Assembly (NCBI GenBank): GCA_950295325.1
Contig: OX485803.1
Coordinates: forward strand, 24,552,001 to 24,616,000
Reading direction: 5' to 3'
DNA: 64,000 nucleotides
Source of the DNA: Polytrichum commune
Lineage: Eukaryota; Streptophyta; Polytrichopsida; Polytrichales; Polytrichaceae
The position numbers were made by a program, and so were the translations under genes. Below the pieces are notes generated by a model. It searched no databases. It was not told where the DNA came from and saw only the letters and a program-made list of their open reading frames with translations. Of the stretch, positions 1 to 64,000 are shown one piece after another (position 1 is the stretch's first letter; every line of letters starts with the position of its first letter).

Positions 1-56
1 CAGTGACTCTCCTTAATCAAATGCTTATATTTAATTGGTGTGTGGTTAGGTGAGCA

Positions 57-77
57 TAAACCCTAAACCCTAAACCC
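57..77. repeat. Short interstitial telomere-like repeat (CCCTAAA)
   Basis: About three head-to-tail heptads of CCCTAAA, the complement of the plant telomere unit TTTAGGG. With so few copies it is an interstitial telomeric motif or telo-box cluster, not a chromosome end. Confidence 0.7.
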
Positions 78-2423
78 TTCACACCCAACATCGAATACAA
101 TTGGGGAAAAAACATGTAACTCCAATCAAGGAATAAGGACGACGCACTTCTGAAAACCATAACTAAATCATGGGACATACAATTTTCAGCGTGGTATTTT
201 TTTTGCTAATGTTTCATCGTAGATTTCTAATGCAACACAAATTTGAAGACGTGAATCTTATTAGTAGAAAATGACGCCCCCAAAAAAACAAAGAAAAAAA
301 AAGCTAACCGAATAACACCCACACCTAATCAAATTTGAGCATAGTTGACGGACCCAAGAGCTATCAAGTTATCAACAAGAAGTCCAAACACGACCGCATT
401 CCGTTGATAGACTTGAACCTAATGCATGAGCGCTTGTTTTAAGCCCTCGGACCTGGTCCATGAGCCACTTAGAGCACGGCACCCTAAGCCCCACTACTAC
501 CTAATGCTTAACCGCTATTTGTCAAGGAAATATTTTGCATTATATTAAGTGGAGTTGGACCAATAAACTCATCGTGGCGGTTCACGCAAAGCGTGGTTCT
601 TATTACAGTATGTTGTCAACAACTTACCCGAAATTCGGGATCCATTGTTTCATTCTCCCAATGCCAAGTCTACAAATCCTCTTCACATTGTCTTTGGAGT
701 TACCCAAGCCAATTCAATGAATGGGGAGAAATTTTGAGCCAACTTGGACACTATCCTTCCTTTTTTAATTGTTATCAATTAGTTATTCATGTAGCTCACT
801 TTTCTTCTATATATATATATATATATATACATATATATACACACACATGTAAATTATAATTAGGTTGATAATCGAGCTTCAAATGGTTAGCATGTTTTAC
901 TTCAATCACTTTTGAGCACATGATTTTTTGGTGTTTGTTCTTGATCCACATCTGACCATACACCACTGAAATATATGTACATGAATAATATAAGTGTGTT
1001 TTTAACTATTACATCATTTGGGTTGTAGAGTTTCTACAAGATGTGTTTAAAAAAAAATTGATCCTCTGAAAACCATGATCTTTTAGAATCGACGGGGGTG
1101 GTGTGTGTGTGTCATTGTGTAGAAGTTGACTTTATGAAAATTTACCACATTGTCCAAGTGCATTTTCCAAATTGATGTTATTAATGTTAAAGGATTCAAA
1201 TACACAACATTGGTCTCTTTGTGTACAAATATACGCATAGCATTTTGATCATTTTGATCATTTTGATGCTATTTTTGTTTTCTCCTTCGTATGAGATAAT
1301 ATGTCAAATAAAGTTTCAATTTCATAAATTTGGTAACTGTGATTTCAAGAACACGCGAGACTTGTAGAATTTTGTTCATATGCCATACATTATAAACAAT
1401 GATCTTTCAAGGGTTCTCCTCAAGAGGTCGAAGGGCCTCAACACATGACCTAAGCACACAATTACGTCAAGATGTTCAACAAATTGTAAAAATTGCACTT
1501 GACGAATGACTTCAATTTAGAAGGGCCACATTTGACACAAACGAGAAATTGTGAAACGTCACAAATGGAATTGTGTAGCTCTTGAATACACATTTTTGTG
1601 GATGTTGAGCTCTAATTGGCCATTTTGGATGCTTAGAGGTTAAGTGAAAATCACACCGAAAAGGAGTTATAGAGCCTTGTGGGCCACGATATTCTAAACA
1701 TTGCAAACTACGTTGAAAAAAGGTGGATAGTCACCGGAGTGGCCCATGTTTTTGCCAACCCATATCGATCGTGTTCAAGCTCACTAAATCATGTACATTT
1801 GTAATTAGTGTAGGATGTCACATGTTTTGCCAAGGCAAGTAAGCATTGTCACTTTTTTCCAAGGGGAACAATCCTATCTAACGTGCAAGGATCGAGTCAC
1901 GTAAAACTGGACCAAGTCCAAGTGGATAATTACAACATGCACAATCTTATCATAGGATCTTCCGATAGAATTTTATGGTAGGTTCATCTGATAGGATGTG
2001 TAGAGTTGATTATGATAATGTTATATCAATTCTTTATATTACATTTTCATTGCTTGCCATTGAATTGTATTAAAAAATATGATCAAAAATTAGATTAATT
2101 AGATTTTTTCATCGTATTCTACTATCATAACATTCAAGGAATTGTTGAGGGTTCACATATCTCTCTTGAAAGTTAGGGGTATTGGAAGTGTATCGATGGA
2201 TCCGCCCATACATTTGAAACAACCAAATAATCCAAAACTAGAGAATATGTCCATGTTTACTCAAATACGAGTTATGCTCCCATGAAGTTACATCATTTAT
2301 CAACTAAGAAGTAATAAGTGGTTGGATGACAATTATAATACGTGACCTCCAAAAAAAAAATTAACATCCACGTGAATGTTTTCGTGACACGTATTGAGAG
2401 GGATATTAAAAACCTAAATCCTT
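78..2423. other. AT-rich intergenic sequence, no gene seen
   Basis: No open frame with protein-like composition or believable splice structure. The only ordered element is an (AT)n microsatellite with short AC tails at 809-847. A short triplication of ATTTTGATC is visible near 1,245-1,265. Confidence 0.5.
809..847. repeat. (AT)n/(AC)n microsatellite
   Basis: Alternating AT run interrupted by single C bases and ending in a short ACACAC stretch. Simple sequence; no function visible. Confidence 0.9.
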
Positions 2424-2512
2424 TGACGTTGTTGTTGTTAATTCACCCTAGTTTAAGTGCACTTAAACGTTGTTGTTGTTGATTCATCCTAGTTTAAGCC
2501 CACTTAGTTGAT
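2424..2512 (+). repeat. Tandem duplication of a 44-bp unit
   Basis: Two adjacent copies beginning ACGTTGTTGTTGTT and ending in a GTTTAAG...CACTTA stretch, differing at a few positions. Seen directly; no coding potential. Confidence 0.75.
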
Positions 2513-3970
2513 TCGGGTCTACAATCATGACTTAAGGATCACATATGCTAAATACATACACACTCAAACTCTGCACCAATAATCAACATTTTCATGCTCG
2601 GCTCCCTTGGTTCAACCTCCCCCCTCAATAGGTGTTGTAAACACTTACCCATATTACTCTAGAGGATACAATATTTCAACAAAAAGAAAGTAATCTCCCC
2701 TTCAAGTTTTGCCACATGTCAATCCTACATTAGATGAGACCCCGTTGAATCCTACATGGAAACTCCATTTTGGTAGCAGCAGTAGAGATGAAATAGAGCG
2801 CACACTTACAACAAGTGAATAATTGGTGTGGATCCTTAATAAGATAGCTAGATTTTTTAATTTTTTCTAACAAACACTCCATTTACCAAGCTCCCACTAA
2901 AAATATCTCATTTTGGGTATTTGAATCCTACCGTGCCATTATTTGGAGGATATCGCCAACACGAAAATAGCTGGCTTACACGAAGCAGATACTAAGACTT
3001 GACACGAAGAATACCACAACATACCATTTTCATGTACGGGACATGTTGTTGGTGTTGCGGCTCCCCTCCTTTCGGTGGGCATACAAAACAATGTAGGTAT
3101 GGGCCAAACCCCCTTCCAACCATTCCTTTACGAGACCCGGTCTCCCCCGAAAATTATCAACGTGGACCCCACACGAATTAGGACGTAGAACAAGAAGAAG
3201 GCTGAAGGGAAGCTACACCGAAGTTGAAGTCCAAGGTCTCTATTGCTCTTGCTTATTTGGCATTATCCCCCTTGGCTTTTAGTATGCGTATAATCATGGC
3301 ACCAAAAAACCCCGACCCTCCCTCCCCCCCCACCCGCTTTTCAATCTTTTAGTCTTTTAATTTGGGAGCCCATGGACTTGGCCAAGGCCGGCGCCATGTA
3401 CCACTCATCACCTTCAAAGACGGATTCCATGTCGAATCACCGAAGACCGCCTTTGGACTCGACTCCCCAAAACCCAAAAACGTTCTAACCAACTAAGTTA
3501 AGTTGTGTTGAGCTTCTTCGGTTGTTGGGTTTCTCTAGGATAGCGATAGATCTCGTTGCCTAGATCACATTTTGATAAAAATAGGGTTAGGTGTTCTAGT
3601 GATGATAGTTTAGGGCGATATGTAGCAATTTAAGATGTGGTGTGTTCTTGGATCCCAATATAGAGGATACGTGGTCTCTATCCCCGGCTTCTAGGAAGGG
3701 GAAGACATGTCAATTTTGAAGCCCCCTTATTTTGTTGGAGTCAAGAATAGGTCAATTGTTGACAATAGCAAGTGAAATGACAAATGGGCTATTGATTTGT
3801 GATGATTCTATTTGTTTTGTTTTGTTAAACATGTAATTCAACCTCTTGAGTCTCTCAATGTTAAAATATAGAAACAAAAGGTTGAGACTACAATCTTATG
3901 TTTGGTGGACATTGATTCAATGTTGTAATTTGATGTGATTTGATTGTGTTGATTTGTGGATTTAAAGATA
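2513..3970. other. Intergenic sequence, no gene seen
   Basis: Short open frames only, none with convincing protein composition. No RNA gene or ordered repeat recognised. Confidence 0.45.
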
Positions 3971-4205
3971 TGAACCTTATGGTGGGACACCACGTCCCAA
4001 ATGAATCAGAGCCTCCTTAATGATGGTTTTGTGGTTGTAAGTGATCAGACTTAGAAACCAACTTCGAACATCATAGTGTGTATAAAACATTGAGATAATC
4101 TCAACGCCGCTTTGATCGCCTTCAACTGACCATTTTTTATGCTGACACGGGCATCAGGGTTTAACTGGTGTATTATGGGACACCAGTGTCCCACCATAAG
4201 GTTCA
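3971..4205. mobile_element. MITE-like element with 23-bp terminal inverted repeats
   Basis: The left end (3,968-3,990, beginning ATATGAACCTTATGG) is repeated perfectly in inverted orientation at 4,186-4,208. If the flanking TA dinucleotides are target duplications, the element is 235 bp, starting TGAACC and ending GGTTCA. It has no coding capacity. Short length, TIRs and TA flanks fit a non-autonomous Tc1/mariner (Stowaway-like) element, but the superfamily is inferred from TSD size only. Confidence 0.75.
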
Positions 4206-5059
4206 TATGTGGTGTGGTATGTGAACTTCCCTAGTTGAATCCCATGCTCTGTCATGTAAAAAGGGTTAACAAATAACCTAGAAACAAACACAAGGCTCAA
4301 CTTGGGCATTGCCATGCACAATAATGTGTATTTGAGCTACATGTACTTCCATATTTCACCAATTGTGGAAAAATAATAAACGTATCTAGGATTCCCTATT
4401 TTTTCTAATGTACTTTTCAAACCCAAGGGGCATACTCTTTATTGGAAACCTAAATGACGTGCATGGGTGAAACCCCTTATATACAAGGAATTGATAAGAG
4501 AATACAAATGTATATGTACTAACGGTAGGCTAGAAAATAAGCTCATGTATTTATACTAAGATCTTCAACTTATTGCTATAAATGCCTCCACTACATACAC
4601 ATATATAAATCATGAAATAAATAGACCTCTACGACATATACAAAACCCTACAAGAATGAACAAGGCAATCATTGGGGACTATTACCATAAGACATAATGG
4701 ATGAAAATGTCCAAATTTAATAAACTAGCACATGATTTGTGAAAAATTTCTATAACACTTAAAGCACCTTTTGTACGTCTACCTTTACTTCAAACTTCTC
4801 AATAACCTTTTTGATTGTACACACTAGAGACAAATAATGCCCCTTCCTTATGTATACTATGTACACTAATGTCTCAAATAATATCCTTTTCTGCACAATC
4901 ATAAGTTTGTACATGGTATGAAGAGTCTACCCCCCCCCCCAAGTTTTTAGATTGGTTGATAACCTTTATGTTATTGAATATTTGGTTACAAAACACACAA
5001 AGTGTATCTCCTTGATGCAAATTTATGTTCGTATTTTGATCAATATTTTCATCCAATAC

Positions 5060-5063
<4 letters not shown>

Positions 5064-5135
<72 letters not shown>
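5064..5135. repeat. (CT)36 microsatellite
   Basis: Uninterrupted CT dinucleotide run of about 72 bp. Apparent Ser-Leu or Arg-Glu open frames across it are simple-sequence artefacts. Confidence 0.95.
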
Positions 5136-5140
<5 letters not shown>

Positions 5141-8100
5141 CATCATTGTATCATCTTAATTTGATAACAATCATTTGTCATTAAGAAACTTGATATAATC
5201 GGTAGAAACTACATTTTCATAGATTGTTGGAAACCACAACGATGATATGATCTTGAAGTGATCAAATTGTCAAAATATCTCTTGTGGTGTGAGCTCTTCA
5301 CGAAATATAACCAAATACCATTTATGACACTTTTGCGCTTAGGCTTTTGGGATGATAACCAATTCTAATACTTATATTAGGGCAAACAAGTGCTAAATTA
5401 TACTAGTTTATTCTGAACATATGATGTACTCCAATCAAGATTACAACTTTGGAATCTTTCGGCTTCATATTTGATTGTTTACTTGTTCTACCAAAATCAC
5501 TCTACTGTGAGTCTCTACCAAAGTCATCCAAACTCATGACTTGGTGATCTCTTGATCCTCTAAATCCACGATGTCAACCACATATCTCTAGAGGCAAAAT
5601 TGTGATCTATTTTTTTTTTGAATTATTGAAATCCCGTTTGAAATGCTTTATTTTAACTAATGCTTCAATGATTGCATTATTTTCCTACTTTCTTTTCTTA
5701 TGTGTTGCATTACACTACTATGAAAAAAATTGTCACATCAAGACTAATACATACATTGGAAGATAAATACATTATTTATGACGGATCTTAATATCAACAT
5801 GATTATAACAATACACATCACCTTTTGTATATTTGTGGTGCTCAACCTAATTTTCTAAAATTGGCATATCCTCTTTCGTGGGTGATGAAAACATGACATA
5901 AATGACAAGGTAGATTGAACCTACATTCACAAATGTCTTTTGTTGTTTAGTTGACTATATGTTGGAGGATTACTTAGAGAGAAAGATACGTAGCACCAAT
6001 TGTATGTTGATGTGAACGAGAGACGCTTCACCCCATGATCAAAACCCGCTAACCTAAATGTAAACGCTAGGCATGTTTATGGAGGATGGTTGAGGGACAA
6101 GGCCTATGGCATCCCAGAAGAGGTGCTCTCTTTTGGAAAAAGGTGAGGGCCATGAGTCTTCTAGTATACGGTAGGCATACTTTGGTATTTGAGGTGTATG
6201 TTGGATTGTAGTGTAGGTTGGTGGGTATTAACCCTTAATAACCATGAGACCCAAAAGAGTCTACAATTGTTGTATAAAGGCTTTAGGTTCTAGTAGTTAT
6301 TCTAGTTGCCAAAAGTATGGAAATAAAATACAGGGCCTTGGTCCCATGTATCATGTCAATTCAATAATTATAATTATAATGGCATGGATTGCTACCCAAA
6401 AAGTGTCCTAAATGCGTATTGAGAAATGTTGTCATGTACACTTGGTGACGTTTGGTGCCCATACATAATAATTGCTATAAGGTATGCAAGACCTCCCATG
6501 ACTTGTAGTATGGTTGCCAAACCGTTTGTTATTGGCCTAGCCGGGCTAGTGTAATCGTCAAGAGTTGTGTTTACAAGCCATGGAGGTCCAAATGTGACTT
6601 GAGCACCTAGAATAACGATCCCTTGTGTACAAGAAAGGAAATTTTATGTACCATCCATATTGTTGTATTATAAACCATCCATGTTGCTATCATGTGTACC
6701 ATGTGCCTTATGCAACTAGAATCCCCTAAGCGGGATAGGGAGCTCTAGATTTATATTAGATATCCATGTCTTCCTCTCTTTGTATTTATATTTATATTTT
6801 TACCCAAACATGTCAAGCCTTCGCGTCTTCTTTCTAGTTTTACCTTCTATTTATGTTTTTTTGTATGATTATTTTCTCCATCCACAAATTCCATGAAAAC
6901 GCCCTTTGTTCATCAAATACTTTTCATCCAAAATAAAAGTACATTTACTTCCGCATGGAATCATATTGTATTGTGCATGCATGCGTGCATGGTAAGAGAT
7001 TTTCCTTTGACAATGTTTGAAAATGTAGATTTCATCACAACTGCATACAAAATAACCTCAATTCTTAAGGGTATTGACATGTATATTGGTGGGGGGGATT
7101 GTTACTATGAGGTTGATTAGGATTGTAGATGAGTGCGCGAGTTTTTTGGGCTTGAATGTCATGGATTAGGCTGAAGCAACCCTCGAAAGATGTAACATGT
7201 GAGACATATTTACTATCCCTACATTGAGACTATTGTCGGGACATATCCGCCACCTTGCAACTATTGAATTATGTTGGCATTTCATATTGTGGGTAAGGAT
7301 GTGGATGCTATACTGAGTGGGGAAGGATAGGGGTACGATAGCTTTCTAGACGTCATTTGTCAAGCATTAACATGATGTGATATCTACAGATGGCGAGGTG
7401 TATTTTTTCCATGCATGCATGTATATGTATCAAAGGGGGGGGGGGTTTCGAAGTTGGATGTGGAGGGTATTAATGGTATTTTTGTGGATGCCCCCAAATT
7501 CTAGCGGTCACTATGGGAATGACAGTTCTTAGCATTGTTTCCCTTCCACTGGATAGTTCTATGATATATTACGATGGTAGGTATCCAATCCATACTCATG
7601 GATTTGAATCTTGTAGTGGAGAAGATTATGTTGTAAGGAACCGCAATTCATGTAGAAGGTTGCGATGGTTACTTGGAGGAGTAAGCTTATATTTTAATCC
7701 ATAGAATGTTGCATCCATAATTGAATTAGTGAGGAAAAAACTAAACCCCAATGAAGAGGTCCTAATCAAGCTTATGATGCCTACTCACATCTTCATTTGC
7801 TCTTTGTAGTCGAGGCGTGTAAAATAGTATTTCATTACCGTAGAGAGTGCTTAATGTCATCTTCACTAATCGTGAAATGTAGTTTTCGTGTGAGATTCAA
7901 GCATGGGGGTGGACTCTTCATACCACATACAAACTAATGCGAGTGTAAAAAGGGGTACTATCTGAGGCATTAGCGTACATAGTATACGTAAAGGAGAGGT
8001 AATTTTCTTTTTTTTCTAGTGTATATATTTGAAAAGAACACTAAGAATCTTAAAGCTAAGGTAGATGTACAAAAGGGGACGCTAAGGTTTAGAGGACAAC

Positions 8101-10629
8101 TTTGACAAGAGATTTGTTCATTTCATCTGATTCACATTTTCATCCAATGTTGTCGTATGATAATAGTCCTCAATGACTATCATGTTCATTTTTGTTAGGG
8201 TTTGCATCGGGGTTCTATGTTTCTACAAATTGGAGGCTTTTGAACAACATAGGCTTCCTTGAGTTTTTCTCTATGGATTTTGACTAAATTATTGTGCTCT
8301 AGTTTTTTTTCAGATTGGTGTAATTGTTGAGTTACTTGCTATGGATGAAAATTTGTTCAATGACTTTCTCATTGAAAAGTAAAGATATATTTTATATGTA
8401 ATAAAATCCTATTTAAGTCATGATTTATATTTTGCACATTTTAATGTGACCCACACTAATTATTTCCACGCTAGTTTTTCACCGGTTGAAATACCACGGA
8501 CTCACATAATCTTGAGAATAAAGAAGTACTATTTATATCTTAATTTGATATTATTCAACACGTAGACATGTGTCATCATTATATATGCCATAAAATTATT
8601 CACTTATAAATGCATAAAATAGTATACATCTAATTTATGAATGCATAATTTTTTGTATCATCCATAAATAGACATGATCAAACCTTGGGTTTGAGACCAC
8701 TTTAATGCATCCTGAGCATGCGTGTGCTCATAACACCTACTATGACAACAATTTGAAACCAAAGTATTGTAATCATGAGTTATGAGAAAATTTTATTCAT
8801 TTGAGACTTCAAAGTACTTACAAGAAGTTCGCAAATTTATTTTAGAATACCACCCATATATGGATGTGAACTTGGGATTGATAGCAACAAATGTACTTCA
8901 CATAAATTCTACGATTTCTAGCCTTGCATGCTTCATTCAAAACAAGTGAACGATGTGGTTTTACTACCTACTAGAAAAAAATTTGGGCCTCCAAGACTTA
9001 ATAATGGGTGAATATTCACAACACCTACTAAAGGGGAGGGCAAACCAAGGGATAGGAAAGTGAAAACGAAAAATTCGGTTGTAGGACTTGGGAAGTACTA
9101 TCTTAATCTAAACGAACCGCTAAATCAAGGTCAAAGACTTGAATCAATCTATTGAGCTTAAATTGGGATGAAATCAATAATCAACCTAAAGGAGTTCAAT
9201 TTTTGCTTCCACTTTGGGAGAGGTGAGAAAACCATACTGCTTAACAATGTTATGAGCGGAGAGAGGGAATCATCACATACTTGCGTCCATTTTCTTCATC
9301 CAACATAAAAACCCGACCCCTTACAAGGTTGTGGTTTGTTCCTCTCAAATGACTTGAAACAAACTCGATTGGGATTTTTGATGCTAATTCCAGTGTCAAA
9401 CAAACTAAAAATGAAAATTGGGAATGCATCCTATTTCAGGGGCTGTTATTTTGGATGAATGAGAGGTACACTTGTATGCGGTAATTTCCTCTCTCCGTTA
9501 GGAGCATTCAGCAAAATCGAGTAATTATCAATTTTGATTGCAACGAATGGGGAGAACTTACCATTGGTTCCACATGAACCGGTTGAGGGGCCGATCCCAC
9601 CAGCCAGTTCTAACACCATCCATCAGCATCTCCAGCTGTAATAGTCTAAAAAATGATGGGCCAACATCTATTTCTCCACATAATCCCCACGAATTTCACG
9701 GTTGGAACCGGACGGAAATTTTGGTGTGATCAGGGCACGAGTTTGAGAAATAACCAATCAAAGTTCAAGACCTCAAGCAAATTGCCCAATGTTGTGGAGG
9801 AATCAATGGCAAATACCTCAAATCAACAAAGGGCAACGGAAAGATCACATGCTTCAACATGTAATTGGTCGTGGTCTGAGATGACTCTAAACTACCGGAT
9901 GACAGTGAAAAGGTATCCAACACCAAACGGAGTGGTTGGCAGTTCGATTCCCGACTGTGAAATCTTCTCTCTACTTGACATAATAACCAACCAAGTGGTC
10001 AAAAACACCTCCCCTTCTGCATTAAAAAAGTAAAAAAATCAAAAAAAAATTAAAAACCCAAAAATCATGTAACTGGTTGAACTTGGAAACACTAAGATTT
10101 CGACCAATTATGCCCAAAATCCTCCCCAGACACTGGAAGGTTACCTGAAATTGAGTCGATTAAGTTCCAGGATTTGCAAAAGAAAGGGGAGAATGAGAAT
10201 GTGTGGATGAAGGCTATGTATATGTATATATATATATATATAGTCCCAGTTGCGGATTGCGGCTTCGATCACTCGAATGACTGCCTATAAAGTTTTGTCT
10301 CATGTTCTACTTTCTGACCGACAATTGCCACGACAGTGCTGTTTGTTTGGTGCCGAAAATCATAGAATAGCCCAAAAACGGTGGCCTACAAAAGTGGCTT
10401 GGGCGCTACCTTGGGTTGCAATTGACTCGTGAGCGGACAAAGGTGGACTTCTAATATTATTCTTCTTATTTTTTTCTTTTGTGGGGGATGCATTCATTGA
10501 TAATTTACCACCGTTTGAAATTCTTCACAGTGTTGTGGGCTACAAGGACCCAAGTAGCCCACATCCCCATTAAATGACCACCGAACCATTGTCGTAACAC
10601 TAAGGACAGGCTTCACTACACCACAAGCC

Positions 10630-10690
10630 CAAAGTTGAGCGATCGTATTGGTCAAGAGCAAAAACATTTTGGACTCAAGGATTGTACACT
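10630..10690 (+). repeat. Dispersed repeat, copy 1 of a pair
   Basis: Shares TTGAGCGATCGTAT and the following AAGAGCAAAAA segment with 11,536-11,595 on the same strand about 900 bp downstream. Probably a remnant of a short dispersed element; family unknown. Confidence 0.6.
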
Positions 10691-11535
10691 AGCGTAACAT
10701 TATACAATTCCCTGGATGTGTTATGTGGGACCATGTATGTTGTATCACATGAGCACAATTCTCCTTGGATTTCGGGATCTCCTGTTTATGGGGAGCACAC
10801 AGTGTGTGAGTTGTGAAAATTTTCGACAAGTAGATGTAAATCATCAGGGTTAGAAATAAAAATAAAGCCTCTTTCTTTGGGAAAAGATTGTTATGTAGTT
10901 GCTCGGTAATGTTATGTGGGGTATGGGGTTCAAGGTATGAGAAAATGAGGTGGCGTTCATCTGGCATCACTTTCATGGTAAACCTCATCGGTTTACACTT
11001 AAAAAATAAATTTCTTTTTATAGTATAGATGTGTCTAATTCAATTGTAGCAAAACTCTAGACACCTCTGTTCAAGTGGTATGTGGTTAGATGTGAACCTA
11101 AGAACTAGCACCAAAAGGACGCGTGTTTAAAAGAGATTGGACTACGTGCTCAAAACATGCTAACCATTCTAGGCTCGATAGTGAACATGATTGGGAGGGG
11201 GGTTGTATGACCCACCTTCACGAGCATCAAAACCTTCACTTTGAAAATGAATGAGAAATTCATGTGAACTTTGAAAGTTGTGCAGCATATGGTTGTAGGC
11301 TCAATTTACATTAGCTATTCATTTCTTACGTGAAGTGAGTGTAGCAAGAAAAACAAAATAATACAAGTCTACCTTCATTTGAGAAACCAAATTTCAAGCT
11401 TAGGGGTCCAATCTTGAACCTGAAAATATAGTCTATATTAAGGATTGTTTTGAAACCCAAATTTCTTGGACCTGGATCCCAATGTAAAGCTACTATGAGG
11501 GTGGGTGTTCAATAGGGACCAAGAACAAAAACACT

Positions 11536-11595
11536 CCAAAATTGAGCGATCGTATGGGTAAGAGCAAAAATTTGGACACAAGGAGTTCACTCTAC
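11536..11595 (+). repeat. Dispersed repeat, copy 2 of a pair
   Basis: Diverged direct repeat of the segment near 10,630, with small indels. Confidence 0.6.
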
Positions 11596-12362
11596 GGCTC
11601 AAGTCCAAAGTATGAAGAAAATGTAGTGATGATAATTTAGCACCACTTTGTGATCAAATCTTGTAGGTCTCAATCTCAAGACAATCTCTTCAACCTTGGG
11701 TTCAACTTTGAATATGAAAACAAAGGTGCACTAATAAGGGTTGTTTGGGAGCCCCAAGTTTCTTGAACCCCGGATCCTAATGTGTGCACACCTTAAGTTT
11801 GCCATCAAAATTGCAAAACAAAATTTAGGGATTCAATGTTGAAAAAGTAAGTGCAAGAAGGTGGTTTAGTTCTCACATTATGTGCACCGGCTTCTTTCAT
11901 TATTATTGGGGGATCCATGATGTCGAAAAAGATTTTGACCCCTTAAAACCACGTGTGTGATAACAATAGTTTTCCTCGTGTTAGAGTACAAACCGATAAT
12001 TTTCAAATGATGTGTGTGACATTCATGATTCCCACACGTTGTCATTAACCGGGTGGTCCTCGCATATAAACTAGAACTATGGGATCTTAATTCTCGTGGC
12101 AACGTGTGTGTTATTATGAGTTGTTTGCTATTCAAAAAGGATTATGTTTGATGAATGAGAGGTACTCTAATAATACAATAATTCCCTCTTTCCGTATCAT
12201 CCCAAATCTCTCATTAAGACTCTAAAGTGTAGATTGTTGCGATCTTGCTCATTTGTATGAGTGGAAACCCCCTTAATTTAGTATAAAGTAATCGGGAAAC
12301 ACTTTTTTAGGGAATGCTTAACAACACATGTTAAACCTCTTACCTCCTTAAACGAGATGAGA

Positions 12363-12564
12363 TACATGGATTATGGTATTTAGTGTCACTTGCTCATCGC
12401 ATTTACATAGTGTTGTATATGATTTTGACCGACATCTGTAGGTTTTTACCTGCTAAACAACTTTTCTATCTAACCTTAAATGGCATAGAATAAGATGCAT
12501 AATGAAAATTTATATCGTTGCATAATGCCAAGTGGTTGCAACACTAAATATTGTAAAAGGTGTA
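12363..12564. mobile_element. Decayed MITE of the TACACC family
   Basis: The right end, read on the minus strand, begins TACACCTTTTACAATATTTA and is very close to the ends of the element at 13,183-13,402. The left end (TACATGGATTATGGTATTTA) is a more diverged version in the opposite orientation. About 200 bp, no coding capacity. Read as an older copy of the same family. Confidence 0.55.
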
Positions 12565-13182
12565 GCATCATCAATAAATAACAAAATACATGTGTAAAAT
12601 TTACGCACCGAATGATAATTAGACGTCCCTTATTTACAGCGTGTTTACACCACTTTTTAAATTCTCTCATTGGTTGAGAGTGAGAAATGAGTGGCGGTCC
12701 CACTTCATTTTTACACAAGGCCACTAAAAGTGGGTGAGAAAGTGATATGAAAGTTGCACGGAATCCTTCATGTCTAGATTTGGATAATGTTTGGTGGTCA
12801 CCCATATTTTGCAATGAGAAAATCCAATTTGATTGTCTTAGTGGAACCTGAAGACGACCGTGTCTAAAAACATACATGTTTGTAAAGATTTTTTTACAAA
12901 GTCTATTCATAATCTATGTATTCTAATCAAATCATTTACTTTTAGCTTCAAAAATACAAATATGTCGTGGTCTAAATCTGCCTATTATATATCCCATGAC
13001 CAAATAATTCTCTTAAACCACGAGTTAGAGTTTCCCGTAATCATGGCTTCGGACTGCTGACCATGACCACGAGAAATCCTTAACCTTTTTTTCTCACACC
13101 TTTGTCCACGTTCGTAAATCAACCCTTTATTGCCACTGGTCATACTGCTTGCACACATGTAAACATATAGTATGCAATCCCC

Positions 13183-13402
13183 TACACCATTTACAATATT
13201 TAGTGTCACTTACTATCTGGAGTTATCCAATGCTATAACTTCTCAGGTTTAATGTAAGTTATCACCAAATAGCAATCTTAATGTTCTATAATATCCAAAC
13301 AACCCATTTAATCAGTCGGTTTTAAAAGAATACCTATAGCAAATAAGTATCACACTATGTATTTCCAAATAGTAAGTGACACTCCATACCGTAAACGGTG
13401 TA
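13183..13402. mobile_element. MITE-like element with 38-bp terminal inverted repeats
   Basis: Inverted repeats at 13,184-13,221 and 13,364-13,401 match at 32 of 38 positions, sharing AGTGTCACTTACTAT. Both ends are bordered by TA. The 220-bp element has no open frame. Size, TIR and TA flanks fit a non-autonomous Tc1/mariner-type MITE; the superfamily is inference. Confidence 0.75.
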
Positions 13403-16299
13403 CTTAAATCAATGCCCCTCAAATGAAACTGTGACAACAGCCAGGTGGACAATTAACTAGGACGATTAACAAATGTGTAGCACTTTAATTGACAATCAAA
13501 TTTTGAGTGTCACCCCGAGTTGAGATTCACGATTATGTGGCATCTTGTGAATGGAGAGTATGATCAATTTTGATGTTCGATACGGGTCACACTAATTTAG
13601 TAATGTTGTTTTGGTCTAAACCACTCAAGTTCACTAATTTTATGTGTCTATTTCTCTTATCTACGTAAATGTAGGGGCATTATTAACTACAAGGATCGTG
13701 GGACGATGCCATTCGTTCTTTGCCACTATGAGGTAGATTCCAGGTATACAAATCTATTACATGATTAAATGTGGAGTTGTAAAATATATGTGGTAGTGTA
13801 AATGGGTCAAATGGGCCAATGACAATGTATTCCTTGCCATAGTTGTTTGTTTTCTATTTCAATAGAAAATCGTTGCAGATGATTGAAACGTATAGTAGAC
13901 AAAAACTAGAATGGTTGCTTCCAACATTTTTAAAACATATGGAGATTCTACAACGAGGTTGGAGTTACATTCACACAATCGGAAATGAAAATGAGATTAT
14001 AGGGTTTGAATCCAACCTCAAACCCCAAACTTCACATATGTTTCTAGCCGTTGAATTAAGTTTCTCTACTCGTCTTATCTTGTTAGTAGTTGCGAATAGA
14101 AAGGTTGTCATTCCAAACTCAAGATCGTAGTTGAGGCGTGAAAAGTTATTAAAATTTGAAAAGAAAAATTCTAATTTTATTAGCTTGATGTCTACGTTTG
14201 AAGCGCATCGTCCAATCTCCGAATGTAAGGCGTGTCTTTTTGATGTCCTTTCTCACGTTTCAATTCTTTCCAAATACCACTCAAATATAGCCGTCCAATA
14301 AGAAAGAGTTGATGACATAAGGCCACATACCCTTCATAATATCACATAAAATTTGTAATAAGTTGTGTGGCTCTCTTTAATTAGGGGATTGTAGATCCCC
14401 CCCAAATGGAATCTAATTGTCATGTACTTGTGTGGGAGGCGAATATGGAGACACGGAGCAAAAATCTCTTGAAAAACACAAACCCTAACCCTACACTAAA
14501 AGATATGCATTAGTGCGCGTGAAATTTGTTGTGCCACGTTGCTTGGTAACTTAGAGAGGGTCTCCATGGTTACTTGTATAGCACCGTGTGACCTAGTTCT
14601 CTAGCTTGCCACGTGGTGATGCCCATCAATCAATGACGATGAATAAATATCAAAGTTCATAAACTATGTTAATGATACAATGTTTTTCATTTGCAAGCCC
14701 CCTTTTTAGCCACCATTTGAACTTTTCGGTGAACTTAAGACAACACTAGATACCCCATTAATTTTTCTCATTTATCCACATGCGTCCTCCTTGTAATTGC
14801 AAGTGTCAACTTTACCAAGAATAGCGGATATCCATGCCAAAGTAGCACATGTTCCATTTGTGGTCTATTGGTGTAGGTTACTATTGTATCCACAACTAGA
14901 GTTTGGTGGTGTCTAGGTAAACACATCCACTAGAAAAGTGAAAACGCAACAAGCTATTCTACGGCACTAGAAAATCTATATACAACCAAAAATGACAACA
15001 AGACCCCAAATTGGTCTATGGGCCCCGATCAAGTCCAAGTGGAATGAAATGAGTGGTCGACCTAATCAACACGCATTTTTACTAGAGCTCCTCAATCCGT
15101 GATGGATAAACCTAGTTAGGTGTCATGAAGCCCGAGTTATTGGGCTAAGATTTGTGTTCACCAAGTTAATTCATCCATTTACGACGGTAAATTCACACCA
15201 AATCGATCCATAGTGTACAAGAGCTTCAAATCTAGCATAAACAACTCTAGAATAGGGCATAATTTCCCCAAATTGATCTGGTGAGGTCATTGTTTGATGC
15301 GATGGTGATGTCTATGCAATGATTTAGTATTAAAACTAAATTCGAATTGTCATGTATTTATTGTTGTGGACCACATTCATGTTCAATCTCTTTCAAAAAG
15401 ATGTGTCGTATGATTGTCACTAAATATTGAAGCAATGTATCATAGTAATAATCGAAATTCATCTAATGAGAATATTTACCTACATCGATTTACATTCAAC
15501 ATAAAGCTTGCGGCCCACAAGAATAGCCACTTCCCAATTGGACCACGATAAGTAGACTAATCGTCATTGTTGTGGGTCCATGAGAAATAGTGTGGCCCAC
15601 ACTAAATTAGATATGTAGTGTGGATTTATAACACCATAAACATTTCACGTATCCCGAGCACGAGCCCAACGGTTTTGTGTTTATTTATTAGGGTTTTTGG
15701 ATTCACTTACAACAATTTAGGCTTTTATTCCCGTTGTGGATAACCTTTCAATCTTTGAAGAGGAAGTGACGGGACATTCTAGGGAGATATTTCCATATTT
15801 TGCCTCCCGTGCTAACGTGAGTCGATTGTGCTTTCAACCTAAAATGAAAATTTATCCTTAAGGACCAATCCACAACTAGGTGGCGCCACCCTAGGGTTTG
15901 AGGTTGGGTGTAAAACCGACCCTAGTTGGCAAGTGGCAACGTGTCATGTTTTAGTAGACTCCTCTAAATTTGGAGTTAGTTAGGAACGCAAGGTAACTTA
16001 TGACCATACATCCTCTTGCGTTGTTAAGCTTAGCACTAGACGTGGAGGGAGCTCGTGTAGTCTACACCATTAATTAAGTGAAGGTGTGGGGGCCTCCAAC
16101 CTTATGACGTGGCGACTCTTTTTTAATTGGACACCTATATTTGTGTGGTGTGTGGCAAGGCTAGTAACCGTGTTGTTATGAGTGGACACCGAGAAGCCAA
16201 GTGTTACAATGAGATTGGAATATATGTTCAAAATGCAGACCTCATCCTTGTTTGGTGAACTAAACATATGATTTAATGTGGCTGACACTATTTATCATC
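13403..16299. other. Intergenic sequence, no gene seen
   Basis: Short open frames such as 13,843-14,130 lack repeats, domains or splice context that would support a gene. A CCCTAA-type motif occurs near 14,483. Confidence 0.45.
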
Positions 16300-16900
16300 G
16301 ACCCACATTAATTCTCTTGCAATCACATGGGGACAACAAAGAGAGGGTTTCCTGCGACACTTGTTGCTACATCACAAGTTGTGAAGACCATTTCAACTTT
16401 TATGCCACACTAAGTGAAACGTCTAGTGCAGTTAAGACAATTGGGTGGCAACGAGAGAGGGTGTCTTATGACACTTTTTTTTTTCTCATGGGACAAGTCA
16501 TGAAACTACCTCAATCACCATGCTATACCACATAAAACATTTGGTGTGTAGTCAACACAATTGGGTGGCAACGAGAGAGGGGGTATTATGACACTTTTGT
16601 CTTACACAACAAGTCATGAAAACTACCTCAATTAACATGCCATACCACATAAAACGTTTAGTGTGCAGTCAACACAATTGGGTGGCAATGAAAGAGGGGT
16701 ATTATGACACTTTTCCCCACAAGACTAGCCAAGAAGATCACTCCATTTAATATGCCACACTAAATAAAAACTTTTAGTGCAAGTAACACAATTGGGTGAC
16801 AATGAGAGATTGTGACTTGTCATACATTTGTTTCTACATGGCAAGTCAGGAAGAGCATTTCATTTACCATGCCATCCTAATTGAAATGTTTAGTAAGGCC
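16300..16900 (+). repeat. Tandem repeat, about five units of 114-120 bp
   Basis: The segment ACAATTGGGTGGCAACGAGA recurs at about 16,438, 16,558, 16,678 and 16,790 with a diverged first unit near 16,317. Each unit continues with TATGACACTTTT, an AAGTCATGAA-type block and a block close to CCACATAAAAC. Units are degenerate and non-coding. Confidence 0.8.
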
Positions 16901-18235
16901 AACACAACTGGAATGATATCCCATTGCCTACTCAATGAGACAATTGCGATCCAATCCAATAGCCAAAAATGCATGTGGAGTTGGAAGTGCCCACAATAGG
17001 GCCACACACTTATGTTTGTAGACGAGCCTTCTCTCCCAAGGACTTTTCTAAATTTAAGCTTTTTAAAGAGAATGGGAGCCCAAGGACAAAACTCAAAATC
17101 TAGAAAATTCAAGGGAAAGACTTTTCCACAAGTAAATACAAATTTCATGACTTAGACATTTACACCTTGCATCTACTTGAATATATGATTGCACTTCAAA
17201 AGGTGAACTCGATCTTAAGAACAACCTCCCCATGTCTACTTCATCTTGTAGCTTCTCGGCATCATCGATGAGGACAAGCACAAAGATGAGAAAGTTCATC
17301 ATCAATAGTTATGTTCGTCATCAAATTGAATGAACGGTCTAGATGCACTCAATATTTCCAAACCCAAGTTTAAGATGGCATAATCTAGACTTCAATGTTG
17401 GAACCCAAGGGACTTATTCAAATGAATGCCTCCACAAAGTGACACTAGAAGTCACACGACGGATATACATGTTGCTGAGGTGAGTGGACACATAGGGAAC
17501 ACTTTGAGCATTTCAATATATTTAGGAGTTTGATAACAAAATAAAACTTACTTAAACTCGGTGGGAAATCCAAACGAGGAACATCCGAACTTAACAAATT
17601 GGTGTTTTTTTTTATCAAGCTGAATATTTTCGTAATTTATGGCGTGAAACTGATACATGACCTACAATGATTTTCTATTGAGTTTGTTTATACATTTCAG
17701 ACTTGGATATATACATGTACATTAGAAACCATCATAAGGGTCACTTCACACACAAGCCAAGGGCCATGACCATGTGATTGTGAGGGCCTTTGATTCCCAT
17801 CCAACATCGTCTACTGGATTTGCGTTAGGTCTACCTCTTGAAGGTGGGCATGACACAATTATTTGCAGACAATGAAATATTATTCTATAGCTTGTCAAAT
17901 AAGATTCATGCAGACTTTTCGTCCATGATAATTTCTTAGACCTTCACCTTCTAGTGTGAAGTAGATTCGAAACGGTCTCCGCCTTTGAGACCAATGAGAG
18001 ATCTTAGAATGCAACGGTTACGGGCCTTTAGTCTCGTGTGTGAGGTGGCCCTAAGTCAATGTCCGCATTGGATTCAACCACCTTACATGAAAGAGTCAAA
18101 ATGAATGAAATGCAAATATAAATAAATAAATAAATAAATATAGTTGTAAGTGTGGACATCCTCATTTTTATGAGTAGCCATTGTTGAGATTGTCAACTTG
18201 TGTGAAAATGTCAAAATATATGTGCACCGGAGTGC

Positions 18236-18240
18236 AAAAA
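18236..18240 (-). terminator. Pol III terminator of tRNA-Ala
   Basis: Five T residues on the minus strand begin three bases after the discriminator base of the tRNA gene, the usual RNA polymerase III stop. Confidence 0.75.
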
Positions 18241-18242
18241 CT

Positions 18243-18315
18243 TGGAGACGCCGGGTATCGATCCCGGTACCTCTCGCATGCAAAGCGAGCGCTCTTCCAT
18301 TTGAGCTACACCCCC
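18243..18315 (-). tRNA. tRNA-Ala (anticodon UGC)
   Basis: The minus strand folds into a complete 73-nt cloverleaf: a 7-bp acceptor stem (GGGGGTG with CGTCTCC), a D arm GCTC/GAGC, an anticodon arm CTCGC/GCGAG with loop TTTGCAT (anticodon TGC), a 5-nt variable region, a T arm CCGGG/CCCGG with loop ATCGATA, and discriminator A. The acceptor stem contains the G3:U70 wobble pair, the established identity signal for alanyl-tRNA synthetase. There is no intron and no encoded CCA. The internal promoter boxes (TAGCTCAAATGG and GGGATCGATACC) are recognisable and a T5 terminator follows. It is intact and probably functional. Confidence 0.95.
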
Positions 18316-18421
18316 TCCTCAGAAAATGACCATTCATCCACATGGCTCTCTTTGTTCATTTATTACCTATAAATTTATTTATAGAAGAATAAATATCACA
18401 ATGAGCTTCCGACAATATGTG

Positions 18422-18510
18422 TGGTTTAATTTGGACTGGAATTAGCTTCAAAGACATGGGATTAGTTTAGTCCAAGTTGTGTGAGATGAACCGGTCACAA
18501 ATGTATAGGG
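18422..18510 (+). repeat. Dispersed repeat, copy 1
   Basis: A segment running from TTTGGACTGGAATTAGC to GATGAACCGGTCACAAA recurs diverged at 18,730-18,812. Each copy contains a short inverted pair (TTGGACT...AGTCCAA). Confidence 0.65.
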
Positions 18511-18729
18511 ATTAGCTTTTCATGTTGGTTGGATTGATGGTTGTTGATGGGTATAATTGTGACACTTCTAAATACTTACACGTGTAATCCATGCACCGTA
18601 AAGTACCAATAATGCTTGGACACAACCTCTTTTAAGGTAGACATGATATCAATGCATACAAACGTACCTCTCGTTCATCCAACTTGAAGATCTTGAAATA
18701 GTATGCAACTTAGAGATTGTTTTTCTTAG

Positions 18730-18812
18730 TTTAGTTTGGATTGGAATTGGTTTTAGAGATCGGGAATTAGTCTAGTCCAAGTCATTCGAGATGAATCAGT
18801 CACAAAACCTGC
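18730..18812 (+). repeat. Dispersed repeat, copy 2
   Basis: Diverged direct copy of 18,422-18,510, ending in GATGAATCAGTCACAAA. The two copies are about 310 bp apart; no coding sequence lies between. Confidence 0.65.
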
Positions 18813-18836
18813 AGGGAGTCGTTGGATGGATGAGTG

Positions 18837-18841
<5 letters not shown>

Positions 18842-18872
<31 letters not shown>
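18842..18872. repeat. (CT)n microsatellite
   Basis: About 15 CT dinucleotides in a row. Confidence 0.95.
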
Positions 18873-18874
<2 letters not shown>

Positions 18875-21800
18875 GCACCAATTATTTACAAAATCTTTTT
18901 TTCTTTTTTCGCATGGTATTCTACCATGAAATGGGCCATGTTTGGGAGGCCATTTGACCCAACATGATAGTTATAGAATGATCTTGGCATTCCTTTACCT
19001 TCACAAGTTGACTCTTTCATTCACTTTGATAATCAAACCTTAATCACCAATTATCAATGGAAGAGAACATGATTTTGTCTTATGTTTTACCTATGTATGT
19101 CCGATCAGACATGGGTCATTGAACCATCTTGATTGTCATTCATGCTCATAAAGGTCTAAGGGGCTCAATGGATGACCTATTTAAAAGTATTAAAACAACT
19201 TGAAGTTTGTTTATGGGTTTGGAGCTTTTTTTTAACCATTATCTTATATGTCAAAGAGGAAATCAAAATATTATTATGGGTGAGTCAAACAACATTCACT
19301 GATCCTTGGTTACATTAGATGCATTGTGACAAATGTGAATAAAAGTTGTAGATAGTCGTTGTTTGTATTGTAAATCTTTTAACAAGGAATCCATTTGATT
19401 AGTGTATGAAGTTAGTACTTAGAGGGTTTTGTAGCCTCGATTATTAGGTGGCGGTCAACAAAAGCAAAGCACGTGAAATATATGTATCACAAACAACATA
19501 AAGCATAAGGCACCTTGTGAAAATAGATTTCTTAAAATTTTAAATGAAGGATTTAAAAGAAAAGAAAATAAGCAATATTTTGATTTTGCACGAAATCCCC
19601 AAAGACCATGTTAGTGAACCCATTCATCTGCATAGTTAAAACATAAGGAAGTTATTTCTAGCCTAGGTTTTGGGTGCTAATCATGGGTCGCATCTTTTTG
19701 AGCAAAGAAGTATTTTATAAGCTATAAAGATTTCCAAATATTTTCACCTTCAACTTACATGTTTGTCATGAATCCTTGGCTGATGCATGGGAGGTGTTGC
19801 ATTCTACCTTGTGGAGGAATTTAAAAAAAATAAAAAATGCAGTGAAAGTTACTACTACATCCCGAAAAATCTCATTATTTTCTTCCAAGACCATGTGTTT
19901 GAATTCAATCAAACACTTTGTCTTCGATTACTAGCGCGACTCATCCAAATGGACAAATATAATCATAAAATGGCAGAGATGTTTTGTTATTTTATGCACC
20001 ACCTTTGGAGCTGTCATATGATTCCATGCCTTGGATCATAAGCTATATTGTTAAGTGAGGGGATGTTTCCCAATGCGATTGGAGGTTCTAATTCCACGAA
20101 CTAACTTAAATCACGAGACCCTATGAACCAATGGGGACCCTTACTATTGACAATATGTAAAGTGATTGATACGAGCCTCGAGTCGAGACCCCTAGTTTCT
20201 TATATTATTTTGCATAAACTCCGACTATGACCTCACGGTTACATGATTTGGAAGTGTTGATTTCTAGGTCATATGCTTATAAAAACCTTGGTCCGGTAGC
20301 CCATAGTGTGAGGGACCAAGGAACTTTCTAGAGCGAGTTGTGACGAGTCCACACATATACACACATGGAAATAAAAAGAACAATTAACATGATGGCCATG
20401 AGGTTGAGATGAGCTTGAATTTTTTGTCCACCTAGGCAAGAAATGCGAGCTTCTTGGAATTCCAAATTCGGGGACTCGACCAACATTAGCCACATATGAA
20501 GGCCATGCAACTTCGTGGGGGTCTAGACCCGACGCCTTGAACCAAGAGCTCACTTAACTTTCCACGCAACCTAGTCCCATTTGAGAACAACAGTCTCTAC
20601 TGTCTACTTGCATTTTAATGTTCATCCACAGTGTTTTTATATTAATTTCTTCATCCAACATGCGCAGCTAGTAGTGCACTCTCTCCCAACAGTTCTCCCT
20701 CTTCCAATTTCCAATTTGTTTTGTTTTTTCTCGTGTGTGTATGCGTAGCTTGGTGATTTATCTTCTTTCCAAAATCGAGGGAGTAGAATACCCATCAAAT
20801 GCTCGTCGTTGATGAAGTTGTGTTTATCAAAACACCTTTGGCGGTTCCGAATATAATAAACAACTCATAATCCACGACTACTTAAATCGTGTAATTTGGA
20901 TATCATAGTAATATCTCAAAGTCAAGAAATATTCTAGGAATGTCAAACGGGCACATAGAAATATAAAAAAATGTTAGAGATTGAGGGTTGAGTTGAAATG
21001 CCGGATTGTCCAAGAATCCTCAATGTTCTCAAGTTGAGGTTCAAGTAACATTGGATTGTTGTTACTTGGACATGTTTAACTTTGCTTTTGCGTGTAATCT
21101 AAAACTAGGTCTAGAAACTTGTTATGTAAGATTGGGACAAACGGTTTCACCAAACAAACTAACACAAAATCAACTAGAATTTACAGACACGTTTGTTTAC
21201 ACAAATTAGGTTGGTTGCTTGATTCGGGACACATCTCCTGTCCACAACAACCAAATGGCAAGACACGACTACTTTGATAGAGTTGAAATGCTCGACAACC
21301 GAAAAGTCCAAATTTACACGCGAACCGTTTCTTACACGGACACAAAATTCTCACGACGCCCCATGCAGGCTCGAGATGTTCTCGGGATGAACATCGAATA
21401 TGTAACCCCTTGATTTCATGCAAGGCAATTCGAATGTCATGGGGGTGGTACCAAGGCAGGGTTAATTTCACACACGGGGGTGGGTAAAGTATGCGTTAAT
21501 AGGTACCATGAGCTCATGAAATAGTAGGCAACTTATTTACCCACGTTTCTTCATATATGGGTGACTTTCCGTACCATTAGATTAACCATGGTAGTTAACT
21601 TACCTACAGTTTACACGTGCAACATATTGGGGCACACCACATGGCATTCGTGTACCTATTGGCCTTAACCCCGTATGGAAAACGTACTAGGTAACCATAA
21701 GGGTCTAAGATGGGTTAAGTTAGTGGACATATGATCCTTTGGGTTTCCCATGCCGCACAAACAACTAGAGCCATCCGTTTTTACAGGACCGACGGTTTTT

Positions 21801-22599
21801 CCATTAACAACTTCACGGTCGTTAGAGACTTGGGTGTTCTATCAAGTGTCTACTTCCAGCATGAGGAAATAATCACAGCTTTGTATGCAGCAAGATAACT
21901 AAGTACATGTTCAACACATTGTTTTTTGGGGGACCCAAAGTGAATTTTCATTTAATTATTTGTGGAACGCATGTCTTTAGGAGGTTTAGTAAAATTTTGT
22001 CTCATATAGAGAGGTTTGTGGCTGATCTAACTCAACTTACGTTTTACTAGGCTGATTTTGGTATTTGATGCTGGGGGGAGGGGGTTCTAATCAACTTCAA
22101 AAAAATCCAATCCATAAGGGTTCCCAACGGTTTAGCCTGCAACTTACATGGGTGTCCTAAATCCTTGGCATGTTCACTCTTGTAGGGTTTAAGATCCGTG
22201 GCAAGCTTGTTAGGGAGACATAGAATAACCAAACTCTTATTTGTCCATGTTCAATTCAACTGAAACTTAATCACATTAGCCTAATTCAGAGTCACTGATG
22301 CTCCTCCAAGGTTTGATAATGAACACACAATAAAAACCGGAAAGTGCAATGAGTTCCCAACTTTTTCACCTTCAATTTCATGGGTGTCACAAATCCTTCT
22401 CATGTTTACTCATACAAGGTTTAGGATTCGAGCAAACCGTGTTAAGTGATTATGTGAAAAAATTACTTCCTTATATATTTATGATTAACTCATCCCAATT
22501 CAATCTTACTCAACTTATTCAAGAATTCTGATGCTAATTCCAGAGTCGCATCCTAATTTTGTTTCTGATTTTTATTTTCTTAAAAGGTTTCATCTCCCC
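18873..22599. other. Intergenic sequence, no gene seen
   Basis: Several short open frames (for example 19,787-20,041) but none with a recognisable domain or splice context. No ordered repeats noticed. Confidence 0.4.
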
Positions 22600-23793
22600 C
22601 CTCCCTCCTCACTACCTATTATAAGCATTCGCAACATTTCCACCTTCAGCTCCCAATCCACGGGCAGGGCTCTGCCCGCTCTCGCACTTACTGCTACTAA
22701 GTTATGACTCACATGTAAATACTTACAGATCTTTCAAGGGTGAGATACTTGGAAATTCGCTTGGAAAAGGGCCAATGTGAAATCTACCTTTTCACTCTCT
22801 TGACTTCCTGGTCTCCAGGCTCCCATGGCTGTGGGTGAGTTTTGTAACTCTTTTCTGCAATAAAGGTTCCAAAGCACTTGCCACACTGCAGTCATTGCAT
22901 GCAGTGTGCGCATCAACACACACACACACACACAGTGCACACACAGCAGCCAGCTAAGTTAGCTCGGTGTTCCAAACCTGATTCTCAAGTTGGAGTTCGC
23001 ATTCCCAAGACCAGTGAAGCAGGAGTTCCACCACACCAGTATAGGCATATAACCTGCAGGGAGCCACTAAACTTGTTAGTTCAGTGCAGAGTGAGGAGAA
23101 GAAGCCTTTTGTACTGTGTTCTTTGAGTGAGGTTTTGGGTTTTGTATAGGCTCAATTTCCAGCTGCTTGTATAGCTCAAGGGAGCTCTTGAGGAGACGGG
23201 TCTTGGGCAAGAAGCAGGTGAAGAACGAAGGTATAAGTGGATTGGGATCTCTGTTGCCGATCGACAGATATTCTGGAGCTCAAGATTGTGTTCGAAGGCG
23301 TTGCTGATGTGCTGAGAAAGGAGGAGCTCGTTATTTGCGGCAGTTATTGGTAGAAAGCTCCTCGAAGTTGCTTGGTCGTCAGAGGGGCTCGGCAGTTTCT
23401 TGATCAATACTCAAGCGTATCTTCTTCTACCATGGATGCATCGACCAGCGGTGATCATCAATAGCTGGGTTTCCATGCTTCCTTGGATTGAAGAAGTGCA
23501 ATAAGATTAGAGGGATCAAGCTGTTTCTGTGATGGACTGCTACATACAACAAATTACTCAAACAGGAACGACAACCAAAGCTGTGCAATTCGAGGGTCGA
23601 GTGCGGGTGCAGTTATTGGAGTGCCATAGCCAGCGTCCTTGCAGCTTCTTCTCCTGCAATCCAGCTATGTTGTTCTGCGTCGCAAATTAGTTGCTAGTGC
23701 TCCCGTGTCTACGTAGTGATATTACCTGCTTTAGAAGCGGGTTGCAGCGAAGTGAGAGAAGAGGAGAAGGAGGAGGAGGAGGTGGTTCTCGCA
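22600..23793 (+). promoter_or_regulatory. Putative promoter and 5' leader of the F-box gene
   Basis: Base composition shifts from AT-rich intergenic to more balanced sequence ahead of the F-box coding start. A TATA-like ATTATAAG lies near 22,618 and a (CA)n run at 22,917-22,945. A 10-codon upstream open frame starts at 23,432 in a strong ACCATGG context and ends at 23,464. If transcription starts upstream of it, this could lower translation of the main frame. The transcription start was not determined. Confidence 0.35.
22917..22945. repeat. (CA)n microsatellite
   Basis: Interrupted CA dinucleotide run. Confidence 0.85.
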
Positions 23794-26700
23794 ATGGGTT
23801 TAACGTCGATCAAACGGAGACCGGAGGAGAGCCATCTCTCAGCTAGCACGCGCAAGCTTTGGTGCCAGGTGAGTTCATCTCAGCTCTTCCATCTTGGTGA
23901 TGTGCGTCCTGGATGATTGAATCTTCCATCTGCTATCTTCAATCTTCCATCTCTTCTCTTTATCCATCTTCCAATTGCTTGAGTTCGGTGTAGATATTCG
24001 TAAAGGCAATGCTGGGAAATTCTCTGGATCTGCAATCAAAAATGTGCATCATGGAGTTATCCAGTCGCCTAAGAAGTATGTAATGTGTAGAAATAAATAC
24101 CCCATCGGTAAAATGCCTCCCAATAATTCCTGTGAGTTGTCCTAAAGTTCTAGCATACGTGGAAGCATGCTAGCTTGGAACCGGTTAATAAGGAGACCGA
24201 TTCCAAATATGGATGTAGACTTTGATCTCAATGATTGAGCTGAGAAGATTCGATTTAAGTCTTAGGATTCTAGTGAAAGGTGCAAGGGTGAGGGAGCGAG
24301 GTCTTGAGAGGTTGAGTGTCGACACAATGCTACAAGGATGTAAGAATCATTTATTTCAAACAAAATTTGGGATATGTAAGCCTTGTAGTTTGATGTCGTA
24401 AGAGGATATGTTGATCTTGTTTTGCTCATTTGGAAGCGACTGTGATCGAAATTCTCGTGACATTGGACGTTTGAATTTGTGACAGGAGCAGACAACTGCG
24501 AAAGAAATTGCCTTGGATAACTTTAGCGACGACGAATGGACGGTTTCTCAACCGAATATCAGCATGGAGGAGGTATTAGATGATCCCCCAACCTTTCATG
24601 CTTTCGTCTCTTTCTTTCTGGTAGCATGAATACGAGCGAGTAGATTGCAAATATTTGCCTTGAAATCAAGGAGAGATATAAACGATGAAATTTGCATACC
24701 GGTCTTTTAATAAATCTCTGTCACGTAGATTTGAATCCTTGTGCGCTTCCCTCGGATGCATGTCCCCACTGGACCATTAAACATATCAATTAGGTTAATA
24801 TAATCTGATCTTCCACGATCCTTTGTGATGCAGATTCTACCACTCCACGTGCAAGTGGAGGTTCTGAACTGGGTGAGGGATGCACGGGACCTGGCAAACT
24901 GCATGGCTGCGAGCAAGACGATGAAGGAGGCAGTCCAATACGTGCAAACCCTAAACCTGGTGTGTCGAAAGCGATACTATGATTTAGCCCGAGAGCGCAA
25001 CCCGGTGAGACCACCGACCAGCGATGACGAAGATGCCGACTCGGACGCAGCAGACTACGAGGACGAGTCCGACAACGACTCCGACTCCGAGCTTGACGAC
25101 TCCGACTCCGAAGACTGCTGCGGGAGCTCACATGATAGATCGGCCATGCACTGCGATAACGGTTCGAAGCAACAGTACGTGACGTTCAAGCAAGGGTGCT
25201 TGAACATGCTGAAGTCCACAGTGGGAGTGCAGCAGCTGAGAATGGAGATCGAGCCAGAGATGCAGGCCAATCCATTCCAGAAGGAGGAGATTCATCTCAT
25301 GGACTTCTGGCTGACCGAGCCTACGTTTGTTCGCAAATGGATCGCCACCTGCTCCCGCTCTCTCCAACATCTCTGTCTCGTGGACTATGGCCAGCAGGCC
25401 ATCGTTCGCCAGACTCCTGTCCTTCGTATCCTCTCCCAAAACTGTAAGGGTCTTCTCTTTAATCTCTCTAATGTTCCCCTGTTCTCTACGATTTGATTGA
25501 GTTTCTGTTGACTTCGATTTTACCCTAAGCTAATCTATGAATAGACAGGAGCCTGTGGAAATTGTTTCAACATCTCATTCCAAATCGTCGGCTCAGTTAT
25601 GATCCGATCATTGTTTATATTGATTGTTTGAGGTCGAATGAATATTGTTATGTGAGATGGAAGTGATGGACTGTGAACACGACTTGAATATTTTTCTGGC
25701 AGCTGGATCAATCGATAATTATAGTCCACGAGATTGATTTCCAAGACCCCTATGTTCCCTTCTCATTTATTTACCTTGTCTCCAATCCTTAGTTCCATTG
25801 GGATATGCAATGAGCGGGACTGGTACATAGAAGTTTTGGATATCAATCTCATCCGTCCTGTCTTGGTTGATGATTAGCAAATGATCCCTACCTAATGATC
25901 CCCGATCTCATATCCTTGAGCGTTAAGAGTTTACATTTACACGTGAGATTAATTGATTGATGGTGATGTTTGTGGATTTGCAGGCAAGGGGTTAAGGACA
26001 CTAGAGCTTCGGAATATGTACCTTGACACAAACGATCTGGAGGAGCTGCCGAACGTGACGAGCTTGACGCTTCGGTGCATCAAGGTGACGGACAGGGCGC
26101 TAACAGAGATCAACGAGGCCATGCCTGCGTTGGAGACGATGGCGCTTGTCAGCGTCTTCGGTGTGCAGGAGGCCAAGATCGTCAGCAACCGTATGAAGGT
26201 GCTGTGCCTCGGCTTGTCAACGAGCGCCCGGGTTGTAGACCTCGACCTGCCGCGTGTGGAGAAGCTGCAACTCAAAATGACGTGCCCTGAGCTTCTGCGC
26301 GTTTGCGCTCCGAATCTGATGTACGTGGCTGTTTGTATGGAGAAGCGCGAGGGCGCTCACGTCGAGTTCGAGCAGGTGAGAGAAGCAACAGCTACTTCTG
26401 TGTCGCATCGATTGATCTTGAGGATTTATTTAAAAGAAAAAGAATTCTTCTAGAGAGATTGCTTGAAACTTAATATATTGCGCTTGAGAGTTCCTGATTC
26501 GTATGTAAATTTTAGGACCGAAATCGTGTATTCTCTAAGTAATACTCTCATGTCATCCGATTGGATCCGACCTTGCGAATATTCGTTGGAAATCTTATAA
26601 AAAAGATCAGCCAATCTTGTAGGATACTCACTGACATGTTTATCGAGCCAATGGGAGAATTGCCGCCATTCCTAGGGGGATGGACGCTGACAATGTTATT

Positions 26701-27366
26701 GAATGGAATGAGACTGCCAATTGCATTCAAGAGTTTAGGGATGAAGTCAACGATTTAAGAGGAATATAGCTTCAATGTCTTGACGAGAAGTGTATGCTTG
26801 CCTTTCCACTGATTTCGATTAAAAACTTGCAGGTGACGAAGCTGAAGGAGCTTCTGTTCGGCGCGTCGCAATTCTCGACTCTCTCGAAGCTTATACAAAG
26901 AAATCCGGAGCTTCAGAAGATTTTTCTTGATGTGCCGTGCATGGCTCTTGGCGAGGATGGCCGCTGGGAGGGCGTGCTCAAGCATGTGCCTCTGCGGTTG
27001 CCAAATGTTAAAGCGCTAGGGGACCAATGTACTTTGCTGCACACTCTGAGCGTCGGGCCAGGCCTATGGCATTCGATGGAAGCAGATTTTGAGGCTACTA
27101 AACAGCTCGCGGTAGCTCGCAATTGGCCTTCACTTTCTCGGATGATCGTGCACGTGATCGTCCAAGACATGGAGAAGTGCTTGTCACTCTTCCGGTGCTT
27201 GATAGGCTCGATGCCCGCTCTTCGCGCCTTGGAAGTTTACGTCCACTCGGACAGCCCAGTCGACGCCGACGACTTCCTCGAGAGATGTGAAGAGGAGTTC
27301 GCGCGGGTGTTCGATAAGGCAGGGAAGTGGAAGAAGAGCTTGTCGTTCGCGTGCTTCAGCTTCTGA
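23794..27366 (+). CDS. F-box / leucine-rich-repeat protein (5 exons, 565 aa)
   Basis: Exons joined by GT-AG introns in one continuous frame: 23,794-23,868; 24,486-24,572; 24,834-25,443; 25,984-26,375; 26,833-27,366. The start ATG has a good context (GCAATGG). The F-box lies at about residues 53-100 (begins EEILPLHVQVEVLNWV, then ARDLANCMAASKTMKEAV), the segment that binds SKP1 in SCF ubiquitin ligases. A striking acidic Asp/Ser/Glu run follows at residues 118-148. The rest carries leucine-rich repeats (for example LRTLELRNMYL and LPNVTSLTLRCIKV), the usual substrate-binding part. Role by family: substrate receptor of a cytosolic or nuclear SCF E3 ligase; the substrate is unknown. The frame is intact and the codons GC-rich relative to the surroundings. 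It is the only convincing host protein gene here. The splice model is mine and untested. Confidence 0.88.
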
Positions 27367-30300
27367 CGACCTCCACGTTGAGGATGACGATGAACGAACA
27401 AGAAACAAGAATGCGCACGAGGTCACTCGAGGCGATGATCTTCCCGCACGACGATGGACGGATTGAGGATGTGTGAATGAATGAATGATGGCGAACCGAC
27501 TCGGAGCTAAAAGCGCATGGCTCGGAGCTAATGCTTACTTATCCCTGAGAGCTTGGTGTTTCGTACTCCTTCCGTAGTTCCTTTCGATCGGTTGCGCGTC
27601 TCTACTTGTGAATATCTGCGGCAACAACAATCGACAAGACCTTCTCACTTTAATTCCTTTCCATTTTGTTTCCTTCATCTGTTTATGCGTGGAAGAGAAC
27701 GGGATCACTGCAACTTAAGACACCCCGATGTTGATGAGTGGTACTTCTAGATCACGGGATTCGTAGCAAGCTTTAACTGTCTTCGAAGGTGGAGCCATTA
27801 CAATTACATGTCGTAGTACGTCAGACTTAAAAAAAAAACATTTGAAAAAAAAATTCACTCGAGTCATTCGAGTGAGAATTTGCCAAACAACAAATTCTCC
27901 AATTTTTCCTGCAAGAGTTCTGTATGGTAGAAGGTGAAGTTAGGGACCGACATTCTAGAGCACAAAGTGTAAAATACAGCCACTGTACATTGATCCTGAA
28001 CATGAAGGTGTAGTGAAGCTTGTGGCCAGTGAGCGCTCTCGGCTCTCTGGAACACAGTGATGTGAACTAGAACCCCCATTTTTCTAGCAAACGTAACTTA
28101 GTCATTAGGAACAACATCAGAATTTAGGACGAGGATTTCAAACGGCAGCGAAGTCCGTTTTCGTCTGTGGACGCCGTGGACATGGTGGCCAGATTTTCCA
28201 CAAACTATTTATGTACAATATGTGTATTCCAAGATACAACTCCTACTAAAATAAATTCCAGGTTCTGTACATCATTCTTGCCAAGGAGTTATCGATTCGC
28301 CGGATTGTAAAGGCTTATGAAACCTCCAACGCAATAGAGTTATTTGTAAAGTGAAGCGGATGAAACCATGGGTTTAGTCCCTAATCTTGGGTTTATGAGA
28401 ATTAACACAAAGCCGCCCAATATTTTTCCTGCTTCAATTAACCATACACAAAGAGTGGTGTCGGGCTATTAAAAATTGGCTTTCTAGCTTGTCCCACTAG
28501 GATGGCTAGCCCAAGCTCGCTTTGCATAGGCTGATTTGGGATTTAAAAATAATGAGTCCCATGCACATACCCTGTTTTAAATCCTAAAATTAATATGTGT
28601 GTTTGACAAATTTCATTTGACGTTCAACTTCAAATCGAAAGTTTCACATGATGTTTTTAAAAGAAAATAAATGTCAATTGACATCTACAAGTTTTTCCTA
28701 AAATATCACCTTGATGTCACCTGCCTAGTACGTGTCATTTCAATTTCTAATCTGTCAATTGACATGTGGTTTTTTAAAATAATTTTTTTCTACAAGTCAC
28801 CCTACATTGTGGGTGTCAAATTCAAAATTGTGGGTGTCAATTCATGTGTGTGTGTGTGTGTCTATTATTTTTTTCATTTTTTCATTATTTTTAATCTGAA
28901 ATTTTAAGGTGCAAGTTTTTGTGTGTCAAATGTCAAATGTCAAAAGCATGCAAATATTTTGTTCAAAAATATACGTTGTTTAAAATGTTCTCAAAGTTTG
29001 AGAGGTGGAAAGAGGAGGTCCCAAAATTCTCACCCAACTTTCAAAATAGGCTCCATTGTATGATGAGCTAACAAGCTCTTAATAAAAAAATTCTCAAAGA
29101 GGGATCAAGCTCACAGAGGAACTTTAAGGATAACTCTAATGTTAACTCTTTAAGGACATTTTTGTCCCTCTTTGAGGAACTTTACATACCCTAAACATCC
29201 TTAAAGAGGATCAACAACGTCCGCCTTAGCCTTCAGGGGTAAAAACTCCCATTGTTTAGTAATTGGTAGGAACAATATGTTTATTTCGTCCTATACCTTA
29301 TTCTTGTATGATCTTCTCGCAATTCCCTCGGGGAGGTCACTCTATAGGATTTTTGCGCACCATGTGTGGGTGAGGGGTATTTTTGTAAGGGTGAATATTG
29401 ACCTCCAAGGCATGAATTGAAAAATCCCCTATAATTATATGATTTTCCAAACAACTTCAGAGCTCTTAATATCTATATGAGTACTTGACCAGGCGGGTGG
29501 TCAAAGCATCATAATAGTGGGCCGAGGGGGTTGTGGTCTAGTTATCTCCAAGCAATGGACTCCTACGAGGTAATGGAATGAAGCAATAACAAAAGGAAGT
29601 TGTGGCTAAGAGGGCTAATGAAATGCACCCACGGGCTAATCAAGGGGCCAAGCATGCCCCTCTCAAAAAATGGCATCACACTTAGATGGTACGAAAACAA
29701 CCACTAAATCACAAAATACTCCATGATTTCAACCACAATTGCCTTAGGTAACTTGGGTACCTAATTCATGATCCAAATGGTCAAATAATCATCAAAAAGG
29801 GAAAAATTGCACCTTTCTACCAAAAGGACATCACACAAGATGGTGCGAAATGGTTGCTCACACATTCCAATTTCACCAACTAAACACCAGAACAACACCC
29901 AATAATAATTATGGATCAACCACCAATTACACCTTGGCCATAGAATGCAATTGGATTTGTAATTTTTTTTGAAGGGATTGGGCAGTGCTTCTGCGTCGTG
30001 CCCATATTCCTAATTTTGATTACACCTAAGCCTCTAATAAGGAATAAATCTACACCAATTGGAATTGAAACCCGTTGCAAATTTGGTAGTGCTACTGCAG
30101 TATACCATGCACCAGGACTTTTAGTTTCCAAGTACCACCCAACCACTCTAACAATTGTACAAAAAAACAAAACTCACCACAATGACCAACAACCTACAAG
30201 AAATTAATGAAGACAAACATCACGAGATATCAAGAAAGGGCAATTATAATCGCAATCAAATACAAAAGGATCCCTACAACACACTCCAAGTAACAAGAGA

Positions 30301-30373
30301 CAATGTTCACCTCCCCAATTGCCAAGAATTGAAGGGGGGGGGGGGGGTGGCCAAACTCTCTAATAATCCTTTG
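27367..30373. other. 3' flank of F-box gene and intergenic sequence
   Basis: No further gene recognised. The first few hundred bases probably include the F-box 3' UTR, but no clear AATAAA lies close to the stop. Farther on, AT-rich sequence with a (TG)n run near 28,845 and no protein-like frame. Confidence 0.4.
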
Positions 30374-30679
30374 TCAACCCTCCGTAATGTCACAAGGAGG
30401 GAGACAAGGTTTCCCTCTGGCTTCATTGTTGCCGTCACCGTGGTGTTCGTCCTGATGGTGTTGATTGCCCTCACCATGGTGTTCATCTTGATTGTGGTGT
30501 TCGCCCTCGCTGTGGTGTTTGTCCTGATTGTGGTGTTCGCCCTCACTGTGGTGTTTGTCCTGATTGTGGTGTTCACCCTCACCATGGTGTTCGTCCTTAC
30601 CGTGGTGTTCGCCCTCGCCGTGGTGTTCGTCATGATCGTGGTGATCGTCCTCACTCCCACAGCAAGCCCATTTTCTCAA
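30374..30679 (-). repeat. Minisatellite of 18/36-bp units, able to encode a His/Glu/Asp-rich peptide
   Basis: On the plus strand GTGGTGTTCGCCCTCGC-type and GTGGTGTTTGTCCTGATT-type 18-mers alternate. Since 18 is a multiple of three, all frames stay open: the minus strand reads as repeats of HHGEGEHHNQDK, the plus strand as hydrophobic Val/Phe/Leu repeats. The minus frame is closed by a stop just upstream and has no ATG start. I see no splice sites that make it an exon with confidence, so I call the repeat, not a gene. Confidence 0.7.
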
Positions 30680-32633
30680 TCCTTAACCAAAATGTCTCTA
30701 GATCTCAAAGATTCGTGGAAGAATCGGAAGTTTACCACTTCCGCTCTAGGATTCTAGAAATGCATCCTTTCCTTCCATAAACTTCAAAACCTAATCTAAC
30801 CGGCGAATTGCCTAACTATGCCTTCTCACACATTCTCAAAAATCTCAGGGCTCCACACTCCTACCAAACTATGAAGCCCCCCAAAAACAACAAGGGAGAG
30901 GATTTGAATCCTCTGCCTCATAGCTTCATCCATCCACAACTTCAAACGCCAAAAAATCAGTCATCCAACTCTCTGCTCTAGTCTATCTCCCTACTAATCC
31001 TAACTCAAACCCTAGATCTACTCCAAAGTCTAAAAATGCCTTAATTTCTACCACCTATTAATTTGCCACTCTAATCATCGTTGAGGGTAACCACAAAATA
31101 TCTCACGTTGTAGAATCCAAATCATATAAAAATATGCAAAAAGCCAAGGATAACCATAAAAAAATCCACTACCTCACACAATTCACGCAAATAATCAAAC
31201 TCATGGTAGAATATCCAACCGACTATTAAATATCCTACTAAAATACCTCAATAATTAAAATTTGACAAAACACATCGAATAAATATTAGGAGTATAGAGA
31301 AATCACCAAATACCACAGTAATTGTTTTACCATGGTTCGTGAACCATACGGATGGTTTACAATCTACTCACCTCAGTAACCTCCTCCCATACCGTCTCCC
31401 ATGTGAGATAAGCTAGAAGAACCTTTTGAATGTCTTAACGTCCATTTACAATGTCTTTCATACGATGGGGCACTTAACCAACTGTAAAGCAATTTTTACT
31501 ATTTCATTGCCGCATGTGCCGGAATTGTTCTTGCCTTGGGTTTCCACATTCCCTTGTTGCCATAGGTTGATGGACACTTACCGTTCTTGCAACTTTGCTT
31601 ATAGGCCATGAAAGTGGCTCAAGAGATTCCATGAAATTTCCACTAAGCACAAAGACAAATGATTTTACCTTCAAGTACTATTCCTTGTCTAAATCCCAAA
31701 CTCTGAATCTTGTTGTTTTTTGGTGCTCCATTCCTTCCTTTCATCAAAGGATTTGTGCTAGTAATTTACTCTAACGAGTTGGGTAGTTTCTCATGGAAAC
31801 AACTGAACACAGTTCTCCGAACAACATTCCTTAGCACTAACAACACAAATGGATCCTACATCTAAGAGACGACTAATTTTGGGGACCTTATCTAATATCC
31901 TTTTTCCCCCTAATGGAACTGCAATAGGGGGCTTTCTTCACCCCACTGAAGACTTCTTCTTTGCTCTCACTAGATCTAGTTTCACATAGAAATCCTCAAC
32001 CTCAGAGAGTAGAAGACCATTTGGTGCAAGCATTGTAAAGTGGACAACTCTTGATCCCACATGTTTAAGTGAAAGTGTTTCAAAACAATATACTAACTTT
32101 TTAAATTTTGTGAAAAATATCAGAAACATCTAAAAAATGTATTGAGTTACAAAGCAAAGCAATTTATATTGACAAAAAAATCTAAAAAAATCTATATATT
32201 TTAGAAAACAGTGCAAGTGGGTGTACAAGTTGTAATATTAAACAAGTAATTCTCAAAATTTTGATGATGACCTCAAGTTTATAATGTATTCAAGAAATAT
32301 GAAAAAAAATCAAGTTCAAAAGAATTAAGGTCATGAAATTTACGTCCAAAACCAAATATAGCCATTTTCTTGTGAGCATTACTTTTAATGATAAGTTTTG
32401 GAAGATCTCATCTTGGTATTCTACATATGAGTATTAAAAAAAAATTCTAAATACTTGAATTTTTTTTCAACTTAAACAACATTAGAATGGATCTAAAAAG
32501 TGCATCCATAAAACATATACATAGACCTAAAACAAATTAGAATGGATCTAAAAATATTCAATTTATACAACATTTTTTGGTCCACCTCTAATATTCATTT
32601 TTTCACAATAGGAGGGTTTTTTGTAGGCGGGAG
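30680..32633. other. AT-rich intergenic sequence, no gene seen
   Basis: No protein-like frame, RNA gene or ordered repeat recognised. Confidence 0.4.
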
Positions 32634-33021
32634 ATGGGTACTCAGAGGTTGAAGCATTTGGTGTCTATAAACATTGGCAAAAATATAGGAAGTTTCTCTT
32701 TACCAACTATGGCTACATATTTAATGAAGGATCAGATTGAGAAATGGGGTGTTGAGGTGGTAGAGGACACCACTCAAACACTATGAAAATTAAATTTATG
32801 TATGTTGTAAAAAGTAAAGAACTGCACCGTCTTCCATAGAGGTGGTCAACATCAAGAAGTATTATGATAATTGTGTCATCTTAAATATCTACGAATCCTC
32901 CACCATTGGTGTTCTCAATTATGTTAGGCTAGTGATCTATGCTGCGAAACTAGACACATACATTTGTGGGAGATTGACGAAATTTGGTTTCATGTGGTTT
33001 GCTGAGGATGAAAGTTGCTAG
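32634..33021 (+). pseudogene. Unidentified coding remnants left of the giant transposon
   Basis: Two short open stretches have protein-like composition: 32,634-32,786 (ATG to TGA, 50 codons, including MATYLMKDQIEKWGVEVV) and 32,818-33,021 (68 codons, including EVVNIKKYYDNCVILNIYE and YVRLVIYAAKLDTYICGRL). A shift of frame after 33,010 would stay open through the 11-bp target repeat at 33,037. Joining across the transposon, the right flank (from 58,408) also stays open for about 40 codons. This suggests the transposon landed in an already broken coding sequence. Product not recognised. Confidence 0.4.
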
Positions 33022-33036
33022 ACAATATCGCAAAGA

Positions 33037-33047
33037 GATTTTGTATG
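33037..33047 (+). repeat. Left target-site duplication of the giant transposon
   Basis: GATTTTGTATG occurs here and at 58,397-58,407, immediately outside the two inverted-repeat ends. Mutator-like elements usually make 8-11 bp duplications. The shared G at the last position leaves the exact length at 10 or 11. Confidence 0.75.
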
Positions 33048-33217
33048 GACGACACAGCTATGTGAGCGTAGAGCGGAGAGCGGAGAGCGGAAAGGAATTA
33101 AATTTAGTAAACTTCTCATACCAAATTTAGAAGTATTTTTTAAAAGTATCGAATATTCTCAGTATATTCTGGATTCTCTTTAAAATGGAATAAAATTGTG
33201 ACCTATTTCCGTGGAAT
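33047..33217 (+). repeat. Left terminal inverted repeat
   Basis: Imperfect TIR of about 170 bp. Conserved blocks are TGTGAGCGTAGAGCGGAGAG at 33,061 and CCTATTTCCGTGGAAT at 33,202. The GAGAGCGGA motif is repeated three times inside it, as in the right TIR. Confidence 0.8.
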
Positions 33218-33522
33218 ATTTAGGTCAAAAAATAAATCAAAAGGCCCTGAATTTGAAAGGGTCTCATTACATTTGGAAATCAGGAAGAGATAAAATTAAG
33301 ATAAAACAGAAAAGTATATGATAAAACCAATGATGAACCAAGAAAGAACGAATGAGAATAATTATATGGAGGTTGGTATAATTGAAGAATGAGTCAATCA
33401 AAATACAAAGGACGATCAACTTGCTTCGTTTTTATTCCATCAATTTTGTCTTTGTCCTATGTGTGAGTCAACTCTAGAACTTGGACTCCAACAATAATTG
33501 TTTGTGATATTATCTTCAGCTG

Positions 33523-33530
33523 TATATAAA
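33523..33530 (+). promoter_or_regulatory. TATA box of the candidate small gene
   Basis: TATATAAA about 46 bases upstream of the ATG at 33,576, a plausible spacing for a short leader. Confidence 0.4.
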
Positions 33531-33575
33531 TGAGGACATAAGTTATACTCGCATCCAATACGGATGTAGAGACAT

Positions 33576-34138
33576 ATGCACACAATGGGAGAGGAGAGAG
33601 ACATGTTTATTGGCCTAGGATGGGAGAAAAATATTAGAAGTCTAGGAGATCCCCATGTTCCCTTTAATACATCGTCGAAACATGACATAGGTGCTGGAAA
33701 TCAACATAGTGATGACTACGAGCTCACTCCATTTTCGCAGTCCACACAAGCATGGAGGTGGAGGATGCAGGAGGAGCAGAAACGATATACAAAAAAAAAA
33801 AAAAACGAGGTGATGTGCAGGAGAATGAGGAAACAAGGTGCATGAATAGTGAGGCAAATGATGCGGCTAATTTGAATGAAGACAAGGCAATCGACACGGA
33901 GCAGGAAGTCAAGATGGTAGGCGAATCTTCGAGGTCTTTGTCGTTTCGCGATAGAATGAGAGGATTATCACCGCATCGTCGTCCATTGAAGGATCGAATG
34001 AGGGATAAACGGTTTCGTACGTTGATTTGCTTCGACCGGGTCCACCTCCATCAAGAAGGGACGATGAAAAGAAGTCCGAAGCATGTAGGAGGATGGAAAC
34101 ACGGAAGTATAGTTGATAGACATAGTAGGCATGCTTGA
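33576..34138 (+). CDS. Candidate small accessory gene of the transposon, split by a poly-A run
   Basis: A frame from ATG 33,576 (a further in-frame ATG at 33,585) is protein-like up to a run of 15 A at 33,791-33,805. Beyond it the protein-like reading continues in another frame to 34,138, with a basic stretch containing RDRMRGLSPHRRPLKDRMRD. That second frame also has its own ATG at 33,752. Either the run length is miscalled or mutated, or only the second frame is used. A TATA box lies upstream and two AATAAA signals follow at 34,155 and 34,174. The gene would be convergent with the transposase. No domain recognised; function unknown. Confidence 0.35.
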
Positions 34139-34154
34139 TACAAATCCGTATTGT

Positions 34155-34179
34155 AATAAAAGATCTTGAAGGGAATAAA
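34155..34179 (+). terminator. Polyadenylation signals, plus strand
   Basis: Two AATAAA hexamers at 34,155 and 34,174, just after the end of the plus-strand candidate gene. Confidence 0.4.
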
Positions 34180-34194
34180 AACAATGCATGAGAT

Positions 34195-34204
34195 TTTATT
34201 TATT
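34195..34204 (-). terminator. Polyadenylation signals, minus strand (transposase)
   Basis: Overlapping AATAAA hexamers on the minus strand about 85-95 bases beyond the transposase stop. They interlock with the plus-strand signals, as expected for convergent genes. Confidence 0.45.
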
Positions 34205-34287
34205 ATAACAAACAATTATGAGTTCACATGATGTTCACAATTGGCACATCTAGTAGGACACAATGTATTGGTAGGCTGAGATGAATT

Positions 34288-37200
34288 CTAGGAAGTAGAA
34301 TGTGTCAAAAGACCCCCTTCGAGGATGAGTTTGACTTCATTGAAGCTAAAGGTCGGGGTGTGAATGAACAAATTCACTTCAGGATCCAAATTAGAAACCT
34401 TGATGAAGATGTAATAGAGATGCTTACAATTCAGATAAGGATTTCGTTTGCGGCTGAACTTGGAAATCATATCCAAGAAGAATGCGCAATTGCACTCTGG
34501 AAGAGAACTGACTGTCACTTGGTAGATGGGGGGTTGCGGTTCTGCCTTGGACTGCAGAGTGATAATGCAACCAAATCCCGGTTGAGAGATCATTGTTAAC
34601 TTCAGAACAGTACCATGCATAGCTTCAGCAGAGGCAACCATCTGCCTCTGCTTTGCCGAAGGTGCACTGGTGGATCGTCGAACAACCTTGGACAATCTTG
34701 TCGGAGGGATGAAGTCTGGGTTGTCTAGAATACGGATTCCAGACATATCCAGTGGGGGAGCGGAATTGGTGAAGAGTCGAGTTGGTGTGATGCGTTCCTT
34801 TGGTGGGAATTGAAAACCTGCATTTTCAAGCGCGAAGATCTCCGAACGGGTGAAGTTGGTCCCAATCTTGACGGGCCAAATTGGGGGAATAGGAGGTTTC
34901 TGATCATCAGCAGAGAACGGTATGACCCATTTCCGACGAGGGCCCTTTACACAACGCTCGATGTCATCTGGGCAAAAGACGAATTCCATTCGCTTCTCCG
35001 CTTGGAGTGTGTAATGATGCCACATACCGGTGTAGGTCGGTGCAGGGACGCTCTTATTATTGGTGATGATTCTTGCGGTGCACTTCTTCTTCATGCCAGC
35101 ATGATTAGCCCAACAAGACTTTTATGAGGTATGGGGTATGCGGGCAATATGCCAAAGAGAGACATCTACTTTAGTTTCTTGTACGGCAGTGACACGCTGA
35201 AAACCAATTCCTGCTGGAGAAGGCACTTGAACCTCTTGAACACACGGGGAAGACTCCTCAATGATAGTAGGTAGTGATACAGGTTGAGATCGAGTGATGC
35301 GCTTCGCGGGGGGAGGGCGAGAGAAGTTGACGGTATCGGGGCGGTGGGTCTCGCCATCATCGCCAATTGGAGTGTCGGGTCTTCGCTTCTGCGATCCAAA
35401 CACCTCGGCGCCTTCAAGGTGTGGATCGCGAGTGCAAAATTCTTCCCCACCAGGCATGTCAAGCAACACCTTCTGCAACACTGTGGGGTCGCCAGTACGC
35501 TGAGCTCGACGTTGAGCTCCCCTAAGCTTGAGTTCTTTTTTGCTTGGACCATCACCGCCAACTCCACCTTTAAGGAATTGGAAGTATGCAACAACTTGTA
35601 AGAAGGCGCGAATGTAGTCGTCCACGGTAGCAACGTAGAGGTCTCCACCCTTGTTGCCGGAGGCTTGAAGCCACTTGTTATGGACGGACTCCGCAAGATT
35701 GCACGACGGCATCTCGGCCAACTGGTCTGGGGTCAATACCTTTTCCTGATTGAAAAAATGGAGTATTAGAGCGAGCACAAAAAGATGAAAATAATGAAAG
35801 GAAAAAACAAGAAGGAAAGATAAGGGAGATGTACCAGTTCCATGAAACCACCCCATTGAAGGTAGCGGAAGTGCCAAAAAGCAAGCCATAGCTGGAGGTG
35901 CTTGAGACCGTCTTCACTTGTACAATTCGACGAAGACCACCAAGCCTTGATAGCTAGGTACCTAGTCTCGGCCTCTTCCATAGACGACGCATTCCGATAT
36001 TGAAGGCAAAGGTGTCTATGTTGGTCTTGTAACTCATGTTTAATATACGATTTTGTATGTTTCTCGAGCGATTGTTTCCAATGAAAATAACAGGTGCGCT
36101 CACGGCCCTCCAATGGAACTTTAGGATCTCCTGAACCATACACAATTCGCACAGCGTTCCAATTGGCTTGGGCACTGTCTGCCATGAAGCCAATGAAGTT
36201 TGGATGTGGGACACCGTGCCGGGCCATGACTTGGTTGAGGTTCTGCCAGAAAAGAACTTGAGCATCCTTGTCCTCGGATTGGAAGTCGCAGCAAGCGATG
36301 GTCATGATGCGCTGGTAGGTACCGTCGTATACGTGGCAGGCCATGGTGGTCCACTTGGCGACGCGTTTGACATGGTCAGACATCATCCAAGCATGCTCGA
36401 GATCCCCACCAGGTTGCATACACCTAACCAAGTCGACCCCACTACCAGGGCCGACCTCAGACATCTTGAAGACGAAAACTTTGTCCTTCTCGTCACCCTG
36501 GCCCGGGAATTGATTACGCTGGACATAGGCCCAGTTGCTGACACCTCGAAGTTTGGCGATTCCATCCATAACCCCTAACCTACGTAAGTATTTGAAATTG
36601 GTAACCTTGTTACGGAGGTGGGGGGAATTCAACTCCTTGCAACGATCAAAAACTGGTTCAAGTTCTTCCAACGAGAGAAGGTGATGAGGATCACTATCAT
36701 TGCGGAGGAGGAACTCACCCACAAGGTCCTTGCTGGCTTCGAGGACTATTTTGCTATGAGTGGCTTGGGGCGTCCGCTCGACGTGCTCCTCGATGAGGGC
36801 GTCGATGCGCTGTTGGCTATCTCTGCAATTGCCAACCTTGACGGGATGATGATGGTTGCCCAGATGAATACAAGCACGCTGAGTGGTGCCTTTGCCGTGG
36901 ACGTAGAAGATTTTGGCATGACATGGTGCAATGCATTTGGGAGGCTCCTTACATATCCGGCATATGAGAGTGGATCCCAAAGGCAAGGGTCCACCAATGG
37001 GGAAGGGCTCCTTGGTGAATCCGTCGAAATCAGTATCATTGACCGAGGAAGTCCGATGAGCACGTTGTAGGTAATCGCAAAGAGGATTTTGGCATTGGAG
37101 GTGGCCAACACAACTGGAGGAGCGAAAAGCAAGGCCCATGTCATTGGTGATATTGGTGGTCTGGGTCTTAGTCCAAAAATGGCCGTCATAGCGTTTGTCC

Positions 37201-37946
37201 ATGCCGTCCATGGATTGTGCCTTCTTATGAGAGGAAGAGACACCGAGTGGGGGCAGGACAAACATAATATCACCATCAAAGCGAGGGGGGAGGAAATTGA
37301 CCTCCTCAATTTGTAAGGTGTCATAATCCAGCTTCTTGAGGATGTTCTTCCTACCGGGCATGGAAGCTAGGGAACGTAGACATTGAAGCATGGAATTCGG
37401 GGGTTTGCCTGGAAAGGGAGGAAGAGGAGACGGAGGAGGCGGGGTAACAAAGGTGGAACGGACGGAGGATGGGGATGGCTTGTGAATGGGAGTGGAAACG
37501 GGGGGATCATCACCGTCGGAGGAATTGGAAAGATGTATGACAGTCTGCGTACCGGGCTCAGTCTTAACATTGACCAAGGGAGGAGTATAGAAAGTGGACG
37601 CAGAGGAATGGGGAGGGGTACGGATATTTGCGGATACATTCGTGGAAGGACATGGGAGTCCGTACACCCTGTATTTACCAGCGCAGAGTTCCCACATTGA
37701 CGAGCCGTTGTCGGCAACCCTAGGATTCTCACGCATGGTCAATGACAAAAGAGAAGTAGCAGTATCATAAATCTCGCGTTCGACCCAGATTGTACTATCT
37801 TGCAATGAGAATCTGATACTAAGGTGAAGTGAAGAGACAGATGCAAAACCATTTGCATCTATAGGGAAAAGAATAGGGATTCCGAGGCCATTGGCACGGA
37901 GCTCAACCATTTCTGACACAGAGGGCACAGTGGATGAGGAAGCCAT
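34288..37946 (-). CDS. Mutator-like (MULE) transposase with GCM/WRKY-type zinc region and SWIM finger; one in-frame stop
   Basis: Exon 1 is 37,946-35,835 (704 codons). A GT-AG intron (35,834-35,746) joins in frame to 35,745-34,288. Residues 280-370 hold a Cys/His cluster (C280, C285, C290, C329, C332, C338, C342, then RACIHLGNHHHPV) that resembles the WRKY-GCM1 zinc fold used by many MULEs for DNA binding. The catalytic core shows D541 (VYDGTYQ) and D590 (FMADSAQ), then C619-x2-H622. E723 in CNLAESVHNKW is a candidate third acidic residue. A SWIM finger (C1122-x-C1124...C1144-x-H1146) ends the protein. One TAA at 35,124-35,122 (codon 912) interrupts the frame ahead of the SWIM part. A possible 51-nt GT-AG intron would remove it in frame; otherwise the copy is truncated. 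Confidence 0.85.
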
Positions 37947-38145
37947 GGAGAAAGAGAAAGAGCACAGTAAAAGACGTCCACTAAGGGAACTTAAACCCTA
38001 GGCATCGCAAAACCCTAAATATAATCTACCCATAGTATAAAAACAAGAGAAGGTGAATGAATGGTCCTTTTTGGTGTGGAGTAGAGCGATGCATAGAGAG
38101 TAGAGAGCAAGAGTAAGGGAATTACTGGGGGACCGGGACGTACAC
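37947..38145. promoter_or_regulatory. Bidirectional promoter of transposase and methyltransferase-like gene
   Basis: Only 199 bp separate the two divergent ATGs. A plus-strand TATAAAAA lies at 38,036-38,043 (about 105 bp before the right ATG). A minus-strand TATATTTA lies at 38,023-38,016 (about 70 bp before the left ATG). Between the TATA boxes and the transposase sit two telo-box-like motifs (AAACCCTAG at 37,993 and AAACCCTAA at 38,010), a motif common in plant promoters. The arrangement implies joint control of both transposon proteins. Confidence 0.65.
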
Positions 38146-41100
38146 ATGAAGGAACCAAGTGACAATACAGTTCCCACAATCGATGTAGCCACAAAGCGGA
38201 AGAGGAGAAAGGGAGGCACGAGTTTCAGCACTTCGAAACAAAGGAAACGGAGAGAACTTAAGAAAAAAGATCTAACGAGCATAGAGGGAAGAGGGACTCC
38301 TTCAGATTTAAGCAAGCAGTGTCATGTGGATGAGATAGGATCTACGAATCCGCATATGAATTTGAAACCAATCGAGGAAGAAGGGGACGACAGTGGTTCA
38401 TGCGCACCATCAATGGCAGAGAGCGAGCATCGCACCAATTCTAATCAGAGCAACTCAAGGGAAGAGACAAGAGAAGACTCAATCAGCACAGTAAGCTTGT
38501 ATTGGATGTCACATATGACAATTGAAGTAAAACTGAGATATTGATTTGTGTCACGTCGTATAGGGTGGGCAGATTTTGTTATTATTTGGGCCATATTAGA
38601 AAAATCTGAAATTAGGGCGGGCTCGAGTTTCTGATTGGGCGGGGGGAATGAAGATTCGAAATGACGGTCGGATGGGAAGACCTGAAGGGGCGGCCTCTCG
38701 GTACACTTTAGGGTGTTGGGTCCAGTTTTTGGCTCAATAGTATTTGGCACCATATTCGAAGTTTCTGAAATCAGGTGTAGACTTGCAATCTGGTGGGAAT
38801 AGGAATCATAATTAAAATTTTTGAAATCAGGTGTAGACTAGGAATCAGGTGGGAAGAGTTCGGTACCATATTCGAACTTTCGGAGAACAGGTGTAGACTC
38901 GGAATCTGGTGTGGAGTGTTGGGGACCATATTCGAAGTTTCTGAAAACAGGTGTAGACTCGGATTCTGGTGGGAAGTGTTCGGGAGCATATTTGAAGTTT
39001 CTGGAATCAGGTGTAGACAAGGAATCTGGTGGGAAGCAAAACCCAAAACCATATTTGAAGTTTCTGAAATCAGGTGTAGACTCGGAATCAGTGGTATTTC
39101 AGATTTCAGGTGTAGATTTGGGTTTGATATTAATGTGATATGGGGCACCCTCTCGGAACCGAGAGGGTGGGCTAGATGGCCATTATGTGAGATTTCAGAT
39201 TTCAGGTTTAGATTTGGATTTGATATATATCTGAAATGGGCACCCTCTCGGAACCGAGAGGGTGGGCTAGGTCGCCATTTTTGACAAATCTGAAATCAGC
39301 TGTGGGCTCGAGTTCTGAATTGAAAGTGTTTTGAACATATTTGATTTCAGATTTCAGGTTTAGTTTTGGGTTTGATATATATCTGAAATGGGGCACCCTC
39401 TCGGTTCCGAGAGGGTAGGCTAGGTGGCCAAATAGTGTAGTTTCTGAAATCAGGTGTAGGCGATTGTGTGGATTTTGGTTTGACATTAGTGTGAAATGGG
39501 CACCCTCTCGGAACTGAGAGGGTGGGCAGGGTGGCCAATTATGATAAATATGAAATCAGGTGTGGGCTCGAGTTTCTGAATTCAAAGTATTTTGAACATA
39601 TTTGATTATCTGAAATGAGGTTTAGGGTCGGTATTTGGTTATATATGTGGGACCATATTTGATGATTTAAACATTTAGTGTGGTTATGAATTTCAATATG
39701 CTTGAGTGTGGCACCCTCTCGGTTCCGAGAGGGTGGGCACGGTGGCCAGATTTTGAAGTTTCTGAAATCAAGTTGAGAGTGATATTTCAAGTTTCACAGT
39801 GTTCGGGGCCATATTTCTCATTTTCTGAAATCATGTGGAAGTGTACTATTCAGCTTAGAAGAGTTCGGGGCCATATTTTAAGTTTCTGAAATCAAGTGTA
39901 GGCGATGAAGTGTGCATTCGATTTTGATTTTAGTGTGAAATTGGGCACCCTCTCTGCAATCAAGCGTAGGTTCGAATGTGAGTTTTGTATCAAAATGAGG
40001 CACCCTCTCGGAACCGAGAGGGTGGGGTGGGTGGCCAATTTCTGAGGATTCAGAATTCAGATGTAGATTGTAGTTTGATAAATATCTGAAATGGGGCACC
40101 CTCTCGGACCCGAGAGGATGGGCTAGGTGATCAAATAGTGTAGTTTCTGAAATCAGTTGTAGGCGATTATGTGGATTTTGGTTTGACATTAATGTGAAAT
40201 CGGCACCCTCTCGGAACCGAGAGGGTGGGATAGGTGCCCATTTTTGACAAATCTGAAATCAGGTGTGGGCTCGAGTTTCTGAATTGAAAGTGTTTTGAAC
40301 ATATTTGATTGCCTGAAATGAGGTGTAGGGTCGGTAATTGGTTATATATGTGGGGCCATATTTGAGGATTTAAACATTTAATGTAGTTATGAATTTCAAT
40401 ATGTTTGAGAGGGTGGGCACGGTGGCCAGATATTGAGGTTTTTGAAATCAGGTTTAGGGTGGTGATTCTAGTTTCACAGTGTTCAGGGCCATAATTCGAG
40501 TTTCTGAAATCAAGTGTATGCGATTAAGCGTGGATTCGATATTTATTTTAGTGTGAAATTGGGCACCCTCTCGGACCCGAGAGGGTGGGCTAGGTGGGCA
40601 GTTATGATAATTATGAAATCAGGAGTTGGCGAATTAGTGTGGATTCTTGTTTGACGTTAGTGTGAAATGGCCAACCTCTCGGAACCGAGAGGGTTGGAAG
40701 GTGGCAATTTATGATAAATATGAAATCAGGTGTGGGCTCAAGTTTCTGAATTGAAAGTGTTTTGAACAGATTTGATCGTCTGAAATGAGGTAAATCAGAA
40801 ATCACGTGCAGTCGAATTAGTGTGGATTCTTGTTTGACATTAGTATGAAATGGCCACCCTCTCGGAACCAAGAGGGTGGGCTAGGTGGCCATTATTTAGG
40901 ACTTCAGATTTCAGGTGCCGAGTTTGGTTTGATATACATCTGAAATGGGCACCCTCTCGGTTCCGAGACCGTTGGCTAGGTGGCCAATAATGATAAATCT
41001 GAAATCAGGTGCAGACGAATTAGTGTGGATTTGGGTTTGACATTACTGTGAAATGGGCACCCTCTCGGAACCGAGAGGGTGGGCTATGTGGCCAAATAGT

Positions 41101-44100
41101 GTAGTTTCTAAAATCAGGTGAAGGTTTTGGTTTGATATATATTTGAAATGGGGCACCCTCTCGGAACCGAGAGGGTGGGCTAGGTTGCCATTTTCTGAGG
41201 ATTCAGAATTCAGGTGTAAAGTTTGGTTTGATATATATCTGAAATGGGGCACCATCTCCGACCCGTGAGGGTAGGCTAGGTGGCCAAATAGTGTAGTTTC
41301 TAAAATCAGGTGTAGGCGAATGTGTGGATTTTGGTTTGACATTAGTCTGAAATGGGGCACACTCTCGGAACCGAGAGGGTGGGCTAGGTGGCCAAATAGT
41401 GTAGTTTCTGAAATCAGGTGTAGGCGATTGTTTGGATTTTGGTTTGACATTAGTGTGAAATGGGCACCCTCTCGGAACCGAGAGGGTGGGCTAGGTGGCC
41501 ATTATTTGAAATTTGAGATTGCAAGTTTAGATTTTGGTTTGATATATATCTGAAATGGGGCACCCTCTCGGAAACGAGAGGGTAGGCTAGGTGGCCAAAT
41601 AGTGTAGTTTCTGAAATCAGGTGTAGGCGATTGTGTGGATTTTGGTTTGACATTAGTGTGAAATGGGCCACCCTCTCGGAACCGAGAGGGTGCGCTAGGT
41701 GGCCAAATAGTGTAGTTTCTGAAATCAGGTGTAGGCGAGTGTTTGGCTTTTGGTTTGACATTAGTGTGAAATGGGCACCCTCTCGGAACCGAGACGGTGG
41801 GCTAGGTGGCCAAATAGTGTAGGTTCTGAAATCAGGTGTAGGAGAGTGTTTGGCTTTTGGTTTGACATTAGTGTGCAATGGGCACCCTCTAGGAACCGAG
41901 AGGGTGGGCTAAGTGGCCAAATAGTGTAATTTCTGAAATCAGGTGTAGGAGAGTGTTTGGATTTTGGTTTGACATTAGTGTGAAATGGGCACCCTCTCAG
42001 AACCCAGAGGGTGGGCTAGGTGGCCATTATTTGAGATTTGAGATTTCAGGTTTAGATTTTGGTTTGATATATATCTAAAATGGGGCACCCTCTCGGAACC
42101 GAGAGGGTAGGCTAGGTGGCCAAATAGTGTAGTTTCTAAAATCAGGTGTAGGCGATTGTGTGGAGTTTGGTTTGACATTCGTGTGAAATGGGCACCCTCT
42201 CGGAACCGAGAGGGTGGGCTAGGTGGCCAAATAGTGTAGTTTCTGAAATCAGGTGTAGCCGAGTGTTTGGCTTTTGATTTGACATTAGTGTGAAATGGGC
42301 ACCCTCTCGGAACCGAAAGGGTGGGTTAGGTGGCCATTATTTGAAATTTCAGAATTCAGGTGTAAAGTTTGGTTTGATATATATCTGAAATGTGAATTAG
42401 TGTGAAATGGGGCACCCTCTCGGAACCGAGAGGGTAGGCTAGGTGGCCAAATAGTGTAGTTTCTGAAATCAGGTGTAGGCGATTGTGTGGATTTTGGTTT
42501 GACATTAGTGTGAAATGGGCACCCTCTCGGAACCGAGAGGGTGTGCTAGGTGGCCATTCTTTGAAATTTGAGATTGCAGGTTTAGATTTTGGTTTGATAT
42601 ATATCTGAAATGGGGCACCCTCTCGGAACCGAGAGGGTAGGCTAGGTGGCCAAATAGTGTAGTTTCTGAAATCAAGTGTAGGCGATTGTGTGGATTTTGG
42701 TTTGACATTAGTGTGAAATGGGGCACCCTCTCGGAACCGAGAGGGTGGGCTAGGTGGCCAAATAGTGTAGTTTCTAAAATCAGGTGTAGGCGATTGTGTG
42801 GAGTTTGGTTTGACATTCGTGTGAAATGGGCACCCTCTCCGAACCGAGAGGGTGGGCTAGGTGGCCAAATAGTGTAGTTTCTGAAATCAAGTGTAGGCGA
42901 TTGTGTGGATTTTGGTTTGACATTAGTGTGAAATGGGGCACCCTCTCGGAACCGAGAGGGTGGGCTAGGTGGCCAAATAGTGTAGTTTCTGAAATCAGGT
43001 GTAGGCGAGTGTTTGGATTTTGGTTTGACATTAGTGTGAAATGGGCACCCTCTCGGAACCGAGAGGGTGGGCTAGGTGGTCATTATTTGAGATTTGAGAT
43101 TTCAGGTTTAGATTTTGGTTTGATATATATCTGAAATGGGGCACCCTCTCGGAACCGAGAGGGTAGGCTAGGTGGCCAAATAGTGTAGTTTCTAAAATCA
43201 GGTGTAGGCGATTGTGTGGAGTTTGGTTTGACATTAGTGTGAAATGGGCACCCTCTCGGAACCAAGAGGGTGGGCTAGGTGGCCAAATAGTGTAGTTTCT
43301 GAAATCAGGTGTAGGCGAGTGTTTGGCTTTTGGTTTGACATTAGTGTGAAATGGGCACCCTCTCGGAACCGAGAGCGTGGGCTAGGTGGCCAAATAGTGT
43401 GGTTATGAAATCAGGTGTAGGCGAGTGTGTTTATTTTGGTTTGACATTAGTGTGAAATGGGCACCCTCTCGGAACCGAGAGGTTGGCCTAGGTGGCCATT
43501 ATTTGAGATTGAAGATTTCAGGTTTAGATTTTGGTTTGATATATATCTGAAATGGGGCACCCTCTCGGAACCGAGAGGGTAGGCTAGGTGGCCAAATAGT
43601 GTAGTTTCTAAAATCAGGTGTAGGCGATTGTGTGGAGTTTGGTTTGACATTCGTGTGAAATGGGCACCCTCTCGGAACCGAGAGGGTGGGCTAGGTGGCC
43701 AAATAGTGTAGTTTCTGAAATCAGGTGTAGCCGAGTGTTTGGCTTTTGATTTGACATTAGTGTGAAATGGGCACCCTCTCGGAACCGAAAGGGTGGGTTA
43801 GGTGGCCATTATTTGAAATTTCAGAATTCAGGTGTAAAGTTTGGTTTGATATATATCTGAAATGTGAATTAGTGTGAAATGGGGCACCCTCTCGGAACCG
43901 AGAGGTTAGGCTAGGTGGCCAAATAGTGTAGTTTCTGAAATCAGGTGTAGGCGATTGTGTGGATTTTGGTTTGACATTATTGTGAAATGGGCACCCTCTC
44001 GGAATCGAGAGGGTGTGCTAGGTGGCCATTATTTGAAATTTGAGATTGCAGGTTTAGATTTTGGTTTGATATATATCTGAAATGGGGCACCCTCTCGGAA

Positions 44101-47100
44101 CCGAGAGGGTAGGCTAGGTGGCCAAATAGTGTAGTTTCTGAAATCAAGTGTAGGCGATTGTGTGGATTTTGGTTTGACATTAGTGTGAAATGGGGCACCC
44201 TCTCGGAACCGAGAGGGTGCCCTAGGTGGCCAAATAGTGTAGTTTCTGAAATCAGGTGTAGGCGACTGTTTGGCTTTTGGTTTGACATTAGTGTGAAATG
44301 GGCACCCTCTCGGAACCGAGAGGGTGGGCTAGGTGGCCAAATAGTGTAGGCTCTGAAATCAGGTGTAGGCGAGTATTTCGATTTTCGTTCGACATTAGTG
44401 TGAAATGGGCACCCTCTCGGAACCGAGAGGGTGGGCTAGGTGGCCATTATTTGAAATTTGAGATTGCAGGTTTACATTTTGGTTTGATATATATCTGAAA
44501 TGGGGCACCCTCTCGGAACCGAGAGGGTAGGCTAGGTGGCCAAATAGTGTAGTTTCTGAAATCAGGTCTAGGCGATTGTGTGGATTTTGGTTTGACATTA
44601 CTGTGAAATGGGCACCCTCTCGGAACCGAGAGGGTGGGCTAGGTGGCCAAATAGTGTAGTTTCTGAAATCAGGTGTAGGCGAGTGTTTGGCTTTTGGTTT
44701 GACATTAGTGTGAAATGGGCACCCTCTCGGAACCGAGAGGGTGGGCTAGGTGGCCAAATAGTGTAGGCTCTGAAATCAGGTGTAGGCGAGTGTTTGGATT
44801 TTGGTTTGACATTAGTGTGAAATGGGCACCCTCTCGGAACCAAGAGGGTGGGCTAGGTGGCCATTATTTGAGATTTGAGATTTCAGGTTTAGATTTTGGT
44901 TTGATATATATCTGAAATGGGGCACCCTCTCGGAACCGAGAGGGTAGGCTAGGTGGCCAAATAGTGTAGTTTCTAAAATCAGGTGTAGGCGATTGTGTGG
45001 AGTTTGGTTTGACATTAGTGTGAAATGGGCACCCTCTCGGAACCGAGAGGGTGGGCTAGGTGGCCAAATAGTGTAGTTTCTGAAATCACGTGTAGGCGAG
45101 TGTTTGGCTTTTGATTTGACATTAGTGTGAAATGGGCACCCTCTCGAAAGTGAGACGGTGGGCTAGGTGACCAAATAGTGTAGTTTCTGAAATCAGGTGT
45201 AGGCGAGTGTTTGGCTTTTGGTTTGACATTAGTGTGAAATGGGCACCCTCTCAGAACCAAGAGGGTGGGCTAGGTGGCCATTATGTGAGATTTCAGATTT
45301 CAGGTTTAGATTTTGGTTGGATATATATCTGAAATGGGGCACCCTCTCGGAACCGAGAGGGTGCGCTAACTGGCCAAATAGTGTAGGTTCTGAAATCAGG
45401 TGTAGGCGAGTGCTTGGCTTTTGGTTTGACATTAGTGTGAAATTGGCACCCTCTCGGAACCGAGAGGGTGGGCTAGGTGGCCAAATAGTCTAGTTTCTGA
45501 AATCAGGTGTAGGCGAGTGTTTGGATTTTGGTTTGACATTAGTGTGAAATGGGCACCCTCTCGGAACCGAGAGGGTGGGCTAGGTGGTCATTATTTGAGA
45601 TTTGAGATTTCAGGTTTAGATTTTGGTTTGATATATATCTGAAATGGGGCACCCTCTCGGAACCGAGAGGGTAGGCGAGGTGGCCAAATAGTGTAGTTTC
45701 TGAAATCAGGTGTAGGCGAGTGTTTGGATTTTGGTTTGACATTAGTGTGAAATGGGCACCCTCTCGGAACGGAGAGGGTGGGCTAGGTGGTCATTATTTG
45801 AGATTTGAGATTTCAGGTTTAGATTTTGGTTTGATATATATCTGAAATGGGGCACCCTCTCGGAACCGAGAGGGTAGGCTAGGTGGCCAAATAGTGTAGT
45901 TTCTAAAATCAGGTGTAGGCAATTGTGTGGAGTTTGGTTTGACATTAGTGTGAAATGGGCACCCTCTCGGAACCGAGAGGGTGGGCTAGGTGGCCAAATA
46001 GTGTAGTTTATGAAATCAGGTGTAGGCGAGTGTTTGGCTTTTGGTTTGACATTAGTGTGAAATGGGCACCCTCTCGGAACCGAGAGCGTGGGCTAGGTGG
46101 CCAAATAGTGTAGTTCTGAAATCAGGTGTAGGCGAGTGTATTTATTTTGGTTTGACATTAGTGTGAAATGGGCACCCTCTCGGAACCGAGAGGTTGGGCT
46201 AGGTGGCCATTATTTGAGATTTAAGATTTCAGGTTTAGATTTTGGTTTGATATATATCTGAAATAGGGCACCCTCTCGGAACCGAGAGGGTAGGCGAGGT
46301 GGCCAAATAGTGTAGTTTCTGAAAACAGGTGTAGGCGATTGTGTGGATTTTGGTTTGACATTAGTGTGAAATGGGCACCCTCTCCGAACCGAAAGGGTGG
46401 GTTAGGTGGCCATTATTTGAAATTTCAGAATTCAGGTGGAAAGTTTGGTTTGATATATATCTCAAATGGGGCACCCTCTCGGAACCGAGAGGGTGCGCTA
46501 GGTGGCCAAATAGTGTAGGTTCTGAAATCAGGTGTAGGCGAGTGGTTGGCTTTTGGTTTGACATTAGTGTGAACTGGTCACCCTCTCGGAACCGAGAGGG
46601 TGGGCTATGTGGCCAAATAGTGTAGGTTCTGAAATCACGTGTAGGCGAGTGTTTGGCTTTTGGTTTGAAATTACTCTGAAATGGGCACCCTCTCAGAACC
46701 AAGAGCGTGGGCTAGGTGGCCATTATTTGAGATTTGAGATTTCAGGTTTAGATTTTGGTTTGATATATATCTGAAATAGGGCACCCTCTCGGAACCGAGA
46801 AGGTGGGCTAGGTGGCCAAATAGTGTAGGTTCTGAAATCAGGTGTAGGCGAGTGTTTGGCTTTTGGTTTGACATTAGTGTGAAATGGGCACCCTCTCGGA
46901 ACCGAGAGCGTGGGCTAGGTGGCCATTATTTGAGATTTGAGATTTCAGGTTTAGATTTTGGTTTGATATATATCTGAAATAGGGCACCCTCTCGGAACCG
47001 AGAGGGTGGGCTAGGTGGCCAAATAGTGTAGTTTCTGAAATCAGGTGTAGGCGAGTGTTTGGCTTTGGTCTGACATTAGTGTGAAATGGGCACCCTCTCG

Positions 47101-50100
47101 GAACCGAGAGCGTGGGCTAGGTGGCCATTATTTGAGATTTGAGATTTCAGGTTTAGATTTTGGTTGGATATATATCTGAAATGGGGCACCCTCTCGGAAC
47201 CGAGAGGGTGCGCTAACTGGCCAAATAGTGTAGGTTCTGAAATCAGGTGTAGGCGAGTGCTTGGCTTTTGGTTTGAGAGTAGTGTGAAATTGGCACCCTC
47301 TCGGAACCGAGAGGGTGGGCTAGGTGGCCAAATACTGTAGTTTCTGAAATCAGGTGTAGGCGAGTGTTTGGATTTTGGTTTCACATTAGTGTGAAATGGG
47401 CACCCTCTCGGAACCGAGAGGGTGGGCTAGGTGGTCATTATTTGAGATTTGAGATTTCAGGTTTAGATTTTGGTTTGATATATATCTCAAATGGGGCACC
47501 CTCTCGGAACCGAGAGGGTAGGCTAGGTGGCCAAATAGTGTAGTTTCTAAAATCAGGTGTAGGCGATTGTGTGGAGTTTGGTTTGACATTAGTGTGAAAT
47601 GGGCACCCTCTCGGAACCGAGAGGGTGGGCTAGGTGGCCAAATAGTATAGGTTCTGAAATGAGGTGTAGGCGAGTGTTTGGCTTTTGGTTTCACATTAGT
47701 GTGAAATGGGCACCCTCTCAGAACCAAGAGCGTGGGCTAGGTGGCCATTATTTGAGATTTGAGATTTCAGCTTTAGATTTTGGTTTGATATATATCTAAA
47801 ATAGGGCACCCTCTCGGAACCGAGAGGGTGGGCTAGGTAGCCAAATAGTGTAGTTTCTGAAATCAGGTGTAGGCGAGTGTTTGGCTTTTGGTTTGACATT
47901 AGTGTGAAATGGGCACCCTCTCAGAACCAAGAGGGTGGGCTAGGTGGCCATTGTTTGAGATTTCAGATTTCAGGTTTAGATTTTGGTTTGATATATATCT
48001 GAAATGGGAAACCCTCTCGGAACCAAGAGGGTGGGCAAGGTGGCCAAATAGTGTAGGTTCTGAAATCAGGTGTAGGCGACTGTTTGGCATTTGGTTTGAC
48101 ATTAGTGTGAAATGGGCACCCTCTCGGAACCGAGAGGGTGGGCTAGGTGGCCAAATAGTGTAGGTTCTGAAATCAGGTGTAGGCGAGTGTTTGGCTTTTG
48201 GTTTGACATTAGTGTGAAATGGGCACCCTCTCAGAACCAAGAGCGTGGGCTAGGTGGCCATTATCTGAGATTTGAGATTTCATGTTTAGATTTTGGTTTG
48301 ATATATATCTGAAATAGGGCACCCTCTCGGAACCGAGAGGGTGGGCTAGGTGGCCAAATAGTGTAGTTTCTGAAATCAGGTGTAGGCGAGTGTTTGGCTT
48401 TTGGTTTGATATATATCTGAAATGGGGCACCCTCTCGGAACCGAGAGGGTGGGCTAGGTGGCCAAATAGTGTAGGTTCTGAAATGAGGTGTAGGCGAGTG
48501 TTTGGCTTTTGGTTTGACATTAGTGTGAAATGGGCACCCTCTCAGAACCAAGAGCGTGGGCTAGGTGGCCATTATTTGAGATTTGAGATTTGAGATTTAG
48601 ATTTTGGTTTCATATATATCTAAAATAGGGCACCCTCTCGGAACCGAGAGGGTGGGCTAGGTGGCCAAATAGTGTAGTTTCTGAAATCAGGTGTAGGCGA
48701 GTGTTTGGATTTTGGTTTCACATTAGTGTGAAATGGGCACCCTCTCGGAACCGAGAGGGTGGGCTAGGTGGTCATTATTTGAGATTTGAGATTTCAGGTT
48801 TAGATTTTGGTTTGATATATATCTGAAATGGGGCACCCTCTCGGAACCGAGAGGGTAGGCTAGGTGGCCAAATAGTGTAGTTTCTAAAATCAGGTGTAGG
48901 CGATTGTGTGGAGTTTGGTTTGACATTAGTGTGAAATGGGCACCCTCTCGGAACCGAGAGGGTGGGCTAGGTGGCCAAATAGTGTAGGTTCTGAAATGAG
49001 GTGTAGGCGAGTGTTTGGCTTTTGGTTTGACATTAGTGTGAAATGGGCACCCTCTCAGAACCAAGAGCGTGGGCTAGGTGGCCATTATTTGAGAGTTGAG
49101 ATTTCAGGTTTAGATTTTGGTTGGATATATATCTGAAATGGGGCACCCTCTCGGAACCGAGAGGGTGGGCTAGGTGGCCAAATAGTGTAGGTTCTGAAAT
49201 GAGGTGTAGGCGAGTGTTTGGCTTTTGGTTTGACATTAGTGTGAAATGGGCACCCTCTCAGAACCAAGAGCGTGGGCTAGGTGGCCATTATTTGAGATTT
49301 CAGATTTCAGGTTTAGATTTTGGTTTGATATATATCTGAAATAGGGCACCCTCTCGGAACCGAGAAGGTGGGCTAGGTGGCCAAATAGTGTAGGTTCTGA
49401 AATCAGGTGTATGCGAGTGTTTGGCTTTTGGTTTGACATTAGTGTGAAATGGGCACCCTCTCGGAACCGAGAGGGTGGGCTATGTAGCCAAATAGTGTAG
49501 TTTCTGAAATCAGGTGTAGGCGAGTGTTTGGCTTTTGGTTTGACATTAGTGTGAAATGGGCACCCTCTCAGAACCAAGAGGGTGGGCTAGGTGGCCATTA
49601 TTTGAGATTTCAGATTTCAGGTTTAGATTTTGGTTTGATATATATCAGAAATGGGGGACCCTCTCGGAACCGAGAGGGTGCGCTAGGTGGCCACATAGTG
49701 TAGGTTCTGAAATCAGGTGTAGGCGAGTGTTTGGCTTTTGGTTTGACATTAGTGTGAAATGGGCACCCTCTCGGAACCGAGAGGGTGGGCTATGTAGCCA
49801 AATAGTGTAGTTTCTGAAATCAGGTGTAGGCGAGTGTTTGGCTTTTGGTTTGACATTAGTGTGAAATGGGCACCCTCTCAGAACCAAGAGCGTGGGCTAG
49901 GTGGCCATTATTTGAGATTTGAGATTTCAGGTTTAGATTTTGGTTTGATATATATCTGAAATGGGGCACCCTCTCGGAACCGAGAGGGTGCGCTAGGTGG
50001 CCACATAGTGTAGGTTCTGAAATCAGGTGTAGGCGAGTGTTTGGCTTTTGGTTTGACATTAGTGTGAAATGGGCACCCTCTCGGAACCGAGAGGGTGGGC

Positions 50101-53100
50101 TAGGTGGCCAAATAGTGTAGCTTCTGAAATCAGGTGTAGGCGAGTGTTTGGCTTTTGGTTTGACATTAGTGTGAAATGGGCACCCTCTCGGAACCGAGAG
50201 GGTGGGCTATGTGGCCAAATAGTGTAGGTTCTGAAATGAGGTGTAGGCGAGTGTTTGGCTTTTGGTTTGACATTACTCTGAAATGGGCACCCTCTCAGAA
50301 CCAAGAGCGTGGGCTAGGTGGCCATTATTTGAGATTTGAGATTTCAGGTTTAGATTTTGGTTTGATATATATCTGAAATGGGGCACCCTCTCGGAACCGA
50401 GAGGGTGGGCTAGGTGGCCAAATAGTGTAGTTTCTGAAATCAGGTGTAGGCGAGTGTTTGGCTTTTGGTTTGACATTAGTGTGAAATGGGCACCCTCTCG
50501 GAACCGAGAGGGTGGGCTAGGTGGCCAAATAGTGTAGGTTCTGAAATCAGGTGTAGGCGAGTGTTTGGCTTTTGGTTTGACATTAGTGTGAAATGGGCAC
50601 CCTCTCGGAACCGAGAGGGTGGGCTAGGTCGCCAAATAGTGTAGTTTCTGAAATCAGGTGTAGGCGAGTGTGTTTATTTTGGTTTGACATTAGTGTGAAA
50701 TGGGCACCCTCTCGGAACCGAAAGGGTGGGTTAGGTGGCCATTATTTGAAATTTCAGAATTCAGGTGTAAAGTTTGGTTTGATATATATCTGAAATGGGG
50801 CACCCTCTCGGAACCGAGAGGGTAGGCTAGGTGGCCAAATAGTGTAGTTTCTGAAACCAGGTGTAGGTGATTGTGTGGATTTTGGTTTGACATTAGTGTG
50901 AAATGGGCACCCTCTCGGAACCGAGAGGGTGGGCTAGGTGGCCATTATTTGAAATTTGAGATTGCAGGTTTAGATTTTGGTTTGATATATATCTGAAATG
51001 GGGCACCCTCTCGGAACCGACAGGGTAGGCTAGGTGGCCAAATAGTGTAGTTTCTGAAAGCAGGTGTAGGCGATTGTGTGGATTTTGGTTTGACAATAGT
51101 GTGAAATGGGGCACCCTCTCGGAACCGAGAGGGTGCGCTATGTGGCCAAATACTGTAGTTTCTGAAATCAGGTGTAGGTGAGTGTTTGGATTTTGGTTTG
51201 ACATTAGTGTGAAATGGGCACCCTCTCGGAACCGAGAGGTTGGGCTATGTGGCCAAATAGTGTAGGTTCTGAAATCAGGTGTAGGCGAGTGTTTGGCTTT
51301 TGGTTTGACATTAGTGTGAAATGGGCACCCTCTCAGAACCAAGAGGGTGGGCTAGGTGGCCATTATTGGAGATTTGAGATTTCAGGTTTAGATTTTGGTT
51401 TGATATATATCTGAAATGGGGCACCCTCTCGGAACCGAGAGGGTGGGCTAGGTGCCCATTATTTGAGATTTGAGATTTCAGGTTTAGATTTTGGTTTGAT
51501 ATATATCTGAAATGGGGCGCCCTCTCGGAACCGAGAGGGTAGGCTAGGTGGCCAAATAGTGTAGTTTCTGAAATCAGGTGTAGGCGATTGTGTGGATTTT
51601 GGTTTGACATTAGTGTGAAATGGGCACCCTCTCGGCACCGAGAGGGTGGGCTAGGTGGCCATTTTTGACAAATCTGAAATCATGTGTGGGCTCGAGTTTC
51701 TGAATTGAAAGTATTTGGAACATATTAGATTGTCTGAAATGAGGTGTAGGGTCGGTATTTGGTTATATATGTGGGGCCATATTGGAGGATTTAAACATTT
51801 AGTGTGGTTATGAATTTCAATATGTTTGAGTGTGGCACCCTCTCGGTTCCGAGAGGGTGGGCACGGTGGCCAGATTTTGAAGTTTCTAAAATCAAGTTTT
51901 GAGTGGTGTTTCTGTTTTTACAGTGTTCGGGGCCATATTTGACATTTTCTTGAATCAACTCTAGAGTCTAATTTCAGTTTATAAATATTTGGGGCCCTAA
52001 TTTTGAGTTTCTCAAATCGAGTGTAGGTGATTAAGTGTGGTTTCGAGTTTGACATTACTGTGAAATGGGGCACCCTCTCGGAACCGAGAGGGTGGGCTAC
52101 ATGGCCATTATGTGAGATTTCAAATTTCAGGTCTAGATTTGGGTTTGATATATATCTGAAATGGGCACCCTCTCGGAACGGAGAGGGTGGGCTAGGTGGC
52201 CGTTTTTGACAAATCTGAAATCATGTGTGGGCTCGAGTTTCTGAATTGAAAGTAATTTGTACATATTTGATTTTCTGAAATGAAGTGTAGGGTCGGGTTT
52301 CTCGTTTTCATGTTGTCTGGGCCATGTTTTGAGTTTGTGAAATGAAGTGTTGGGACGGTGTTTGGTTATAAATGTGAGGCCATATTTGATGAGCTTAGAA
52401 TGTAGTCTAGTTTTGAGTTTCAATATGTGTCAAGGGGGGCACCCTCTCAGTTCCGAGAGGGGGGGCACTGTGGCCATATTTTGAAATTTTTGAAATCAGG
52501 TTTCGAGTGTGTTTCTGGTTTTATAGTGTTCGGGCCTATATTTGATATTTTCTGAAATCAAGTGTAGAGTCTGTTTTGGGGCCATGTTTTGAGTTTCTGA
52601 AATCGGGTATAGAGTCGGTGTTTGGTTATAAGTGTAGGGGCCATATTTGTATGCAAGTGTTCGGGGCTAGATTAGGAGATTTCTGAAATCAAGTGTAAGT
52701 CGGTAACATGGTTGACTTAATTCTTCTTAACAACTCACTCTTATATGTTGCAGATTGACCGTCATTTTTCCACCTTCCTCGTCACAGATATGACAATAGA
52801 GAAACTCCAGAAGGTGGCCACCACACATGTGGATGCTCATTATAAGGCCAAGTGGCTTCGGTGGTGGAATTCCACTCCCGACGTCAAAGAGAAGAACAAA
52901 TTTCCCTCGTCTCTCCCTCTTCGGGAGAAAGTCCTCGAAAACTGGCTCAACAAAGCTTCTTTTTGGGCTCAGGTGCATCTACAACTTTTTTCCATCTATT
53001 TGTTCATTTCTCTACTTTACATTTCTAACCATTTTTCTTTCTTGTTATAGTTGGAGAAGGGGGTTGAGGCTGAGATTGCTTCATTTGACAATGAGTGTTC

Positions 53101-56100
53101 CGCTGAAATCGACTGGGGTTCCATGGAGGATATTTTGCAACCGGCGAATTATGTTGAGCATTGGAGGCTGATTTTGTGGGACAAGGCATTTCTGGTTTAT
53201 TTTGACGACAAGGGAGACCTCAAATTTGTCAAAGGCCTTGATCTCATGGAATTTGATGAAGGCCCCATATCAATCAAACGCGTCGCTTATCGGTAATATT
53301 TTGAGTTTTCATTTAGTCCATTTTGTTCTCATTTCATTTCCTTTCCGCCACCTNNNNNNNNNNNNNNNNNNNNNNNNNNNNNNNNNNNNNNNNNNNNNNN
53401 NNNNNNNNNNNNNNNNNNNNNNNNNNNNNNNNNNNNNNNNNNNNNNNNNNNNNNNNNNNNNNNNNNNNNNNNNNNNNNNNNNNNNNNNNNNNNNNNNNNN
53501 NNNNNNNNNNNNNNNNNNNNNNNNNNNNNNNNNNNNNNNNNNNNNNNNNNNNNTTTTAGTTTATGATTTTCTTTATTTTCCAGGTTCATTCACCGTGAGC
53601 TCATTGTGAAGAATGCCCTGCCTTCTTTCTGCTTGCCAACTTTCCTTGTAGATTGGGTGGATGTCAACTCCATTCTTTGTGTGTATACGGCCATTCAAGT
53701 TGCAAAGTTTCCGGAGTCTCACTTGCAGGCTGGGGGATGGTACTTGGATTGTTCTGGAGGATTTGTGCCTGCGGAAGAGAAGAGTCTTTTTGCCAGCATT
53801 GTGAGTACTGCTCCCGAGCTGAGCATTATCCCCTTTGAGGAGCCCGACATCGTTGAGATTCCTCCTCCTCCGCCCAAGGCACCAAAAAGAAAGGGCAGAC
53901 CAAAGAATACCGCCACTCAAACAACTTCACAACTTGTCACTCGGTCTGTTTCAAAGACCCCCATTCAGCCATCCACCTTCATACGGAGTCCATCTAGGAC
54001 TCCTTCTGTTGTTCCATCAACTGCCCCCTCTAGCACTTCCTCAGCCTTTCGTCCACAAACTGTTGCTACTCCTTCTCACAGTGGCACTTCTCTTCTCTCC
54101 TTGCCTCGCAAAAGGAAGGCCGCCCTTTTGGATACGAGTGCCACCTCTTCGGGTTCCCCTAACACTCTTTCCCTCATCGAAAATGTGGACATGGTGCAAC
54201 TCATGCTGGATTCTGAGGTTGCAGAAGGTCCCCTCCCAGCATATACCCGCATCCAGGAGTTCATTGCCAAGATTTGTATCTTTCCTTTCGTCATTTTTCA
54301 AACTTCTCTTTTGGTTTGGTTCTTATTTTTTTTCGTCTTGTTCTCTCATGAGATTTTAATTGCAGGTTGGGACAGGTCGTTCCCGTGTGAACACCTCGAC
54401 TACAACTCACAAGGGCCTCGATTTGCTCTTCGCAGACGTTCCCGAGAATTTGCCGGTGCCCAACATCTCCACCGATGTTCCTGCTTGGAACAAGCTCCAT
54501 GAATCATACTATGAGTGTCTTTTTGCATTTGCGAAATCTAACCTCTATGATCATGGTGTCCTTGTGCTTGTCCATTGTGCTAGTGCCTCTGTTTCTAGAA
54601 CTGTTTTTGATTGGGCACACACTTACGATTTCTACATCGCTGAAGATTGGTTTGGGATGAATGATTTGGACCTTCAATCCCCTGTGGTCCCCTCTGGAGT
54701 GGTAAGCAACTCCAAAAACTACAATATTTGGACCATATTTGTAATTCTTAATTCAGGTGTAGTGTTGTCTTCTTAGTTTACAATTTATCGGGGCCATATT
54801 AGAGGATTCTGAAATCAGGTGTAGATTCGGCTTTCAAGTTTATAGGTGTTTTTCAAGTTCATAAATTTCCAGGGGCAATACTAGAGGATTCTAAAATCAC
54901 GTGTGCATTCGGCTTTCAAGTACATGAATTTCGAGGGGCCATATTTGAAGTTTTTTGAAATCAGGTGTAGTGTCTGCTTTCTAGTTTACAAGTGTTCGGG
55001 GCCATATTTTATTTTTTCTGAAATCAAGTATAGAGTCTGGTTTCTGTTTCGGGTGTACGGTCGGTGTTTGGTTATACGTGGGGGGGCCATATTTGAAGAT
55101 TCTATAATCTAGTGTAGTATTGAGTTTCCTCTCGGAACCGAGAGGTTGGGCACTGTGGCCAAACTTTGAAGTTTCTGAAATCAAGTTTAGAGTGATGTTT
55201 CTGGTTTTACATTGTTCGGTGCCATATTAAAAAAATTTGAAATCAGGTGTACTGTCGGCTTTGTAGTTTACAAGTGGTCGGGGCCATATTTTAATTTTCT
55301 GAAATCATGTATAGACTAGGCTTTGAAGTTCATAAATGTTTTTCAAATTTCATAAATTTTCAAGGGCCTTATTACGGGATTCTGAAATCAGGTGTAGATT
55401 CGGATTATTAGTTTACAAGTGTTCGGGGCCATATTAGATGATTCTGAAATCAGGTGTACACTAGGCTTAGAAGTTCATAAAGTTTTTTCAAATTTCATAA
55501 ATTGTTAGGGGCCTTATTTCAAGTGTTCGGGGCCATATTGGATATTTTCTGAAATCAAGTGTAGAGTCTGGTTTTTGGTTATACGTGGGAGGGCCATATT
55601 TGGAGATTCCAAAATGTTGTGTATATTTGAGTTTCAATATGTATATTAGTGTGAAATGGGCACCCTCTCGGAACCGAGAGGGTGGGCTAGGTGGCCAATT
55701 ATGATAAATCTGAAATCAGGTGTGGGCTCGAGTTTTTGAATTGAAAGTATTTTGAACAGATTTGATTGTCTGAAATGAGGTGTAGGGTTGGTATTTGGTT
55801 ATATATGTGGGGCCATATTTGAGGATTTAAACATTTAGTGTGGTTATGAATTTCAATATGTTTGAGTGTGGCACCCTCTCGGAACCGAGAGGGTGGGCAC
55901 GGTGGCCAGATTTTGAAGTTTCTGAAATCAAGTTTAGAGTGATGTTTCTGGTTTTACAGTGTTCGGGGCCATATTAAAATTTTCTGAAATCAGGTGGTGT
56001 CGGCTTTGTAGTTTACAAGTGTTCGGGGCCATATTTTAATTTTTTGAAATCAGGTATAGACTAGGCTTTGAAGTTCATAAATGTTTTTCAAATTTCATAA

Positions 56101-57968
56101 ATTTTTAGGGGCCTTATTACGGGATTCTGAAATCAGGTGTGGATTCGGATTTTTTTGTTTAAAAGTGTTCGGGGCCATATTAGATGATTATGAAATCAGG
56201 TGTATACTAGGATTTGAAGTTTTTCCAAATTTCATAAATTTTTAGGGGCCATATTAGGGTGGGCTAGGTGGCCAATTTGTGAGGTTTCAGATTTGAGGTG
56301 TAGATTTGGGTTTGATAGATATCTGAAATGGTGCACCCTCTCGGAACCAAGATTTCACAGTGGGCACAGTGGCCATATAGTGAAGTTTCTGAAATAAGGC
56401 TGAGTGGTGTTTCTGGTTTAAAAGTGTTCGGGGCCGTATTTGATATTTTCTGAAATGAAGTGTAGAGTCGGATTTATAGTTTACAAGTGTTTGGGGCCAT
56501 ATTAGATGATTATGAAATCAAGTGTAGACTAGGCTTTGAAGTTCATAAATGTTTTTCAAATTTCATAAATTTTTAGGGGCCTTATTAGGGGATTCTGAAA
56601 TCAAGTGTAGATTCGGATTTTTAGTTTACAAGTGTTCGGGGCCATAAAAGATGATTCTGAAATCAGATATAGACTAGGCTTTAAGTTCATAAATGTTTTC
56701 AAATTGCATAAATTTTCAGGGGCCATATTAGAGGATTCTGAAATCAGGTATACATTCGGCTTTCAAGTACATGAATTTCCAGGGGCCATAATCGAGGTTT
56801 TCTGAAATCAGGTGTAGCATCGGCTTTTTAGTTTACAAGTTCTCGGGGCCATATTTGAAGTTTCTGAAATCAGGTGTGAGGGGGTCACCCTCTCGGTTGG
56901 GTCTGACATCAGGTGTAGGGTCTACGAGGCCATTTTTGAGACATCTGAAATCAGGTGTACGTTCGAGTTTCTGATTTGAAAGTATCATTTAACATATTTG
57001 ATTATCTGAAATGAAGTGTACAGTCTGTTTTTCAGTTTATATGGTTTTGGGGCCATGTTTTGAGTTTCTGAAATAAGGTGTAGGGTCTTCTGAAATTGTT
57101 TTGAGTTTTTCAGACTCGGAAATTCAACATCAAGGTTCTTGTTCGTGCTAACTCCGTTCTCAAAGTGCGTGAGGAGGCTATGCAAGAGTATGGTTACAAC
57201 CTCCAGCGTGATGGATGGTTGAATGCTTTCACCGATGAGAAGAGCCAGGCGATGCGCAGTGATGGGGTACCTTGGCGAGGTGCTCGAGAAAAGCATCATG
57301 TTTTCTTCTCTATCCTCCTCGCTACTCTCACCGACAAGAATGATGTTATTATGGACTGGCAGTGTGGTGTAGGTACGCATTATCTTTCAGCATCATCCTT
57401 ACTTTGAATTTTCCGTTATTTTTTCTTCATTACTTTCATACTAACATTTTCCTTTTTTTTTTAGGTGGTTCGATTACAGCATGTTGCTCACTTGAGCGGC
57501 ATATTGTGGCGCTTGAGAGTGACCCCGTTATTTTCAATGCAATCCTTCTCCCCATGCGCGATTCCCAACCTTCGCGTACTCCCCGCTCAGTTGCCCCACC
57601 GTCTACCTCTATTTTTGATCCGCCTCAGAAGATGACCAAACGGGCATTCGGTTTTCTTTATGCGTAAGTTTGCTTTATATGTTTTGTCATGTTTACCTTC
57701 ATGTCATTTTCCCATCTTCATGTGTCTTCTCGTTTCTAATCTACTTGCTTGGGGGTTCAGAGTGCCAGGGGAGAACGCAGTCCTTCGTCGAGGCGTGTGT
57801 TCGAGTCCTTCCAAGACGTTCGAGCTCCCTCCGTATGCTGCTGAGCTTGCCAATGTTTTAGCGGAAGCTCCGTCTCCACCTCCTAGTCGCATCCGACCAT
57901 TCAAAAAGCTAGTATTGGATTTCCTAGATATAGAGGCCGAGGAGGGCGAAGATAGTGATAGAGGATAG
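38146..57968 (+). CDS. Beta-class DNA N4/N6-methyltransferase-like accessory protein (8 exons, 829 aa)
   Basis: Exons: 38,146-38,490; 52,754-52,972; 53,051-53,292; 53,584-54,275; 54,376-54,701; 57,114-57,372; 57,465-57,663; 57,761-57,968. All have GT-AG borders and matching phases. The N terminus is very basic (KRKRRKGG near residue 17, a likely nuclear signal). Residues 116-350 form an unrecognised folded region. An AT-hook-like KRKGRPK sits at 370-376, then a Ser/Thr/Pro linker. From about 513 the reading resembles amino-methyltransferases: LDLLFADVPEN (motif IV position, D520-E523), then GVLVLVHCASASVSRTVFDW. At the C-terminal end comes DVIMDWQCGVGGSITACC (motif I, 686-702) and VALESD (E712, expected to contact the SAM ribose). 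Motif IV before motif I is the beta-class order. DVPE replaces DPPY/W, so catalysis is doubtful. An N gap in intron 3 may hide sequence. Confidence 0.72.
38491..52753. repeat. Repeat-filled 14.3-kb intron 1 with palindromic tandem array
   Basis: The intron is made almost wholly of related repeats. Outer parts (38.55-39.1 kb and 51.7-52.7 kb) hold units of about 60 bp around TTTCTGAAATCAGGTGTAG and TGTTCGGGGCCATATT. From 39,146 to 52,461 a 24-bp palindrome recurs, more than 100 times: arms CACCCTCTCGG and CCGAGAGGGTG around a central AA (sometimes TT). In the dense core (about 40.9-51.65 kb) palindromes are spaced by two unit types: about 107 bp, with CCAAATAGTGTAGTTTCTGA, and about 96 bp, with TGATATATATCTGAAATGGG. 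Open frames of 60-150 codons across it are by-products of the repeats. The 107 + 96 period is not a multiple of three. Confidence 0.93.
53354..53553. other. Assembly gap (200 N)
   Basis: Exactly 200 N, a typical placeholder, inside intron 3 of the methyltransferase-like gene. The flanking donor (53,293) and acceptor (53,583) join in frame, but an exon inside the gap cannot be excluded. Confidence 0.98.
54702..57113. repeat. Repeat-filled intron 5 (2.4 kb) sharing the intron 1 families
   Basis: Contains the same units as intron 1: CTGAAATCAGGTGTAG, TGTTCGGGGCCATATT, and complete or partial palindromes at about 55,128, 55,660, 55,872, 56,334 and 56,888. A module of about 180 bp (55,706-55,876) is nearly the same as 51,665-51,845 in intron 1. 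Exon 6 follows a normal TTTTTCAG acceptor. Confidence 0.88.
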
Positions 57969-58275
57969 TTTGGAAACTCTATTTTATATGTATTGGTTTT
58001 TTTTATATATTTCCTAGGTTCATTTGTTGAATTTCCATGTGCATTTTGCAAACTTCCATTCATCTCCTTCTATATGTTTTATTGATGTTTGATTTCAATT
58101 GGTGACGTCAGCCCTAATTTAATATGAAAGTATTTGAAACCTATACTATAAGATGTTTGATAATAATTGCAATTTTCCACGCCTATAGGATCTGTTGGTT
58201 TCTCTAACACTTTTAGGTTATTATGTCCATGGGAATGGGATGCCTTTCCAACAAATTGTATTCAAACTATCTCTA
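57969..58275 (+). other. 3' region of the methyltransferase-like gene
   Basis: T-rich sequence after the stop codon, probably the 3' UTR, leading into the right TIR. No canonical AATAAA seen. Confidence 0.4.
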
Positions 58276-58396
58276 ATTCCACGGAAATAGGCACTGCTTC
58301 TCCTAAAATTACCCAACAAATTCTAAATTTTCTGCTCCCCAATCTCTGCTATCCGCTCTCTGCTCTCCGCTCTACGCTCACACTACTAAGTTTCCC
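58276..58396 (-). repeat. Right terminal inverted repeat
   Basis: Read on the minus strand it starts GGGAAACTTAGTAG, then TGTGAGCGTAGAGCGGAGAG, and ends with the internal block CCTATTTCCGTGGAAT. It is shorter than the left TIR by about 50 bp. Confidence 0.8.
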
Positions 58397-58407
58397 GATT
58401 TTGTATG
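58397..58407 (+). repeat. Right target-site duplication
   Basis: GATTTTGTATG, identical to 33,037-33,047 and directly abutting the right TIR. Confidence 0.75.
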
Positions 58408-58815
58408 ATGGTTGTTGATTTAAAAGCCCTTGTTCATGTGCCAACTGTGAGGCCAAACCACCCACCCTTAAGCGTCCTAGTCCGGGTGAGGGCATGGGGA
58501 TCACATTCATGTTCACATAACTCCCTTTTCCCAACTTCGTAAAAATCCATTATAATTCCCATCAACACTTGCACACCAATTTATTTCATAATGAGAGTAC
58601 AAGCATTGAAAAATGCTCTTCCCTATCTATCCACTTCTCCCTACACTAATTTACACACCAACCCTCACTCTCTACCAAAGCTAATCCCCCTAGACCATCC
58701 TCTAATTGTGAAGCCAAAATCCCCCTTATGCCCTTGGCCCTACCTGGCCCATACCCGGCTCGTACCCGGTCTTATAACCGTCCCATACCCGTTCTTCCCT
58801 CCGGGTATCAACCGT

Positions 58816-59640
58816 ACATCAGTAGCCAAGAGCTGCCTTACTCTAGCAACTAATACACCTGAATCAGTAGCCGAGAGTTGCCTTGCTCCAGCAACTAGTG
58901 CCTTGAATCAATAGCCGAGAGTTGCCTTGCTCCAGCAACTAGTGCCTTGAATCAATAGCCGAGAACTGCCTTGCTCCAACAACTAGTGCCCCGATTCAGT
59001 AGCCGAGAACTGCCTTACTCCAGCAACTAATGCCCTGAATCAGTAGCCGAGAGCTGCCTTAATCCAGCAACTAATACACCTGAATCAGTAGCCGAGAGCT
59101 GCCTTCAGCTCCAGCAACTAGTGCCCCGAATCAGTAGCCGAGAACTGCCTTACTCCAGCAACTAATACACTTGAATCAGTAGCCAAGAGCTACCTTCAGC
59201 TCCTGCAACTAGTGCCCCGAATCAATAGCCGAGAACTGCCTTACTCCAGCAACTAATGCCCTGAATCAGTAGCCGAGAACTGCCTAGCTCCAGCAAGTAG
59301 TGACCCGAATCAGTAGCCGAGAACTGCCTTACTCTAGCAACTAATACACCTGAATCAGTAGCCGAGAGCTGCCTTCAGCTCCAGCAACTAGTGCCCCGAA
59401 TCAATAGCCGAGAACTGCCTTACTCCAGCAACTAATGCCCTGAATCAGTAGCCGAGAACTGCCTAGCTCCAGCAAGTAGTGACCCGAATCAGTAGCCGAG
59501 AACTGCCTTACTCTAGCAACTAATGCCCTGAATCAGTAGCCGAGAGTTGCCTTAATCCAACAACTAATACACCTGAATCAGTAGCCGAGAGCTGCCTTAC
59601 TCCAGCAACTAATACACTTGAATCAGTAGCCGAGAGCACC
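58816..59640 (+). repeat. Minisatellite of about 18 units, 44-48 bp
   Basis: Unit begins CAGTAGCCGAGAACTGCCTT, then CTCCAGCAACTAATGCCCTGAAT. Variants (ACTAGTGCCCCG, ACTAATACACCTG) appear in recurring order, suggesting multi-unit duplication, for example the blocks near 59,160-59,300 and 59,335-59,480. It lies about 420 bp right of the transposon end. Non-coding. Confidence 0.92.
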
Positions 59641-62600
59641 TCCGGCCGAGAGCTCCTTGAGCTCCTTCCCTGCTCCACACAAAAAAAAAAGACACACCCA
59701 AAAAACAAGAGGGCTTAACCCCTCACCTCTCTCCTACTTAGTAGGACCTCATCTTATCCACTAAACCCTCACCCCCAAAACCAACACAAAAGGTCCCAAT
59801 TCAACCACTTAAACCCCGAGGCCCTTCCCCTTACTTAACACACATACTATCAACTTAATTCACCCAATCCCCTAATGCCGCTAAGCTTCTAATTAACCAC
59901 ACAAAATAAGCCTAAAGCCTAAAACATAACTCCACACCAAGCCTCACTCTTTTTAATCTTTTTTGAGATTCAAATAATAACTTCAAATGCAATTCTAAGT
60001 AAATTCTAAACATAAAACAAATATGAGCAACCATTTTGGGCTCATACCAACACAAAAAGGCAAGAAGAGGATCCAAAAAGGGATAAGGAGAACTCCCAGT
60101 CTTAGCTAACAATAAGCATGGGGGAACACCTTGAAGGACATGTCGAGGGACACCTGAGAGACAAAGGAGGGGATCAACCATGGATACAAAACCCCCCACA
60201 AAAATCCAAAGGAAACTACCTTGGAAGACTTATTGTGCATGCAAAAAAACTCAAGGATAAATCCTATGAAACTGGAGACTATCAACCAAGCCATCCACAA
60301 CCACCACTCTATGTTTGAAGGTGCAAACCTCTTGACGACGTTGAAGGACATAAAGTGAAGGTGTCATTGAAACTTCTACGCCGTGCACCAACTACATGGG
60401 TACATAGCAAGTTATAGAGGGTCATTGTCAAGAGTTGATGGACGAGGTAATAGCACTATATGGTTCTTGGGCTAGAATTCTAGTCTTTGTAATGCATGCT
60501 GAATTGGATAAGAGACCAAGGAATACAAACCTTTGTCCGGAAAACTTGAATCCAAGCAAACTATGTTGGAATGTAATTTTTGGATTATTGGAGGTTAACA
60601 CACAATAAAGACGATGATTGATGTGATGAACAACCTGACTTTAGCCAACCAAGATAATATTAAGGCCTACTGCAATAACCATGAGATTGTTGTTGTGTGG
60701 TAATTGGACAAAGAGAAAGTGATGTAGATGTCCAAAGTGTTAAACTTGAAAATTTATGACAAAAGATGCATTGCCTATCTTCTTTGAGGATGTCACACAA
60801 GGACGAGCAATTTAGGTCGATCATGGAAAGCTGTAACCTGCAAAATTGGGTGGCATACATTCAACAGAGTGGAATGTAAGTTTACTAACCTTCAATTTCT
60901 TTGTGGAAGTTTTTATTTGAGATATATGTCCTTCGAGAGGTACCCTAATGCAAGTGCATGTACATTCTTGTCCAAGCATTTGGTTTATGTAAGACCAATT
61001 TTTGGCTATAGCCTAGCCGAGTCAGGCAATTCTTGAATTTTAATGGCATTCATCCGGCAAATGGGCTTTGGATGACGTCTGAAGTGGCAGTTAGGGGCCA
61101 TTATCATTAGGAATCAGTTACGGCTCTAACCTACTCCTCCTCCTTTGTCACCATAAGGAGAAGGCGAGGCAGAAAGCAAGTAGGCTTTTTTCCAAGTTAG
61201 AAATCAGGCATAGTCTCCTAGCTAGAGCAATAGGCTGATAAAAGCATCAACACTTAGTGATTGAGGTTGAGTGGCAATTAGGCACTCTCCAAGTGAGATA
61301 CTTGAGGGAGATGGAGATATACTAATGAGAACCGAGTGATTCGGATTCTTATAACTTTGAACTTTGATATGAAGAAGGCATGACTGTTGTGTGCAATAGT
61401 CTTGACATGTGTGCACTGAAGCTTTGATGGTTGTCGTGGTTGTTTGATGCGGAGTGTAAAATCTGGAGCGTAATCAAGTCTTAGGTAATGACTGGAAGAG
61501 TTAATTTGAGTAAGATTGTGTCAAAGATTGTGAGTATGATTATTGAGAGGCCAAGTCGAGTTCAAGAAAACAGGTTAAGGCAATAGGCCGAGAGAAGAAT
61601 GATTTAGTTTGAGTGTGAGACTCACAGAAGGCAAAGTCTGTAGAGGCAAAGATCTTTTAAGACTGAGAGACAGCCGGAGGCCGGAAGGGCAATAGGCTGT
61701 GAAGAGAGAGAGAGAGAGAGTATAAGTGAGAGAATCGTCAATTATGTAGAGTGTAAGACTATCGGCAAAAGGCCATGAAGTGCAGTTTGGGTGTTTGAAA
61801 GGAAGAAGTTAGATGTGAGTGGAAGAAGATTTAGCAGACGATTAGCTACAAATTGAATCACTTACCTTGTGAAAGGAAGTGAAGACGCACAGACGGCAAG
61901 AGGCCATAATTTGAAGTCGTCGATGTAGAGACATGACCAATGAAGGGTCAAGACCAAAGTAACTCCCTTGAGGGAGATGAAAGGGCAAATAACCTAAAGA
62001 AGAATTTGAGGCGATGGCCAGAGTGTGAGCGGTAAAGACTAAGAAGCTTGGGATGGGCAAAGTCATTATTGAAAGAGTGTGATAGGCCATAGCCGTGACC
62101 GAAGGCTGGAGCCGATATAGACATTACCCTACGGTAATTACTTGAGACATGATATCGCCTAGGTAAGTTAGCCGCATATTACCAACCATTAAAGTGGAGT
62201 AGGCATGCAGAGATGGTGAAGCCGAGTAAGGGTTAAAGTGGGTATGACTGCATAGTAAGAAGAAGAAGACTTTACCGTGTGAGATAAGACTGACTTTCAT
62301 GCAAATCCTTTGGATGGTACAAATTAATCAAGGGACTTGCCCGATGGTTGTAAGTGAACTAAATGGAATTAATTTGAGATTATTGCAAGCATAACTCATC
62401 ACAAATAAAGACAAAGATGGATACTAAAACGACGTCATCCCGGACGTGTTGTCCCGACTATGAGCTAATGACAACTTGCCAAGCTTTTGAGCTTCACAAC
62501 TGAAATAGGTCATGACATAGAGCGATAGAGAATTCCCTAAAGATAGGACAGAAACACTCACGACAGATAAAGCACCAATGAACCATAAGAGTGGAGAAAA

Positions 62601-62893
62601 AATATAATGAAGAAGGAATGAGAAAGGAAAAGTCTTAGATTGTTATTGTAATCCTTAAACCAATGTGACATTAACCCTTATAGACACTATCTCAGTCTTC
62701 CTGGAGACTTAGTTCCCTAGGTTTATTATTTTGAGTCATAGCAAAAACCTAACTATAGTTTAGTATTGACTTTAGGAGGTTTCCTGATGCAAATGCTTGC
62801 ACACTCACCATTTGTGTAGAATGTATAGGTTAACAATGCTCTTGGACATGTTCAAAAATTTAAAGGTGTAGACACAACAACCTTCCACAACAC
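59641..62893. other. Intergenic sequence, no gene recognised
   Basis: No convincing protein frame. A degenerate GGCAATAGGCC-type motif recurs irregularly at about 61,227, 61,590, 61,690, 61,757 and 61,893, with a short (GA)n run near 61,710. This may be an old dispersed repeat. Confidence 0.4.
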
Positions 62894-64000
62894 ATGCAAC
62901 ATCAAAGGATGGGTCTTCCTTTGGTAATTTGCAGTGATAGGTCCTCTACAAATTGGGGGTTAGAGTTTCAACAATGGATGGATGGAACAATTATGAATAG
63001 TCATGAGATTTCATGCTCGGGAACATCCAAACGGCCTCCTCTCATGAAGTGTGACGTGAGCCGCATTCAGGGCCTTCTAGATGACATGCTTATAGAGATT
63101 GGCACCTTAATTCTTGAGAGAGAAAAATTTGTTGCAAACCTGTACATCTTGGTGTGAAATCTCTTGTATCCCTTGTTGATATGTGCAACCAGAGAACAAT
63201 GAAATCATTATCAAGCAAGAGCTCATAACACAACATGGTTGGGAATGTCACCATAAGGGGAACAGATACAAGGCATGGACTTACAAAGACTGGGTGGACG
63301 TGTCTAGCAAGCACAAATTTGACACCGCCTTCATGACCATGATGCGGAAGCTCGTGAGGGGAATTGGTGGAGGGAAAGCTTGGCTAAAAAAGAAGGACTT
63401 AATGAAAATTACCCATGGACTAGCTCTTCCAAATTTGTTTAGAAGAGTTTTTGGTTAGGAGTTGAATCTCACATGCAAGGGTTGCAGCCTAGGGAAGACC
63501 CAATTGATAGCGTGAGGAAAAAACATATTGTCATTAAGACCAAGGGGTTGAATGATGTTGTGGGGGTTGTAAAGGAATGGGGTGTTTATGCTCTTCCATA
63601 TATCACAAGCACATGTAATCTCTTTACTCCCACTAGTGTGGCTCTTTAGCTCCTAGTTTAAAGCAAATTCTTGCAGATTTTTGAAGATGAGGTCGTGCAA
63701 AATTCTACACCATTGGAGATTCACTATTTTTTTATGTTCTCTGCAAATTGTAGCAAGAAGTGTTGGGTGGCTTTGTGACCTTAGCATTTGAAGTTATCAC
63801 GACGTGGTTGTCTTGCCTAAGATTGAGTGGGAAACATTTGGGGTACTTGCTTGGGAGACCCAGGACATGGTGTATGTTTTGATAATTTTCCCAAAAATTC
63901 TTGCAGAGGCAAAAAATGCAGAGCTATTGAAGAAAATGTTTGGGTTTAGCAAATTGGTGATTTTTTTTTTAAATAAAAATAAATTTGAGGACGCGAAAGC
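62894..64000 (+). pseudogene. Unidentified broken coding sequence running off the window
   Basis: Protein-like segments follow one another on the plus strand in different frames: 62,894-63,157 (ATG, including MDGTIMNSHEISCSGTSKRP), 63,183-63,458 (including KAWTYKDWVDVSSKHKFDTA), about 63,452-63,649 (including KKHIVIKTKGLNDVVGVVKE), 63,678-63,776, and a further stretch after about 63,800 reaching the edge. Frame changes without clear splice sites at most joints suggest decay, though small introns could explain some. No domain recognised. It could be a fragment of another transposon or a host gene. Confidence 0.4.

Follow-up and report, generated by a model that had tools for sequence, protein, structure and literature searches.

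The window, a 64,000-nucleotide stretch of the Polytrichum commune genome (contig OX485803.1), contains a complete, large, many-copy transposon with terminal inverted repeats (TIRs), 25.35 kb long, in which an accessory gene is divergent from the transposase gene. The genome also gives 19 matches to RbcS, 18 of them nearly full-length, as suits a green plant. The ends of the element were placed where other copies stop aligning, and the ends in the window match. The element is organised as follows.

33037-33046, unstranded: left target-site duplication (TSD) GATTTTGTAT, identical to the right one over all 10 bp
33047-58396, unstranded: the complete element (25,350 bp, of which 200 are the N gap)
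33047-33094, + strand: left TIR (GGACGACAC...TGTGAGCGTAGAGCGGAGAGCGG)
34288-37946, - strand: transposase gene (DGT...ADS...CxxH; C-terminal CxC-x19-CxH SWIM-like finger)
38146-38490, + strand: accessory exon 1 (basic, low complexity)
38491-52753, + strand: intron 1, 14.3 kb, mostly a tandem array, with 87 CTCGGNNCCGAG palindromes
52754-52972, + strand: accessory exon 2
53051-53292, + strand: accessory exon 3
53584-54275, + strand: accessory exon 4 (including GGWYLD, common to family D)
54376-54701, + strand: accessory exon 5, methyltransferase-fold domain with FADVPEN at the motif IV position
54702-57113, + strand: intron 5, repeat-rich, 3 palindromes
57114-57372, + strand: accessory exon 6, with WRGAREK at the motif X position and DWQCGVG opening motif I
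57465-57663, + strand: accessory exon 7, GGSITACC and VALESD (AdoMet-binding side)
57761-57968, + strand: accessory exon 8, acidic C terminus
58349-58396, - strand: right TIR, 94% complementary over 34 nt
58397-58406, unstranded: right TSD GATTTTGTAT, the pair of the left one

Copies, classification and gene pairing

A 10-bp TSD adjoins four of the five other copies examined, being perfect in three and matching at 9/10 positions in one; in the fifth it was not resolved. For a subfamily-B copy at C4:9.24 Mb no TSD can be given, because its accessory-side end was not found in 2,850 bases. The TIRs bear GAGCGG units, a motif different from the CTCGGNNCCGAG core of the accessory introns. The assembly gap (200 N, 53354-53553) falls within intron 3.

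Mutator-like elements are described as having TSDs of 8-11 bp adjoining the TIRs (PMC6446971), and the 10-bp TSDs found here agree with this. The window transposase has one in-frame stop (35122-35124), absent at this place from five other copies read, and 83 matches in the genome. The pattern of SWIM fingers is CxCxnCxH; the finger of the window transposase reads CNC-x19-CKH, is kept in 5/5 other transposase copies read and has no Pfam match. The Pfam MULE transposase domain (PF10551) matched neither pieces of the window transposase nor a chimeric query, and its genome hits showed no overlap with the transposase loci (45 of 142 hits and 36 of 83 loci compared). An hhalign comparison with four host MULEs gave a non-significant score of 17.3, which 35 of 150 shuffles equalled or exceeded. 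The name ‘Mutator-like’, already used in an earlier note on this DNA, thus leans on TSD length, TIRs and the SWIM-like finger, since the transposase gives no match to the Pfam MULE model.

Among the matches listed, an exon-5 match is found no more than 40 kb from 67 of the 83 transposase matches, in 63 cases in divergent orientation; 1000 random placements gave a mean of 3.4 and a maximum of 12. The distance from the transposase match to exon 5 ranges from 6.3 to 38.8 kb in the divergent pairs of subfamily A.

Rebuilt from GT-AG junctions, the accessory gene is predicted to have eight exons on the + strand and to encode 829 aa without internal stops. Exon 1 lies 14 kb upstream of the other exons, before the tandem-array intron; two further elements were tested, and each has it beside the transposase (identity 61% and 37%). 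Since exon 5 recurs at no fewer than 188 loci in the genome, the gene is more than a product of chance. The alignment comprised 44 accessory-gene loci (the window and 43 others), of which 38 are complete over exons 5-7 (L028, L029, L032, L042, L046 and L047 were dropped as incomplete) and 27 of these 38 are stop-free there. Judged by codon substitution, exons 5-7 are under purifying selection: the median dN/dS is 0.21 (560 pairs with dS>0.1), with synonymous sites saturated or nearly so in pairs of A with B. An AT-hook suspected in exon 4 was rejected as not conserved (0/39 copies with the region; 43 searched). The earlier note was right that a transposon carries this gene, that its frame is intact over eight exons and that it is under selection; the span given there, 53584-57968, covers exons 4-8 of a real gene and misses exon 1.

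Descent from beta-class DNA amino-methyltransferases

Profile, profile–profile and structure tests support the assignment of residues about 500-727 to the beta-class N6A/N4C DNA methyltransferase fold, in the permuted order that puts motif IV ahead of motif I. LDLLFADVPEN (motif IV) and GVLVLVHCASASV are encoded in exon 5, DVIMDWQCGV in exon 6, and GGSITACC and VALESD in exon 7, motif I extending over exons 6-7. In Pfam, the 829-aa window protein has no match at E<=10, PF01555 included. A PHROG methyltransferase profile matches 9/9 subfamily sequences (best E-value 4.1e-5) and PF01555 matches 4/9 (best E 0.038), and the PF01555 cut-off of 26.7 bits is exceeded by relatives encoded in this genome (family C, hand-spliced, 36.8; family D, 35.5 and 33.7). 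In hhalign comparisons with seven phage beta-class enzymes, the motif X-I side of the transposon profile reached a score of 53.5 (63 columns), and none of 200 column shuffles exceeded 25.5; for the motif IV half taken separately the score was 25.0 over 46 columns (shuffle maximum 18.0, again 200). An earlier run aligned 196 columns, with a phage profile that then held one protein of another class.

The first AlphaFold2 model, built from transposon rows only, was poor (pLDDT 39.9, pTM 0.36), and its comparison with the PDB was weak, with CcrM at the top (E 1.9e-3) and nothing at <=1e-3. A better model, obtained only with 32 viral enzymes added to the alignment, has a mean pLDDT of 66.0 and a pTM of 0.65, with blocks at residues 11-70 and 201-250 at 72-93. 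It gives 43 PDB matches at E<=1e-3, headed by CcrM (4.3e-12) and all titled DNA methyltransferases or putative DNA modification methylases; structural Z is 17.5 to MboIIA and 15.9 to the bdelloid N4C enzyme. A scan of viral contigs with the transposon alignment returned 57 pattern-matching stretches, none confirmed by tblastn, and a plasmid tblastn search gave a single match, with E 2. The accessory protein is shown to descend from a prokaryotic-type beta-class DNA amino-methyltransferase. The fold and the permuted motif order had been read correctly in the earlier note; of the checks named there, structure prediction bears the fold out with the viral rows included, and the PF01555 search succeeds with the family C and D relatives and fails with the window protein itself.

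The fold does not imply methylation. The beta-class catalytic motif IV is [DNS]PP[YFW], whose aromatic residue has a base-stacking role. At 60 loci of families A and B, motif IV has Asp in 59/60, Pro in 55/60, Glu at the aromatic position in 55/60 and an aromatic residue in none; the same position is Tyr in 7/7 phage relatives. Glu also occurs there in one family C copy and in five of six further readable loci (the sixth has a stop there, and a seventh, L212, no readable motif), and one family D copy has DIPY. Among 80 viral loci, DxPY stands in the 72 that fitted the pattern, a count biased because one of the two fetching patterns contains PY; the seven phage proteins are the fairer comparison, having been found by tblastn matches that exclude motif IV. 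On the AdoMet side, the motif I glycines are present, GGS at the start of exon 7 is kept at 53/59 loci, ALES at 46/59 and the Lys of the motif X position at 58/60 (two not aligned). Because Glu replaces the catalytic aromatic, methylation activity is doubtful, and catalysis has probably been lost or changed. The AdoMet-side residues are mostly kept, and binding of AdoMet or AdoHcy may survive. The protein shares fold, permuted order and AdoMet-side motifs with beta-class enzymes (PF01555; CcrM, MboIIA, M.RsrI, M.PvuII, bdelloid N4CMT), from which it differs in D[IV]PE instead of [DNS]PP[YFW], a long N-terminal half, eight exons and a transposon location.

Palindrome arrays in the accessory introns

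The introns of the accessory gene contain 90 CTCGGNNCCGAG palindromes, all inside the element. With up to one mismatch allowed, the core is absent from the 38,638 flanking bases of the window and from the transposase half of the element. The tandem array of intron 1 (40823-51668) has periods of about 107, 203 and 310. In the genome, CTCGGNNCCGAG was counted 7400 times, against 154 for the backward control; other array-related counts were 2171 against 0 and 735+895 against 0. Among the matches listed, 100 places of the 735+895 set fall in two elements, 49 of 50 distinct places of the 2171 set have a transposase or methyltransferase-like match no more than about 8 kb away, and 12 of 100 cores of the 7400 set are not near a known match.

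The core is present in 14/18 mid-intron samples and in both longer stretches sampled, and absent from 4/18. It recurs with different centres and flanks in subfamily A and B elements and adjoins one family C copy. The family D copy with DIPY has no core within the 10.6 kb read around it; for the family D copy on C1, tblastn found no transposase, and the core is missing from the flanks that were read. CpG transitions account for 33 of 73 single mismatches in the core, and the idea that core CpGs are protected from decay is therefore unsupported; since they decay, the arrays are not permanently methylation-free. The CpG observed/expected ratio is 0.36 in the intron outside the core and 0.40 in the right flank.

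Possible roles of the accessory protein

Transposon accessory genes for N4/N6 methylases have already been reported from algae (PMC12477816). The accessory protein of Sola1-1_Ec32 of Ectocarpus combines a ParB-like domain with an N4/N6 DNA methyltransferase; that element resembles the present one in being a giant DNA transposon (21.5 kb) with a gene of the same methyltransferase class opposite the transposase strand. It differs in belonging to the Sola1 superfamily and in its ParB-like domain, for which the 829-aa protein has no match in Pfam (E<=10), and the part of PMC12477816 describing it mentions neither an altered active site nor a palindrome array. DNA-modification enzymes are also borne by other transposons, namely TET/JBP by fungal DNA transposons (PMC12730594) and C5 methyltransferases by retrotransposons (PMC5890265); these enzymes belong to unrelated families and the elements to other types. 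A non-exhaustive literature search found no Mutator-like element with an amino-methyltransferase partner.

The arrays resemble the cis-anatomy of VANDAL/VANC, on an unrelated protein. The VANC motif is described as short, family-differing and tandemly repeated, also in accessory-gene introns (PMC5735166, PMC10398659), and family-specific short tandem motifs in non-coding parts are found here too. By the same descriptions, VANC has DUF1985/DUF287, neither of which Pfam finds in the 829-aa protein (E<=10), rather than a methyltransferase fold; the VANC21 motif reads YAGTATTAY, not a CpG-containing palindrome as here; and DNA binding was shown for VANC, the present arrays being a candidate address.

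Our preferred, still tentative, explanation is that in the accessory protein a methyltransferase fold has been repurposed for self-recognition and anti-silencing. Probably as a dimer, the protein would use the inherited fold and its N-terminal half to recognise the CTCGGNNCCGAG arrays of its own element, and this would keep the element from silencing, as VANC does for VANDAL; array differences between protein sublineages would give each lineage its own address. Counted against this were the four coreless samples of 18, CpG decay, the coreless family D copy, the 12/100 unplaced cores, the viral rows that the better structural model required and the non-conserved AT-hook, as well as the options that the transposase could read the palindrome or that the palindrome is a selfish minisatellite. 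More speculatively, lineages A, B, C, F and their relatives might, in a radiation, have turned a prokaryotic-type DNA methyltransferase into a reader of DNA addresses, a conserved D[ILV]PE replacing the base-flipping site and lineages having their own intronic CTCGGNNCCGAG variants, with anti-silencing or self-recognition arising independently of VANC on a fold whose other members write marks on DNA.

That the protein is an active amino-methyltransferase, placing 4mC or 6mA on its own palindromes and so blocking host silencing, much as own-sequence marking was suggested for the brown-algal protein (PMC12477816), is unlikely: the mostly kept AdoMet-side residues, the N6A/N4C enzymes as closest folds and the DIPY of one family D copy would suit it, but the aromatic is missing at all 60 family A and B loci and Glu extends to further families. 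We give a similarly low probability to a MURB-like cofactor acting with the transposase, the arrays being internal binding sites or enhancers for either protein. Frequent divergent pairing, and the second, antisense ORF described for some Mutator groups (PMC6446971), agree with such a cofactor; the different motif of the TIRs and the coreless transposase half do not.

It is improbable that the protein is a repressor or copy-number regulator that throttles its own or transposase expression by array binding. The arrays do occupy intron 1 of the accessory gene, downstream of the divergent promoter region, but the many copies, some with ends 97-99.6% identical, argue against tight self-restraint. 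Least probable is that the arrays are selfish minisatellites and the protein a passenger of unrelated function: tandem arrays can expand neutrally, the transposase–exon 5 distance varies and core CpGs decay, yet the core recurs in A and B with different surroundings and beside a family C copy, and the intron outside it is CpG-poor.

The element, its altered-site methyltransferase-fold protein and the palindrome arrays constitute a testable candidate self-protection system, and whichever reading holds, D[ILV]PE is a conserved and so far unexplained departure in an active site that has been studied closely. If still catalytic, the protein would belong to a eukaryotic transposon that may write 4mC/6mA on itself with an unusual active site. 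Should it instead read the arrays, sequence-specific anti-silencing by transposons would have arisen a second time, through a protein whose fold is known and for which a DNA address can be proposed, and the escape of large TIR transposons from silencing would therefore become testable.

Ends of the element and structure of the partner gene

The boundaries of the element were traced by cutting out five closely related copies at both ends and comparing them. Four of the five share the two points where the alignment ceases, GGACGACAC... and ...GAGTTTCCC, and carry a 10-bp duplication on either side, perfect in three copies and matching at 9 of 10 positions in one; the end of the fifth is not resolvable within its own terminal repeat. 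Since the corresponding ends of the window copy, at 33047 and 58396, are flanked by the perfect duplication GATTTTGTAT, the window element is complete, with a length of 25.35 kb. Its Mutator-like class is assigned solely from the TSD, TIR and SWIM pattern; PF10551 fails to recognise the transposase. The transposase gene of the window copy contains a single in-frame stop (35122–35124), which is absent from all five other copies read there, and the partner gene is open. A 128-aa open frame (33752–34138, + strand) is located between the left TIR and the 3′ end of the transposase. A separate 44-bp tandem repeat of about 18 copies (58818–59637) lies immediately outside the element.

The eight-exon, 829-residue protein described in the earlier note, with a permuted amino-methyltransferase fold, was reproduced identically from GT–AG junctions, with 829 codons and no internal stops, and its position beside a plant transposase was borne out.

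Features of the partner gene (window positions)
38146–38490, exon 1, divergent from the transposase gene (37946 downwards), 200 bp apart
Intron 3, a 200-N gap

In each of two additional elements tested, exon 1 again lies next to the transposase, with identities of 61% and 37%. The intron between exons 1 and 2 is 14.3 kb long and consists for the most part of a tandem array. The copies L011–L027 of subfamily A, a partner-gene lineage, lack intron 6, with exons 6 and 7 contiguous and in frame; this is an intron loss or gain inside the family.

Methyltransferase-like domain and its motif IV

The amino-methyltransferase assignment made earlier is upheld by profiles among nine subfamily sequences; the window protein itself has no Pfam match. 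PHROG 18293 ‘methyltransferase’ is matched by all nine (best 4.1e-5), PHROG 3008 ‘DNA methyltransferase’ by eight (1.9e-3), NCBIfam CcrM by seven (1.4e-3) and PF01555 by four (0.038). The sole matches in a profile search of PDB sequences are two of M1.HpyAVI (0.0029 and 0.0031), an H. pylori enzyme whose PDB deposits carry the name ‘DpnA’. A tblastn search against phages (limit E 10) yielded 63 records (best E 1e-3), and all 30 matches listed are annotated as DNA methylase or methyltransferase. In an hhalign comparison with seven phage enzymes, the motif X–I side reached 53.5 across 63 columns, against 15.2 for the reversed control and, in 200 column shuffles, an average of 14.6 and a highest score of 25.5; for the motif IV half alone, the score was 25.0 across 46 columns, with shuffles averaging 11.4 and peaking at 18.0. 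Another run, with a phage profile including one protein of another class, extended over 196 columns across the domain with a score of 52.7. The PF01555 cut-off of 26.7 bits is exceeded by relatives in the same genome, namely family C (36.8, hand-spliced) and family D (35.5 and 33.7), and a family D protein has 23% identity to residues 215–744 of the window protein (E 7e-28). With these matches and intermediates, the methyltransferase link, as judged from sequence similarity, is both direct and indirect.

A structural model from the transposon rows only was poor, with CcrM as a weak top match (E 1.9e-3; none at or below 1e-3). Adding 32 viral beta-class rows gave a model with a mean pLDDT of 66.0 and a pTM of 0.65, with averages of 72–93 per ten-residue block in residues 11–70 and 201–250. 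All 43 PDB matches of this model at E ≤ 1e-3 are titled DNA methyltransferase or putative DNA modification methylase, and VIA-align scores MboIIA at Z 17.5, the bdelloid N4C enzyme at 15.9 and PvuII at 14.4. This structural support is partly circular because the viral rows were in the alignment behind the model.

Motif IV Pro–Tyr is invariant in the seven phage enzymes. The motif pattern fits 72 of 80 IMG/VR loci (DLPY 43, DPPY 21, DIPY 5, DMPY 2, DVPY 1), counts biased by one of the two fetching patterns itself requiring PY. The 60 transposon loci have Asp in 59 cases and Pro in 55; their aromatic position is occupied by Glu (55), Lys (3), Asp (1) or Gly (1), and never by an aromatic residue. 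One family C copy reads ADLPEG; in family D, one copy has DIPY and another DIPD. Seven additional loci comprise DIPEN (L206, L209), DISEN (L208), ADLPEG (L207), VDIPEG (L211), a stop at the motif IV place (L210) and one locus with no readable motif (L212). AdoMet-side residues are largely retained (GGS in 53 and ALES in 46 of 59 loci). Replacement of the aromatic residue, mostly by Glu, makes catalysis by the partner doubtful; the Glu looks selected, not decayed.

Copies and relatives in the genome

The methyltransferase-like domain has at least 236 genome matches with one query and at least 256 with a diverged query, both lower bounds, since scoring covers the best 150 candidates and the listing is a subset of the matches. 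Exon-5 loci among the matches listed number at least 188 (95 of subfamily A, 93 of subfamily B). The transposase has at least 83 matches (83 of 2191 candidates scored); 67 of them lie within 40 kb of a counted exon-5 locus, 63 of these divergently, compared with a mean of 3.4 and a maximum of 12 under random placement (1000 trials). Among 44 aligned accessory-gene loci, 38 are complete over exons 5–7, with a median dN/dS of 0.21 (560 pairs, dS > 0.1), and 27 of the 38 are stop-free. The ratio for A-versus-B pairs, 0.11–0.14 where calculable, is only indicative because synonymous sites are saturated or nearly so. An 18-Mb stretch of one chromosome (C4:41–59 Mb) holds 67 of the at least 188 counted exon-5 loci, pointing to a region of low recombination or one that is permissive in some other way.

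Two family C copies were read (L202 and L203; C1:2492264 and C2:11839627 of assembly G000), that on C1 amid CTCGGGACCGAG and CTCGGATCCGAG sites; dozens of weak PF01555 loci among the matches listed resemble this family. Family D (L200, C1:9662141; L201, C4:44111698) has a 577-aa open frame at three loci, and 12 loci show at least 84% identity. An additional family of mostly 153-aa open frames, about 36% identical to family D (e.g., C3:38257683, C1:482350), has dozens of copies spread across all seven large contigs. Strong PF01555 matches in the first 31 kb of each of contigs C10 and C12 are possibly bacterial contamination of the assembly.

Palindromic arrays and a proposed role

The core CTCGGNNCCGAG, a CpG-containing palindrome, occurs 90 times in the window, 87 times in intron 1 and three times in intron 5, and nowhere else; the 38,638 flanking bases contain none, with one mismatch allowed. 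It is present in both longer stretches of other elements and in 14 of 18 mid-intron samples, and absent from samples L182, L184, L194 and L195. An unrelated palindrome common to L184 and L195 suggests a nested insert. Genome-wide, the core is found at 7400 places (backward control 154), GGCCTCGGATCCGAGGCC at 2171 (0) and CCTCTCGGAACCGAGAGG at 735 plus 895 (0). Among the first 100 of the 7400 core places, 88 have a transposase or methyltransferase-like match no more than about 15 kb away and 12 have none at that distance; for 49 of the 50 distinct GGCCTCGGATCCGAGGCC places listed, such a match lies no further than about 8 kb off, and the first 100 of the 1630 CCTCTCGGAACCGAGAGG places fall in two elements. 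Array centres and flanks are largely homogeneous inside one array and different between sublineages: young A copies have GGCC-type flanks and an AT centre, the window has CCTCTCGGAACCGAGAGG and B has others, with two centres mixed in some samples (L192, L196, L191). The intron outside the core is CpG-poor (o/e 0.36), but the right flank is CpG-poor too (0.40; left flank 0.63). Beta-class enzymes commonly dimerise, and the palindromic core suggests a protein dimer.

The word methyltransferase is absent from the main text of a survey of Mutator elements (PMC6446971). Algal transposons with N4/N6 methylase accessory genes (PMC12477816) carry a partner of the same kind, so the present case is a variant of already reported methylase-partner transposons; it differs in its transposase type, the lack of a ParB match, the changed active site and the palindrome arrays. 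As PMC5735166 and PMC10398659 describe, the VANC proteins of VANDAL elements bind a short motif in tandem repeats, VANC introns included, and strip methylation from their own VANDAL family, protein and motif evolving together. The cis-anatomy of the present element resembles that of VANDAL elements, whereas its protein is unrelated to VANC. This anatomy, together with the palindrome and dimer argument, leads us to favour a role in self-recognition and anti-silencing, to which we give somewhat less than an even chance and of which we infer each functional step: through a repurposed methyltransferase fold, the partner would recognise its own element, and this recognition would give anti-silencing, as VANC does for VANDAL.
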